The translations under genes and the position numbers were made by a program. Positions 1 through 64,000 of a stretch of DNA of 64,000 bases are shown in pieces (positions within the stretch are counted from its first letter, which is position 1; each line of letters starts with the position of its first letter). This DNA is from Platanthera guangdongensis. Lineage: Eukaryota; Streptophyta; Magnoliopsida; Asparagales; Orchidaceae. Below the pieces are notes generated by a model. It had not been told where the DNA came from, made no database searches, and saw only the letters and a program-made list of their open reading frames with translations. The stretch lies in assembly GCA_039583875.1 (NCBI GenBank), contig CM077150.1, positions 54,005,451 to 54,069,450 on the forward strand. The letters are read 5' to 3'.

Positions 1-1216
1 TGCCATATAAGTATTGATGCAATAGTTTAAGTGCAAAAATCACCGCCACCAACTACAAGTCATGGACGGGATAGTTCTGCTCATGCACTTCAACTGGTGT
101 GAGTTATATGCTATTACTTTACCGAACTGAAGAAGTATGCAGCCTAAGCCGCTCCCTGATGCATCGCTATAAATTTTATAGACGTCCGTACCACATGGAG
201 ACATCAAAATAGGCGCTGTGGTCAAATGAATATTCTATTCTTCAAAAGCTCGCTCGCACTCCGACGTCCAAACAAACTTATGATATTTTCTCATCAGTGT
301 GGTGAGAGGTAAGGCTATTCGTGAAAAGTTCTCCATGAAGCATCTGTAGTAGCCCGAAAGTTCAAGGAAACTTTGGACTTCAGCTATAGTAGACAGAACA
401 TGCCACTCTTATATTGTAATTATCTTCACCGGATCCGTCGCTATACCTTCTCCACTAACCACATAGCCTAGAAAAGCCACTGACGACAGCCAGAACTCAT
501 ACTTTGAGAACTTGACAAAAAGATTGTTTCTCCTCAGGGTGTGCCACACCATCCGCAAATGCTTTGCATGATCTTTTTCAGACTGAGATTACACTAAAAT
601 GTCATCAATAAAGACGATTACAAATAAGTCCAAGTACTCTAGAAATGTTCAGTGCATTAGGTCCTTGAACACTGCTGGCACATTAGATAGCCCAAATTGC
701 ATTACCGTGAACTCATAATGACCGTAGCGTGTTTCTAATGATATCTTAGGAATGTCACATTCCCTAATTCTCAACTGGTAATAGCTAAACTTTAGGTCTA
801 GCTTTGAGTATACCGTTGATCCAACCAGCTGATCAAATAAGTCATCAATCCATGGTATCGAGTACTTGTTCTTCTCCGTCATCTTGTTCAGTTCTCTATA
901 ATCAATGCACAGATGCATACTACCATCTTTATTTTCACAAAGAGGACAGGTGCACTCCAAGGTGACATACTTGGGCATATATATCCTTTCTCTAGAAGCT
1001 CTTGTAGCTGGACTTTCAGTTCCATCGTTTACTTTGGCTCTATACGGTACGGTGAGCGGGATATAGGTTTCACACGTGGCACCAACTCAATAGAGAAGTC
1101 AATTTCTCTTTGGGGAGGTAGCCCTGAAAGATCATTCGGGAACACATCCACGTACTCCGATACAATCAGAACGTCACACACATTGGATTTTGGCTCAACA
1201 CCCTCTATAAGCATGA
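1..1216 (-). pseudogene. GY-1 pol fragment: reverse transcriptase and start of RNase H
   Basis: Conceptual translation of the minus strand gives the gypsy RT in order: a pre-RT segment with [10 protein letters not shown] (1029-1214), palm motifs such as [11 protein letters not shown] and [14 protein letters not shown] (649-978), the catalytic FIDDILV near 610-630, the thumb/connection segment SVAFLGYVVSGEG near 455-495, and the RNase H start YSDASGSGLG (40-225). The frame is broken by several stops, for example just after FIDDILV and after the EEF/RAFEE region near 240, so no functional enzyme is made. The enzyme would copy element RNA into cDNA in virus-like particles. The element continues to integrase beyond base 1. 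Confidence 0.85.
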
Positions 1217-1901
1217 AAATTACTCCGTGCCTTTCTGAACAGCATTGACGACATGGAGAGCAGACATCAATATCTTTCTCGATCCTCGCATGCCAGCGAA
1301 TTTAGTCTCTAGCTCGGTATTCTGTCCCATTGCGATCTTTTTTGAGTTGCAATCTATAAAGGCACGCTGCTCTGGGAGCCCATCCATACCGAAGATTACA
1401 TCAAACTCCGATTGTGGCAACACAGATGCTTCTAATCCGAAATCTCGACTTTCTATTTGTACCTCTACACAACAAGACTTATTTGCACGCATCACCCATC
1501 TGTTAGGCAACAATATCAATATGCTATATATCAGCGCACAAGTAGGCACTCCAATCCGAGAGACGTAGTCCACAGCTAGAAACGAATGCGAAGCACCCGT
1601 ATCGAATAGTGCTCTCGCCGGACAGTCCCGAATAAGGACAAAGACTAATATAAACAAATCATAGACAAGCAATGCACAAGGTATGGAGTATAAAAAGCAG
1701 TAAAACTGCATCTTAACTAGTATATGTGACGACGTCACTTTGCTTTATAGCCTCCTATTGGCCAAGATTGTACACCCTTGGATGAGCTGGAGTATACTGG
1801 TATGCAATGGACTCCACCGCCTTTCCCTTTTCAGCATATATTGCTCCTGCCTTCTTATCACCCTTTGGAGGACCACTCTGACAATCACGGGCTATATGGC
1901 C
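1217..1901 (-). pseudogene. GY-1 protease and second half of the Gag zinc knuckle
   Basis: Immediately left of SV-1 the minus strand encodes the tail of a CCHC knuckle (HIARDC followed by QSGPPK), then after a linker the retropepsin-type protease ALFDTGASHSF (open at 1220-1738) with the downstream FGMDGLPEQRAFIDC segment. The aspartate in DTG is the catalytic residue in this family. The first half of the knuckle is at 9216-9245, on the other side of SV-1, which shows that SV-1 cut one gene in two. The copy is degenerate and lacks a continuous gag-pol frame. Confidence 0.8.
1897..1901. repeat. Target site duplication of SV-1, left copy
   Basis: TGGCC lies directly before the SV-1 LTR and is repeated exactly at 9211-9215. 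Confidence 0.95.
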
Positions 1902-1921
1902 TGAAAGTGCAGCTAGATCTG

Positions 1922-1954
1922 ATATACTCTAGAGGGGGGGTGAATAGAGTATAT
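1922..1954 (-). other. U5 hairpin with C-rich loop (SV-1)
   Basis: In element sense the stem ATATACTCTA pairs with TAGAGTATAT around the loop TTCACCCCCCCTC. The second LTR has the same stem at 7726-7756 with fewer loop C residues. Related hairpins with different stem sequence occur in SV-2, SV-3 and SV-4. Confidence 0.6.
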
Positions 1955-2950
1955 GGTCCTTTGAAACTTTTTACAACAATTATTGTAATAAGAGTGAGCA
2001 GGGAAGCAGTTGAAAATCTAATCACAGAACTAAACTATATATAAGCTAATCACAGAATAATCAAGGCCAGAAACAAACATAAAGACAAGCAAAACCAGAA
2101 GACACAAGGAATTATAGTGGTTCCCCTAAACTTGGGTACATCCACTCTTCTACCACCCTAGGTAGGAATCCACTGCATGATGAGTTGATCAGGTGTCCTG
2201 GGCACCAATGAGCTTTTGATAAGGTGCTCAAAAACCAAATCAGATTTTTTGATCAGGTGTCTTGCCACCAATGAGCTTTTGACAAGGTGCTCAAAAACCA
2301 AGCTCAAACTTTTGAAGGGAGTTTGAGAAACCCTTTACAGAAAGGGGGTGAGAGAGTGATGGAAGTCTTCTCTTTCTCAAACAACTGAGAAGACTATATG
2401 GATTGTTGATGTCAAAGCTCCCCCTGAATCCTTGAGATCTTCAGGAAGAAAAGCTTTGCTGAGGGTGATAGGCCTTCAAAGATTGAACTCCAGCAATAGA
2501 TGATTTCAGCAATAGCTGAAATGTTGAATGTCTGGAGTCTTGAAAAATATTGGCCTTGAACACTTTGAAACTAAAGAGATCTGAAGATTTCTGAAAAGAT
2601 TGATCTCCTTGGATGAGTGTTCTTGAGAATTCTTTGAGACAGAAGATTTTGTTGAAGATTATTGATGTCTGTCTGTGTGTCTGTGTATCTCTCGGTGATT
2701 CAGAAAAAAAATTCTTTTCTTTTATTCTCTGGTACTGAACAGAAACATTCTCTTAGAAGAATAGCCGTTGGTCTGTATTAATTGCATCCTTAATTGCAAA
2801 ATCTCTTCTAGAGGAAAGTCCATAGAAATATTCCTTGAAACTTGGTCCATTAATGAATGAAAACGGCTAGGAAATCTCTGAATTAATTGCAGAATAACTC
2901 CTTAACTGATTTGAATTTAAATCTAGAAACATCCTTGAAGTTATCTGAAA

Positions 2951-3238
2951 ACGTCGAACTGAGCTCTGCTATCGTCGAACTGAGCTCAGCGATCTGGAAA
3001 TATACAGCAGCAAAATATCGTCGATCTGAGCTCAAAGATCGTCGAACTGAGCTCAGAGATAAAGATCCAAAGCAGAGTCAAAATCGTCGACCTGAGCTCA
3101 CCGATCGTCGAATAGAGTTCGACGATATAATGAAGTTGAGCTCAGCGATCGTCGAATGGAGTTCGACGATCTGTCGAAGTTGAGCTAGACGATCGTCGAT
3201 CGGAGTTCGACGAATCGTCGTGCTGAGCTTGACGATAT
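2951..3238. repeat. SV-1 LTR palindrome array (TCGAACTGAGCTC words)
   Basis: About 290 bp are packed with near-palindromic words such as CGTCGAACTGAGCTC and GGAGTTCGACGAT, each containing TCGA. The copy in the other LTR is 8756-9040. The same vocabulary reappears at 6780-7070 between pol and ORF2. Confidence 0.8.
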
Positions 3239-3407
3239 GACTTAGTCTCCAAACAGAAAATTCTGGTCTTGAGGGCAGCTTCCAAACCTAGACTTCTAAC
3301 CCTTAGACTCAATTCTAATTGACCTTTTAAGCTATACAGGAGGTCAAACAAAGGTTTCCTAGAGACATAGTGATCCTGACCCAAATTAGTAATAGGGTGT
3401 TCCAACA

Positions 3408-3418
3408 ATCTCCCCCTA
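3408..3418 (-). promoter_or_regulatory. SV-1 polypurine tract
   Basis: In element sense TAGGGGGAGAT sits directly before the 3' LTR start TGTTGG. It is the expected primer for plus-strand DNA synthesis. The same 11-mer is found at the matching place in SV-2 and SV-4 and with one change in SV-3. Confidence 0.85.
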
Positions 3419-3605
3419 TTTGGGTTAGGATTACTATTTACAAACTTTGGAAAAATTTAAATAACATACAAGCAGCAAAACAGAAAAGCAACAAGCTAGA
3501 CATTGCAGAACCACAGAGATATATAACATCCAGATAGAAATCAGAAATCACAGAGAATGTCACCTTACATTATCATTTCTTTTCTTTGCCCTTAACAAGT
3601 TTGAT

Positions 3606-4199
3606 CTATCTGTTAGGATTGAGGGCTTCTTTGTTTGATCTGGTATCATCTGCTGCTCCTAAATATGTTTGCTTTTTAGGCCTGGGAACTACAGCTTCAG
3701 GATGTAATGCCATATACCTGTCAGAATCAAAGAACTTGCTTGATGCATATCTTTCTAGCTCTTTCTGTCTCTGTTCAGACATTGTTGAGATATTAGATGA
3801 GTCTTTTCCTTGCTCTCTAGCCTTTTTGATCTGATCCAGTGCAGCTAGTTCTTTTAATCTGGAAGTCCAAGCAGCTGGATTGTTCTCAAGATCCTCAAAA
3901 GGTACAAGTGGCTCATATCTGTTAGAGGGATTGTCTTGAGAAGGCCTGGAAGACACAGTTTCTTTCAGCTTATAAGGGAAAGGACCAGATGTTGTATCAG
4001 TTGAAATTTGTCCTCCCCTAGAATATGGGTGTTGCCTTGAGTACCCTTTGGAGTAGACTTGGAGATCTCTTTGATTTCCTCTATATCCTCCTCTCCTGGA
4101 TTGAGATCCCCTGGATTGGCTTCCCCTATTATAAGATCTAGCATGAGGCTGATAGGGGGGCCTGACTTCTGGCTGGGGGTTGATCTGCAGAGCTTCCAC
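3606..4199 (-). CDS. SV-1 RG-rich ORF overlapping the ORF2 end
   Basis: This 197-codon open frame overlaps the last 60 bases of ORF2 in another frame. Its first 80 residues are rich in arginine, glycine, tyrosine and serine, with repeated SRGSQSR and RGGYRG motifs like RG/RGG RNA-binding segments. The C-terminal half is charged, with the stretch SEQRQKELERYASSKFF, and it ends 198 bp before the 3' LTR. No ATG clearly favours independent translation, so it may be the original C-terminus of ORF2, displaced by an indel or reached by ribosomal frameshifting in the overlap 4138-4199. No family is recognised. Confidence 0.5.
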   Translation of the reverse strand: MEALQINPQPEVRPPYQPHARSYNRGSQSRGSQSRRGGYRGNQRDLQVYSKGYSRQHPYSRGGQISTDTTSGPFPYKLKETVSSRPSQDNPSNRYEPLVPFEDLENNPAAWTSRLKELAALDQIKKAREQGKDSSNISTMSEQRQKELERYASSKFFDSDRYMALHPEAVVPRPKKQTYLGAADDTRSNKEALNPNR

Positions 4200-6642
4200 C
4201 TACACCTGCATCAGGAGGAGGTGGTGGAGGAGGATGAGAGTGTTGGAATTGAGAGGAACCCTTTTCATATTTTCTCTTCCTTTTCATTGCCTTCAGTTGG
4301 TTCTTAGAGTATTGCATCCAGTGCTCAGTAATAGGACAGTCATGTAGAATGTAGTATGGAATATCATTGTTGTCTTTGACTTTAGCAGGAGGTACTCTCT
4401 TCATGGCTTTGCTCCTTGCCTTTCTTTTCCTAGCAATGGTAGCAGAAGAGTCATCAGAGTCTGTTCTAAATTCATCACTTTCAGAACTCTGGTCATCATA
4501 AAGAGCATCTATTTTCTTCATTAAGTCCTTCTTGAGCTGTACAGAAGAAGATGAGGCAACAGATGGTGTAGTAGCAGATGTTGAAGCAGAAGTAGAAATG
4601 ACAGCAGCAGATATAGTAGAAGCAGCTATAGGCTCTGGAGAAGTGACAGCAGCAACAACTTCACTAACAACAGCATCAACAGGAGGAATATCATCAGAAA
4701 CTGCAGAAGGCTCAAACTCAGGTGCCTCTGACATAAGAATTTCCTTGGAAATTGGTTCAACAGTAATAACAGAAACTTCAGCAGTAGTATCAGAAAGTTC
4801 AGCAGCAGTAGGGGCAACAATATCAGAAGCAACAATAATGCTTTCTTCAGAAGAAGCAGCAGCATACACTGAGTTGACAAAGGAGGTGATAATGCTTGGG
4901 TCACAACAAGAAAATGGCACAAGTGCCTTGGATAGATCCTCTAGAGGCTGGACAGCATTGACCTCTGGCAGACAGCTGAAGTAAAACTGATCAAAATTTG
5001 ATAGCAAAGACCTGAGGTCTATTGCAAGGACTGTAGTAGGAGGACTTTGTGCTTGAGGCACAGCAACAGCAGCAAGAGCAGAAGCTGAAGAAGCAGCAAT
5101 AACAGCAGCAGCAGCAGCAGACAGGCTTACAGACACAGCAGCAGCAGCAGCAGCATGAAGGCTCACTTCATAGGGCATCTCTCCCTGCCGGGATTCAGAC
5201 AAGTTTGGATCAAGGCACACTACTGTAGGGGCTTCCTGAGGGAATAGGGAAGAGAGCCTGGCAGAGAGAGCTGCCACTGACAGGTGTAGTGGAGCCAAGG
5301 AGGTCTCCAACAGGAGAGAGAGCCTGGGGGCAAGCAACTCATACAACCTGTCAACAAGGGCTGGAAGGTCTACGTGCTCAAGGGTGACTGGAGCAGAGGT
5401 AGAAGATAGAGGAGCAGCTAATGGTGAGGGTAGTGGAGAGCTGGTGAATGGTGAAAGGGATGGCTGAGGTGTTGGTAAGGTGGAAATGGAGGGCAGTGGG
5501 ATGGAGATGGATGGGGTGAAAGTGGGTTGGTCAATGATTTGGTGTAGAAGGTCTTGAAAGGAAGTGGAGGATGAGGGTAGCTCAGGAGGAGAGGATGGAG
5601 AGTCATCCATAAAGGAATCATCAATGAGGGTGAAGGATGGAATGGAGGGTGATGAAGTGACATCTGGTGGAAGGTAGGAGAATAATGGATGGAAGTGGTC
5701 TTCTGGTGTTGGTAGAATAGGTACTGGAGAGGGTGTGGATGTTGGAGAGGGGCTGGATATGATGATGGTGGATGGAGATGGAATGGTGGATGGTATGGGA
5801 AGGGATGGAATTGGAGGAGGAGGAGGAGAGGCAACAAAAGCAGGCAGGTCATCTGCAGGGGCAGAGACCTGTGGAGAAGTGACTCTTAGAGTCCTTGTGC
5901 CTGAAGGAGTGCTGGAGGAGGGCCTGCTGGGCATACTGATTTGCCTGTCCCATTTTCCAAAGAGGGCACAGGACAGTCTCTTGGAAGCATTGATATGAAT
6001 TCCAGAGGAGACCAGCAAGGCAGGGCACCTGTGCTGCAGAAATATCCCAATGATCCTTCCAAAGTTGACAAAACTTTTGTTGATTTTCTTCTTGATAAGG
6101 TCAAAGAAGACTTCTCCCCAATTCAGATTTTTCTTATCTACAAGGGCTCCCATGAAGCAGAGCTGATACCTTGAGATTGTATCATGGGCAGAGTGCTTAG
6201 CCAGTAGCACTTTCCCAACAACATCTGCCATAAATCTGTATTCCACAGAAAGGTTCCTTTTGAAGAGCTTGCTAGGGTTGGCCTCTGAATGACTCATTCT
6301 GGCAAGCAGGGCAGAAAACTCTTCTCCAGACAGGTCAGCACTATCTTCACCATTCCTCAACTCAAAAACTTCTGATAGAATTGCTGGGGTTAGAGGTACC
6401 TGAGTGCCAGAAATAGACCCAACAATGGTGGAGTTGTCTTGATTGTGGGCAGTATAAACCCATTCCTTTATCTCATCAGATGCCAGCTTGATCCTGGTGG
6501 TTATAATGGCAGTCAAGTTCTGGTCTTTGAATAATCCCAAAATATCTTGAAAAACCTGGTCAGTTGTGCTGAAGGATTCCATGTCAATATCGAAACCTGC
6601 ATCAAACTTCATGGCAGCAAGAACAGCAACAGACACAGCCAT
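4138..6642 (-). CDS. SV-1 ORF2, large protein in the Sirevirus envelope-like position
   Basis: The ATG at 6642 (MAVSVAVLAAMKFDAG) gives 834 aa; the frame is open to 6678 but only with a TTG. The N-terminal 250 residues contain a conserved core (FMADVVGKVLLAK ... FGRIIGIFLQ ... LFGKWDRQISM) that aligns by eye with SV-3 ORF2, so the two are homologous. A Ser/Pro-rich region (about residues 240-430), an alanine-rich stretch with runs of five to six Ala (about 510-560) and an acidic region follow. Near the end come basic clusters (ARKRKARSKAMKR, KAMKRKRKYEK) that could be nuclear signals, and a polyproline run. Apart from the weakly hydrophobic N-terminus, no clear signal peptide or membrane segment is seen. 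Function is unknown. The frame is intact although gag-pol is gone. Confidence 0.8.
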   Translation of the reverse strand: MAVSVAVLAAMKFDAGFDIDMESFSTTDQVFQDILGLFKDQNLTAIITTRIKLASDEIKEWVYTAHNQDNSTIVGSISGTQVPLTPAILSEVFELRNGEDSADLSGEEFSALLARMSHSEANPSKLFKRNLSVEYRFMADVVGKVLLAKHSAHDTISRYQLCFMGALVDKKNLNWGEVFFDLIKKKINKSFVNFGRIIGIFLQHRCPALLVSSGIHINASKRLSCALFGKWDRQISMPSRPSSSTPSGTRTLRVTSPQVSAPADDLPAFVASPPPPPIPSLPIPSTIPSPSTIIISSPSPTSTPSPVPILPTPEDHFHPLFSYLPPDVTSSPSIPSFTLIDDSFMDDSPSSPPELPSSSTSFQDLLHQIIDQPTFTPSISIPLPSISTLPTPQPSLSPFTSSPLPSPLAAPLSSTSAPVTLEHVDLPALVDRLYELLAPRLSLLLETSLAPLHLSVAALSARLSSLFPQEAPTVVCLDPNLSESRQGEMPYEVSLHAAAAAAVSVSLSAAAAAVIAASSASALAAVAVPQAQSPPTTVLAIDLRSLLSNFDQFYFSCLPEVNAVQPLEDLSKALVPFSCCDPSIITSFVNSVYAAASSEESIIVASDIVAPTAAELSDTTAEVSVITVEPISKEILMSEAPEFEPSAVSDDIPPVDAVVSEVVAAVTSPEPIAASTISAAVISTSASTSATTPSVASSSSVQLKKDLMKKIDALYDDQSSESDEFRTDSDDSSATIARKRKARSKAMKRVPPAKVKDNNDIPYYILHDCPITEHWMQYSKNQLKAMKRKRKYEKGSSQFQHSHPPPPPPPDAGVGGSSADQPPARSQAPLSASC

Positions 6643-6756
6643 GGGTACCTGCAAAAATTCAACAAACAAAACGACCAAGTGCAGAACTGTTTGGAGGGAA
6701 AGAAAATTCTTGCAGAGAAATCAAAAGCGCAAAGGAGAATGACGGCGAAAAATGAA

Positions 6757-7075
6757 TTTTATATTAGGGTTTGACGCAGAATTGGAAAGATCGTTGAACT
6801 CAGTTCGACGATCGAGGCTACTAAAGGAATCTGAAGAGTCTTCAACATCATCGATCTCCGTTCGACGATATTGGAGAGCATCGAGCTCCGTTCGACGATC
6901 GTTCAGAGAACAAAATCGTCGAGCGCCGTTCGATGATTGTTGATCGGAAGAGATAGTTCATACTATCTGAGAGACGCTGAACTCAGTTCGATGATTTCGG
7001 AAATCGTCGATCTCCGTTCGACGATCTTGGGGCAAATCGTCGAGCGCAGTTCAGAGATCAGAAAAATTCTAGACA
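6757..7075 (-). promoter_or_regulatory. Candidate internal promoter of SV-1 ORF2 (palindrome array plus TATA)
   Basis: Between the pol end (7139) and ORF2 (ATG 6642) lies an array of TCGA-containing words at about 6780-7070, of the same vocabulary as the LTR array. Downstream of it on the minus strand is TATAAAA (6757-6763), about 115 bp before the ATG. SV-2 and SV-3 have the same arrangement with their own palindrome word. A TTTTTGCAG directly upstream of the ATG (about 6652-6660) also resembles a 3' splice site. Promoter activity is inferred. Confidence 0.5.
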
Positions 7076-7138
7076 CTAAGAAAAATCAGGATGTTTGCCT
7101 AGTCTTGGTCAATTTTTAAGCTTTCAAAATCTTGGATA

Positions 7139-7705
7139 TTATTTAAGACTTCCTCCATCTAACATTCCTAACTGATTTAGGAAGAAGGTGTGTTTCTTTT
7201 CATCCAATGGCTTGGTGAAAATATCTCCCCTTTGTAAATCAGTTGGGATATAGTATAGTTCAATTTTATTCTTTTCAACATTATCCCTTAAAAAGTGATG
7301 CCTAATCTCTATGTGTTTTGTCCTACTATGGAGGACTGGATTTTGAGCTATAGAAATAGCACTGGTGTTATCACAAAAGATTTTAGACTTCTCTAAGTTG
7401 TAGCCATAGTCTAGGAGTTGGTTTTGAATCCACAAGATTTGTGAACAACAACTGCCTGCAGCCATATATTCAGCTTCAGCAGTTGAAGTTGACACAGATG
7501 TTTGTTTCTTACAAAACCAAGAGACAAGTCTATCACCAAGGAACTGACATGTTCCACTGGTGCGTTTCCTGTCAATTCTGCATCCAGCATAATCAGCATC
7601 AGAGAATCCAGTTAAATCAAATGCTGAATCTTTTGGATACCAAAGACTCCAGCATAATCAGCATTTTCTTCATCTCCACTGCTTTTAGAGCCAGTGCAAT
7701 CATTT
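7139..7705 (-). pseudogene. SV-1 pol remnant: copia RNase H
   Basis: The minus strand encodes the C-terminal copia RNase H: the first catalytic segment LTGFSDADYAGC near 7585-7625, GTCQFLGD, then (open from 7495) STAEAEYMAAGSCCSQILW, FCDNTSAISIAQNP, RTKHIEIRHHFLRD and the terminal DIFTKPLDE ... LGMLDGG with a stop at 7139. Sequence before GLWYPKD is missing: at 7706 it joins the 5' LTR directly. A 17-bp direct repeat (7583-7599 and 7648-7664, TCCAGCATAATCAGCAT) lies near this junction. The enzyme would degrade RNA in RNA-DNA hybrids; this piece alone is not a functional polyprotein. Confidence 0.85.
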
Positions 7706-9210
7706 TGAAAGTACAACTAGATCTGATATACTCTAGAGGGGGTGAATAGAGTATATGGTGCTTTGAAACTTTTTACAACAATTGTTGTAATAAGAGTGAG
7801 CAGGGAAGCAGTATTAAATCTAATCACAGAACTAAGTTAATGAAAAGCTAATCACAGAAAACTCAAGGCCAGAAACAAACATAAACACAAGCAAAACCAG
7901 AAGACACAAGGAATTATAGTGGTTCCCCTAAACTTGGGTACATCCACTCTTCTACCACCATAGGTAGGAATCCACTGCAGGATGAGTTGATCAGGTGTCC
8001 TGGGCACCAATGAGCTTTTGATAAGGTGCTCAAAAACCAAAGCAGATTTTTTGATCAGGTGTCTTGCCACCAATTAGATTTTGACAAGGTGCTCAAAAAC
8101 CAAGCTCAAACTTTTGAAGGGAGTTTGAGAAACCCTTTACAGAGAGGGGGTGAGAGAGTGATGGAAGTCTTCTCTTTCTCAAACAACTGAGAAGACTATG
8201 TGGATTGTTGATGTCAAAGCTCCCCCTGAATCCTTGAGATCTTCAGGAAGAAAAAGCTTTGCTGAGGGTGATAGACCTTCAAAGATTGAACTCCAGCAAT
8301 ACATGATTTCAGCAATAGCTGAAATGTTGAATGTCTGGAGTCTTGAAAAATATTGGCCTTGAACACTTTGAAACTAAAGAGATCTGAAGATTTCTGAAAA
8401 GATTGATCTCCTTGGATGAGTGTTCTTGAGAATTCTTTGAGACAGAAGATTTTGTTGAAGATTATTGATGTCTGTCTGTGTGTCTGTGTATCTCTCGGTG
8501 ATTCAGAAAAAGAATTCTTTTCTTTTATTCTCTGGTACTGAACAGAAACATTCTCTGAGAAGAATAGCCATTGGTCTGCATTAATTGCATCCTTAATTGC
8601 AAAATCTCTTCTAGAGGAAAGTCCATAGAAATATTCCTTGAAACTTGGTCCAGAAATGAATGAAAACGGCTAGGAAATCTCTGAATTAATTACAGAATAA
8701 CTCCTTAACTGATTTGAATTTGAATCTAGAAACATCATTGAAGTTATCTAAAAATGTCGAACTGAGCTCTGCTATCATCGAACTGAGCTCAGCAATCTGG
8801 AAATATACAGCATCAAAATATCATCGATCTGAGCTCAAAGATCGTCGAACTGAGCTCAGAGATAAAGATACAAAGCAGAGTCAAAATCGTCGACCTGAGC
8901 TCACCGATCATCGAACGGAGTTCGACGATATAATGAAGTTGAGCTCAGCGATCGTCGAATGGAGTTCGACGATCTGTCGAAGTTGAGCTAGACGATCGTC
9001 GATCGGAGTTCGACGAATCGTCGTGCTGAGCTCGACGATATGACTTAGTCTCCAAACAGAAAATTCTGGTCTTGAGGGCAGCTTCCAAACCTAGACTTCT
9101 AACCCTTAGACTCAATTCTAATTGACCTTTTAAGCTATACAGGAGGTCAAACAAAGGTTTCCTAGAGACATAGTGATCCTGACCCAAATTAGTAATAGGG
9201 TGTTCCAACA
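7706..9210 (-). repeat. SV-1 5' LTR (right copy)
   Basis: This copy is 1505 bp and is the partner of 1902-3407. In element sense it ends ACTTTCA and is followed by RNase H coding sequence instead of a primer binding site. The hairpin is at 7726-7756 and the palindrome array at 8756-9040. Confidence 0.95.
8756..9040. repeat. SV-1 palindrome array, 5' LTR copy
   Basis: This is the second LTR copy of the TCGAACTGAGCTC-type array, with a few C-to-T type differences from 2951-3238 (for example ATCATCGAACTG for ATCGTCGAACTG). Confidence 0.8.
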
Positions 9211-9215
9211 TGGCC
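9211..9215. repeat. Target site duplication of SV-1, right copy
   Basis: TGGCC directly follows the SV-1 LTR and matches 1897-1901. Confidence 0.95.
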
Positions 9216-10158
9216 CACCTTTCCACAAGTATAAAATGTTCGAGGGCCTGACCCAGATGTTTCTCTATACACCACTATGGAAGGAGCCTGTCCCAAAGAT
9301 TTGGACTTTCTACCCCATTTCTTGCGGTAGCACGATTTTCCTGGGTGTGGTACTTGAACTCGGGCTTCGTCACATCCAAGTCCCTCTTGCCCTGTACCCT
9401 CTTCATATCGTTCTCGAATGCACTGGCCATATCTACCAAAGCTTGAAACCTTTGATTCACCAAACTCGGTAGCAGCATCCTTAGCTCATCATGTAGTCAC
9501 TCATAGAACCGATTGGTCTTACGCTCTTCTTCTGAGAAGGTAGACCCCATATAGCGTCCTAATCTGGTAAACTCATGCAAATAGGTGTCAACACTACTTT
9601 TGCCATGCGTCAGACGCTGACACTCATTTTACCTAGCTATGCGCTGCGACAACAACAGATGGTTTGCCAAGAACAGTCTCGAAAACTCCTCTATTGAGAC
9701 CTCTAATAGTTGTCTGCCTGCTAAGTGATGCAGCTCCATTTCGTCCCACCAAAGCCAAGCCTCTCCTTCCAACAGGAAAGTGGCCAATGTGACTTTCTAT
9801 CCCTTTTCAATTCTTATTACCTTGAAAATTCTTTTGACTCACGCAAGACAGTCCTCTGCCTGTGTTGGGGACCCTGCCCCCGCGAACGTAGGAGGACTGA
9901 AACTCATGAACTGCTTCAGTTGTCATTTGCAGCTCGTATATCTAGCACAACCTCAACAGGTTTTGGACTCAAACCAACCTGTACTGGAACCATTCCAGGC
10001 TGCGCCTTCCTAGTATGTTGTGCATGTATCATTGCAAACAATGCCTCAGCAACTAAGAGCACTACCTCCGCAGAAGGAGGAGGTGTGGGCACCTCAGCTG
10101 GTGCCACACTCTCAATAGAATGCTGGGGCTCAAACTTCCCCGCACCACTACCAGTCAC
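9211..10158 (-). pseudogene. GY-1 Gag, degenerate
   Basis: Minus-strand translation gives a retrotransposon Gag: an alanine/proline-rich N-terminus (open at 9916-10158), then in shifting frames a capsid segment (VDTYLHEFTRLGRYMG, EERKTNRFYE, LHDELRMLLPSLVNQRFQALVDMASAFENDMKR at 9275-9560), and the first half of a CCHC knuckle, TCGKVG, ending at the SV-1 insertion. The residue at the first knuckle cysteine is Phe. Gag would assemble virus-like particles around the element RNA. Stops in LARxNECQ and FYExLHDE positions and frame changes make it non-functional. Confidence 0.75.
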
Positions 10159-10374
10159 ATATACGTGTAAAAGACATACTTTTGCTACTTTGCAAAATCA
10201 ACAATGACTTAGTAGGAACATACAAGTTCCTCAAACATGTATATTTTCATTCCTTAGTGGGCATTCTTGAGTTCATTTATGTTATAACCGTCCACACTTA
10301 CACGTGCTCGCCACCCCCAAAAGAATTCGACCATAAATTCGCAGGAGGTAGACCAAGATAAGCTGATACAAAAT
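10159..10374 (-). other. GY-1 leader with a degenerate primer binding site
   Basis: Directly inside the LTR the element strand reads TTTTGTATCAGCTTATC (10358-10374), a partial match to the initiator tRNA-Met binding site TGGTATCAGAGC. No other feature is seen up to the Gag frame. Confidence 0.4.
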
Positions 10375-10549
10375 TGTAACACCTCCATCCGTCACATGAA
10401 ATATAATAGAGGGTCCGGCCGGGCCCCACACCATATTCCACAAACAGGCAGCAGAATTACATGTGAATATCAAAAGACTACTCGCGCCCTAACTCAGAGC
10501 ATTCTAGCGGAAGCTTTAAGGTTGCATGAACTCATACCAATTGAATTTC

Positions 10550-10554
10550 CACTA
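10550..10554. repeat. Target site duplication of TRIM-1, left
   Basis: CACTA precedes the first TRIM LTR and recurs at 11081-11085. Confidence 0.85.
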
Positions 10555-10798
10555 TGTTGAGATTATATTATCTAGCAGGACTCGTATGTGTGGGACCGCG
10601 TGTTTGGTTTCCCCATCGCATTCCAGGTCTGGGTGTTGAACACGGTGGGCCCCTTATGGCGGAATATCCCTGCGGTTCTATGGTTGGCGTTAATACCACA
10701 CCGCCTGCAGTCTTCTCCACTTTGTGTTCAAGTACCCCGCCACCCTTCATCTCAATACCTGGGTTTTGAGATGAACTAATGCGTTGGCGGGTTCTAAC
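10555..10798 (+). repeat. TRIM-1 5' LTR
   Basis: It starts TGTTGAG and ends near GGGTTCTAAC just before the primer binding site; the exact last base is uncertain because the terminus has mutated relative to the TTCTTTCA end of the 3' LTR. Confidence 0.85.
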
Positions 10799-10810
10799 TT
10801 GGTATCAGAG
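10799..10810 (+). promoter_or_regulatory. TRIM-1 primer binding site
   Basis: TTGGTATCAGAG is complementary to the 3' end of initiator tRNA-Met, the usual primer for plant copia elements and TRIMs. Confidence 0.85.
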
Positions 10811-10820
10811 TGGGTTGTCC

Positions 10821-10833
10821 TGCTGCGGGGGTA
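10821..10833 (+). promoter_or_regulatory. TRIM-1 polypurine tract
   Basis: TGCTGCGGGGGTA lies directly before the 3' LTR start TGTTGAG and is the expected plus-strand primer region. Confidence 0.65.
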
Positions 10834-11080
10834 TGTTGAGATTATATTATCTAGCAGGACTCGTGTGTGTGTGAGACCGCGTGTTTGGATTCCCCATCGC
10901 GTTCCTGGTCTGGGTGTTGAACCCGGTGGGCCCCTTGTGGCGGAATATCCCCGCGGTTTTATGGTTGGGGTTAATCCCACACCGCTTGTAGTCTTCTCCC
11001 CTTTATATTCATGTACCCCGCCACCCTTCATCTCAACACCTGGGTTTTGAGATGAACTGTTTGGTTGGCGGGTTCTTTCA
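10834..11080 (+). repeat. TRIM-1 3' LTR
   Basis: This 247-bp copy starts TGTTGAG and ends GGGTTCTTTCA. It is directly followed by the duplication CACTA. Confidence 0.88.
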
Positions 11081-11085
11081 CACTA
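11081..11085. repeat. Target site duplication of TRIM-1, right
   Basis: CACTA matches 10550-10554. Confidence 0.85.
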
Positions 11086-12739
11086 TATATAAACCATATC
11101 ATTTATATATAGAACAGGAATGTCGATTACAAATACACAAAAGTTATGTCCTTAAGGTTTTACAGTTATACTTCACAAGTGTTGTTTACAAACATCGGCG
11201 TGCAGGCCGACCACACATGAAAACAGTAAAACTCCTTCGCTCGGCCTTCGATGAGACAGCATAGCAGCAAGGGCTTTAGCCCACTTTTTCCAGCTCGGCT
11301 CTCCAGCACCTGCACAAGTACAATCCACCACAAAGGTGGCAAACAAGGCAACAGTCAACATTCAGCTGACCAATTTATAATGACCCTACCCCTTTCCCGG
11401 GGCAGTGGTATTTCGTCCCTGCAGGCATAGTATTTATACAACAGATATATCATAAGGCGACACACTTAAGCACCGAACCATATATCACAAACGAGTGCCT
11501 CAATGGCCAAATGTTCTGTGCACTCATGCACATTTTCGGTGTGCCAGTTTCCCGGATTTCTCCACCGTTTAGAAGTTCAAGACTTGAAAGTCAACTTGGA
11601 GAATTTATAGTCTTTATGGCACGCTGGCCTAAGACTCTCATTATGCACTCCAACGAGACGAATAACCTAGGCCTACAAGTTGGTCAGACATAATGCGGGT
11701 ATGGTTCAGCCTTTGCCCGTTGCTCAAATCATCAGTTCAGAAAAGACTGACGTGGGTCGACTTCCACTTTCCCGTTCGACATGATGTCCTTAAGAGCACG
11801 TTGCTCACACTAGCCACACTATCTCTGAGAGACTGGCTTTGCAATCAAAAGGGTATCTGGGAGCTATCGCCGATGATACTTACTATTGCCAGACATTAAT
11901 AACAGAACTTATTTTCTGTACCCAGACCCAACCACAACCCTGTAGTAACCTGCAATGCTATAAACACTAGACTTTCACAGCACACAACACAAATATCTCA
12001 CCAAGAGCTATCACCATTGACAATATTCACAACCGCCCGAAGATATCCAACAATTATTCAAACTGTGGTATTTCGTGGGTATTTTCCTGGAGTGCAACTC
12101 TAGTACTTCCTGCTACTTTCAGTTCACATGTACAACCCCGCAGACCCCGTAAACTACTCGTTTATACTCAGAGTCTTCTCCTGCACACAAAAGAAAACAT
12201 CACCAATATAGACCAACCCGTTTGGATGGCCTTCACATAACATGCCTATTACGTAGTGCGATTTCGGGATCTATATACAAACCAGACCTGGGGATACTAC
12301 GTATTGACCCATCTGAATCTTCTCGATTCTACACATTTTGGTGAGAGATTCCATGCATATGCCAAAAGAAGGACTTCTCTCTTCCAAGCAGGATGATCGT
12401 TACAATTGTAGTTTTATTCGGATCAAGTGACTGCTTTTCTATCTGGTTGGAAAGGATCACCGCGATTTTCTCTTCAAGGACCAAGCCTCAGATCTGGCTT
12501 ACGACAACTAGATCTCCTTCACCAAGATATTCAAGCTCAGCTCCAGCCCTTAGCTCTAACCCTTAGCTCTTTCTCTCAAGAACTTAGATGAAAGAAGGAA
12601 AGAGAGTTAGAAGAAGAGAATGAATTCTCATTCCTCTACTCTTCTGCATAAGTGGTCTTCGGATTAATCCCAGCCACGGGATCATTTCATGAAAAAGGAG
12701 CAAAGGCCACAATTTCGGTTGAAAAGTCAACATTAAAGC

Positions 12740-13140
12740 TACCACCTAGCGATATCCACTCTCGGCTGGGCGATAACATCGATAGCCACTTTGACCCCCA
12801 TCAATCACTGGACTTCGGCCGCCGCCCGACCATCTGGCATGTGTCCACATATACGTGGCAGTATCGCCTGACGATATCCACTGTCGCCATCCTGATAGCT
12901 CACTCAATGCTTTATGGTGTCGAGTGCGTTGAGTTCACTCAACTCTTTAAGGCGTCGAGATCTGGGGCTATCACCGCGTAATACCACTATCGCCATGTGA
13001 TAGTCTCTTACTCAATGATTTGTCGAAAAACATCGAGTGTGTTGAGCTCACTCTATGCTTTATGGAGTCGAGTGCTATTGCAATCGCCGCCAGCGATACC
13101 CACTGTCGCCTGGCGATATCGACCAAAAGTCTGCTGTCAA
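12740..13140. repeat. GGCGATA/TATCGCC word cluster in the GY-1 LTR
   Basis: This stretch repeats words such as GCGATATCCAC, TATCGCC and GCGATATCGACC, interspersed with TCGAGTG(C/T)GTTGAG units. Similar TATCGCC words recur in the CO-1 LTR at 13580-13710, 13860 and 26958. Confidence 0.5.
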
Positions 13141-13155
13141 ATTTGGGGTGTTACA

Positions 13156-13433
13156 CACGATTACCTCCACATTATCTCTACATGCATCAAGCGAATATAT
13201 ATAATTGTCCAAACACTTACCCCATTCTTTTTTGATAATACCACAGGGGGTGATTGAATTTAAAGAAATACAACATTTAGGGGGCGTATAACATAGGAAG
13301 CATCTAAGTGGAGGGAGTCTTTATCGAGGGGGAGTATGCCTATAAATGATTATCAACCACTAATAAACACAAACACTTTGACTTATTCACTATTTCTTCA
13401 TAATGGATTTATTATTATCAAAAGGGGGAGTTT
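13156..13433 (+). other. CO-1 3' noncoding region with polypurine tract
   Basis: This is noncoding sequence with several G-rich runs. It ends with AAAAGGGGGAG (13420-13430) just before the LTR start at 13434, the expected polypurine tract of a plus-strand copia element. No pol sequence remains to its left because GY-1 begins at 13155. Confidence 0.6.
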
Positions 13434-13915
13434 GTTAGAATATGCATTCAACATCTCTTGGTTTGAGAATAACAAATCCTAGTTTGCATTTAATGATGTT
13501 TTTGTGTGTGTATAAAGTGCAAGAACTATCGGATAAGTATCCCACTATAGAACAAATCAAAGAGGCAAAGATTTCAAAGCTTTGTCTATATCGCCAGTGG
13601 TATCGCTACTGTAGGCGCTATCGCTATCACCAGCAGAGCTGTGAAAGGAAGCTGCTTGGGAAGGAATGTCCTACCATCGTGCGATACTGCTACTGCCAGG
13701 CGATATCCTGTTGGAAGGTCCATTTTTGGAAAATCTAGGAACCAAAAATGCCTATTTCCAAAGTTCAAAAGTTTCCTAATTTTGACAAAGAAAGTTTCCT
13801 AAAATGGAGTTTGCCAAAGATAAAGATTGTCAAAGGAAGAAAAGACTACCTAACATATTTATCGCCAGGAAGTACGGCTACCGCAGACGGTAACTCCGAA
13901 GCCAAAAAAAGAGTC

Positions 13916-13920
13916 GTCTT
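13916..13920. repeat. Target site duplication of SV-2, left
   Basis: GTCTT is repeated exactly at 26369-26373. Confidence 0.95.
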
Positions 13921-13940
13921 TGAAAGAATTAGTGCCTAAC

Positions 13941-13969
13941 CACCTAGAGGGGGGGGGGGTGAATAGGTG
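13941..13969 (-). other. U5 hairpin with C-rich loop (SV-2)
   Basis: Stem CACCTA/TAGGTG surrounds a TTCACCCC...CTC loop. The other LTR has it at 24633-24656 with a shorter C run. Confidence 0.6.
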
Positions 13970-14730
13970 TAATTCCTGTTTTTCTTTTAAGGCAGCAAAT
14001 CAATTTAGTTGTTTACTTAACAGTAGTAAATGTTACAACTAACACAGCACAGATTAACAAAAATTTCACAACACAGATTGCACACAGATTTTTATAGTGG
14101 TTCCCCAAGGTTTGGGTACATCCACTTTCCCACTTTACCTATCTAGCAGTGTATGAGATTCGGCCTACATTTTTCACTTCACCTCAGATCCTCAGATCTT
14201 ACAACTCAGAACCCCAAACAAGGCTCCTACAACTCAGGCAATCTGCCCTACCTCAGCCTACACAAGGCCTACCACTCAGAGAATATGTTCTCCTACACTC
14301 AGCCTTTATAAAATAGGCTTACAGCTCAGATCTAGAATAGATGCTATAGAAAATAGAGTTTACAAAGTATTTTACCACCACCCTGACAGAGAGAGAATGG
14401 ATGGATGGCTTCTTGATCAGTTCTTGGAAGAACTTGATGACAGAGATCAACCTCTCTTAGCTTTCTTCAAAGCATCTTGAATCTGAACTCAGTAGGGTTG
14501 AATCTCCTGGGAAGTTGATCTTCAATCAGCTTCTGACTTGAGATTCAGATCTCAATCTGAATCTTTCATGGCAGCCTGGTTCAGCAACTGCCCTTCTTAG
14601 ATGGAGCTCTCTCTCTCCAACTTCTTAGATCTTCTGTCGAAGGTCTTCTTCTTTTTGTGTTGTTAGATATCTGTGTAGATCTTCAAACTTCTGTAATTGT
14701 ACAGATCACTGCTTCTGTTGAAGGAGCAAG

Positions 14731-14741
14731 GCTTTATATAG
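14731..14741 (-). promoter_or_regulatory. SV-2 LTR TATA box
   Basis: CTATATAAAGC on the element strand lies about 140 bp downstream of the palindrome array; the 5' LTR copy is at 25414-25424. Confidence 0.7.
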
Positions 14742-14874
14742 TCTTCGTCCATGGTAACCGGCTGATCCGGTTTCTAACAAACTTCTGAAAGCTTTGATAG
14801 TTACAGTAGACTGGTTAGAAATGGCAGCTGTCAAGTCATCCAGTCACTTACTGAAATACTGTCTCTATCTGAAA

Positions 14875-15545
14875 GTGTCGAGACTGATCTTCATCATTTG
14901 TCGACACAAGTAGACCAAGTGTCGATAAAAGTGAACTAAGTGTCGACACATGCCTTGGTGGTGTCAACACAACTTATTTTGTTGTTGTAATAGCTTCTCG
15001 ACACAGCTTCTTTAGAATGTGTCGACACTGATTCTGTGTGTCAACACAAGCCTTCTTTTCTTTAACTTTGTTGAAATTTGCTGTGTGTCGACACATCTCC
15101 TTTGTGTCGACACAAGTACTTCTTTACTTTAACTTTATTGAAACTTACTGTGTGTCGACACATCTCCTTTGTGTCGATATAAGTACTTCTTTACTTTAAC
15201 TTTGTTGAAGTTGTGCTGTGTGTCGACACAAGTCCTGTGTGTCGACACAGTTGATGTTGACAAATACTTCTGTGTGTCGACACTTCCTCTTGGTGTCGAC
15301 ACATTTGATGTCGACTAAGTATTCCAGTGTGTCGACACTAACTTTTGGTGTCGACACAGTTGATGTCGACTTTACTTCTCTGTGTGTCGACACAGCCTCT
15401 TGGTATCGACACAAATGCTTCTGGTGTCGACACAGCCTTTCCAAGTGTCGACACAATCTACTCCAAGTGTCGACACAACTTTTCTCCAGTGTTAACACTG
15501 ACGTTTATAAGTGTCGACACAGCTTCTCTAGGTGTCCACACTTGG
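14875..15545. repeat. SV-2 LTR palindrome array (TGTGTCGACACA)
   Basis: The core GTCGAC with flanking GT/AC recurs about every 20-40 bp, with degenerate copies such as TGTCAACAC and TATCGACAC that fit C-to-T decay at CpG. The partner array is at 25555-26225. Apparent ORFs on both strands here, rich in VDT and CRH, are translations of the palindrome and not genes. Confidence 0.85.
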
Positions 15546-15685
15546 ACTTAGAAATTTTTCTGCATTCCTGTATTTACTTAACCTGCACATATAAACTCAA
15601 AATACATCAAATACACCTTAATGCATTTCATTGAGTAGGGTGAGGCTTCTTCAAATCTGGTACACATTTTCCAATGTACCCAACA

Positions 15686-15950
15686 ATCTCCCCCTATTTG
15701 GAGGAGTTATAACCCTTAGTCAATGATATACACCATTCATAACAAAAACACATTATGATGTATAACAACATTAAATGACAGAGTAAATACTTAAAACAAA
15801 ACATAAAAGATATTTCATCACAGAATAAGTATGCTAACACAACGAGCATTCATTATAATTTTGTTTCAACTTCCAATACTTTCTTTAACAAAAGTTTACA
15901 TAGATTTTAACACAAAAGTTTACAATGTTATAAAATCTAGTAAAACTAAT
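15686..15950 (-). promoter_or_regulatory. SV-2 polypurine tract and 3' untranslated region
   Basis: TAGGGGGAGAT (15686-15696, element strand) directly precedes the 3' LTR. The remaining 250 bp up to the ORF2 stop is AT-rich and shows nothing else; it aligns by eye with the matching region of SV-3. Confidence 0.8.
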
Positions 15951-18806
15951 CTAAGGCTGCTCTGGCTCCTTGATGACAATGCCCTTGCCTGATTGGACTT
16001 TGGCTTGTACAGGAACATCAGTGTCATCAGCAGGCTTCTTGCCCTTTAGATCTTTCTTCTTCAGCTCTTCAGCCCTTATTCTTTGTCTCTCAAAGTAATG
16101 AAAAGGCTTTGGGAAATATTTGCTTGGCTCCTGTGCATTAGGAGGTAGCTTCCCAAGTTTTGCCTTTCTTCTATACTGAACTATAACTTCTTGCCTGGCT
16201 TCATGCTTTCTCTATTCTTGTTTAGAATACCATTTACCCATATCATGGGTCTGGTCCTTCACATCTTTCCAAGTAGTCAGGATGATATTGCTAGATGTTG
16301 GGCTCCACTGCTCAAAATCTGGCTTTTACTCTGCTTGTTCTCTGAATCTCTTCTTGGACAAAAGAGTTTCTTTCTCTTTGGTCAAAACTTCCTCAGGCAC
16401 TGGCTTGTCTACTTTCTCAAAAATAATATTTTTATTGCCTTCAGGAGGACTGTACAAATATTGTACTTCATGATGTATCATCTCAAAATCTGCTGGAGGA
16501 TAGATTACTTGAGCAACTTCAGCTTACTCACCTCCAAAAATAGCAAGATTTATTCCAGATTCAGCCACATTGTCATCATCACAAAAGGGGTGGATATCCA
16601 AGTGTGGCTCTGATGCTGTTAGAAATCCATTTAGCATGATTAGATCCAGCTTTGATTAATACTCTCTCCCCCTTTATGACTTCTCTGGCCACATGATCTC
16701 TAAGGTCATCCTTTTGCAATCTTATTTGTTCATCCAGAAAATTAACTCCATCCTTATAAAATCCCTTTAACTTTAGCAGCAGTCCTGAAATAGTCTTTTG
16801 AGATAGCTCAATAGCTATTTTGACAGCAGTGATGCCTTCCTGGAAGTACTTATAAAACTTCTCCTTATCAAACTCTGGCTTGGCTTTAGACTTATCAGAA
16901 GGATGGGCTATTGCAACATTTTTCAGTTCTGTAACAATTGCATTATGGGATGTAGTCAGATTATCATTCATCCTAATCTGATTTTCTAGTACATAGCCTT
17001 GCTTAAGAGCTATACCATCCACTTGTGTCTTGATTTTCTCTTGATGTGTGGCTAGGTAAACCACAACATTTCCACCTTTGTGGAAACAATCAGTCATCTC
17101 CTTCTTATTTTGATTCACCTCAAATCTGATGGATTTGATGTCTTGTGCCAAGGAGAATTGTAAATCTTTGTGTGTCTCATTCATATACTTCTCCATTGCA
17201 ATCCTTTGCTCATCCAACTTCATTTGCATGGATATTAACAAAGAACTATAATCAGGTGTTGGGGCAGGCTGTGGAGCAACTATTTGTAGTGCCTTCTTCT
17301 AGCTTTGACTCCTTCTCTTGAAGACCATGAGCTTCCTTTTCTTAGCTTAAACCTCAGCTGCATCCTCAGAATCAGAGGTACTGGCTATATTTACTCTATT
17401 CTTTGGACTAGGAGGCAAGGCCTGTGCATACTTAGGTAGCTCCCCCTGAGCCCTTTGCTCCTCCTCAGTCATTGTATTCTCCCCTTGAGAACCTTACTGC
17501 ACCTTCTCAGTTGGTATTAGCTCCTCTTCCAGGGTAATTTTCTCCCCCTCAAAATCTACCTTGTCCCCCTCAAATCTTTCTGTCTCCCCATGAGTCTCTT
17601 GCTCCATAGCAGTGAATAACTCATCTAGGGTAAACTCATGTTGGGAAGGAACTGGAGATTCTCTTATCTCAGGAGCATCAACAACAACATATGTATCTTC
17701 CAAGATAACATCTTGAACTTGACTGTTTAATTGAGTTGGCTGGTCAACATCAATCAAATATTCAGTTAGCAGTTCATCTTCATTATTGAAATTTGTTTGA
17801 TTTACTTCATGTATTACCTCAAGTATAGTTTGTGTTGCCATTTCACTATCCAAGTGAGTTGGCACTTCCTCATGTTGAGGCTCCCCCTGGAGTGGATCCA
17901 GGTGAATGGTCCTAGCAGATGGTTGCTCCCCCTGCCTCTGTGCACCTTCATTTCTAACTGGTGACCTTCCAACATTATTTGCTTCTTCCTCATGAGAACT
18001 GGAAGCTGCTTGCTCCTCTGAACTACTGGAAGGTGCAGGTGCCTTTTTGGCTTTCTTCTGCTTCCTTTGTGGAGGTGTTTCCTTCTTTAGAGTAGGCATG
18101 TCCTTAGTTAACACCCTATCCTATCTTGAGATAATCCTAATGTCCATCCTCCTCATATGATTAATTTTAGAACCAACAGCTTGAGCCATTACTTCTGGAA
18201 TAGTTCCAGCTAAGTACAGACTCATTATCCTTCCTAGATTGGGCTTCTGAATACTCTCCTTAATCTTGTCAAACATCACTGCTGACCAGTAAGTGTTGAG
18301 TCTGTAGATGATCCTTATCATGAGGCTGAACATGTAGGCAAAAATCCTATCATGTCCTCCTGGCTTGCAGAAGATGACTTTGCCAACTATCTCTGAAAGA
18401 AATTTGCCTTGCTGATTCATTCCTTTTCTGTTCATGGTAGCTCTAATCTTCAAGGTGGGATACAATCCACACCATTGAAGTGCTTCCCTTGTCTTAGATA
18501 CATGTACATCTTCCTCTTCTTGAGTTCTTGGTAGTTGAAGAGTTCTTCTCAAGCTTTTCAAAGTAAGTTTGACTTTAGCTCCCTGAACTATTGATTTGAT
18601 CTTTAATCCAGTTGAATCTAAAGTTACAGCGCCATAGAATTCTATGATTTCCTTTTTCCAAATCTTTGTTGGTTCAGAGACTAGAAACTCTAACCCATTC
18701 TCAGCAACTAGGTTACTACAGCTTGAATTTCTGGTTCCGTATGGTCAAATGCGCCGCGTACTAGCTCATATCCTTCATTGACATTATCCTCGATCTTTCG
18801 CGCCAT
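15951..18806 (-). pseudogene. SV-2 ORF2, broken copy
   Basis: ORF2 runs from the ATG at 18806 (MARKIEDNVNEGYELV) to a TAG at 15951 (ending KGIVIKE) and is homologous along its length to SV-3 ORF2. Open pieces include 18121-18561 (N-terminal core FLSEIVGKVIFCKPGGHDR, ESIQKPNLGRIMSLYL), 17494-18114 (acidic Glu/Gln/Ser-rich linker) and 16579-17241 (coiled-coil-like region HKDLQFSLAQDIKSIRF, ending RATLGYPPL). Several in-frame stops separate them, for instance after RIISR near 18121 and near 17494. Function is unknown. A TATA box and palindrome array lie upstream. Confidence 0.85.
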
Positions 18807-19300
18807 TAGGGTTTAGATAAATCTTGAATTTAGATGAGAGAATTTGTCGACACAAAGGTTTGGTCTCGAAACTATGGAGAGCGTGTCGACAGACAATGTT
18901 GTGGACCTATTTATACCTTTCTAAGAATGAAGGTGAAAAGGCACGTCAAAATCCTCTAAATGCGTCGACACTGTTGAAAAGTGTCGACACTGACTAATTA
19001 AGTCTTGATAATGGTGTTGACTACTATGTGTCGACACCAATATAGTCGACAGAACTTACGTGTCGACACTTATACATCTACGCTCGACGATTAGTCGATA
19101 CTCCACTCGACGAAATCTGTATTGAACCTAAGTGTCGACACCAACTCTGGATGTCTCAACACCTACTCTGAATGTGTCGACACTACTTCTCTGAAGTGTC
19201 GACACCAATTTTCTAGATGTGTCGACATCATTTCTCTGGAATGTCGACACCACTTCTATGTGTCGACACAGACAACTCCTTGTGTCGACACCATTTTACT
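18807..19300 (-). promoter_or_regulatory. Candidate internal promoter of SV-2 ORF2
   Basis: About 500 bp between the pol stop (19318) and ORF2 contain an array of TGTCGACAC words (about 18960-19300) and then GTATAAATAG (18907-18916) 100 bp before the ATG at 18806. The TATA segment and its flanks closely match SV-3 (38371-38380). The array uses the same word as the LTR array. Confidence 0.6.
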
Positions 19301-19317
19301 TAGCCAATTTTATTAAA

Positions 19318-20907
19318 CTATTCTATGTTTAACATTCCTAATTCAATTTTAAACTTATTGAATTCAGTTTCATCTAGAGGCTTAGTAAACATATCAGTAA
19401 TTTGATAATCTGTTTTGACATATTCTAGTGAGATGTCCTCTTTCTCTACATGTTCTCTAAGAAAATGGTATCTAATTTCTATGTGCTTAGTCCTACTATG
19501 TGAAACAGGATTATTAGCAATAGAAATTGAACTTGTAGAATCACAAAGCAAAGGTGTTCTACTTACTTGAATACCATAGTCTTCTAGCTGGTGCTGAATC
19601 AACAAAAGTTGTGCACAGCAACTTCCTGCAGCAATATATTTTGACTCAGCTGTGGAGATTGCCACACTGGTCTGCTTCTTACTGCTCCAAGACACTAGTC
19701 TTCCACCTAGAAATTGACAGGTGCTTGTAGTACTTTTCCTATCTTCCTTGCAACCTGCAAAATCTGCATCTGAATAGCCTGTCAGTAGAAAATCTCCATT
19801 CCTAGGGTACCAAAGGCCTAGAATAGGGGTGCCCTTAAGATATCTCAAAATCCTTTTGACTGCTGTCAGATGAGATTCTTTAGGGCATGATTGGTACCTA
19901 GCACAGACACATGTAGCATACATGATATCTGGTCTACTAGCAGTCAGATATAGAAGGGAGCCAACTATCCCTCTATAAAAAGTTTCATCTACAGGTTTCC
20001 CTGCATCATCTTTGCTTAGAGACACACTTAACCCCATAGGAGTTCTCATGGTAGTGGATGATTCCATACCATACTTCTTTATTAACTCCAGGGTGAACTT
20101 AGACTGGGATATGGACAAGCCATCTTCAGTCTATCTTACTTGGAGACCCAAGAAGAACTTAAGTTCCCCCATACTGCTCATTTCAAATTTTCCTTGCATA
20201 AGTTTTGCAAACTTTCTGCAAAGATTACTTTCAGTAGACCCAAATATTACGTCATCAACATATATTTGGACTAGGATAATCTTTCCTTTGGATTCCCTTA
20301 GGAATGGAGTCTTATCTATTTTCCCCCTTGAGAATTTGTTCTCAATGAGGAAACTAGATAGGGTTTCATACCAAGCTCTTGGGGCTTGTTTCAACCCATA
20401 CAAAGCTTTCCTAAGTCTATAAACATAATCAGGTTTGAGAGGATCAACAAAACCTGAGTGCTGCCCTACATAGTCTTCTTCCTTTAGATTTCCATTTAGG
20501 AATGCTGATTTTACATCCATTTGGAATACCTTGAAACCTTGATATGTTGCATAAGCAAGGAACATCCTAATTGCTTCCAGTCTTGCTACTGGGGAAAAGG
20601 TTTGATCAAAGTCAATACCTTCTTCCTGCCTATATCCTTTTGCAACAAGTCTTGCTTTGTTCTTCACAATGATCCCATTCTCATCCAATTAGTTCCTAAA
20701 GATCCACTTTGTTCCAATGATGTTGTGTTATTTTGGTTTAGGAACTAACTTCCAGACCTTGCATCTTCTGAACTTATTCAGCTCCTCTTGCATTGCATCA
20801 ATCCAATGTGGGTCTAGAATAGCTTCTTCAAATTTCCTTGGTTCCACTTGAGATAGGAAGCTGGAGCAAAAAACTGTGCTCAGATTCCTGCTTCTTGTTT
20901 GCACTCC
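19318..20907 (-). pseudogene. SV-2 pol: reverse transcriptase and RNase H
   Basis: The minus strand encodes copia RT ([38 protein letters not shown] palm at 20131-20900, catalytic YVDD in [11 protein letters not shown] near 20260) and RNase H (19318-20118: LTGYSDADFAGC, GTCQFLGG-type turn, STAESKYIAAGSCC, LLCDSTSSISIANNP, RTKHIEIRYHFL, end DMFTKPLDE). In-frame stops occur after RN (near 20689), at 20131 in the QVRQTEDG region, and at 20908 in the linker before RT. The ends and motifs are otherwise complete. Confidence 0.92.
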
Positions 20908-22490
20908 TTATCTAGGATCACCAATTATCTGATTTGCTGGATGATCCTTTAAGTGTCTATTAGCTGGATGTAGTTTATCTTCAGGTTGCACACCTCCAGC
21001 CTCTTCATTATGCTGCACCTCTTGGTTTTCATCAGCATCTGGAGAGTCTTGTACTCCCCCTGGATAGTAGCCACCATTTTCTACTTGCTGATTTGCAGTA
21101 GAATCTTCTGTAATGGTAAGCTTGTTCATTCTCTCAATTAAACCTGTAGAACTGCAAGCACTACTTGGCAACTTACAGTTAATCAATCTTGTTTCATCAA
21201 AGACTACATGTACACACTCTTCTACAACTTGAGTAATCAAGTTGTAGACCCTATAAGACTTATTATTGTTGCTGTACCCAACAAAGATCCCATTCTGGGA
21301 TTTGGCAGCAAACTTAGTTAGATAAGACTTGCCATTGTTAAGTATATAGCACTTGCAACCAAAGATCCTAAAATAGGATAAGTTTGGTTTTCTGCCCTTC
21401 ACAATCTCATAGGGAGTCTTTTTATGGCTCTTGGTGATAGTAGCCCTATTGATCACATGACATGCAGTGTTTACTGCCTCAGCCCATAAATATTCTGGGA
21501 GAGAAGTGTCACTCAATAGAGTTCTACCAGCCTCTATCAGCGTTCTATTCTTCCTTTCAACAATACCATTTTGCTGTGGTGTTCTAGGTGAGGAAAATTC
21601 TTGAAAAATCCCAAATTCTTCACACAGTCTTGTCATACTTTCAGATTGAAATTTAGTGTCATGGTCACTTCTGATTTTGACCACTATACTATCCAACTTA
21701 TTCTGAATTTGTTTAACAAAACTATATAAGACACTTGGGATTTCAGATTTTTGTCTTAGAAAGAACACCCAAGAATATCTAGAATAGTCATCTACCACCA
21801 CAAAAGTGTAGACCTTCCTACCTAGACTATGAACTGGCATAGGACCAAATAGATCCATATACAAGAGGTATAGACACCTCACTGAATCCTTGCTTTCAAG
21901 GCTATGAAAGGAGGATTTGGTCTACTTGCCTTTTTGACAAGCTGAGCATATCCCATCCTTTATACACTTAACTTGAGGACCATTCCTCACTAACTCTTTG
22001 CTAAAAAGTTGGCCAATTGTCTTGTAGTTAATATGGGCCAGCCTCTTGTGCCATTTAACATAATGTGAGACTCTCTCATCAGCTACAAGACAAATAGGAG
22101 AAACATTGTTCTCACACACAAAGTTAAGACAATAAACATTTCTCTTTCTATATCCTGTCAATATGACCTTTTGATCACTTGACCTTTTGATATGACATCC
22201 ATTCTTAATAAATGAAATGTCATATCCTAAATCACTCAGCTGACTTATGCTTATAAGGTTGTGTTTCAAACCTTTCACATAGGCCATTGAGTGATAGTAA
22301 TCAGGTTACTAGAAATGTTACCAAATCCTTTAATGATTCCTTTTTCAGAACCACCAAAGGTTACTTTAGGGCCATCCATGATAGGTGTGTAGTCCTTCAG
22401 CAACCCCCTTGTTCCATTCATGTGCCTGGAACATCCACTGTCCAAGTACCATATAGGGGCATGGCCACTTGGACTCACCTGCAACACAGA
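20908..22490 (-). pseudogene. SV-2 pol: protease, GAG-pre-integrase and integrase
   Basis: After a TAA at 22491-22493 the frame continues as [20 protein letters not shown], where DSG is the aspartic protease centre. A one-base deletion near 22288 shifts the frame, then follow the pre-integrase/zinc-binding segment ([16 protein letters not shown] ... CSACQKGK, 21922-22287), a TAG at 21922, and the integrase core with its catalytic triad: Asp in MDLFGPM, Asp in RSDHDTKF, Glu in QNGIVERKN (20908-21882). The linker ends IIGDPR then TAA at 20908, a stop shared with SV-3. Integrase would insert the cDNA. Confidence 0.92.
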
Positions 22491-24531
22491 TTACTTAACC
22501 TTAAAACCCAAATAACTTTTGGGTCCTTGGTGCAAGTTAGTCTAAACTTTAACAAATCTGCCTGTAGCTCTTCTAGCAGGTAGATTACTACTCTCCTTGA
22601 CACTAGAATTGTGCCAACAATCCAAGGCAAAGTGGCCTACCTTGCCACAACACCAACACTCAAACTTGTTGTACCTTTGTTTAGGTACAACCCTAGCTGA
22701 ATTGTCTACAACAGGCTTCTTGTTTTGTGTTGGGGCTTTGCCTTTAGATTTGGACTTCGCAATCCATGCAGTTTTCTTAAAACCCAACCCAGCCTTACCC
22801 TTTTGAGGTACAAACTCATCAATCAAGGGTAATATAGATTTAGGTTTAGAAAAAACTAGCTACAATCTCTTTCTCTTTCTGAAGTCTAACCTCTAGATTT
22901 CTAATCTGATCATTCTTGAATGTGATAGTACCCATCTGAATAACAGTAATGTTTTTCAGTCTGGCTATCTCATTCAACTTATGATCCAGCAATTTCTCTG
23001 ACTCAGATGCAGCCATCTTAAGATCTGCAATTTCCTTAGCCAAATTTTTGGCCAGGTTTTTGCTCTTCTTAAGTGCCTGCAGCAAGTCTCCATATTCATC
23101 TATCAGCTGATGAATATCACCTTCAGACTCAGACCCATCCACATCACTTGATGCAGATGTTGCTGACTCTAACTCAGTACTGCAATCTGAATTTCTAGAA
23201 AGACATTGTACCTTACTAGGACCAGGCTGATCCTGGAATTTGTCTTCTTCTAACACAGCCATCAGTCCCTTGCACTGATGGTCTTCTTGTTCATATATAA
23301 AGTTCAGCACCTGGAGAAACTCTTCTTCTTCATCCGCTGTATATAGGCCAATGTAGGCCTCAGCTTCAGATTCTGACTCTGAAGTAGATTGGTCTGTCAA
23401 GATCTTCTCCTTCTTAGCAACAAAAGATTTCTCCTTCTTGCTCTGGTGTTGACTCTTCTTTTTATCTGCAGTCTCTTTTCTTTTATCTGGACACTCAGCC
23501 ACAACATGTCCAAGCCTATTACAGTAGTAGCAAACTATCTTGGAAGTTGTAGATTTGCTTGGCTTTGACCTGCTCCTTTCCTTCCTGTATGACTTCCTCT
23601 TTTGATAATACTCATCCTTAGGCTGAGATGTGGAAGGCTTAGACTTCCACTACTTCTTCTTCAGGAATCTCTGAAACTGTCTTGTAAATGCTGCAAAATC
23701 TTCATCCGAGTCACTACTGTCTGAATTCTGATTATCTGAATTATCTGAAGCAGTTTCAACAATAATCTTAGGAGGTGATGGGGACATCCTCCTATTTTTC
23801 TTAGTGGCTTCAACCTTGAAGGCCACAGACTTTTCTCTATGCTCCACTCTTGCACTTTTCTCTTCCTCTTTCCTTGTCATTAGCTGCATCTCATATGACA
23901 ACAGTTTTCCAAACAAGGTTGGTGGAGAGATATCTGCAAGTTTGGCCACTTACCTAATGACACAAATCTTAGTATCCCAGTCCTTTGTCAAGGATCTTAG
24001 GAATTTATCATTCAGTTCATAGGTACTGAAGATTCTTCCATATGACATCAGCTCATTAACTATTCTATAGAACTTTTTATAACACTCAGTTATACTATCA
24101 GAGTTTCCTTGTCTGAAACTTTCATATTCTTGGTTTAACATAGATTTTGTATCTTGTCTTACTTCTTCAGAACCCTCCATATAAACTATTAAAGTATCCC
24201 ACATTTCCTTGGAGGTCTTGCAGTGAATCAAATTTTGAAAGGTTGCATCATCTATGACACTAACTATGATATTTTGGGCTCTCTTATCCATAGTTGCTAG
24301 GATGATTTCATCCTTAGTCATTTCTGAGAAATCCTTGGGATTCCTTTGGTTTGCATCCAGAATTGAAATCTTCATTGGAATATAAGGACCTTCCTTAACT
24401 GTAATATAGATCCTTGGATCAGAAGCCTCCATAAACAGCCTGACCCTTTCTTTCTAGATGCCAAAAATCTCCTTTCTGCATATGGGTAATTTCATAGACC
24501 CTAGTTCCTTATGATTTTCCCCTGAACCCAT
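22491..24531 (-). pseudogene. SV-2 Gag, two-knuckle Sirevirus type
   Basis: Gag starts at the ATG 24531 (MGSGENHKELGSMKLPIC) 80 bp inside the 5' LTR. The capsid part (24432-23650) contains EASDPRIYITVKEGPY, SKEMWDTLIVYMEGSEEVRQD and LNDKFLRSLTKDWDTK. A first knuckle with RLGHVVAECPDKRKE follows at about 23480-23540, then an acidic Ser/Glu-rich region, a coiled-coil stretch ending EVRLQKEKEIV (22846-23502) and a second knuckle CWCCGKVGHFALDC (22600-22660). Stops lie in the capsid start (TGG to TAG near 24453), at 23950 and 23650; an extra T near 22850 shifts the frame. It ends GFKVK then TAA at 22491. Confidence 0.9.
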
Positions 24532-24598
24532 TTTCTTGATTCTTGAATCTGTCTTATGGATCTCACTCAGACTGTTAAGTCCTTCTTTGAGTAACCTG

Positions 24599-24612
24599 AC
24601 TTTGATACCACT
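24599..24612 (-). promoter_or_regulatory. SV-2 primer binding site
   Basis: After the LTR end CTTTCA the element strand reads AG then TGGTATCAAAGT, a close match to the initiator tRNA-Met primer site. Confidence 0.85.
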
Positions 24613-26368
24613 TGAAAGAATTAGTGCCTAACCACCTAGAGGGGGGTGAATAGGTGTAATTCTTGTTTGTCTTTAAGGCAGCAATTAAATTTAGTTGTTT
24701 ACTTAGCAACAGTAAATGTTACAGCCAACACAGCACAAATTCACAAAAATTTCACAACACAGATTGCACACAGATTTTTATAGTGGTTTCCCAAGGTCTG
24801 GGTACATCCACTTTCCCACTTCGCCTATCTAGCAGTGTACTAGATTCGGCCTAACTTCTTCACTTCACCTTAGATCCTCAGATCTTATAACTCTGAACCC
24901 CAAACAAGGCTCTTACAACTCAGGCAATCTGCCCTACCTCAGCCTACACAAGGCCTACCACTCAGAGAATATGTTCTCCTACACTTAGCCTTTATAAAAT
25001 AGGCTTACAGCTCAGATCTAGAATAGATCCTACAGAAAATAGAGTTTACAAAGTATTTTACCACCACCCTGACAGAGAGAGAATGGATGGGTGGCTTCTT
25101 GATCAGTTCTTGGAAGAACTTGATGGCAGAGATCAACCTCTCTTAGCTTTCTTCAAAGCTTCTTGAATCTGAACTCAGTAGGGTTGAATCTCCTGGGAAG
25201 TTGATCTTCAATCAGCTTCTAACTTGAGATTCAGATCTCAATCTGAATCTTCTTGGCAGCCTGGTTCAGCAACTACCCTTCTTAGATGGAGCTCTCTCTC
25301 TAACTTCTTAGATCTTCTGTCGAAGGTCTTCTTCTTTTTGTGTTGTTAGATATCTGTGTAGATCTTCAAACTTCTGTAATTATACAGATCACTGCTTCTG
25401 TTGAAGGAGGAAGGCTTTATATAGTCTTCCTTCATGGTAACCGGCTGATCCGGTTTCTAACAAACTTCTGACAGCTTTGATAGTTGCAGTAGACTGGTTA
25501 GAAATGGTAGCTGTCAAGTCATCCAGTCACTTCTTGAAATACTGTATCTGTCTGAAAGTGTCGAGACTAATCTTCATCATGTGTAGACACAAGTAGACCA
25601 AGTGTCGACACAAGTGAACTAAGTGTCGACACATGCCTTGGTGGTGTCAACACAACTTCTTTTGTTGTTGTAACAGCTTCTCGACACAGCTTCTTTAGAA
25701 TGTGTCGACACTGATTCTATGTGTCGACACAAGCCTTCTTTTATTTAACTTTATTGAAACTTGTTGTGTGTCGACACATCTCCTTTGTATCAACACAAGT
25801 ACTTCTTTACTTTAACTTTATTGAAACTTGCTGTGTGTCGACACATCTCTTTTGTGTCGACACAAGTACTTCTTTACTTTAACTTTGTTGAAGTTGTGCT
25901 GTGTGTCGACATAAGTCCTGTGTGTCGACACAATTGATGTTGACAAATACTTCTGTGTGTCGACACTGCCTCTTGGTGTCGACACATTTGATGTCGACTA
26001 AGTATTCCAGTGTGTCAACACTAACTTTTGGTGTCGACACAGTTGATGTCAACTTTACTTCTCTGTGTATCGACACAGCCTCTTGGTGTCGACACAAATT
26101 CTTCTGGTGTCGACACAGCCTTTCCAAGTGTCGACACAATATACTCCAAGTGTCGACACAGCTTTTCTCCAGTGTTGACACTGGCATTTATAAGTGTCGA
26201 CACAACTTCTCTAGGTGTCGACACTTGGACTTAGAAATTTTTCTGCATTCCTGTATTTACTTAACCTACACATATAAACTCAAAATACATCGAATACACC
26301 TTGATGCATATCATTGAGTAGGGTAAGGATTCTTCAAATCTGGTACACATTTTCCAATGTACCCAACA
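24613..26368 (-). repeat. SV-2 5' LTR (right copy)
   Basis: This copy is 1756 bp and is the partner of 13921-15685, with hairpin 24633-24656, TATA box 25414-25424 and palindrome array 25555-26225. Confidence 0.95.
25555..26225. repeat. SV-2 palindrome array, 5' LTR copy
   Basis: These are GTCGACA words in the same order as in the other LTR, with point differences mostly at the CpG (TGTCAACAC, TGTATCAACAC). Confidence 0.85.
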
Positions 26369-26373
26369 GTCTT
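26369..26373. repeat. Target site duplication of SV-2, right
   Basis: GTCTT matches 13916-13920. Confidence 0.95.
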
Positions 26374-26807
26374 CAAATCGATGATGTGTCGTAGAACGAG
26401 AACTTGAAGACATCTCAAGGAGGTCACGAAAGTACCAACACTCTTGCAATTTTGTAAGGGCTTCCACTTGAAGAGAAGAACTCCATCCAGATACTTGAAG
26501 ATGACAGACTCGAACAACAAACCTCTCACACATTATCATCGAGTCAAATACTTGAGGGAGTTCTTCATTTTTGTATTTTCAGTTTTCTTCATATTAACAA
26601 AGTGTAAATTCTCCATAGATAGATGTGGCAAGGTCTTGCATGACTTAGGGGGAAAATCATCTGGTTGAGATGTCAGATTCCTAGGAAGGATTCCATAAAT
26701 TCACCGCGGGTGTTGGCGACTAGATTGTGGGTAGGTGTAGCGGCGGCTCGAGGCCGCATTTGCGATAGACAGGCTAGAACCAATAGGTCCTTGGGGATAA
26801 GGGTTGG

Positions 26808-26818
26808 TATATAAAAGG
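26808..26818 (+). promoter_or_regulatory. CO-1 LTR TATA box
   Basis: TATATAAAAGG lies in the right part of the split CO-1 LTR, about 280 bp before its 3' end, on the element strand. Confidence 0.6.
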
Positions 26819-27311
26819 CAAAAGATTTGCAGTATCACCTCAACCACAAGCATGATTAGGATTAAGTCTTTGTAATCTATTTTATTTCTGAAATAAATTT
26901 TTTGTCTTCATCACAATCATCTTAATCTGAACATTAATTGTAGAATCTAGATTTCAGTTGATATCGCCAGACAATATCACTATCGTCTATGGTAGCAACA
27001 GTAATTTAAAACTTCAGTTTTATCCTCTCACAACTTTAAAGTTTTAAAAATCCTTATTCACCCCCTCTAAGGGTGCTACACGATCCAACAATAGCTTTTG
27101 CAAATAGATGCATATTATGGAGACAAAATTCACAAAATGGAATGATATAACTTGGGAAAGCACTAGCAGAACATGGTATGTTTTGATAAAAGGACTTTTA
27201 AAACTTACATACAATTCATTGACTTCCGCTAGTGCGGTGCCTAAGAAGGCATGCTCTATGAAGCTGTTCACTGATTAGTTAATAACTAAATTCAGAGAAC
27301 TACATGCTTCT

Positions 27312-28200
27312 TGTTGATGAGCGGAAATGAGAGTGGGGGCTGCAGGCACCAGCAGCAAACGGGTGTTCGATCTCACAAGAGAGGTGAACAGGAAGTTTGC
27401 AGGGATAGAGGAGAGGTTGTTGAGGATGTGGGGAAATGCTTCTGAATGCTCGAGAGTGGAGCACACTTGATCAGTGATACGAGGAATAACATGGAAGGTT
27501 GATCAGGAAATATCGAGCAGACAATTACTTTGGCGATTAGGTTTTGTTGGTCAGGTTTGCAGGTTGATGCCGAGAGTAGGGGTGAGGAGTTGAGAAGAAG
27601 AGGGGGTTGCTAGCAGCGATAACAACAAACATCGCCCGCTACGGCTTAAATGCCACTCTAGCGATGGGATTTCCTTTGATTATAATTCAGTGTTACAACT
27701 TGAGTAGAGTCCTTTATATGGGAAAATAAAGGGTTCAAGGGGAAGCTGGAGGCTAAGGAAAGAAGTTTCCAGAGGCCGCGCATACTGAGTATAGAGGTCT
27801 ATAGACCGTGCAGATAGTTGATCCCGCAGTTCGCTGAACTAAGCCGAGCGGACTGTGCGATCAGGTAGAGAGGACTGGTGAAGTCGCGCAGACTGAGAAG
27901 TAATGTCCGCATGTTCTGATGCCTTGAACTTGTCGTTCGTTATCGCCCCCCACATGAGAGGTATGAGGGGCTATTTATAGGCCCGAGGATGTAACGGTCT
28001 TAGTAACGTCACCCCCGGTATGTCGGTGAGTTGGTGCGAGTAGACGAGGAGTCCGCCGAGTCCGCACCAAGTTTAGCGGATATCTTGCCTTCTTGATCTG
28101 CTGTTGGCAAACTGGGATGAGTCCGCTGATGAGTCCGATTTATATAGGGTTTTTCGGACTCAACTGGGCTTATTTTCCTGCGTGTGCACTGCTTTTTCAA
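27312..28200 (-). repeat. Inverted gypsy LTR fragment related to the TAT-1 LTR
   Basis: Read on the minus strand, this segment aligns by eye with the TAT-1 5' LTR (28680-29350): both share GGCCTATAAATAG-like TATA sequence (27971-27980 on the minus strand here), a block ending TAATCAAAGGAAA, GTGGCATTTAAGCCG, CTCGGCATCAACCTGCAA, and the terminus CATCAACA at 27312. It is a diverged LTR of a Tat-like element in opposite orientation; its far end near 28200 is not resolved. No internal region is attached. The 220 bp between it and CO-1 (27091-27311) show no recognisable feature. Confidence 0.65.
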
Positions 28201-28305
28201 TCGGAAAAGTTATATTTTTGTGTAGATCTTCACTTCACCAAAAGTGCATTGTTTTAGCCATTGGGTGTGCAATTGCGCATTCTTTTGTTGGGGGTAAGCA
28301 CATGG

Positions 28306-29350
28306 TGTTAAATCAGAAATCGGCGATCCTTCCCAAGGATGCCAGCTCACTAGTCGCGGCCTGCTCCGGGTTATTCCTGGCGGTCGCGACGTCTTAGGGT
28401 GGGCGGATAGGTTTTTCTGTCCGCTCAGGCCGCACGGCTTGGGCGGTCTAAGCGGTCTGACCTCCCAAGCCGCGCATTGTTCCTTTAGTTGGCAGGGGCC
28501 GCAGACTGCTTCTTCAATCCGCCCCTGTAGACCGTGCACCTTGCTAAGCTAACTGCTCCAAGCTTCTATCCACAGGTGCCGGCCAGCTTTGACGAGCTAA
28601 GAACCTTAACCGCTGAGACCTATAATCAATAGTGTAGACCGTGCGCCTTGCTTAGCTAACTCCATTCTCTACTCACACCAGTTACCGTCTCACCGGGGGT
28701 AACATCACCGAAAGCCGTTACCTCCCCAGGCCTATAAATAGACCCCCATACCTCCCATCGAGGGCAGGTTCTCACGCTCGAAGATTGCTCACGACAAGCT
28801 CAAGCCATCAACCCCTGTGGACTCCTTTTCCCACTCCGCACTCCTTCTCTCTACCCTTAGTCGTGCGGCCTGCCGACCTTGCTCTTCAGTCTGCATGGCC
28901 TCTCTTCTGGCACTTTTCCTTAGCCGCCAGCTTCCCCAGTGTACCGTTTATTTGTTTTCTTTTAAAGGTGTATTATAAGCTGTAATACTCAGTATTAATC
29001 AAAGGAAAGCCCGTCACAAGAGTGGCATTTAAGCCGCGGCGGGCGAAGTCTGTTATTGTCGCTTCTAGTGGCCCCTCTCTTTAGCTCAGCTCAACTCTCT
29101 CGGCATCAACCTGCAAGCATAACCGTCAAAGTAGCCGTCTGCTCGACAGCTCCTGATCAACCTTCCCAACCATCTCCGCACTCGGATCAACTCCCTTCTC
29201 TCCTCTATCCCCGCAACCCTTGGACAAGCGCTTGCTCCACTCCCGAGCACTCAGAAGCTTCCTCCTCTCCAACCCCATAATTCTCTTCTTCACCTAGCTT
29301 GTGAGATCGAACAACCCTTTAACTAGGCGGTGCGTTTTCATGCATCAACA
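28306..29350 (+). repeat. TAT-1 5' LTR
   Basis: It starts TGTTAAATCAGAAATCGGCG and ends GCATCAACA. Its first 330 bp match 63471 onward (GGCGATCCTTCCCAAGG, CGCACGGCTTGGGCGG, CTTCTATCCACAGGT). A TATA box TATAAATAG is at 28733-28741. The right end is inferred from TG...CA ends and the matching terminus of the inverted LTR; no convincing primer binding site follows. Confidence 0.7.
28733..28741 (+). promoter_or_regulatory. TAT-1 LTR TATA box
   Basis: TATAAATAG is preceded by AGGCC, about 600 bp before the LTR 3' end; the inverted LTR has the same box at 27971-27980 on the minus strand. Confidence 0.6.
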
Positions 29351-29420
29351 GTTAATACGCGGCCTTCAGATCTGAACAGACGGTGAACACCGACAGTTAG
29401 CCATATCAGATCATCATTAA

Positions 29421-30881
29421 GCTGAGAACCTTGCTGAATCAAGTCCCAGAGATGATCCTCTCTGGGAGGCCTTCGATCAATCATGCCGTGAAAATGCTCA
29501 ACAATTTCAAGTAATCATCCAAATGCTTGCTGTGATCATGCAGCGATTAGACAATCAACCTGCAGCAGCTCCCGTTGCTCCAGCTGCTCTGGTCAATCCA
29601 ACACCAACATTGGAGCATCAACAGGCTTATCCTCCAGCTTACCCACCGGTCTATCCTCCTTATACCGCAATCTTTCCGCAAGGGCCTGCAACCCCTTTGC
29701 GACCTCTAGATGAAGAGTTTGCAGCTCATCAAAACTTCTTCCAGGAAGCAGCCCGTGGAAGTCCTGTAAGATTTATCAACTTTCAGGGAAGTCATCCTTA
29801 CCCATCAGCTCCTGCCTTTGCTCCTCTTGTAGTAGTTTTTCCTTTCTATCCTCCTCCTCCTTTTGCAGCTACAACTTATGCTCTCTTTCATCCTTATGTT
29901 GTAGGGGAACAAGAAGAACCGTCGCCATTTATAGAGAATGTTCGTCATGAACCTACTCCAGCTAATTTTAGAGAGCCCCGGTTGCCAATCTACACTAGAG
30001 AGACTCGTCCAACGAAGTACCTTCAAGCTTTCGAATCAGCCGTAGTTCTCAAGACTCTTTTAGATGCTACCAAATTCAAGCTCCTTGTAACAACCTTTGA
30101 TGGATAAATGAGGGATTAGTTCTATGGTCTTCGCCCTCAGTCCATCACTTCCTTTGCTGATCTGCTAAGGGAGTTCTTACTCTGATTTTCTACTTCAACT
30201 AAGAGAAAGGGCGGTCCAGAAGCCCTCTTTGAGATCAAGCAACGTGAGAACGAAACTTGGTCTCAGTTCGTTGATCTATTCCAGAGAGAAATCTTGGACA
30301 TCGAGATTGTTGGTCAAGAAATGTACCGAGTGGCTCTTATCCACGGTCTTCGTGAATGGCCGCTCAAGTTTGAAGCCAATGTCCGGGCACCAAGAATGTA
30401 CCAAGAGTTTATTGCCTTAGCCAACTCATACATCCGAGGAGAAAAGAGCAACCCAGGCTTCGTCTCCAAACTTATAGCAGAGAAAGATCCTCCTTCTCAT
30501 AAGCAACCTCTAAGATCACCTCGCAAAGATTTCCCAACTCACTCAAGGAGGGAAAGAATATTTCAACGCCATCGATACTCCTTCCCGAGCCGTGATCGTG
30601 CTCAAGATCAGTCGCTACTACCACCAGCTCCAACTTCACAAACAGCTACGGTCCATCAACAGCAAGACGATGACTTGCATGAGTCTGAAGTAGATAAAGC
30701 CTTGCTACAAGTAAGCCAAGTCATGAAGGATAGGGCTAACTACAAGAGGCCATATGGACCAGCAAATGAAAGAAATAAAAACTCAGATCCATACTGCGAA
30801 TTTGATAAATGGCCAGGCCACCTAACAGAAGATTGTCGATCACTTCGCCAAATAGTACAAAGGATGCTCCGGTAGGGTAAG
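29421..30881 (+). pseudogene. TAT-1 Gag, 5' part
   Basis: One frame runs from 29421, with a stop just before it where the start should be. It gives AENLAESSPRDDPLWEAFD, a Pro/Ala-rich segment (29523-29900) and the conserved retrotransposon Gag core, RLPIYTRETRPTKYLQAFE, FYGLRPQSITSFADLLREF, EALFEIKQRENETW and ending YCEFDKWPGHLTEDCRSLR (30294-30875). In-frame stops at 30105, 30117, near 30183 and 30873 break it. The frame resumes in 60896-61081 on the other side of CRM-1. It would form virus-like particles. Confidence 0.85.
30877..30881. repeat. Target site duplication of CRM-1, left
   Basis: GTAAG is repeated exactly at 60891-60895. Confidence 0.93.
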
Positions 30882-32081
30882 TGATGTAGGCCCCATCCTA
30901 AAAGATCCTACACGGACGGCGTGACGACGACTCTCGCAACTGTCAACGCTCTCTAACCCGCACACTATGAAAACTCAACCGACACAATGATTTTATTTAT
31001 TTTCTCGCGCTAACATACGGATAGCCGATCCGCAAAAGGAACGGAGAATGGCTATAGGCCAAAATCCTTTTCCGGCTAAAGGGAATAATATTTATTCCGA
31101 CGAGCTTGGAGTTGTTCCAAAATAGATCCACCAAGAAAAATTCGCGGATTCGGAAAATGGTAGTATCTATCCCAACTAAAACAAAGAAGCGAGGATCGCC
31201 ACTCCTCTCGAAAGATCTTCGGAAAACCAAACGAAAACGGCAAACTATTAGAAGTAATACCGCAAAAATTAACGATTTCAAATTCCACGCAAAAATCGTC
31301 CACCACAAGAACTAACTAAGAAAAGAAATCTCTTGAGTAGATAGTTTCTTTACCCCGCTCGAAAAAGTAGATCCGAGATGTTTGGATCCACAAGAGACAA
31401 TCGCTTTCCTTGGACGCGGCGGGAGATGCACCAAGGATGAAGAACTCATTCGTCTTTCCCGCTTCTCGCCGTAGAAGTTCGTCGTTGGACTTTTCTTCCT
31501 TGCACTTGACTCCTCAAATCAAAGGAGGCAGAAAAATTAATAGGTGGAGAAAGGCACGTTGGTGGAGGAATTGAAGGAGGGAAAGAGAGGAGGAGAGGGA
31601 GGAGATGGGCGGCTGAGAGCTTGGATGAAGGGGGGCGGCCGAGTGGATGAAGGAGAGAGACCCCTAAGGGGGGGGGGGGGGATAATAGATAGAGGAGAGG
31701 AGAGAATTAGGTTTAGGGATTTTGGGTTCTCAATTCATTCATAAAAACTAAATGAAAAATACAATTGTCATGGCCTTTTATAAGGCTTACATCAAAAAAA
31801 ACTATGAGCAACCCAATAACAGTGGCTAAACGCACACCAACATGAAAAATATCAAAAATTAAACATTAGCTCATAAACTAGAAAACTAAAATTAATATTA
31901 ATAATAAGTCTTTTTGCGTTGGCGAAGATTGTAGCCATGGCCGCTGCGGCGCCGCAAATCCTTGGCCGGTGGATCAACATCTTCATCTTCCGCCAATATC
32001 CCGCGATCACCATGAACACCCAGTGCGCCAACGTCGTCATCTTTACCACCAATTAGGCCGTCATGATGGACGTCGCCATCA
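30882..32081 (-). repeat. CRM-1 3' LTR (left copy)
   Basis: This 1200-bp copy closely matches 59690-60890. TATA box: element strand TTATAAAAGG at 31774-31783. A G run of about 12 lies at 31670-31681. In element sense its first 180 bp are coding for the pol C-terminus. Confidence 0.95.
31774..31783 (-). promoter_or_regulatory. CRM-1 LTR TATA box
   Basis: TTATAAAAGG on the element strand; the 5' LTR copy is at 60582-60591. Confidence 0.6.
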
Positions 32082-32101
32082 ATCCTCCCCAGCTCAAAAG
32101 G
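32082..32101 (-). promoter_or_regulatory. CRM-1 polypurine tract
   Basis: The element strand reads GAGCTGGGGAGGAT directly before the LTR start TGATGG; this also lies in the pol coding frame. Confidence 0.6.
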
Positions 32102-33143
32102 AATCATTACCGAGGAGTGGGAGGGAAAATAACGGCGCAAGAGATCCGCATCCAGAAGATTCACCTGTGCAGTAGAGAGCCAAGACTCGTCCGAAGCAGG
32201 ACGACCACACCACCAGATCAAAAACCTGTGAATGTCACCATCGGGAGTGGGAAACACCGCGTCCTGTAAAATCCTATCAGGAAAGAAATCGGTCCGCTGG
32301 AACCTTGGAAATGCGTTAGGCGAAGAAGAAAAACAAGTTGCATCATCAGTAGGCAACATACCTCCCGGAGAATCAGAAGGAGAGAGCGATCCAGAAACAA
32401 GCTCACCCCCACCCCATTAGACGATATAGTGGAAATATTAAACAGAGAGACAGAAAGTTCAGGTGTTGGAGCGACATAAAGCGTTAAATCCGAAATGTTA
32501 AAAATAGGAGAGATTCCCCAATCAGCGGGTAACTTTAATAAATATGCATTTTCGCCTAGCTTCTTCAAAACCCGAAAAGGACCGGCTCTCTTATTCACTA
32601 ATTTCTTTATGGTGCCCGAAGGCAGCCGTTCAGGGATAAGTCGAACCATTACCAAAACACCAATATTCAAGGAGATTGCTCGCCTATGTATGTTAGCATT
32701 CGATTGATAAATATCATATTAGTGAGCTAACGTCTTGCCAATGTGCTCATGGAGAGCATGAACGTGCGAGGCGAAGTCCTGTGCAAATTTACTGGATTTA
32801 AAAGATGGAGGTAACGGAACCAAGTCAAGAGGCACGGGAGCCTTATATCCATGCACTATCTCATTCGGAGATAAACCGGTGGACCTAATCTTAGAATTAT
32901 TGTACGCTAATTGAGCATGCGGAAGAATATGGTCCCACGTACCCTTATGATCACCCACTAAACAATGAAGCAAACCTCCCAAGCTACGGTTAACTACTTC
33001 CGTTTGCCCATCCCTTTGGGGATGATAGGCCGACGAGAACATAAGTTTAGTACCCAAGAGCTTCCAAAGGGTTTTCCAGAAATAACTAGTAAATTTAACG
33101 TCCATATCACTCACTATCGTTTTGGGGATGCCCCGATGTGCCA

Positions 33144-33148
33144 CGACC
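33144..33148. repeat. Target site duplication of SV-3, left
   Basis: CGACC is repeated exactly at 55672-55676. Confidence 0.95.
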
Positions 33149-33168
33149 TGAAAGATATTGTACCTAAT

Positions 33169-33198
33169 CACCTAGAGGGGGGGGGGGGTGAATAGGTG
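33169..33198 (-). other. U5 hairpin with C-rich loop (SV-3)
   Basis: Stem CACCTA/TAGGTG encloses a run of about 13 C in element sense; the 5' LTR copy is at 53648-53679. Confidence 0.6.
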
Positions 33199-34011
33199 TC
33201 TAAATCTTTTAAACTTTTTAGGCAGATTGCCGATTATTTCACAGAGTTATAACTACTTTTTCACAGCAATCAATCAGCAATCACAGAATAACACATGCAC
33301 ACAGTGAACACACAGATTTATAGTGGTTCCCCAAGGTTTGGGTACATCCACTTTCCCCCTTCGCCTATCTAGTAGTGTACTAGATTCGGCCAAACTCCTC
33401 CACTATCTCAGATCTTACACTCAGAACCCCAAACAGGTTCCTACAGCTCAGGCCCAAGGCCCTACAACTCAGTCTTCTCCAAAGACCTACACTCAGCTTT
33501 TTCACAAAGCCTACACTCAGCCACAACAGGCCTACACTCAGCCACAACAGGCCTACACTCAGAGAATTAGATCTCCTACACTCAGGCACACAGGCCCTAC
33601 CACTCAGCCTTTATAATTACAAGCTTACAACTCAGATCCCTAAGGATCCTACAAGAAAATAAGAATACAAAGAATATACCTACAACTCAGAGACAAGAGA
33701 GATGAGTTGATAGGTTCTTGATGAGTTCTTGGAAGAACTCTGCTGAGAACAATCTCACTTGGCTTTTCTTCAAAGCTTCTTGAATGTAGACACAATAGGA
33801 TTGATTCTCTGCAGCTGATCTTCAATCACTGCAACTTAAGATTCAGAACTAGGTCTGAACCCTTCTTCACAGCCTGGTTCCAACGGCTGTCATCTTGGAA
33901 GGAGCTCTCTCTCTCCAACTTCTTAGATCTTCACTTGATTCTTCAATGAATAGCTAGATATTGTGTGAATCACTTTGATGTGTTGATCATCTCTTTCTGT
34001 TGACAGTATAA

Positions 34012-34024
34012 GCCTTTATATAGG
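34012..34024 (-). promoter_or_regulatory. SV-3 LTR TATA box
   Basis: CCTATATAAAGGC on the element strand is 130 bp downstream of the palindrome array; the 5' LTR copy is at 54505-54517. Confidence 0.7.
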
Positions 34025-34155
34025 CCTTCTTCAAGGTGACCGGCTGATCCGGTTCCTAACAGCTTTTTGACATCTCTAACAGGTGTAGCAGACAGGCTGG
34101 AATGGCAGCTGTCATGTCATCCAGTCAGTTCTTGAAATAACTGTAACTGTCTGAA

Positions 34156-35037
34156 AGTGTCGAGACAATCTGTCTTTAAGTGTCGACACTTATAGACTAA
34201 GTGTCGACACAAGTTGACTAAGTGTCGACACTAGCCTTCAAGGTGTCGACACAACTCCTTGTGTTGTAGAATTCACTTCTCGACACAGCTTCTTCATCAT
34301 GTGTCGACACTGATATTGAGTGTCGACACAACTCCTTGTACTTCAGTACTTAGTTGTATTCTTGTAAGTGTCGACACAACTCATTTGTGTCGACATATCT
34401 TCATGTGTTGAACTTGTTCAGTGTCGACACATCTTCTTGGTGTCGACATATGCCTTCTGTGTTGATACTTGCTGAGTGTCGACACAGCTCCTTGTGTCGA
34501 CACATTCTTCTTCTGTTGAGACTTTGGCTGAGTGTCGACACATCTCCTTTGTGTCGACACTTGTACTTGGAATTTTTTGTTGAACTTTGCTGAGTGTCGA
34601 CACAACATCCTAGTGTCGACACTTTCTTCATGTATTGAGTCTTCTGCTGAGTGTCGACACATTCTTTCTTGTGTCGACACTTTCTTCAAGTGTTGAGTCT
34701 TCTGCTGAGTGTCGACACATTCTTTATTATGTCGACACTTATACTTAGACTCTGCTGAAATTTGCTGAGTGTCGACACAGCCTCCAAGTGTCGACACTTT
34801 CTGATGTAGACATAGTTCTTCTAGGTGTCGACACTGCTTCTAAGTGTCGACACTTCTTCACTGGACATTTCTTCATTGAGTGTCGACACAGCCTTCATGT
34901 GTCGACACTTTCTGTCTAGTGTCGACTCTGCATCCCTGGTGTCGACACAATTACTCCAAGTGTCGACACTGCTTGCCTGGGTGTCGACACAAGTCTTCTT
35001 AAGTGTCGACACTTTCCTTCTGGGTGTCGACACATGG
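34156..35037. repeat. SV-3 LTR palindrome array (TGTGTCGACACA)
   Basis: By hand count about 30 exact GTCGACA cores lie in 880 bp, arranged in pairs (GAGTGTCGACACA...CTCC, then TGTGTCGACACTT) with a higher-order unit of about 65 bp in 34580-34790. Partner array: 54648-55530. Half-sites and decayed copies (TGTTGACA) are mixed in. Confidence 0.88.
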
Positions 35038-35178
35038 ACTTAGAAAACTTTCAGCCTTCCCTGCAAATACTTAACCTGCACAAGGCAACTCAAAATACAT
35101 CAAATACATTTTGATGTATATCATTGAGTAGGGTGAGGCTTCTTCAAATCAGGTACATTTAAACCAATATACCCAACA

Positions 35179-35453
35179 ATCTCCTCCTATTTGGAGAAGT
35201 CATAACCCTTAGTCAATGATATACACCATACATAACAAAATTACAGTATGATGTAAAACAGGATTATGAAAACAGGGAAAACATAAACATGTATCAAACA
35301 AAACATGTATACACAGATATCATCTCAGAACAATTATGAAATAGATTAATAACACATCACATTGTTCTAACAACTATGTCATATTCATTATACAAAAGTT
35401 TACAGAATGTTTTAATACAAGTGATTACATAGTAAACTTAAGATAATGCTATT
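35179..35453 (-). promoter_or_regulatory. SV-3 polypurine tract and 3' untranslated region
   Basis: TAGGAGGAGAT (35179-35189, element strand) precedes the LTR; it differs from the other copies by one base. The rest, up to the ORF2 stop, is AT-rich and featureless. Confidence 0.8.
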
Positions 35454-38273
35454 CTATTTTTGCTCAGCCTCCTTGATCACTATGCCCTTCCCAGACTGTA
35501 TCGTTGCTTGCACAGGGGCTTCAGCATCTTCAGTATCAGCAGGCTTCTTCCCTTTCAGATCCTTCTTCTTTAACTCTTCAGCTTTAATCTTCTGCCTCTC
35601 AAAGTAATAATAAGGCTTGGGAAAGTACTTGCTAGGCTCCTGGGCAGTAGGAGGTAGCTTTCCCATCTTTGCCTTTCTTCTATATTGCACTATGGCTTCT
35701 TGCCTGTTTTCATGCTGTCTCCATTCTAGTTCAGAATACCACTTGTTTCTGTCTTGAATATTATCTTTGGCAGCCTTCCAAGAAGTCAAAATAATATTTC
35801 TTGAAGTGGGGCTCCACTGTTCAAAATCAGGCCTTTGTTCAGCTTGCTCTTTGAACCTCTTCTTAGACAGTCTGACTTCTTGTTCTTTCAGTATAGCTTC
35901 TTGTACAGCTTCAGATACTGGCTGAACCACCTTTTCTATGATGACATTTTGCTGTCCCTCAGGTGGGCTATACATTGACTGTATATCAGCTTGTACCATA
36001 TCAAAGTCTGGTGGAGGATAGATCACCTGAGCTACTTCAGCTTGCTCACCTCCAAGATAGGCAGGATTAATCCCAGACTCAGCAACATTATCATCATCAC
36101 ATAAAGGAGGATAACCAAGAGTTGCTCTGATAGAATTAGAAATCCACATTGCATGATCAGAGCCTGCTTTGACTAAAACCCTCTCCCCCTTTATGACTTC
36201 TCTTTCTATGTGATCTCTTAAATCATCTTTCTGAAATCTGATTTGGGAATTTAGATAATTGACTCCATCCTTGTAGAAATGTTTTAACCTTTGGAGTTTT
36301 TCAGTGAAGAGCTTCTGGGAATCTTGAATGGCAGAAGTTACAGCAGTGAGGCTCTCTTGCAATTCTTTATCAAATTCCTCTTTGGCAGTAGTCAGGGCTG
36401 CATTCTGTGCAGTGGCTATACTCTTAAGTTCAGTGACAATAGCATTGTGAGAAGCTGTCAAGTTATCATTCATTCTGATTTGATTCTCCAGTACATATCC
36501 TTGCTTTACTTCAAGTTCATCCACTTGAGATTTAATTTTCTCTTGATGAGTAGCTAGATAGACTACTGCACTCCCTCCCTTGTGGAAGCAGTCAGTCATC
36601 TCCTTCTTATTTAGATTCATCTCAAATCTAATAGACTTAATATCTTGGGCCAGGTCAAATTGTAGAGACTTATGACCCTCATCCATATATGTTTCTATAG
36701 CTTTCCTGTGCTCATCAAGCTTTATTTGCATTGCAACCATCAGAGAACTGTAATCTACAGATGGTACTGGCTGTAGTGCAGGCTGTGGTGCGATGGTTTG
36801 CAGAGCTTTCTTATAAGTCTGGCTCCTCCTCTTGAAGACTTGAAATTTCCTTTTCTTTGCTCTTGTAGCCTCCTCATCTTCAGAAGCTGAGGTGCTTGCT
36901 ATTTCTACCCTCTCCTTAGGTAGTTCCTCAACATTCTTTGGCTTCTCAGGCTCTTTCCTTGCAGTTTCTTCTAGAATCTCAACTTGCTCCCCCTCAACTT
37001 GAGCATTCTCCCCCTCAGCAGCAACACTTGCTTTCTCAAAGTCTGTTTGATCCATATTAAGGAAGAGATCTTCCATTGTAAACTCTTGTTGAGGTTGTGA
37101 TGGAGAATCCCTTGTCTCATCAACAACTTGATCAGATACAACTTGAGCTGCAACAGATGTGTCCTCCATGACAACATCTGGGGGTTGACTATCAATCTGA
37201 GGTTGTTGATTAACATGATTTAATGAATCAGACAAAACATTATCCTCTATAGGGAAAACTGAGTTATTGATTTCAGTGAGTACCTCAAGTATGGTGTTTG
37301 TAGCTTGTTCACTTTCTAGTGGAGTTGGCTCTTCCACTACTAGAGGCTCCCCCTGGATAGAATCCTGGTGAAGAGGGCTAGCCTGTGGTAGCTCCCCCTG
37401 TCTCACAGCATCATCTTGTATTGCTGGAGACTTTCCAGCAATTCTAGTGTCTTCTTCATCAGGAGTGAAGACAACTTGCTCCTCAGAGCTTCTAGAGGAA
37501 TCTTGAGCCACTGGGGCTGTCTTCTTCTTCTTCTTAAGTGGGGTTTCCTTCTCAGGTGTTGGCATCTCCTTAGACAAGACCCTATCCCATCTTGAGAAGA
37601 GTCTCATGTCCATCTTCCTCATGTGGTTGATCTTTGATCCAGCAGCTTGACTCATTACTTCTGGTATACTACCAACCAAGTAAAGACTTAGTATCCTACC
37701 CAAATTGGGCTTCTTCATGCTCTCTTTAATCTTATCAAAGACTACTACAGACCAATTAGTTTTCAATGTGAAGATAATCCTTGTCATGAGACTGAACATA
37801 TGGGCTGATACCCTATCATGCCCTCCAGGCTTACTCAAGATCACCTTTCCAACAATTTCAGAGAGGAATTTTCCTTTGCTGTTCATCCCCTTCCTATTGA
37901 ACACTGATCCAATTTTCATATTGGAATCCAGACCACACCAAGTTAATGCTTCCCTAGTTTTAGAAGCAGAAACATTCTCTTCTTCCTTAGTCCTTGGTAA
38001 CTGAAGTACTTTTCTCAAACTCTTAGATGTGACCTTCACCTTTTCTCCATGAACCCTTGACTTTATCTTGAGTCCAGAGTCGTCTAGGGTTGCTCCATTC
38101 AGAAATTCTAATACTTCTTTCTTCCATATTTTGGTTGGCTCTGAAACAAGAAAATCTAATCCTGAGTCTGCAACTAGGGTTACCACATCCTTGATCTCCG
38201 ATTCTGCATCATCAAATGCATGCCGCACCAGTTCATAGCCTTCATTTACGTTCTCCTCGAGCTTAGGCGCCAT
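35454..38273 (-). CDS. SV-3 ORF2, intact, envelope-like position
   Basis: The first ATG giving homology with SV-2 is 38273 (MAPKLEENVNEGYELV), for 939 aa; an upstream in-frame TTG at 38360 is not used here as a start. Residues 1-250 form a conserved core (VKVTSKSLRKVLQLP, FLSEIVGKVILSKPGGHDR, KPNLGRILSLYLVGS, LFSRWDRVLSKEM). Residues about 255-480 are acidic and Gln/Ser/Pro-rich. A basic cluster TRAKKRKFQVFKRR (about 485) may be a nuclear signal. A long helical, coiled-coil-like region follows (about 515-720, QFDLAQDIKSIRFEMN, ending RATLGYPPL), then a charged C-terminus (EQWSPTSRNIILTSWK, RRKAKMGKLPPT). No signal peptide, membrane segment or enzyme motif is visible. Function is unknown. Confidence 0.88.
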   Translation of the reverse strand: MAPKLEENVNEGYELVRHAFDDAESEIKDVVTLVADSGLDFLVSEPTKIWKKEVLEFLNGATLDDSGLKIKSRVHGEKVKVTSKSLRKVLQLPRTKEEENVSASKTREALTWCGLDSNMKIGSVFNRKGMNSKGKFLSEIVGKVILSKPGGHDRVSAHMFSLMTRIIFTLKTNWSVVVFDKIKESMKKPNLGRILSLYLVGSIPEVMSQAAGSKINHMRKMDMRLFSRWDRVLSKEMPTPEKETPLKKKKKTAPVAQDSSRSSEEQVVFTPDEEDTRIAGKSPAIQDDAVRQGELPQASPLHQDSIQGEPLVVEEPTPLESEQATNTILEVLTEINNSVFPIEDNVLSDSLNHVNQQPQIDSQPPDVVMEDTSVAAQVVSDQVVDETRDSPSQPQQEFTMEDLFLNMDQTDFEKASVAAEGENAQVEGEQVEILEETARKEPEKPKNVEELPKERVEIASTSASEDEEATRAKKRKFQVFKRRSQTYKKALQTIAPQPALQPVPSVDYSSLMVAMQIKLDEHRKAIETYMDEGHKSLQFDLAQDIKSIRFEMNLNKKEMTDCFHKGGSAVVYLATHQEKIKSQVDELEVKQGYVLENQIRMNDNLTASHNAIVTELKSIATAQNAALTTAKEEFDKELQESLTAVTSAIQDSQKLFTEKLQRLKHFYKDGVNYLNSQIRFQKDDLRDHIEREVIKGERVLVKAGSDHAMWISNSIRATLGYPPLCDDDNVAESGINPAYLGGEQAEVAQVIYPPPDFDMVQADIQSMYSPPEGQQNVIIEKVVQPVSEAVQEAILKEQEVRLSKKRFKEQAEQRPDFEQWSPTSRNIILTSWKAAKDNIQDRNKWYSELEWRQHENRQEAIVQYRRKAKMGKLPPTAQEPSKYFPKPYYYFERQKIKAEELKKKDLKGKKPADTEDAEAPVQATIQSGKGIVIKEAEQK

Positions 38274-38760
38274 TAGGGTTTGAAGAATTTGAATTGAGAG
38301 AAGAGAGGTGTCGATACACAAGTTTGGTCTCGAAACTTTAGTGAGCGTGTCGATAGACAATGGCGAAATCCTATTTATACCTTTCTAGGATTGAAGATGA
38401 AAGGGCGCGTCAACAAACTTAAATTGTGTCGACACTGTTGAAAAGTGTCGACACAGACTTATAATGTCTTGACACCTATGTGTCGACACAAGTATAGTCA
38501 ACAGAATATATGTGTCGACACTTGTTTATGTGTCGACACCACTCAGCTCGACACATAGTCGAGACTTTACTTCACTAATTCTGCATAAAGTCTAAGTGTC
38601 GACACCACCTTGGATGTGTCGACACCTTCTCTATATGTGTCGACACTAATTCCCTGAAGTGTCGACACCAACTTCCTAGATGTGTCGACACCACTTCCCT
38701 GAAGTGTCGACACCAATTCTCTGTCTCGACACAGACAACTCTGTGTGTCAACACTATTTT
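38274..38760 (-). promoter_or_regulatory. Candidate internal promoter of SV-3 ORF2
   Basis: Between the pol stop (38781) and ORF2 lie about a dozen TGTCGACAC words (38425-38750) followed on the element strand by GTATAAATAG (38371-38380), 97 bp before the ATG. The same word makes up the LTR array, which also precedes a TATA box. The TATA segment is conserved with SV-2. Confidence 0.65.
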
Positions 38761-38780
38761 ACTTAGTCATTTCTGTAAAC

Positions 38781-39432
38781 TTATTCTAAGTTTATCATAC
38801 CTAATTCAATTTTAAACCTATTGAACTTGGTTTCTTCTAAAGGCTTAGTATACATATCAGCTAGTTGATTATCTGTCTTAACATACTCTAATGAAATATC
38901 TTCTTTTTCTACATGTTCCCTTAGAAAATGATATTTTATTTCAATATGTTTAGTTCTACTATGGGAAACAGGATTGTTTGCAATAGATATAGCACTAGTA
39001 GAATCACAAAACAGTGGTGTTCTACTTACCTGAATACCATAATCCTCAAGCTGATGTTGTATCCATAGAAGTTGAGCACAACAACATCCTGCAGCCACAT
39101 ACTCTGATTCTGCTGTGGAGATAGCCACACTTGTTTGCTTCTTGCTACTCCATGAAATCAGTCTTCCACCTAGGAATTGACAGGTACCAGTTGTACTTTT
39201 CTTATCTTCCTTGCAGCCTGCAAAATCTGCATCTGAATAACCTGTCAGTTCAAAATCCCCATTCCTAGGGTACCAAAGGCCTAAATAAGGAGTGCCCTTT
39301 AGATATCTCAGTATCCTTTTGACTGCTGTCAAATGAGACTCTTTAGGGCATGCTTGGTACCTAGCACAGACACATGTAGCATACATGATATCTGGTCTAC
39401 TTGCAGTCAAATAGAGTAGAGAGCCAACTATC
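38781..39432 (-). pseudogene. SV-3 pol: RNase H part left of SV-4
   Basis: From GSLLYLTASRPDIMYATCVC the frame runs through LTGYSDADFAGC, STAESEYVAAGCCC, LFCDSTSAISIANNP, RTKHIEIKYHFLRE and DMYTKPLEE to the stop at 38781. This part is fully open. It continues the frame ending YRGIV at 48966, so SV-4 cut pol in the YRGIVGSLLYL segment. A separate start codon within this piece has no meaning. Confidence 0.93.
39428..39432. repeat. Target site duplication of SV-4, left
   Basis: CTATC is repeated exactly at 48961-48965. Confidence 0.95.
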
Positions 39433-39459
39433 TGAAAGTCCACCTAGTGTCAACTATGT

Positions 39460-39489
39460 TCACCTATGGGGGGGGGGGGGAATAGGTGA
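39460..39489 (-). other. U5 hairpin with C-rich loop (SV-4)
   Basis: Stem TCACCTAT/ATAGGTGA surrounds a run of about 13 C in element sense; the copy in the 5' LTR is near 47291-47319. Confidence 0.6.
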
Positions 39490-40290
39490 CGTGCAGCGCT
39501 TTTGCGGAATTTAAATTGTACCTGCACACAAAAATAAAACAACACAGCACAACAGAGTACACAAGGTATTTATAGTGGTTCCCTGACTTGGGTACATCCA
39601 CTTTCCCCCTTCGACCTATCTCCCAACAAGGGATGACTCGGTCACTTCTCCAACGGGATTGAAATCCAATCCCTGCACTATCAGAAGGAACCCTTCCACA
39701 CGTTGGAATCAACACTCCCACAAACCGGGTTGCACCCAACCCTTACAACACGGAACAAACGTTCCTTTACAACAAAATTAAAATAGAATGTACACAAGAT
39801 ACAAACTTCGTTTGGAGACTAAGGTGTCCCTCTTTGTTGACGACGTGTTCTTGAAGTCCACAAAGAGTCCACAACCTTTGATCTCTCTTGGAGAGGATCT
39901 CCCCGTAACCGGCGGCGGCAAGATGAGCGGCGGCTTGGTACGGGATCGTCGGCAACGACGGCGCGCGACTGCTGTACTTTGAGATCCAAACTTCGTAGCG
40001 AAGCAAACTAGGTCTACCAACGGTCACTCTAGGATCGGTCGTCTCGATCGATTCGGATGGGGGAGTTTTTCCCGGTCAACAAATCGAGAGACAAGGGATC
40101 TCTGGATAGACGCGTGAGACTCAAGCCTTGCTAAGCTTCTGTCGCCGGAGATCGGGAAGAAACGCGATCAACAGCGGCGACCGACTAGCGCGAGAGGCGA
40201 CGACGGTGGCGACGGAGAGGAACTCGCGATTTTAGGGTTAGATCGTCCTCGGCTTCTTTTCTCTGTGTGTGTATTCCGTTCAAAATACCC

Positions 40291-40302
40291 GTATATATAT
40301 AC
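40291..40302 (-). promoter_or_regulatory. SV-4 LTR TATA-like element
   Basis: GTATATATATAC is identical in the 5' LTR (48121-48132) and lies 120 bp downstream of the palindrome array in element sense. Confidence 0.5.
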
Positions 40303-40422
40303 TGTAGACAACTTGAATAAGACCATTGTGGGACCCACAAGAAGAATCCCTAAATCCCGGTCCAGGACATTGACAGCGGCAGAATCCGGTTCAGGAAGTT
40401 CCAGAAAATCGCCCAAGTCAAA

Positions 40423-40796
40423 ATCGGTGAGAATCAAAAGTGAATCTCGCCGAATCGTCGAGAATCAAAGGTGATTCTCGAAGATTCGGCGAGAATCAAA
40501 GATGATTCTCGTCGAATTTTCCTTGGTTGCACGCACTGCTTTAGGCCAGGTCGAAACAGCGAGAATCAACCAGTGATTCTCGACGATTCGACGAGAATCA
40601 CTAGTGATTCTCGCCGAATCGGCGAGAATCACTTGGTGATTCTCGTCGATTCTTACTTAGAAGCAGAGGTGCTCTCTAAGAAGTAGCTGGATCGAGTTCG
40701 GCGAGAATCAGCCACTGATTCTCGACGAATCGGCGAGAATCACTAGTGATTCTCGCCGAATCGGCGAGAATCACTTGGTGATTCTCGTCGATTTAC
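40423..40796. repeat. SV-4 LTR palindrome array (GAGAATCAC/GTGATTCTC)
   Basis: Units GCGAGAATCAC and GTGATTCTCGC alternate with GCCGAATCGGC spacers, so that most units form perfect palindromes of 20-28 bp, for example the one centred on CACTAGTG at 40600 and at 40743. Partner array: 48253-48626. Confidence 0.88.
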
Positions 40797-40999
40797 ACTT
40801 AGACGAATTTTCGTCTTTCCACCCATGAGGTGCTCCTTGACCCATCCTTGCTCCTTGTATGATCCTGCATAGTTACAGCCCTGTGCTTGAAAGTAAGTGC
40901 ACTCCAATAGAGAGAGTACACGTAGGCCAACACACTGATCTGCTCAACGAGGGATTACGTCGTGCAGACCCGTGTATATTGACCTGCTGCACCCTGACA

Positions 41000-41421
41000 T
41001 TGGTGTGCACTTAGCGTGGAAGAACTGCAAGCACAATCTTGAAAGAGTTTATCAAATACATTGTCTATTGACCTTAGCTTGTCCAGGAGCTTCTTCAAAT
41101 CAGGTACATTGTGGATACAATACCCAACAATCTCCCCCTATTTGAAGAAGCCTAAACCCTACAAGCTAAGGTGAATAGAGCATATGGGAATGAAAACCAT
41201 AAACTTGAAATTGGTGTGCACTTAGCGTGGAAGAACTGCAAGCACAATCTTGAAAGAGTTTATCAAATACATTGTCTATTGACCTTAGCTTGTCCAGGAG
41301 CTTCTTCAAATCAGGTACATTGTGGATACAATACCCAACAATCTCCCCCTATTTGAAGAAGCCTAAACCCTACAAGCTAAGGTGAATAGAGCATATGGGA
41401 ATGAAAACCATAAACTTGAAA
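41000..41421. repeat. 211-bp tandem duplication across the SV-4 LTR end and polypurine tract
   Basis: 41000-41210 and 41211-41421 read identically. Each copy has 130 bp of LTR end, the polypurine tract (41130-41140 and 41341-41351) and 70 bp of internal sequence. The right LTR has no such duplication. Confidence 0.93.
41130..41140 (-). promoter_or_regulatory. SV-4 polypurine tract (with duplicate at 41341-41351)
   Basis: TAGGGGGAGAT on the element strand directly precedes the 3' LTR. Confidence 0.85.
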
Positions 41422-41716
41422 TTGAGTTGAGTGAGTTATCCATTACCAATACCAATTTCTTGGGAGCAAGCTTGGAAGCTTGAAGCTTGGAAGCTTTGAA
41501 GAAGCCTAAACCCAATACCAATTTCTTGGGAGCAAGCTTGGAAGCTTGGAGCCACCTTAGACTTAGCCGCGAGGGTAATCTCCCCCTTTTCGGCTTCTGC
41601 AAATCGGGGTCGGTAGCATTTGACCCCTTGCTCCCCCTCAGTTCTTGCGTTTGTGCTCACACTTGAGTGCCTTGCTCCCCCTCAGATCGTGTACGAGCCT
41701 GGAGCTTCTGTAGTCT
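41422..41716 (-). other. SV-4 3' untranslated region with a 66-bp repeat
   Basis: The sequence CCAATACCAATTTCTTGGGA with the following AAGCTTGGAAGCTTG occurs at about 41446 and again 66 bp later at 41512. Otherwise it is noncoding sequence with CTCCCCCT motifs up to the pol stop. Confidence 0.6.
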
Positions 41717-42790
41717 TCATTCCTCATAATTGAGCATCCCAAATTCAGTCTTGAAAATATTGAACTTGGCCTCGTCTAAGGGCTTTGTGAATATATCAGC
41801 AATCTGCTTGTCCGTGGGGACATAGCAGAGAGAGATGTCCTTGTTCTCCACGTGCTCCCGAATGAAGTGGTAGCGCACTTCAATATGCTTTATTCTGCTG
41901 TGCGATACCAGATTGTTGGCAATGGAAATTGCACTGGAGGAGTCGCAGTACATTGGAATTTCCTTGAACTGAAGGTCGTAGTCGGCTAACTGGTTTCTGA
42001 TCCATAGGAGTTGTGCGCAACAGCTGCCTGCCGAGATGTACTCAGACTCTGCTGTGGAGGTAGCTACACAATTCTGCATCTTGCTGTTCCATGAGATAAG
42101 CCTTCTTCCGAGGAATTGACACGTCCCGGAAGTGCTTTTTCTGTCATCCCTACTCCCTGCAAAATCAGCATCTGAAAAGCCTATTAGCTCGACATCATTG
42201 TTTCTCGGGTACCACAAGCCAAGATTAGGAGTACCTTTAAGGTATCTTAGAATTCGCTTTGCAGCGACATAGTGAGATTCCTTAGTGTTCACCTGATATC
42301 GGGCACAGACACATGTGGAGAACATAATATCCGGTCTACTGGCAGTAAGGTAGAGCAGGGATCCAATGATGCTTCTGTATTTGGTTTCATCGAAAGGTTT
42401 ACCTTTCTCATCCTGATCCAGAGACATAGTGGATCACATTGGAGTCCTCATAGAGGTTGCACTCTCCATACCGAATTTCTTAAGGAGTTCATTTGTGAAC
42501 TTCGTCTGAGAGATGAAGATTCCATCCTCAGACTGTTTCACTTGAAGTCCTAAGAAATACTTGAGCTCTCCCATACTGCTCATTTCAAACTTTCCTTGCA
42601 TAAGTTTAGAAAACTTTTTGCAAAGATTGTTGTCCGTTGAGCCGAATATTATGTCATCGACATAGATTTGCACCAGCAAAATCTTGCCTTTGACTTCCCT
42701 GAGAAACAATGTTTTATCTATTTTACCTCTAGAGAACTTGTTCTCAAGAAGAAAACTAGATAAAGTCTCATACCAAGCTCGTGGAGCTTA
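41717..42790 (-). pseudogene. SV-4 pol: RT C-terminal part and RNase H
   Basis: The frame continues from the stop at 42788 (YGLK then TAA, before APRAWYETL). It contains the RT centre QIYVDDIIFGS (about 42655), GELKYFLGLQVKQSEDG, a second stop at 42434, and RNase H (41717-42427): RSIIGSLLYLTASRPDIMF, LIGFSDADFAGSRDDRKST, STAESEYISAGSCC, MYCDSSSAISIANN, HIEVRYHFIREHVE, DIFTKPLDE. Apart from the stops the frame is unbroken with 42788-44884. Confidence 0.92.
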
Positions 42791-44892
42791 TTTCAACCCA
42801 TATAAGGCTTTATTAAGAAAATAAACATGATTGGGATAAGTAGGATCGACAAAACCTGGGGGTTGAGCAACGTATACTTCCTCTTTCAGGTCTCCGTTCA
42901 AGAATGCTGATTTCACATCCATTTGATAGACTGTGAATCCTTTGTGTGAAGCATACACCAGGAACAATCTGATTGCCTCGAGCCTTGCTACTGGTGCGAA
43001 GGTCTGGTCGAAGTCAATCCCCTCCTCCTGTCTGTAACCTTGAGCCACCAGCCTGACCTTGTTCTTTACGATGACACCATGTTCATCCAGTTTGTTTCTG
43101 AAGATCCACTTGGTGCCAATCACATTCTGCTTGTGTGGTCTGGGAACCAGCGTCCAGACGTTGCATCGTTTGAATTGATGTAGTTCATCTTGCATGGCCA
43201 AAATCCATGCCGCATCTTTGTTCGCCTCGTCGAACTTCTTTGGCTCAACCTGTGACAGGAAGCTAAGATGCAATACTTCATTAATAGTACCTCTTCGAGT
43301 TCTGACACCGACACGAGGATCTCCGATGATCTGATCTCTAGGATGATCCCTCACGTGCCGGAGTTCTAGAAGTCTGGCGTCTGGAGCTTCGACTACTTCT
43401 TGGGCTTCTCCTTCTTCTAAGAGATTTGTTCCATTTTGATCTTCAACATTTTCAGATGACGTGGAGGTGGAAACTTTGACGTACTTAGGAGTGTCATCTT
43501 TAGCGGTCTCATCCAGACTCAGCTGTTCCAGTCGTGCACCTGCATCTTCAAGAATACCACTGGAAGAATTGCTGTTAAGCAAACTTCCTTCATCAAATAC
43601 AACATTTATTGATTCTTCTACCACTAGGGTTTTCTTATTGAAGACCCTATATGCCCGACTGTGGGAACTATAGCCCATGAATATGCCTTCGAAGCATTTT
43701 TCACCAAATTTAGTACGCGGGTACTTCCCATTATTCAGTACATAGCATCTGCAACCAAAGATCCTCAAGTAGGACATGGTTGGTTTCCTGCCTTTCAGTA
43801 GCTCGTAAGGCATCTTACGATGATGCTTGTTGATCAATGCTCGGTTTTGTACATGACAAGCTGTATTGACAGCCTCTGCCCAGAAGTATTCTGGGAGAGA
43901 AGCGTCTTTCAACATTGTCGTGCAGGCTTCAATGAGAGTTCTATTTCTCCTCTCCGCAACTCCGTTTTGCTGAGGAGTGCGCGGGGAGGAAAACTCATGA
44001 AAGATACCTTGTTCTTCACAAAACTCTGTCATAGCACCAGATTCGAATTCTGTTCCATGGTCACTTCTGATTTTGACCACTGAGCAGTTAAATTCATTCT
44101 GGACCTGCTTGACAAAACTAGTGAAGATGTCAAACGTATCAGACTTTCGTTTCAAAAAGAACACCCATGTAAACCATGAGTGATCATCAACTATCACTAG
44201 CGTATAGGACTTGCCTCCCAAGCTATGAACTTGCACTGGACCAAACAAGTCCATATGTAAAAGGTAAAGACATCGGGAAGAGTCTTTGTCTGCAATGCTC
44301 TTAAAGGTAGCCCGAGTCTGTTTGCCCATCTGGCATGCAGGACAGGGGCTATCTTTGATGCACTTGATACTGGGAGCATCCCTTACTAAATTCTTAGAAA
44401 ACAGCATACTAATTGTCTTGAAATTAATATGTGCCAATCTCTTGTGCCATTGTTCACAAAGAGATGCACTGCCTGTTGCCACAAGACATACGAGGGTAGA
44501 TGAATCTAAACTGAGAAAATCTAAGCAGAAGATATTTCTGCTCCTAATGCCTGATAATACCGTCTCAGAAGAGGTACGTGAAATTATCAGACATTTATCC
44601 TTGCAGAACTTAACGTCATAACCTTTATCACATAACTGACTTACACTGATCAGGTTATGGTTTAACCCTTCAACATAAGCCACGTCGGTGATAGAGATTA
44701 TACCGTTGGAAATCATACCATAACCTCTGGTGACTCCCCGATCTGACCCTCCAAAGATGACTTTGGGTCCATTCTCGACTGGAGTGTAATCACGCAGCAG
44801 GCTTCTTGTCCCAGTCATATGCCGGGAGCATCCACTGTCCAAATACCAGATCGGCGTTTTGGTGGCCTTTGGACATTCCTGCAAAACAAAAT
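42788..44892 (-). pseudogene. SV-4 pol: protease, integrase and RT N-terminal part
   Basis: A 698-codon open stretch runs from the protease [14 protein letters not shown] through the pre-integrase segment ([15 protein letters not shown] ... [14 protein letters not shown]), the integrase core with catalytic Asp in MDLFGPV, Asp in RSDHGTEFE and Glu in QNGVAERRN, the linker ending [14 protein letters not shown] (no stop here, unlike SV-2 and SV-3), and the RT palm ([42 protein letters not shown]) to YGLK. Upstream of the protease is the TAA at 44892-44894. Confidence 0.93.
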
Positions 44893-47173
44893 TAACTCGC
44901 CTTAGGAACCCAATCGAACTTGGGTCCTAGATTCCTGGTTAGCACACTCCCCTCGGTTGGTTAACCCTACGAGTGGTCGGCCTCGCAGTGCTAACATAAG
45001 GAGTCTCGTAATACCTTGGATTAAACCAACAATCCACGGCAAAGTGACCAACTTTGCCACAGCACCAACAGTCGAATCTGTTGTACCTCTTCCTAGGCTC
45101 CTGCCTTACCCTGTGAACGGTGGGTACAGCTGGGGCCTTGGATCTGGAGGTAGAGGCCTCATGGTGACAACAGTCACATGACTTCGTCACCTTCTGTATA
45201 ACAGGCTTGGCTTTTGGTGCCTGCTTTCCATTATGGCCGCTAGAGAACGAACCATAATTTCCCATGTGGATTTCCTCATAAGGTGCCTTGAAGGCACTCT
45301 CACCGAAGTTCCGGGGAAAGGTCCAACCGTCATATCGGCTCTTTGGCTTTGCAACCGAGGGCCGGAAATGATGGCCAAATGTTGACTCAAAGTCATGTTG
45401 GTTGCAAGGAAAGCCAGGCTTTCTGAACGCAACAGGACTAAGCAGAGCCTTTCCCTTTTTATCAGCAGAGGCCTTCTTGGCGGCCTTATTCTTCCTCTGG
45501 TTCCTGTTTCTCCTGGATGAGGAACCAGATACCCCTACATGCCCCAGGCCAGCTCCTTTGGCCTGAGCAGAGAAGGTATCAATGACTGGAAGAACAGTTT
45601 TTGGCATAGAGAAGCTCTTGACGATCTTCCTTTCTGCCGCAAGTAGTTCTTCCAACTTGTCGACTTCCTCCTGCTTAAGATCAAGGAGCTTCAAAGACTC
45701 TGAATGCTTTGAAGTCAGGTCAAGGTGCTCCTATCGGAGAGAAATCAAGCTAGTGACCTCTTCCCTTAGGGATACACACTCACCCTTAAGGAATTTCACT
45801 TCCTTCTTCTCAGCCTTCAGTCTCTTACGGCACTCCTCGAAAGTGTTGAGCAGAAGCTCATATTTCTCGAGGAGCTCCGCTTCACGGGCCGAAGGGCTAT
45901 CCTCAGGTTCATCATCCTGAGACTCAAGGTCAAAGTCGGAGTCGGAGAGAGGGGTGTGAGCTTTTACCTTCCCAGTAAATGGGGGGCATTCTCCTTCTGA
46001 GTCCGAGCGACCCACCAGCCCGAAGTAGGCTTCCTCATCATCACTGGAGTCTGAGGAATCAGACTCACTCAGTGTCTTTGGCCTTTTGGCGATGTAGCTC
46101 CGCTCCTTCTTCTTATCTCTAGAGGATTTGTGCTCCTCTTCTTTCCCTTTTTCTCTCTTGCCTTGATAGCAGTCGGCCACGACGTGTCCTGGCTTATTGC
46201 ATCCAAAGCAAATAATGTCAGAGGAGCGATGTTTGTTCGGTCTAGATGCATACCTGTCAGAAGAATAATTTTTCGTCTGATGCCTGGAGGAGGAGCCGTC
46301 TCTCTTTCTTTGATTCCTCATCTTGAGGAACTTCTTGAACTCTCGAGTGATGAGGGAGAAATCCTCCTCCGACAGCTCTGAGCTGGAGGAGCATGGCTCG
46401 GAGTCCTCCTCCTCATCCTTTTTCCTGGCACGGTACGAAACCGCACCCTTGCCTTTTCTGGAGTGACTGGCTTTTAGAGCCACAGTCTTTTCTTTGGCTG
46501 CCGCCTTCTCTGCTTCTTCTTCTGCTTTTCTGGTGTTCAGCTGAAGCTCATAGGACATCAGCTTTCCAAACAGAATTTGTGGATCAGTTTCAGCTAGTCT
46601 GCCAAACTCTCTGATGGAGCAGATCTTTGTGTCCCATTCCTTAGTAAGGGACCTAAGGAATTTATCATTGAGTTCACCATTAGTGAACACTCTTCCGTAG
46701 CCTTTGAGGGCGTTGACAATCTTGAGGAAGTTCTCGTATGTGACTCCGATCTCTTCCTTAGGCCCTTGTCTGAAGGCCTCATATTTCTGGTTCAGGAGGG
46801 ATCTCCGATCATCCCTCACTTCATCCGTGCCCTCCATTAGGATGATCAGGCACTGCCAGATCTCCTGTGCTGTCCTGCAGTTGCTGAAGTTTTGCATCAT
46901 AGAGTCATCAACTGCGCTGACCAGAATGTTCCGTGCCTTCATGTCAAGTCCCACTAGCACCATCTCGTCCTTGTCCATTTCAGAAAGTGTCTTCGGCACT
47001 TTCTTGGTGGGATCAATGGTGGAGGCCTTAGTGGGGACATAAGGTCCCTCCTGCATGATCATGAAAAGTCGAGGATCCACTGCTTCCATGTAGAACCTGA
47101 TCCTTTCCTTCCAGATAGGAAAGTTGAGCCTGGTGCACACTGGGATCTTGCCGGAGAACTTGAGCCCGTCCAT
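44893..47173 (-). pseudogene. SV-4 Gag, two-knuckle type
   Basis: The ATG at 47173 (MDGLKFSGKIPVC) begins Gag; an upstream in-frame GTG at 47200 is not preferred. The capsid part contains FPIWKERIRFYMEAVDPRLF and LNDKFLRSLTKEWDTKICS. The first knuckle is CFGCNKPGHVVADC (about 46190), followed by a Lys/Glu-rich and Ser/Asp-rich region and a coiled-coil stretch. A TAG at 45731 interrupts it. The second part (44939-45694) is basic and ends with the knuckle CWCCGKVGHFAVDC. Near its end the frame meets a TAA at 44939, and a one-base shift is needed to read GPKFDWVPK. Confidence 0.9.
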
Positions 47174-47249
47174 AGTAGATGTTTGCCTCCTTGTTGACAC
47201 TAGTGGCAGGATTCAACTCAAGGTGTTAACCTTTTTGATGAGGAACCTG

Positions 47250-47261
47250 GCTCTGATACCA
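47250..47261 (-). promoter_or_regulatory. SV-4 primer binding site
   Basis: The element strand reads TGGTATCAGAGC, an exact initiator tRNA-Met primer site, two bases after the LTR. Confidence 0.93.
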
Positions 47262-47263
47262 CT

Positions 47264-48960
47264 TGAAAGTCCACCTAGTGTCAACTATGTTCACCTATGG
47301 GGGGGGGGGGAATAGGTGACGTGCAGCGCTTTTGCGGAATTTAAATTGTACCTGCACACAAAAATAAAACAACACAGCACAACAGAGTACACAAGGTATT
47401 TATAGTGGTTCCCCGACTTGGGTACATCCACTTTCCCCCTTCGACCTATCTCCCAATAAGGGACGACTCGGTCACTTCTCCAACGGGATTGAAATCCAAT
47501 CCCTGCACTATCGGAAGGAACCCATCCACACATGGGAATCAACACTCCCACAAACCGGGTTGCACCCAACCCTTACAACACGGAACAAACGTTCCTTTAC
47601 AACAAAATTAAAATAGAATGTACACAAGATACAAACTTCGTTTGGAGACTAAGGTGTCCCTCTTTGTTGACGACGTGTTCTTGAAGTCCACAAAGAGTCC
47701 ACAACCTTTGATCTCTCTTGGAGAGGATCTCCCCGTAACCGGCGGCGGCAAGATGAGCGGCGGCTTGGTACGGGATCAGCGGCAACGATGGCGTGCGGCT
47801 GCTGTACTTTGAGATCCAAACTTCATAGCGAAGCAAACTAGGTCTACCAACGATCACTCTAGTATCGGTCGTCTCGATCGATTCGGACGGGGGAGTTTTT
47901 CCCGGTCAACAAATCGAGAGATAAGGGATCTCTGGATAGACGCGTGAGACTCAAGTCTTGCTAAGCTTCTGTCGCCGGAGATCGGGAAGAAACGCGATCA
48001 ACAGCGGCGACCGACTAGCGCGAGAGGCGACGATGGCGGCGGTGGAGCGGAACTCGCGATTTTAGGGTTAGATCGTCCTCGGCTTCTTTTCTCTGTGTGT
48101 GTATTCCGTTCAAAATACCCGTATATATATACTGTAGACAACTTGAATAAGACCGTTGTGGGACCCACAAGAAGAATCCCTAAATCCCGGTCCAGGACAT
48201 TGACAGCGGCAGAATCCGGTTCAGGAAGTTCCAGAAAATCGCCCAAGTCAGAATCGGTGAGAATCAAAAGTGAATCTCGCCGAATCGTCGAGAATCAAAG
48301 GTGATTCTCGACGATTCTGCTAGAATCAAAGATGATTCTCGTCGAATTTGCCTTGGTTGCACGCACTGCTTTAGGCCAGGTCGAAACGGCGAGAATCAAC
48401 CAGTGATTCTCGACGATTCGATGAGAATCACTAGTGATTCTCGCCGAATCGGCGAGAATCACTTGGTGATTCTCGCCGATTCTTACTTAGAAGCAGAGGT
48501 GCTCGCTAAGAAGTAGCTGGATCGAGTTCGGCGAGAATCAGCCACTGATTCTCGACGAATCGGCAAGAATCACTTGGTGATTCTCGCCGAATCGGCGAGA
48601 ATCACTTGGTGATTCTCGTCGATTTACACTTAGACGAATTTTCGTCTTTCCACCCATGAGGTGCTCCTTGACCCATCCTTGCTCCTTGTCTGCTCCTGCA
48701 TAGTTACAGCCCTGTGCTTGAAAGTAAGTGCACTCCAATAGAGAGAGTACACATAGGCCAACACACTGATCTGCTCAACGAGGGATTACGTCGTGCAGAC
48801 CCGTGTATATTGACCTGCTGCACCCTGACATTGGTGTGCACTTAGCGTGGAAGAACTGCAAGCACAATCTTGAAAGAGTTTATCAAATACATTGTCTATT
48901 GACCTTAGCTTGTCCAGGAGCTTCTTCAAATCAGGTACATTGTGGATACAATACCCAACA
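47264..48960 (-). repeat. SV-4 5' LTR (right copy)
   Basis: This 1697-bp partner of 39433-41129 differs by scattered substitutions. TATA-like element at 48121-48132; array at 48253-48626. Confidence 0.95.
48253..48626. repeat. SV-4 palindrome array, 5' LTR copy
   Basis: Same GAGAATCAC/GTGATTCTC units as 40423-40796, with a few unit-level differences. Confidence 0.88.
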
Positions 48961-48965
48961 CTATC
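48961..48965. repeat. Target site duplication of SV-4, right
   Basis: CTATC matches 39428-39432. Confidence 0.95.
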
Positions 48966-49903
48966 CCTCTATACAAAGTCTCATCTATAGGTTTCCCTGC
49001 ATCATCTTTGCTAAGAGACATACTTGACCCCATAGGAGTCTTCATGGTACTGGATGATTCCATACCATACTTCCTTATCAGTTCTAGGGTGAACTTAGAC
49101 TGGCATATGGATAAACCATTCTCAGTCTGTCTAACTTGGAGACCCAAGAAGAACTTAAGTTCCCCCATACTGCTCATCTCAAATTGTCCTTGCATTAGTT
49201 TTGCAAACTTTTTGCAAAGACTACTTTCAGTAGACCCAAATATGATGTCATCTACATATATTTGGACTAGTATTATCTTGCCTCTGGATTCCCTAAGGAA
49301 TAGGGTCTTGTCTATTTTCCCCCTTGTGAATTTATTCTCAATGAGGAAACTAGACAGGGTTTCATACCAAGCCCTAGGGGCTTATTTTAACCCATACAAA
49401 GCCTTCCTAAGTCTATAGACATAATTAGGTTGAGTTGAATCAACAAAACCTGATTGCTGTTCCACATTGCCTTCTTCCTTTAGATTACCATTCAGAAAGG
49501 CTGACTTTACATCCATTTGGTATACTTTAAATCCTGGATAGGTTGCATAGGCCAGGAACATCCTTATGCCTTCCAGTCTGGCTACTGGAGCAAAGGTTTG
49601 ATCAAAGTCAATACCTTCTTCCTGCCTATATCCCTTAGCAACCAGTCTTGCTTTGTTCTTGATAATCACTCCATGTTCATCCATTTTGTTCCTAAAGATC
49701 CACTTGGTTCCAATTATGTTGTGGTCTTTTGGTTTAGAAACAAGCTCCCAGACTTTGCACCTCTTGAACTGATTCAGCTCCTCTTGCATTGCCTCAATCC
49801 AATGAGGGTCTAGGATGGCTTCTTCAAACTTCTTTGGCTCAACTTGGGAAAGAAAACAGGAGTAGAGTGCTGCACTCAGATTTCTGCTCCTTGTTTGTAC
49901 CCC
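48966..49903 (-). pseudogene. SV-3 pol: reverse transcriptase right of SV-4
   Basis: The minus strand encodes [44 protein letters not shown] (49382-49789), a TAA at 49382 after YGLK, the catalytic YVDD near 49250, and [17 protein letters not shown] to LYRGIV at the SV-4 insertion. The CAA codon of LKQAPRAWY is changed to TAA here and, at the same codon, in SV-4; SV-2 keeps CAA. Confidence 0.92.
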
Positions 49904-51487
49904 TTATCTTATATCACCAATGATTTGATCTGCTGGATGATCTCTTAGATGCCTATTAGCTGGAGGCATCTTGGCTTCAGGTTGAACTTCTTCAATTTCT
50001 TCAACTTGCTGCACTCCTTGGACTTCTTCTTCATTAGGTACATGTAGTACTCCCCCTGGACAACAGCCACTATCATCCACTTGCTGACTTGCAGTAGATT
50101 CATCTTCAATAGTGAGCTTGTCCATCTTCTTAGTTATACCTGTGGTGCTGCAAATACTACTAGACAACTCATGGTTAATAAGTCTAGCTTCATCAAATAC
50201 TACATGTACAGACTCCTCTACAACTTGAGTACTCAAGTTATAGACTCTATAAGCCTTACTATTGTTTCTGTACCCAACAAATATCCCCTCTTGGGATTTG
50301 GCAGCAAACTTAGTCAAGTAAGATTTTCCATTGTTAAGTATAAAGCACTTACAACCAAAGATCCTGAAAAAGGATAGGTTTGGTTTTATGTCTTTCACAA
50401 TCTCATAGGGGGTCTTATTGTGGCTTTTAGTAATGGTAGCCCTATTAATTACATGGCATGCAGTATTAACTGCCTCAGCCCAGAAATATTCTGGGAGAGA
50501 TGTGTCACTTAATAGCATTCTACCAGCCTCAATCAAGGTTCTATTTTTCCTCTCAGCAATGCCATTTTGCTGAGGTGTTCTTGGTGAAGAAAATTCCTGA
50601 AATATCCCAAATTCTTCACATAGTTTTGTCATACTATCAGACTGGAATCCAGTACCATGGTCACTTCTTATCTTGACTACTGTACTGTCTAGTTCATTCT
50701 GAATTTGTTTGACAAAGCTATAGAAGATACTAGGTGTTTCAGATTTCTGTCTAATGAAGAACACCCAGGAAAACCTTGAGTAGTCATCTACAACCACAAA
50801 GGTATAGACCTTCCTACCTAGGCTGTAAACTGGCATATGACCAAAGAGATCCATATGCAAAAGGTATAAGCACCTCACAGCATCTTTGTTTTCAATGCAA
50901 CTAAAGGTGGATCTAGTCTGCTTGCCCTTTTAACAAGCTGAGCATATTCCATCTTTAATACACTTAACTTGAGGACCATTCCTCACTAACTCTTTGCTAT
51001 AGAGTTGGCCAATTGTCTTGTAGTTGAGATGGGCTAGCCTCTTGTGCCATTTGACACAATGAGAGACTTTCTCATCAGCTACAAGACACACTGGAGAACC
51101 ATTGTTCTCACACATAATGTCTAGACAATAGACATTTCTTTTTCTGTAACCTGTCAAAATGATCTCTTGATCATTTGACCTCCTGATATGACAACCATCT
51201 TTGACAAAAGAGATGTCATATCCTAAATCACTCAGTTGACTTATACTAATGAGGTTATTTTTCAAACCTTTAACATAAGCCACTTGAGTAATAGTTATAT
51301 GGGTGCTAGAAATGTTACCAAAACCTTTGATGATTCCTTTTTCAGAACCACCAAAGGTGACTTTAGGACCATCCTTGATAGGTGTGTAGTCTTTTAGCAA
51401 TCCCTTAGTTCCAGTCATGTGTCTGGAACATCCACTGTCCAAGTACCATATTGGGGCATGGCCACTTGGACTCACCTGCAAAACAGA
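49904..51487 (-). pseudogene. SV-3 pol: protease, GAG-pre-integrase and integrase
   Basis: In the frame of the upstream Gag, after TAA at 51488, come [24 protein letters not shown] (protease), VKWHKRLAHLNYKTIGQ and CSAC then TAA at 50930 (CAA of CSACQKGK), and the integrase core (49904-50878) with Asp in MDLFGHM, Asp in RSDHGTGF and Glu in QNGIAERKN. The linker ends IIGDIR then TAA at 49904, at the same codon as the SV-2 stop at 20908. Confidence 0.92.
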
Positions 51488-53523
51488 TTAGTTGACCTTA
51501 GAACCCAAAGAATTCTTGGGTCCTTGGTGCTGGTTAGTTTGCCTCTTAACAAAGCTACCTGCAGGTCTTCCAACAGGCAGTTTGCTACTCAACTTGGCAC
51601 TAGAATTATGCCAACAGTCTATGGCAAAGTGACCTACCTTGCCACAACACCAGCACTCAAATCTATTGTACCTTTGCTTAGGTACATCCCTAGCTATTTT
51701 ATCTACAGCTGGCTTGTTGAGAGCTGGGGCTTTGCCCTTAGACTTGGACTTTACAGTCCTAGCAGGGTTAGTAAACCCCAATCCAGTTTTACCCTTGTGA
51801 GGTATAAACTCGTCAATCAAAGGTAGAACAGACTTAGGTTTAGAAAACCTTGCAACTATATCTCTCTCCTTCTGAAGACTAATCTCCAGATTTCTGATTT
51901 GATCATTCTTGAATGTTATAGTTCCCATCTGAATAACTGTTATGTTCTTCAGTCTGGCTATTTCATTTAACTTTTGATCAATCAGCTTATCAAAATCAGT
52001 TGCAGCCATTTTGAGACTTGCAATCTCCTTAGCCTGACTCTTGGACAAGGATTTGATTTTCTTAAATGCTTGCAACACTACTCTATATTCATCAATAAAT
52101 TGATGAATATCCCCTTCAGATTCAGATCCACTGGCATCATTTGATGCTGATGTAACTGAATCAGAACTACCACTAGAAATTGAACTTAAGGAACAATTTT
52201 GTACCTTACTAGGTCCAGGCTGCTCCTGGATTTTGTCACCTTCTGTTAAGGCCATCAGTCCTTTGCACTGGATGTCCTCTTGTTCATATATGGAGTTCAT
52301 TATCTGGATGAACTCCTCTTCCTCTTCTTCAGCATATAGTCCTATGTAAGCTTCAGCTTCTGACTCAGTTTCTGAAGAAGACATGTCTGACAGGCCTTTG
52401 CCTTCTTGGCAACAGAAGACCTTTCCTTCTTGCCCTTGAATTGAGTCTTTTTTCTTATCATTAGACTCTTTCCTTTTCTCAGGACAGTCAGTAATAACAT
52501 GTCCTTGTCTGTTATAGCAATAGCAAACAATTTTTGATAAAGTTGCTTTGCTTGACTTGGTCTTTCTCCTGTCTTTCTTTGATGACTTCTTGTTCTGATA
52601 ATAGTCATCTTTGCCCGGTGAAGTGGATGGCTTTGACCTCCATTGTTTCTTCTTTAGAAACTTCTGAAAGTGTCTTGTGAATGCTGTAAAGTCCTCATCA
52701 CTTTCACTGCTTTCAGACTTTCTGCTTTCTGAATCATCTGACTCAGTCTCAGCCACTTTAGGAGGTGGAGATGGAGACTTACTTTTGTATTTCCTGTTGG
52801 CTTCTGTCTTGAATGCCACTGTCCTTTCTTTAAGCTCACTTCTGGTAGTTTTCTCTTCTTCTTTCTTACCATCAAATGCATCTCATAGGATAGCAGTTTT
52901 CCAAACAGTGTTGGAGGAGGGATATCTGCTAACTTTGCCATTTCCCTTATGGCACAGATCTTGGTGTCCCGGTCCTTTGTTAGGGACCTCAAGAACTTAT
53001 CATTTAGCTCATAATTATTGAATTCTCTTCCATAGGACATTAGCTCATTGACAATCCTATAGAACTTCTTATAGCATTCTATTATGCTATCAGACCTACC
53101 TTGCCTGAAACTTTCATATTCCTGGTTTAACAATGACTTTCTGTCCTGTCTCACTTCTTCTGAACCCTCTATGTACACTATAAGAGTATCCCACATCTCC
53201 TTAGATGTCTTACAGTGTATCAAGTTCTGAAAGGTAGCATCATCTATGGCACTCACAATGATATTCTGAGCCGTCTTGTCCATTGTGGCTAGAATTATCT
53301 CATCTTTTGTCATTTCAGAGAAGTCCTTAGGTGTTCTCTGATTTGCATCCAGGACTGAAACCTTCATAGGCACATATGACCCTTCTTTAACTGTGATGTA
53401 AATTCTAGGGTCTGAGGCTTCCATAAACAGTCTCACCCTTTCTTTCCAGATGCCAAAAATCTCTTTTCTGCAAATGGGCAACTTCATGGATCCAAGTTCC
53501 TTATGATTCTCTGTTGAACCCAT
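51488..53523 (-). pseudogene. SV-3 Gag, two-knuckle type, one frameshift
   Basis: The ATG at 53523 (MGSTENHKELGSMKLPIC) starts the capsid part (52654-53523; SKEMWDTLIVYIEGSEEVRQD, LNDKFLRSLTKDRDTK). A single-base change near 52850, in a Lys-rich stretch, moves to the frame of 51488-52819. That frame carries a first knuckle CYCYNRQGHVITDC whose second cysteine is Tyr, an acidic Ser/Glu-rich region, a coiled-coil part ending LQKERDIVARFSKPKSVLP, and the knuckle CWCCGKVGHFAIDC. It ends GSKVN then TAA at 51488, in frame with pol. Confidence 0.9.
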
Positions 53524-53612
53524 GGTTCTTGATTTTCTTGATTCTGCAATTTACTTAGACTGAATCTGCCAACAGGATCTACTCAGACAGTTAAGTCCTT
53601 TTTGAGGAACCT

Positions 53613-53627
53613 CGCTTTGATACCACT
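53613..53627 (-). promoter_or_regulatory. SV-3 primer binding site
   Basis: The element strand reads AG then TGGTATCAAAGCG after the LTR, matching the initiator tRNA-Met primer site with one change. Confidence 0.88.
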
Positions 53628-55671
53628 TGAAAGATATTGTACCTAATCACCTACAGAGTGGGGGGGGGGTGAATAGGTGACTAAATCTTTTTAAACTTTT
53701 TAGGCAGATTGCAGATTATTTCACAGAGTTATAACTACTTTTTCACAGCAATCAATCAGCAATCACAGAATAACACATGCACACAGTGAACACACAGGTT
53801 TATAGTGGTTCCCCAAGGTTTGGGTACATCCACTTTCCCCCTTCGCCTATCTAATAGTGTACTAGATTCGGCCAAACTCCTCCACTATCTCAGATCCTCA
53901 GATCTTATACTCAGAACCCCAAACAGGTTCCTACAGCTCAGGCCCAAGGCCCTACAACTCAGTCTTCTCCAAAGACCTACACTCAGCTTCTTCACAAAGC
54001 CTACACTTAGCCACAACATGCCTACACTCAGCCACAATAGGCCTACACTCAGAGAATTAGATCTCCTACTCTCAGGCACACAGGCCCTACCACTCAGCCT
54101 TTATAATTACAGGCTTACAACTCAGATCCCTAAGGATCCTACAAGAAAATAAGAATACAAAGAATATACCTACAACTCAGAGACAAGAGAGATGAGTTGA
54201 TAGGTTCTTGATGAGTTCTTGGAAGAACTCTGCTGAGAACAATCTCACTTGGCTTTTCTTCAAAGCTTCTTGAATGTAGAACACAATAGGATTGATTCTC
54301 TGCAGCTGATCTTCAATCACTACAACTTAAGATTCAGAACTAGGTCTGAACCCTTCTTCATAGCCTGGTTCCAACGGCTGTCTTCTTGGAAGGAGCTCTC
54401 TCTCTCTCCAACTTCTTAGATCTTCACTTGATTCTTCAATGAATAGCTAGATCTTGTGTGAATCACTTTGATGTGTTGATCATCTCTTTCTGTTGACAGT
54501 ATAAGCCTTTATATAGGCCTTCTTCAAGGTGACCGGCTGATCCGGTTCCTAATAGCTTTCTGACATCTCTGATAGGTGCAGCAGACTGGCTGGAATGGCA
54601 GCTGTCATGTCATCCAGTCAGTTCTTGAAATAACTGTAACTGTCTGAAAGTGTCGAGACAATCTGTCTTTAAGTGTCGACACTTATAGACTAAGTGTCGA
54701 CACAAGTTGACTAAGTGTCGACACTAGCCTTCAAGGTGTCGACACAACTCCTTGTGTTGTAGAATTCACTTCTCGACACAGCTTCTTCATCATGTGTCGA
54801 CACTGATATTGAGTGTCGACACAACTCCTTGTACTTCAATACTTAGTTGTATTCTTGTAAGTGTCGACACAACTCCTTTGTGTTGACATATCTTCATGTG
54901 TTGAACTTGTTCAGTGTCGACACATCTTCTTGGTGTCGACACATGCCTTCTGTGTTGATACTTGCTGAGTGTCGACACAGCTCCTTGTGTCAACACATTC
55001 TTCTTCTGTTGAGACTTTGGCTGAGTGTCGACACATCTCCTTTGTGTCGACACTTGTACTTGGAATTTTTTGTTGAACTTTGCTGAGTGTCGACACAGCA
55101 TCCTAGTGTCGACACTTTCTTCATGTATTGAGTCTTCTGCTGAGTGTCGACACATTCTTTCTTGTGTCGACACTTTCTTCAAGTGTTGAGTCTTCTGCTG
55201 AGTGTCGACACATTCTTTATTATGTCGACACTTATACTTAGACTCTGCTGAAATTTGCTGAGTGTCGACACAGCCTCCAAGTGTCGACACTTTCTGATGT
55301 AGACACAGTTCTTCTGGGTGTCGACACTGCTTCTAAGTGTCGACACTTGTTCACTGGACATTTCTTCATTGAGTGTCGACACAGCCTTCATGTGTCGACA
55401 CTTTCGGTCTGGTGTTGACTCTGCATCCCTGGTGTCGACACAATTACTCCAAGTGTCGACATTGCTTGCCTGGGTGTCGACACAAGTCTTCTTAAGTGTC
55501 GACACTTTCCTTCTGGGTGTCGACACATGGACTTAGAAAACTTTCAGCTTTCCCTGCAAATACTTAACCTGCACAAGGCAACTCAAAATACATCAAATAT
55601 ATTTTGATGTATATCATTGAGTAGGGTGAGGCTTCTTCAAATCAGGTACATTTAAACCAATGTACCCAACA
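53628..55671 (-). repeat. SV-3 5' LTR (right copy)
   Basis: This 2044-bp partner of 33149-35178 has its hairpin at 53648-53679, TATA box at 54505-54517 and palindrome array at 54648-55530. Confidence 0.95.
54648..55530. repeat. SV-3 palindrome array, 5' LTR copy
   Basis: Same order of GTCGACA words as 34156-35037, with point differences. Confidence 0.88.
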
Positions 55672-55676
55672 CGACC
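55672..55676. repeat. Target site duplication of SV-3, right
   Basis: CGACC matches 33144-33148. Confidence 0.95.
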
Positions 55677-56300
55677 TCTTTGAAATACAATTTGGCGACA
55701 TGTGAAGCATCGTTAGTGTTATGACACGCGATAAAATAGGCCATTTTGGAGAAACGGTCCACGACGACCAGAATGGAAGCATGTCGCTTAAAAGTCAGAG
55801 GTAGGCCCAATATAAAGTCCATGCTAACATCCATCCATGGTACAAACAGGATCAGAAGGGGTATGTAAAGACCCACGTTGGTCTTGTGACCCTTTGCCAA
55901 TTGACATACGCAGCAACTCCCTACGATTTTATTGACCATTGGTTTGAGGCCCGGCCAAAAGAATTTGTCCTCTACAAGTGCTATCGTTTTGTCCCGACCG
56001 AAATGTCCGCCTAGCCCTCCACTATGTAACTCCCAAATAATAAAATTACGTAACGATGAGCGGGGAATACATAACTGCATATGTTTAAATAAATACCCAT
56101 CACAGCAGTAGAATGCCGAGATAGTGGACGGGGAATTGTCCTGAGCGGCGAAGTATATATCCTTAAAGTTCGGGCATTGAGCATATTCATCTTGAATTCT
56201 TTCAAATCCGATGACCGTTACCTCCATGGTAGATAGTAACAAGGTGACCCGACTAAGAGCATCTGCCACACGATTTAACGTACCCTTAAGGTACTTGATA
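55677..56300 (-). pseudogene. CRM-1 RNase H end and integrase N-terminal half
   Basis: The segment begins in NRVADALSRV, the usual RNase H end, then the HHCC zinc-binding part (HSGGLGGHFGRDKTIALVEDKFFWPGLK, CCVCQLAKG) and the first half of the integrase core, MDVSMDFILGLP and ILVVVDRFSKMAYF with catalytic Asp residues. It stops in FKEVV at the SV-3 insertion and resumes at HRGIPKTIVSD (33143 leftward). Confidence 0.88.
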
Positions 56301-57310
56301 ATGAATGTGTATGCCTGCAGGTAGGAGACCCATTTGGCGTGCCGAGGACTGATTTTACTTTGGGAGTTTACGAATTTTAGCCCTCATGGTCAGATAATAT
56401 CACGAATTCTTTCGAAATTAGATAGTGTCGCCAATGTTGGAGACAACGTATTACAGCATAGAACTCGCGATCATAATTGGAATAATTTAACTTTGGACCA
56501 GCTAATTTTTCGCTAAAATACCCGAGCGGATGTCCCTCCTGGCTTAAAACTCCTCCGATTCCTATCCCCGATGCTTCACAGGATAATTCGAACACCTTAT
56601 TAAAATCCGGCAACCGGAGTAGCGGGGCTTCGGACATCTGTTCTTTAATCGTTTGAAAGGCACTAGTGGCCGCTTTTGTCCAACTGAAATCACCCTTCTT
56701 CAAGCATTCAGTGATTGGTGCCATGATACTACTAAAATTTCGAATTAACCTACGATAAAACGTGGCCAACCCATGGAAACTTCTAACTTCCCGCATATTT
56801 TTAGGTTCCGACCATTCTCTAATAATTTGGACCTTTTTTGGGTCAACATGAAGACCTTCGGAACTCACTATGTATCCTAGGAATTCCACGGAGGTCACAC
56901 CAAACGTGCACTTTTTAATATTAATAAATAATTTTTCTTGGCGCAGTGTTGTAAGGATGGTCCTTAGGTGAGTTTCATGATCCATCTGTGAGAGGCTAAA
57001 TACTAATATATCATCGAAATAGACCACTACAAATTTACCATGTATGGTTTAAATACTTGGGCCATCAATTGTGAGAATGTACTTGGCCCATTGGTAAGCC
57101 CCTCTCCAAGCACTAACCACTCATAGAGTCCATCCTTAGACTTAAATGCCATTTTCCATTCGTTCCCTTCCCGTATCCTTATTTGATGATAACCGCTTTT
57201 AAGATCCAATTTTGAAAATATGGCGGCTCCTGATAGCATATCTAATGAATCGTCCAAACGGGGAATGGGAAACCTATATTTGACAGTTATTTTATTTATG
57301 GCCCAATAGT
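56301..57310 (-). pseudogene. CRM-1 reverse transcriptase and RNase H
   Basis: The RT palm [23 protein letters not shown] (57027-57257) is followed, after a frame change at about 57030, by [20 protein letters not shown] with the catalytic [34 protein letters not shown] and the RNase [25 protein letters not shown] ... [17 protein letters not shown] (56377-57027). A second frame change near 56377 breaks it again. Confidence 0.88.
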
Positions 57311-57317
57311 CTACACA

Positions 57318-58049
57318 TTATCTCCAAGATTTATCTTTCTTCGGGACCAAAAGGGCAGGGACGGCATACGGGCTCTTACTATGGCGGATAAATCCCTTTA
57401 CTAGTAAGTCGGAAATCAAGATTTGTAGCTCGTCATGCGCGGAGGGATTAAGCAGGTAATGGGGAAGGTTAGGCAAAGAGGAGCCTTGGACGAAATCAAT
57501 TTCGTGTTGTATATCCCTCATGGGTGGCAACTCAGATGGTAAGTCCACCGGATAGACGTCCTTATATTCTTCCAATAACGTTCGCAGGGATAACGACAAA
57601 TTCTCTAAAGAGGGTGAATCTTCCTTAGCTTGGAGGCATACTAGCGCATAGATGATGCCATCCAAGAAGGTCTCGCGCTCTAACTCTTTCTTGCTTATTA
57701 GGCTAATAGTTTTCTGTTCCACAGGCACAATTGTGTCTTTGGAGGCACTCGATGATTCCTTAGGCAGTGTGTGTTTAAGAACAATGGTCTTACCGTTGAA
57801 CTTGAACTCGTAGGTGTTGGCTCGTCCGAAATGGGTCACGTCGTAATCATAAAGCCATGGGAGCCCTAGTAGTACATGACAAACATCCATGGGGATGACG
57901 TCGCACCACACCTTATCGATATAGCTCTTCACCATAATGGAAAATAAACACCGCTTAGATACCGCGATTGACGTTTTGTTTACCCATGCTATTTTATACG
58001 GATGGGAGTGCGGTTCGGGGACTAAGTGCATACGAGTGACGACATTTTC
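57318..58049 (-). pseudogene. CRM-1 protease-RT linker region
   Basis: After LIIDSGSCMNGI and a TAG near 58050, the frame encodes the protease body and linker (PHPYKIAWVNKT, VMDVCHVLLGLPWLYDYDVTHFGRANTYEF) and the pre-RT segment (LPPMRDIQHEIDFVQGSSLP, ELQILISDLLVKGFIRHSKSPYAVPALLVPKKDKSWR). This is one open stretch of 237 codons, in the Gag frame. Confidence 0.85.
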
Positions 58050-59357
58050 CTAAATGCCATTCATGCAACTTCCGCTGTCTATTATTAATTTGCACCACTT
58101 TTCATCGCTTTTAAAATTTAATGAGAAGATGTTCGTCCTATTATATTCATCCAACGCACGCGGTGTGGCCAGAATACACCTCATAACCATCATAAAAGAA
58201 TCATCTTCGATATCACTCAGCCCGACATCCGATTCACCGCCAGCTTCATAGACGAGCTCGGCAGGCTCAGACGTGGAATCTAAAAGTGCCAGTGGTTTAC
58301 ACCTAGTGGGGCACTCACTAGAGTAGTGCCATTGGATTCCGCACGAATAACATGTGGCATTAGTCTTATTAATTCTTCCTACCGGAACTCTCTCACAATT
58401 GGGGTTTTTGTTGTTCCTAGCGGTAATTACTATGGAGCTTGAGTCAGTCGATCGGAACTTTCCTTTGTACCGCATGGAGGACGGGGGTGGAGGTCCTAAA
58501 ATAGATTTTCCTTTCTGGAAAGCTCGTCCCTTGGACTTGTAGGCATTATGCTTTTCAATATCAAAAGCTGCGTTAAAGGTCGTGTTAAGGTCCGTGTGAC
58601 CATATCGCAAAAGCTTGCATTGGATGTGCGGATTGAGTAACATACGAAAACGGGAGAGTGTAACTTCGGGCATTTCTCTAACGTCGCAACGTACCATCAT
58701 GTCCTTAAGGATACCCATGTAATCCGCTACCGAGCGGCTCCCCTGGCTAAGGGTGGCTAACTCGTCGAACATTTGAGTTCGGTGATACGCGGGGACATAT
58801 TGGTCAGTCAAAAGTGCTTTCATGGCATTCCAACCAATTGGGGGTAATCCGTTCACGGTACCTAATCGTCGCTCTTCATTCAACCAGAACGTTTTGGCTC
58901 TACCCATAAGCTTCATCCGTGCAACTTGCACCTTCTCTCCGTCCGTCAGGTTGCGCCATTCAAAATAGCACCCTATCTCCATGATCCAGTCTAAAAAAAT
59001 TTGGGGTTCACCCATACCATCGTATGATGGTGGGTCAATCTTAACGGCTCTAGCTAGATCGAACTCATAAGGGGTTCGAGGCGTATGCCCATCGTCCTGA
59101 TCCTGAAATTGGTTGTGTCTATCATCGCGTTGGTGGGTGGCCTCGGGTTGGGGACCCGACCGGTTTATCCCAACGGCGGGATTTCGAGGCGCCGCTTGAT
59201 TTAGAGCCAACCCTTGTATTAGTTGGGTGAGTGCATCGAACCTAGCATTAAACTCTTCCCGTAGCTCCGCGATGGTGGTCGGAGTGTGGTCATCATCATG
59301 GTGGTCAGCCATACGTGAAGTGGATGAGTGATATTCTGCGCCACGCCTAGTGCGCAT
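58050..59357 (-). CDS. CRM-1 Gag, long open frame
   Basis: The ATG at 59357 (MRTRRGAEYHSSTSRM) gives about 435 aa. It contains the capsid-type segment FDLARAVKIDPPSYDGMG, EPQIFLDWIMEIGCYFEW, KVQVARMKLMGRAKTFW and LTDQYVPAYHRTQMFDEL. A CCHC knuckle CYSCGIQWHYSSEC follows, then an acidic stretch and the start of the protease, LIIDSGSCMN. Gag would package the element RNA. The frame is open through the knuckle, so this is the best preserved coding part of CRM-1, but it ends by a stop within the protease start. Confidence 0.8.
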   Translation of the reverse strand: MRTRRGAEYHSSTSRMADHHDDDHTPTTIAELREEFNARFDALTQLIQGLALNQAAPRNPAVGINRSGPQPEATHQRDDRHNQFQDQDDGHTPRTPYEFDLARAVKIDPPSYDGMGEPQIFLDWIMEIGCYFEWRNLTDGEKVQVARMKLMGRAKTFWLNEERRLGTVNGLPPIGWNAMKALLTDQYVPAYHRTQMFDELATLSQGSRSVADYMGILKDMMVRCDVREMPEVTLSRFRMLLNPHIQCKLLRYGHTDLNTTFNAAFDIEKHNAYKSKGRAFQKGKSILGPPPPSSMRYKGKFRSTDSSSIVITARNNKNPNCERVPVGRINKTNATCYSCGIQWHYSSECPTRCKPLALLDSTSEPAELVYEAGGESDVGLSDIEDDSFMMVMRCILATPRALDEYNRTNIFSLNFKSDEKWCKLIIDSGSCMNGI

Positions 59358-59689
59358 GAACAACAGAAATTTTGGGGCTTTGTCTAGATTAATTTTATAA
59401 TGTTGGAATTTTTAAACACTTTAACCGTTGTGCGAGCAAAAAAACTTGTTTAGACTTTTATTCTTAGAAAAATAGGGAGAATTTCCAGAATATTTTTTTA
59501 AAAAAAGTTTCTGCAAAATTTTTTTTCTTTTTGTTTTACTAATTGCAGACCAATTTCAGAAATTTCAGATTTTGCTTGTGGTTTTTACAGGCTGTGCACA
59601 CCCAAGTGAGAGTCGCAAATCCTACTACAAAGAGAGCAAGGGATGGTGTTGATTGAGGAACCAACACAACCTCCCTGTGATACCAGATT
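59358..59689 (-). other. CRM-1 leader with primer binding site
   Basis: The element strand reads TGGTATCACAGG (59674-59685), a near match to the initiator tRNA-Met site, four bases after the LTR end. The rest, up to the Gag ATG, is AT-rich and has long T runs near 59490-59540 on the plus strand; nothing else is seen. Confidence 0.75.
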
Positions 59690-60890
59690 TGATATAGGCC
59701 CCATCCTAAAAGATCCTACACGGACAGCGTGACGACGACTCTCGCAACTCTCAATGCTCTCTAACCCGTACACTATGAAAACGCAGCCGACACAATGATT
59801 TTATTTATTTTCTCGCGCTAACATACGGATAGCCGATCCGCAAAAGGAACAGAGAATGACTATAGGCCAAAATCCTTTTCCGGCTAAAAGGAATAATATT
59901 GATTCCGACGAGCTTGGAGTTGTACCAAAATAGATTCACCAAGAAAAATTCACGGATTCGGAAAATGGTAGGATCTATCCCAACTAAAACAAAGAAGCGA
60001 GGATCGCCACTCCTCTCGAAAGATCTTCGGAAAACCAAACGAAAAAGACAAACTATTAAAAGTAATACCGCGAAAATTAACGATTTCAAATTCCACGCAA
60101 AAATCGTCCACCACAAGAACTAACTAAGAAAAGAAATCTCTTGAGTAGATAGTTTCGTTACCCCGCTCGGAAAAGTAGATCCGAGATGTTTGGATCCACA
60201 AGAGACAATCTCTTTCCTTGGACGCGGCGGGAGATGCACCAAGGATGAAGAACTCGTTCATCTTTCCCGCTTCTCGCCGTAGAAGTTCGCCGTTGGACTT
60301 TTCTTCCTTGCACTTGACTCCTCAAATCAAAGGAGGCCGAACAATTAATAGGTGGAGAAAGGCACGTTGGTGGAAGTATTGAAGGATGGAAAGAGAGGAG
60401 GAGAGGGAGGAGATGGGCGGCCGAGAGCTTGGGTGAAGCGGGGCGGCCGAGTGGATGAAGGAGAGAGACCCCTAAGGGGGGGGGGGGCGGCAATAGAGAG
60501 AGGAGAGGAGAGAATTAGGTTTAGGGATTTTGGGTTCTCAATTCATTCATAAAAACTAAATGAAAAATACAATAGTCATGGCCTTTTATAAGGCTTACAT
60601 CAAAAAAAAGCTATGAGCTGCCCAATAACAGTGGCTAAACGCACACCAACATGAAAAATGTCAAAAATTAAACATTAGCTCATAAACTAGCAAACTAAAA
60701 TTAATATTAATAATAAGTCTTTTTGCGTTGGCGAAGATTTTAGCCATGGCCGCTGCGGCGCCGCAAATCCTTGGCCGATGGATCAACATCTTCATCTTCC
60801 GCCAATATTCCGCGATCACCATGAACACCCAGTGCGTCAACGTCGTCATCTTTACGACCAATTAGGCCGTCATGATGTCCATCGCCATCA
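59690..60890 (-). repeat. CRM-1 5' LTR (right copy)
   Basis: This copy of 1201 bp matches 30882-32081 closely; TATA box at 60582-60591. Confidence 0.95.
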
Positions 60891-60895
60891 GTAAG
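60891..60895. repeat. Target site duplication of CRM-1, right
   Basis: GTAAG matches 30877-30881. Confidence 0.93.
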
Positions 60896-61081
60896 CTGCG
60901 TGACCTGCTCCCCAAAGAGGATCACCCCGATCCATCAACCTCAAAGGGCAAAGAAGCTGCAGACGCACCTTGTCGCTCAAGAGGAGTGAGCCAAATCGAT
61001 GAATACCCTTGCCATGTTGTTAACAATACTGTTGAATGCATCGATGCCGATGATGAAGGCAGGCTTGGAAGACTATTCTGA
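60896..61081 (+). pseudogene. TAT-1 Gag, continuation right of CRM-1
   Basis: The frame of 30294-30881 continues here as LRDLLPKEDHPDPSTSKGKE ... IDEYPCHVVNNTVECID and stops at 61079-61081. It joins directly to the Gag on the left when CRM-1 and one GTAAG are removed. No protease, RT or integrase follows, so pol was lost by deletion. Confidence 0.75.
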
Positions 61082-62384
61082 GCTAAAAAAGGATATCACC
61101 AGATCCTCAAAACTCCTCGCAATCATCACCGGCCATTCTTGCTCTACTCTTCCTGTTTCAAACTTTTTCTTTGCAAAACACTTTTAAGTGTTCCTTTATG
61201 CATTTCAATAAAATTTACATCAGGGATCCCGTACTGACATATTTCGCTTTTTTTAATGCTTCTTCCTCTATTTTCTCTTTGCCAAAGACATCGCTGAACT
61301 ACTGAGATAACGCCAAGTCTTGTTGTTCCCTCCGTAGATTGTTCTCTGGCACGATCGCGACGACCACATACTGTGGGGAGTGTTCACGTATGAGTAGTGG
61401 GAGCCATTCAATCTACGATGGTGGGCTTCAGACTTCGGATCCTAGCCGGCATCTAACACAGAGTGTGCGTCAGGGAGGCCCATGTATTATCTCTACTGTG
61501 CTTCGTTAAGGATACATTGCAGTTACGATGATCTTTGCTTGACAAGCAATGGCGATCAAGCGTAGCATTGTCTCTTCGATCATCTCATGACTGTGATGGT
61601 CGAACACTCTATGGTACTCTCAATCCGTGTTTCGCGGGATCCACAACTCCGCTGACAAGCAATGCTTTAGGCCACTTGGCGCAACTAGTCTCATTGATCA
61701 GTGATGTTGTACCCAAGACAAGAGAGCAGTGCATCTGCCGTTTCCTTCTTAGGATTTTGTGCATGTCTCCCTTTTGTGCTCTGTTAAGGAAGTATAGCTA
61801 GTCCGCTCTAAGTAGGACTATACTCCCAATGACCTTTCTTGGACAAGCGAATGCATAAGGTCCACAAGTGATCTCCTGTGGCAGTATCCGGCCCTTTCTT
61901 GGTCATCTCTGAGTATAGACCACTTTGTTATCAACTGCCTTTTTCATAGGTGAATAGGTTAAATCCGACCTACCAGAAGGATTTGCAACAGTCATCTTGT
62001 TTACTCTCATCTTTTATCCATTACTTGCTTAAGCTTTATCAGATGATGATCTACAAAGCTCTTCCTTACTCTTATCAAATGCTAATGGCATCAATCATTG
62101 ATCAAAGAATCTGACTCTCCTTGATCATCAAGCCTTGCTATTGGAATCTAGTCCAGATTGGCAGAATTCATCAAGTTTCTTCTCTACTGATCTGATCATA
62201 TCCATCCTATCATATCAACAGTCAACACTCAACTTATTGATCTGGACTTCATGTTAAAGATATCATCTATAATATAGTAAGAAGATCACTATTTTGGTTT
62301 GATCTTCATTCAATTATCAATAGAGTGCATCAGGCATTTCCTCTGCTATTTGATCATTTCCATCTTATCTCATCAATAGTTAGC
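61082..62384 (+). other. TAT-1 3' noncoding region, no gene recognised
   Basis: About 1.3 kb contain an AATAAA at 61209 and short repeated phrases (for example TGACAAGCAATG at 61543 and near 61653), but no protein motif of pol. It is probably the remains of the 3' untranslated region of the element, joined to Gag by a deletion. Confidence 0.5.
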
Positions 62385-63240
62385 GTTCGCAAGTTCCATT
62401 CAGGTACTTGCAGCTTGGCTCACTATATTATTTCTGCTGCTCACTCTTCTCTTTGTAGTGATTAGCAGACACCTGCAAGTCTTATCCAGGTACTTGCAGC
62501 TTAGTATTTTCATCATATCTGCTTCTAACTCTTTTCTTGTAGAAATCAGCAAACACTTGCAGTTTCGTCACAGGTACTTACAACCTTCTTTCATATATCA
62601 TGTCTGCTTCTAACTCTTTTTTTGTAGAGACCAGGAGATGCTTGCAAGTTTCCTCACATGTACTTGCAATCTTCTTTCATATATTATGTCTGCTGCTCAC
62701 TCTTCTCTTTGTAGTGATTAGCAGGCACATGCAAGTCTTATCTAGGTACTTGCAGTTTAGTCTTTTCATCATATCTACTTCTAACGCTTTTCTTGCAGAG
62801 ATCAGCAAACACTTACAAGTTTCTTCACAGGTACTTGCAAACTACTTTCATATATTATGTCTGTTCCTAACTCTTTTCTTGCAGAGATCAGCAGACACTT
62901 GCAAGTTTCTTCACAGGTACTTGCAACTTACTTTCATATATTACATCCACTTCTAACTCCTTTTCACATAGACTGGTAGATTCCTGCAAGTTACCTTCAG
63001 GTACTTGTAGCTTACTTTACTTCCATATCTGCCGCTAACTTCTCTTTTACAGCAACCAGCAAACACTTGCAAGTCCCCTTCACGTACTTGCAACTTATTT
63101 TTCTCTTCACGCATGTTGCTTACTCTTCCTTTTGCAGAGGATAACAGGTGCTTGCAAGCCTCCATCAGGTACTTCCAAGTTATTATGCTTCTATGTTTTC
63201 CTCTCACCTTCATTTTGTAGAACTCAGTAGAAGACACATC
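62385..63240 (+). repeat. TAT-1 tandem repeat, about ten units of about 85 bp
   Basis: Units of the form CTTGCAAGTTTCTTCACAGG then TACTTGCAACTT, a TTCATATATTATGTCTGCT part, and CTTTTCTTGCAGAGATCAGC repeat about every 85 bp with 10-25% difference by eye. Unit starts can be placed near 62389, 62472, 62556, 62641, 62729, 62813, 62899, 62983, 63066 and 63150. Each unit holds two ACTTGCAA words, one in direct and one in near-inverted context. Confidence 0.85.
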
Positions 63241-63451
63241 TTCTTCGTTTTTGCAAAGGCAAACCCAGGTACGCGTAGGATGTACGTTCCATACATGCCT
63301 ACACTAACTTTTCCTTTACAGGAAAAAGACATGCAGTAGTAACCTCCTAAGGAGATACGTCAGGTTCTATCTCTCCTTGTCTCACCTCCTTCTTTGGGGT
63401 GGATCACGATTTTCGTGGGTATCCAACTTTTTCGAAGTTCCCTTCTGAACT

Positions 63452-63470
63452 TAAAAAAGTTCGGGGATTA
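63452..63470 (+). promoter_or_regulatory. TAT-1 polypurine tract
   Basis: AAAAAAGTTCGGGGATTA directly precedes the LTR start TGTTAA at 63471. Confidence 0.6.
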
Positions 63471-64000
63471 TGTTAACCTCGAAATTGGCGATCCTTCCCA
63501 AGGCTGCCAGCTCGCTAGTCACGGCCTGCACCGGGTTCTTCCTGGAGGTCGCTACGTCTTAGGGTGTGCGGACAGGTTTTTCTATCCGCTCAGGCCGCAC
63601 GGCTTGGGCGGTCTCAGCGGTCTGAATGCCCAGGCCGTGCATTGTTCCTTTTGTTCGCAGGGTCCGCAGACTGCTTCTTCAGTCCACCCCTGTAGACCGC
63701 GCGCTTTGCTAAGCTAACCGCTCCAAGCTTCTATCCACAGGTACTGACCAGCTTTGGCAAGCTTAGAACCTTAACCGCTCAGACCACCAATCAAAAGTGG
63801 CGACCTACCCCTAGGCCGCCAGCTAGCAACGCTTGATTCCACCTCGCCAGAATACGCGACCTGCCAGGTCGCCAAGCCAGGGCCGCACAGCAGGTGCGGC
63901 AAGTTCCATTCAACAGAGTGGCGGACTCCAGCAGCATGGGCGACCTGCTTCTTCAGTCCGCCTGAGGAGCGCGGACGCTCCAGCTCTCCGGCTACCCGCA
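63471..64000 (+). repeat. TAT-1 3' LTR, incomplete at window edge
   Basis: It starts TGTTAACCTCGAAATTGGCG and matches the 5' LTR from 28306 for about 330 bp; from about 63795 the two diverge, so the right part may have recombined or carry an indel. Confidence 0.75.

Follow-up and report, generated by a model that had tools for sequence, protein, structure and literature searches.

A conserved promoter-like module between pol and ORF2 of Sirevirus-like retrotransposons in Platanthera guangdongensis

The closest described counterpart of the module reported here is the RM box of Sireviruses (PMC2829016), a palindrome that occurs in high copy number in the LTR before the TATA box and is repeated before ENV in those elements that have an ENV gene. 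CpG islands were described at both the LTR and the ENV sites, and an internal promoter was suggested, though in that account it was not conclusively identified. In SIRE1 of soybean, which shares a lineage with the elements studied here, ENV is expressed by stop-codon suppression, with one stop codon between pol and ENV (PMC2829016). The sequence-only reading from which this work started set an internal promoter apart from published work of this kind. That contrast was wrong in part, since an internal promoter had already been proposed by Peterson-Burch and Voytas in 2002 (as cited in PMC2829016) and boxes common to the LTR and the ENV upstream region had already been found by Bousios in 2010 (PMC2829016). 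The expression and function of the Sirevirus third gene are described as unproven (PMC2829016, PMC3414828), and the open-access literature searched yielded no subsequent account in which an internal promoter of a Sirevirus is identified. Outside Sireviruses, the Ty1-copia-type element Ty1 of yeast also has an internal promoter, which sits ∼800 bp downstream of the main one and yields a truncated Gag; an array shared with the LTR is not mentioned in the available part of that account (PMC8585004). In foamy virus, one element-encoded activator, Tas, serves both an internal promoter and the LTR (PMC8670036). VANC21 of Arabidopsis VANDAL21 (PMC5735166, PMC10398659, PDB 9lnj) is likewise element-encoded; noncoding DNA of the element itself carries arrays of its short words, both the word and the protein are family-specific, and CG methylation is lost locally at the binding sites (PMC5735166, PMC10398659).

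The elements described here resemble those with RM boxes in having a high-copy LTR palindrome that recurs before the third gene where that gene is present, but they differ in several respects. The CGG-CCG core present in 12 of 13 published cases, to which Tnd-1 is the published exception (PMC2829016), is absent from both TGTCGACA and ATCGTCGA/TCGACGAT; a TATA box, a leader and a telo box can be identified; and CpG retention extends past the ATG. Unlike the single stop codon of SIRE1, ∼500 bp with many stops separate pol from ORF2. Foamy virus is unrelated, and an activator of the kind found there is hypothetical here. VANC21 belongs to a DNA transposon and recognizes YAGTATTAY in one orientation (PMC5735166, PMC10398659), whereas the words here are CpG-bearing palindromes of a retrotransposon; the searches made found no sequence-level VANC match for ORF2, and both word binding and demethylation by ORF2 are putative.

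The elements and the module before ORF2

The window, by which we mean the whole 64,000-nt stretch analysed, contains four Sirevirus-like Ty1-copia elements (SV-1 to SV-4), all on the minus strand (Table 1). The copia order of pol, with integrase before reverse transcriptase, was found in SV-4 (gag_pre-integrs, rve, RVT_2), and SV-1 to SV-3 were placed with it by RNase H homology to SV-4 only. As in Sireviruses, a palindromic array lies in the LTR and before ORF2 in SV-1, SV-2 and SV-3, and in the LTR only in SV-4, which has no ORF2; in all four elements a C run close to the end of the LTR, read by eye, matches the polyC-rich integrase signal at the 3′ end of Sirevirus LTRs. As candidates for the multiple polypurine tracts that Sireviruses have before the 3′ LTR, counted in SV-4 alone, AGGGGGAG occurs three times in the SV-4 linker. 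ORF2 is open after pol in SV-1 and SV-3 and broken in SV-2. SV-1 is a deletion derivative bearing ORF2: it retains both LTRs, and its interior (3408-7705) holds the RNase H end, the promoter module and the open ORF2, with no space for gag through reverse transcriptase. SV-4 (39433-49200) carries an LTR word, CGAGAATC, unlike those of the other elements, a telo-like box in its LTR leader, and milder CpG loss (observed/expected 0.51). Near the start of its 3′ LTR is an exact 211-bp tandem duplication (40995-41416), single in the 5′ LTR (48826-49036), and tandem repeats with units of roughly 85 bp occupy 62389-63184.

Table 1. Coordinates of elements, arrays and promoter-like features in the window.
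Feature	Position	Strand	Remarks
SV-1 LTRs	1902-3407 and 7706-9210	-	96.8% alike; ∼4.3 kb interior
SV-1 ORF2	4138-6642	-	834 codons, open
SV-1 splice-acceptor-like TTTTTGCAG	6649-6657	-	directly before ATG; rival signal
SV-1 TATAAAA	6757-6763	-	ATG 6642
SV-1 telo box	6764-6772	-	abuts TATA
SV-1 internal array	6780-7070 (approximate)	.	word ATCGTCGA/TCGACGAT
SV-2 LTRs	13920-15689 and 24612-26372	-	94.7% alike
SV-2 telo box	18806-18814	-	overlaps ATG of broken ORF2
SV-2 internal TATA box	18907-18915	-	ATG 18806
SV-2 internal array	18845-19292	.	12 exact TGTCGACA; two downstream of TATA
SV-3 LTRs	33120-35178 and 53600-55671	-	97.0% alike
SV-3 3′ LTR TATA CCTATATAAAG	34014-34024	-	∼160 bp after array
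SV-3 3′ LTR array, TGTCGACA	34180-35034	.	
SV-3 5′ LTR array, TGTCGACA	54673-55527	.	
SV-3 ORF2	35454-38273	-	939 codons, open; weak PF20167 match
SV-3 ORF2 residues 1-216	37626-38273	-	predicted fold resembles DNA-bound part of VANC21
SV-3 telo box AAACCCTAA	38273-38281	-	overlaps ORF2 start codon
SV-3 leader, TATA to ATG	38274-38370	-	no ATG; 62% pyrimidine; CpG retained
SV-3 internal TATA box TATAAATAG	38371-38379	-	GTATAAATAG at 38380-38371; 97 bp to ATG 38273
SV-3 CpG-retaining stretch	38199-38780	.	spacer, leader and first 75 bp of ORF2
SV-3 internal array	38426-38713	.	11 exact TGTCGACA palindromes, decayed copies around
SV-3 pol end (RNase H)	38781-39443	-	SV-4 interrupts pol further upstream
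SV-4 LTRs	39433-41141 and 47264-48972	-	97.5% alike; nested in SV-3 pol

The sequence-only reading had described, between pol and ORF2 of SV-3, about a dozen palindromic words followed by a TATA box shortly before the ATG, and the same layout in SV-2; both were found as described. The distance from TATA to ATG is 97-100 bp for TATAAATAG in SV-3 and SV-2 and 114 bp for TATAAAA in SV-1. On both strands of the window, TATAAATAG occurs four times, two of which are these internal TATA sites; AAACCCTAA occurs three times, every one at an ORF2 leader; and AACCCTAA occurs five times, all at ORF2 leaders or SV-4 LTR leaders. The telo box was first spotted in SV-3, and its occurrence in SV-1 is an independent repeat. 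In translation-related plant genes, telo boxes lie mostly between −50 and +50 of the start site (PMC3022908). The three leaders are free of ATG, which is present in the spacers upstream of TATA. We considered and rejected the leader as coding sequence: differences between SV-2 and SV-3 are spread over the codon positions (11, 4 and 7), gaps of 1 and 2 bases are present, and SV-2 has an in-frame stop. We therefore treated the leader as noncoding.

The module was also expected to be kept in most family members, and this was borne out in the sample examined. The host genome (4.25 Gb, 274 contigs) contains 14,723 SV-2/3-type and 14,669 SV-1-type ORF2-start places (reversed controls, 0), from which we took the first 30 of each type by position on one contig and dropped none. 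In the SV-2/3 type, all 30 copies had TATAWAW at 104-108 bp and at least 7 words within 700 bp upstream, 28 had AACCCTA at the ATG, and 27 were free of ATG between TATA and the start, the nearest upstream ATG lying within the leader in the other 3. The TATA octamer was TATAAATA in 29 copies and TATAAATT in 1. Mean pairwise identity was 99.2% for this octamer and 98.2% for the telo box with the ATG, compared with 82.2% for the leader, 75.2% for the 50 bp upstream of TATA, 83.6% for the array, and 78.0 and 74.4% for ORF2. The simplest explanation for a TATA box so much better kept than its neighbours is selection, although further short blocks near TATA are also almost invariant. In the SV-1 type, TATAWAW was found within 200 bp in 27 of 30 copies (26 at 118-122 bp) and AACCCTA in 24, with pairwise identities of 89.5% for TATA and 77.8% for the leader; three copies had TATATTAG-like variants only, and L101 had its TATA at another distance. 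Two gene models of the orchid Platanthera zijinensis that span the spacer, for which the evidence is consistency at the codon level from proteins only, appear to encode the SV-2/3-type TATA and leader (P0004) and the SV-1-type array, telo box and TATA (P0012); the leader and TATA scores of P0004/P0012 were 70 and 91, against shuffle maxima of 40 and 38, and 144, against a shuffle maximum of 60. A search for further P0004-like gene models gave P0004 alone, and no encoded relatives outside the host genome were found in the viral contigs or genome contigs searched.

The palindromic word in LTRs and spacers

Of the 118 exact copies of TGTCGACA in the window, 35 are in the SV-2 LTRs (17 and 18), 60 in the SV-3 LTRs (31 and 29), 12 in the SV-2 spacer and 11 in the SV-3 spacer. 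SV-1 was said to have the same layout with a different palindrome. Its array, TATAAAA and ATG were found, but the part common to LTRs (7 and 9 copies) and spacer (7 copies) is the half-word ATCGTCGA/TCGACGAT and not the whole repeat; GAGCTC, abundant in the SV-1 LTRs (7 and 6), occurs once in the spacer. The half-word is absent from SV-1 ORF2, RNase H and 3′ linker and occurs 6 times in the window outside SV-1. SV-4, described as lacking both ORF2 and an internal array, indeed has no copy of its LTR word (13 in one LTR, 16 in the other) in its 375-bp linker.

The claim that the internal word always equals the LTR word proved too strong. We picked 20 of 60 fetched copies (12 SV-1-type, including all four outliers, and 8 SV-2/3-type), read 4.5 kb on the 3′ side of each, and called agreement when the same word occurred four or more times. 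The word was the same in 16 of the 20 (7 TGTCGACA, 7 ATCGTCGA, 2 TTCGTCGA) and different in L093, and L060, L101 and L102 could not be judged. A stricter measure asked what fraction of the 8-mers repeated in a spacer recur in repeated form in the 3′ flank; for a copy's own flank this fraction exceeded the mean of the other flanks in 15 of 19 scorable copies. The copy noted under L093 and L117 has a spacer with ATCGTCGA and a 3′ flank with TGTCGACA, as in a nested or recombinant element. The three copies with TTCGTCGA form a separate ORF2 lineage, with 59% N-terminal identity to the ATCGTCGA lineage, compared with 82% within the latter. In these sequences, word and ORF2 thus change together, the third word being represented by few copies.

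Outside the words, spacer and LTR have little or nothing in common. With words masked, the SV-2 spacer-LTR score was matched by 55 of 100 shuffles and the SV-3 score by 4 of 100 (with a 14-bp match), whereas none of 100 shuffles matched the score between the SV-2 and SV-3 spacers. Simple LTR duplication therefore does not explain the common word, and we rejected the idea that the spacer arose by LTR capture. SV-2 and SV-3 differ by 4-6% in word columns and by 22-23% in other spacer columns (word conservation over flanks, p 4e-4 and 5e-6), and the arrays turn over, with 8 of 15 word positions in common. Spacings between words are mainly 18-23 and ∼32-48 bp. Because 10.5-bp phasing was weak (R 0.35 for pooled SV-3, p 0.013 against a uniform null; nearly absent in SV-2 LTRs) and arrays grow by duplication, we do not claim helical phasing. 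The paired TGTCGACA pattern occurs at 1,549,178 forward and 1,568,425 reverse places in the host genome (control, 93 and 114), an exceptionally heavy load of a single palindrome, and paired TGTCGACAC was present in 45 stretches of viral contigs.

CpG retention and the route of ORF2 expression

The bodies of SV-1, SV-2 and SV-3 have a CpG observed/expected ratio of 0.01-0.03 with TG and CA in excess, and CAG and CTG are not depleted in them. These trinucleotides are likewise undepleted in SV-4, and two other stretches of the window have CpG ratios of 0.82 and 0.83. In SV-2 and SV-3 the CpG-poor bodies comprise 16400-18706, 19318-24400, 35454-38173 and 49201-53500, and arginine in the ORF2 of SV-3 and SV-1 is encoded by AGR codons and hardly ever by CGN. 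Since the LTR pairs of SV-2 and SV-3 have diverged by only 3-5%, most of the CpG loss should be older than these insertions.

CpG survives in the LTR words, the spacer, the leader and early ORF2. The first 100 bases of ORF2 contain 5 CpG in SV-3, compared with 3 in the other 2,720 (p 2.5e-6), and 7 in SV-2, compared with 1 in 2,307 (p 1.3e-9); the cluster ends 74 bp (SV-3) and 68 bp (SV-2) past the A of the ATG, and a single further CpG follows at 192 and 176. In SV-1 the leader shows a significant excess (p 5.4e-5) and the first 100 bases of ORF2 do not (p 0.11). Among the SV-2/3-type copies, all 30 have 2-6 CpG per 100 bases in the leader and 4-10 in the first 100 ORF2 bases, while the ORF2 body (∼1,397 bases) has 0-5 in 28 copies; two outliers (92 and 70 body CpG), which may carry other DNA, were kept in the count. 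The LTR TATA regions outside the words have 3 CpG in 211 and 2 in 231 bases, compared with 4 in 760 and 3 in 690, so such retention does not characterize these promoters in general. Read most simply, the surroundings of the ORF2 start escaped CG methylation in the multiplying lineages.

That ORF2 is transcribed from its own promoter, as the sequence-only reading held, is partly supported by core-promoter anatomy, conservation of the TATA box and CpG retention, and by the failure of simple stop-codon suppression: the spacers of SV-1, SV-2 and SV-3 have 5 to 12 stops per frame, which excludes read-through from pol as a simple route. We consider it probable, with good confidence, that the spacer between pol and ORF2 is an RNA polymerase II promoter for ORF2. 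The order of word array, TATA, AUG-free leader, telo box and start codon would be a promoter layout. Transcription in plant promoters starts ∼25-35 bp beyond TATA, and the same distance would apply here. Since spacer and LTR have almost nothing in common apart from the word, the word itself appears to have been kept in register, as expected if one DNA-binding protein serves two promoters. The ORF2 promoter may thus respond to the same factor as the LTR, and a word-binding protein, possibly ORF2 itself, would drive or protect both. Splice-acceptor-like signals in both types count against an internal promoter, and the account that we hold most likely, again with good confidence, is an internal promoter alone in the SV-2/3 type, perhaps with an additional spliced RNA in the SV-1 type.

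A form of this account in which both routes are used, the internal promoter making ORF2 RNA and the SV-1-type acceptor also serving LTR-started RNA, overlaps with it and is, as a separate statement, somewhat unlikely. The SV-1-type TATA and acceptor are equally conserved (0.895 over 406 of 435 pairs and 0.896 over 351 of 435, gapped pairs dropped), but a donor suited to an internal start is not evident, as the conserved GT at −101 and −98 would lie upstream of the point where transcription is expected to begin.

Splicing in place of a promoter is unlikely as a full explanation. By this route a subgenomic RNA would start in the 5′ LTR and be spliced close to where ORF2 begins, joining at TTTTGCAG or ahead of TATA; env acceptors of this kind have been predicted in BAGY2 and Athila (as cited in PMC2829016). 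A T-rich stretch and CAG directly precede the ATG in 29 of 30 SV-1-type copies (counted by eye), and this acceptor-like site is as conserved (89.6%) as TATA while the bases between it and the ATG vary (66.5% pairwise); a spliced ORF2 mRNA is therefore possible in this type. The SV-2/3 type has a pyrimidine-rich stretch and AG directly before TATA (AG in at least 29 of 30), but here the AG sits upstream of TATA and the six columns directly before it vary. Donor-like sequences are present in the RNase H of SV-3 (CAG/GTAAGT at 39032) and in SV-2 (CAA/GTAAGT, and AGGTAAG at 23955), yet a word search within the window found no donor common to the families. Platanthera gene models that fuse pol with the leader or ORF2 fit splicing as well, but their junctions vary between models, as is typical of ab initio predictions, and splicing leaves the TATA box, the telo box and the CpG footprint unexplained.

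It is quite improbable that the array serves at the RNA level or in silencing (through hairpins or dimer contacts, or as a source of siRNA) and is no part of a promoter. The spacer RNA folds strongly (−188 kcal/mol, z −8.5) and LTR palindromes of maize Sireviruses are small-RNA hotspots (PMC5311732), but good folding is expected of any palindrome array, and this reading accounts neither for the position of the array directly before TATA and ORF2 nor for its absence where ORF2 is absent, both in SV-4 and in four elements of Bousios Table 3 (PMC2829016). Finally, an array that is a neutral by-product of copying between the LTR and the element interior would fit the turnover of the arrays but is highly improbable, given words more conserved than their flanks and spacer and LTR flanks that are unrelated or nearly so.

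ORF2 and a possible VANC-type function

ORF2 is under purifying selection, because between SV-2 and SV-3 its first and second codon positions differ by 16-21% and its fourfold sites by 52-61% (36% in RNase H). The predicted fold of residues 1-215 of SV-1 ORF2 resembles VANC21, as does that of the corresponding part of SV-3 ORF2 (Table 1), with moderate fold-match scores. At the sequence level, searching PDB with P0008 and P0009 and with the profiles A3 and A5 did not list VANC (for A3, among the best 60 of 125 matches, which were dominated by the pol parts of fused gene models). DUF1985 and DUF287 were not listed for ORF2 pieces up to E 10, in a search whose HMMER filters drop weak matches, the PF20167 match is below its cut-off, and a viral fold library gave no match with E≤0.001. 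By hydropathy alone, the top 19-residue Kyte-Doolittle mean of SV-3 ORF2 is 1.12, with no transmembrane candidate, and SV-1 ORF2 has one alanine-rich stretch at 2.02.

We tentatively propose, with somewhat less than even confidence, that ORF2 is not an envelope protein but a VANC-type, sequence-specific DNA-binding anti-silencing protein, which would bind its own word in the LTR and the internal promoter and block CG methylation there in a positive feedback. We hold in the same tentative way that word and protein co-evolve, with three ORF2 lineages and three words, the third known from three copies, two of which have an LTR that matches. Survival of CpG at the arrays and the ORF2 start alone would be a fossil of local protection, and undepleted CAG and CTG would be expected if non-CG methylation were lost along the whole active element, as with VANC21. 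Counting against this proposal are SV-4, a control that lacks ORF2 and has undepleted CAG and CTG too, the moderate fold scores, and sunflower methylation data.

We conclude that the module is real and strongly conserved and is most likely an internal promoter. What is new here is the TATA box, leader and telo box, the degree to which sampled copies conserve them, and the CpG footprint past the ATG, together with the co-variation of word and ORF2 lineage and the predicted fold resemblance to VANC21. With a conserved core promoter and ∼14,700 recognizable ORF2 starts per type in one genome, available methods for mapping transcript starts can test the internal-promoter idea directly. Of greater interest is the possibility that ORF2 reads the word. 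In the open-access literature searched, sequence-specific anti-silencing encoded by the element itself has so far been described for DNA transposons only. If ORF2 is VANC-like, such a system would also be carried by a very large class of plant retrotransposons, and the 'plant envelope gene' would need reinterpretation.
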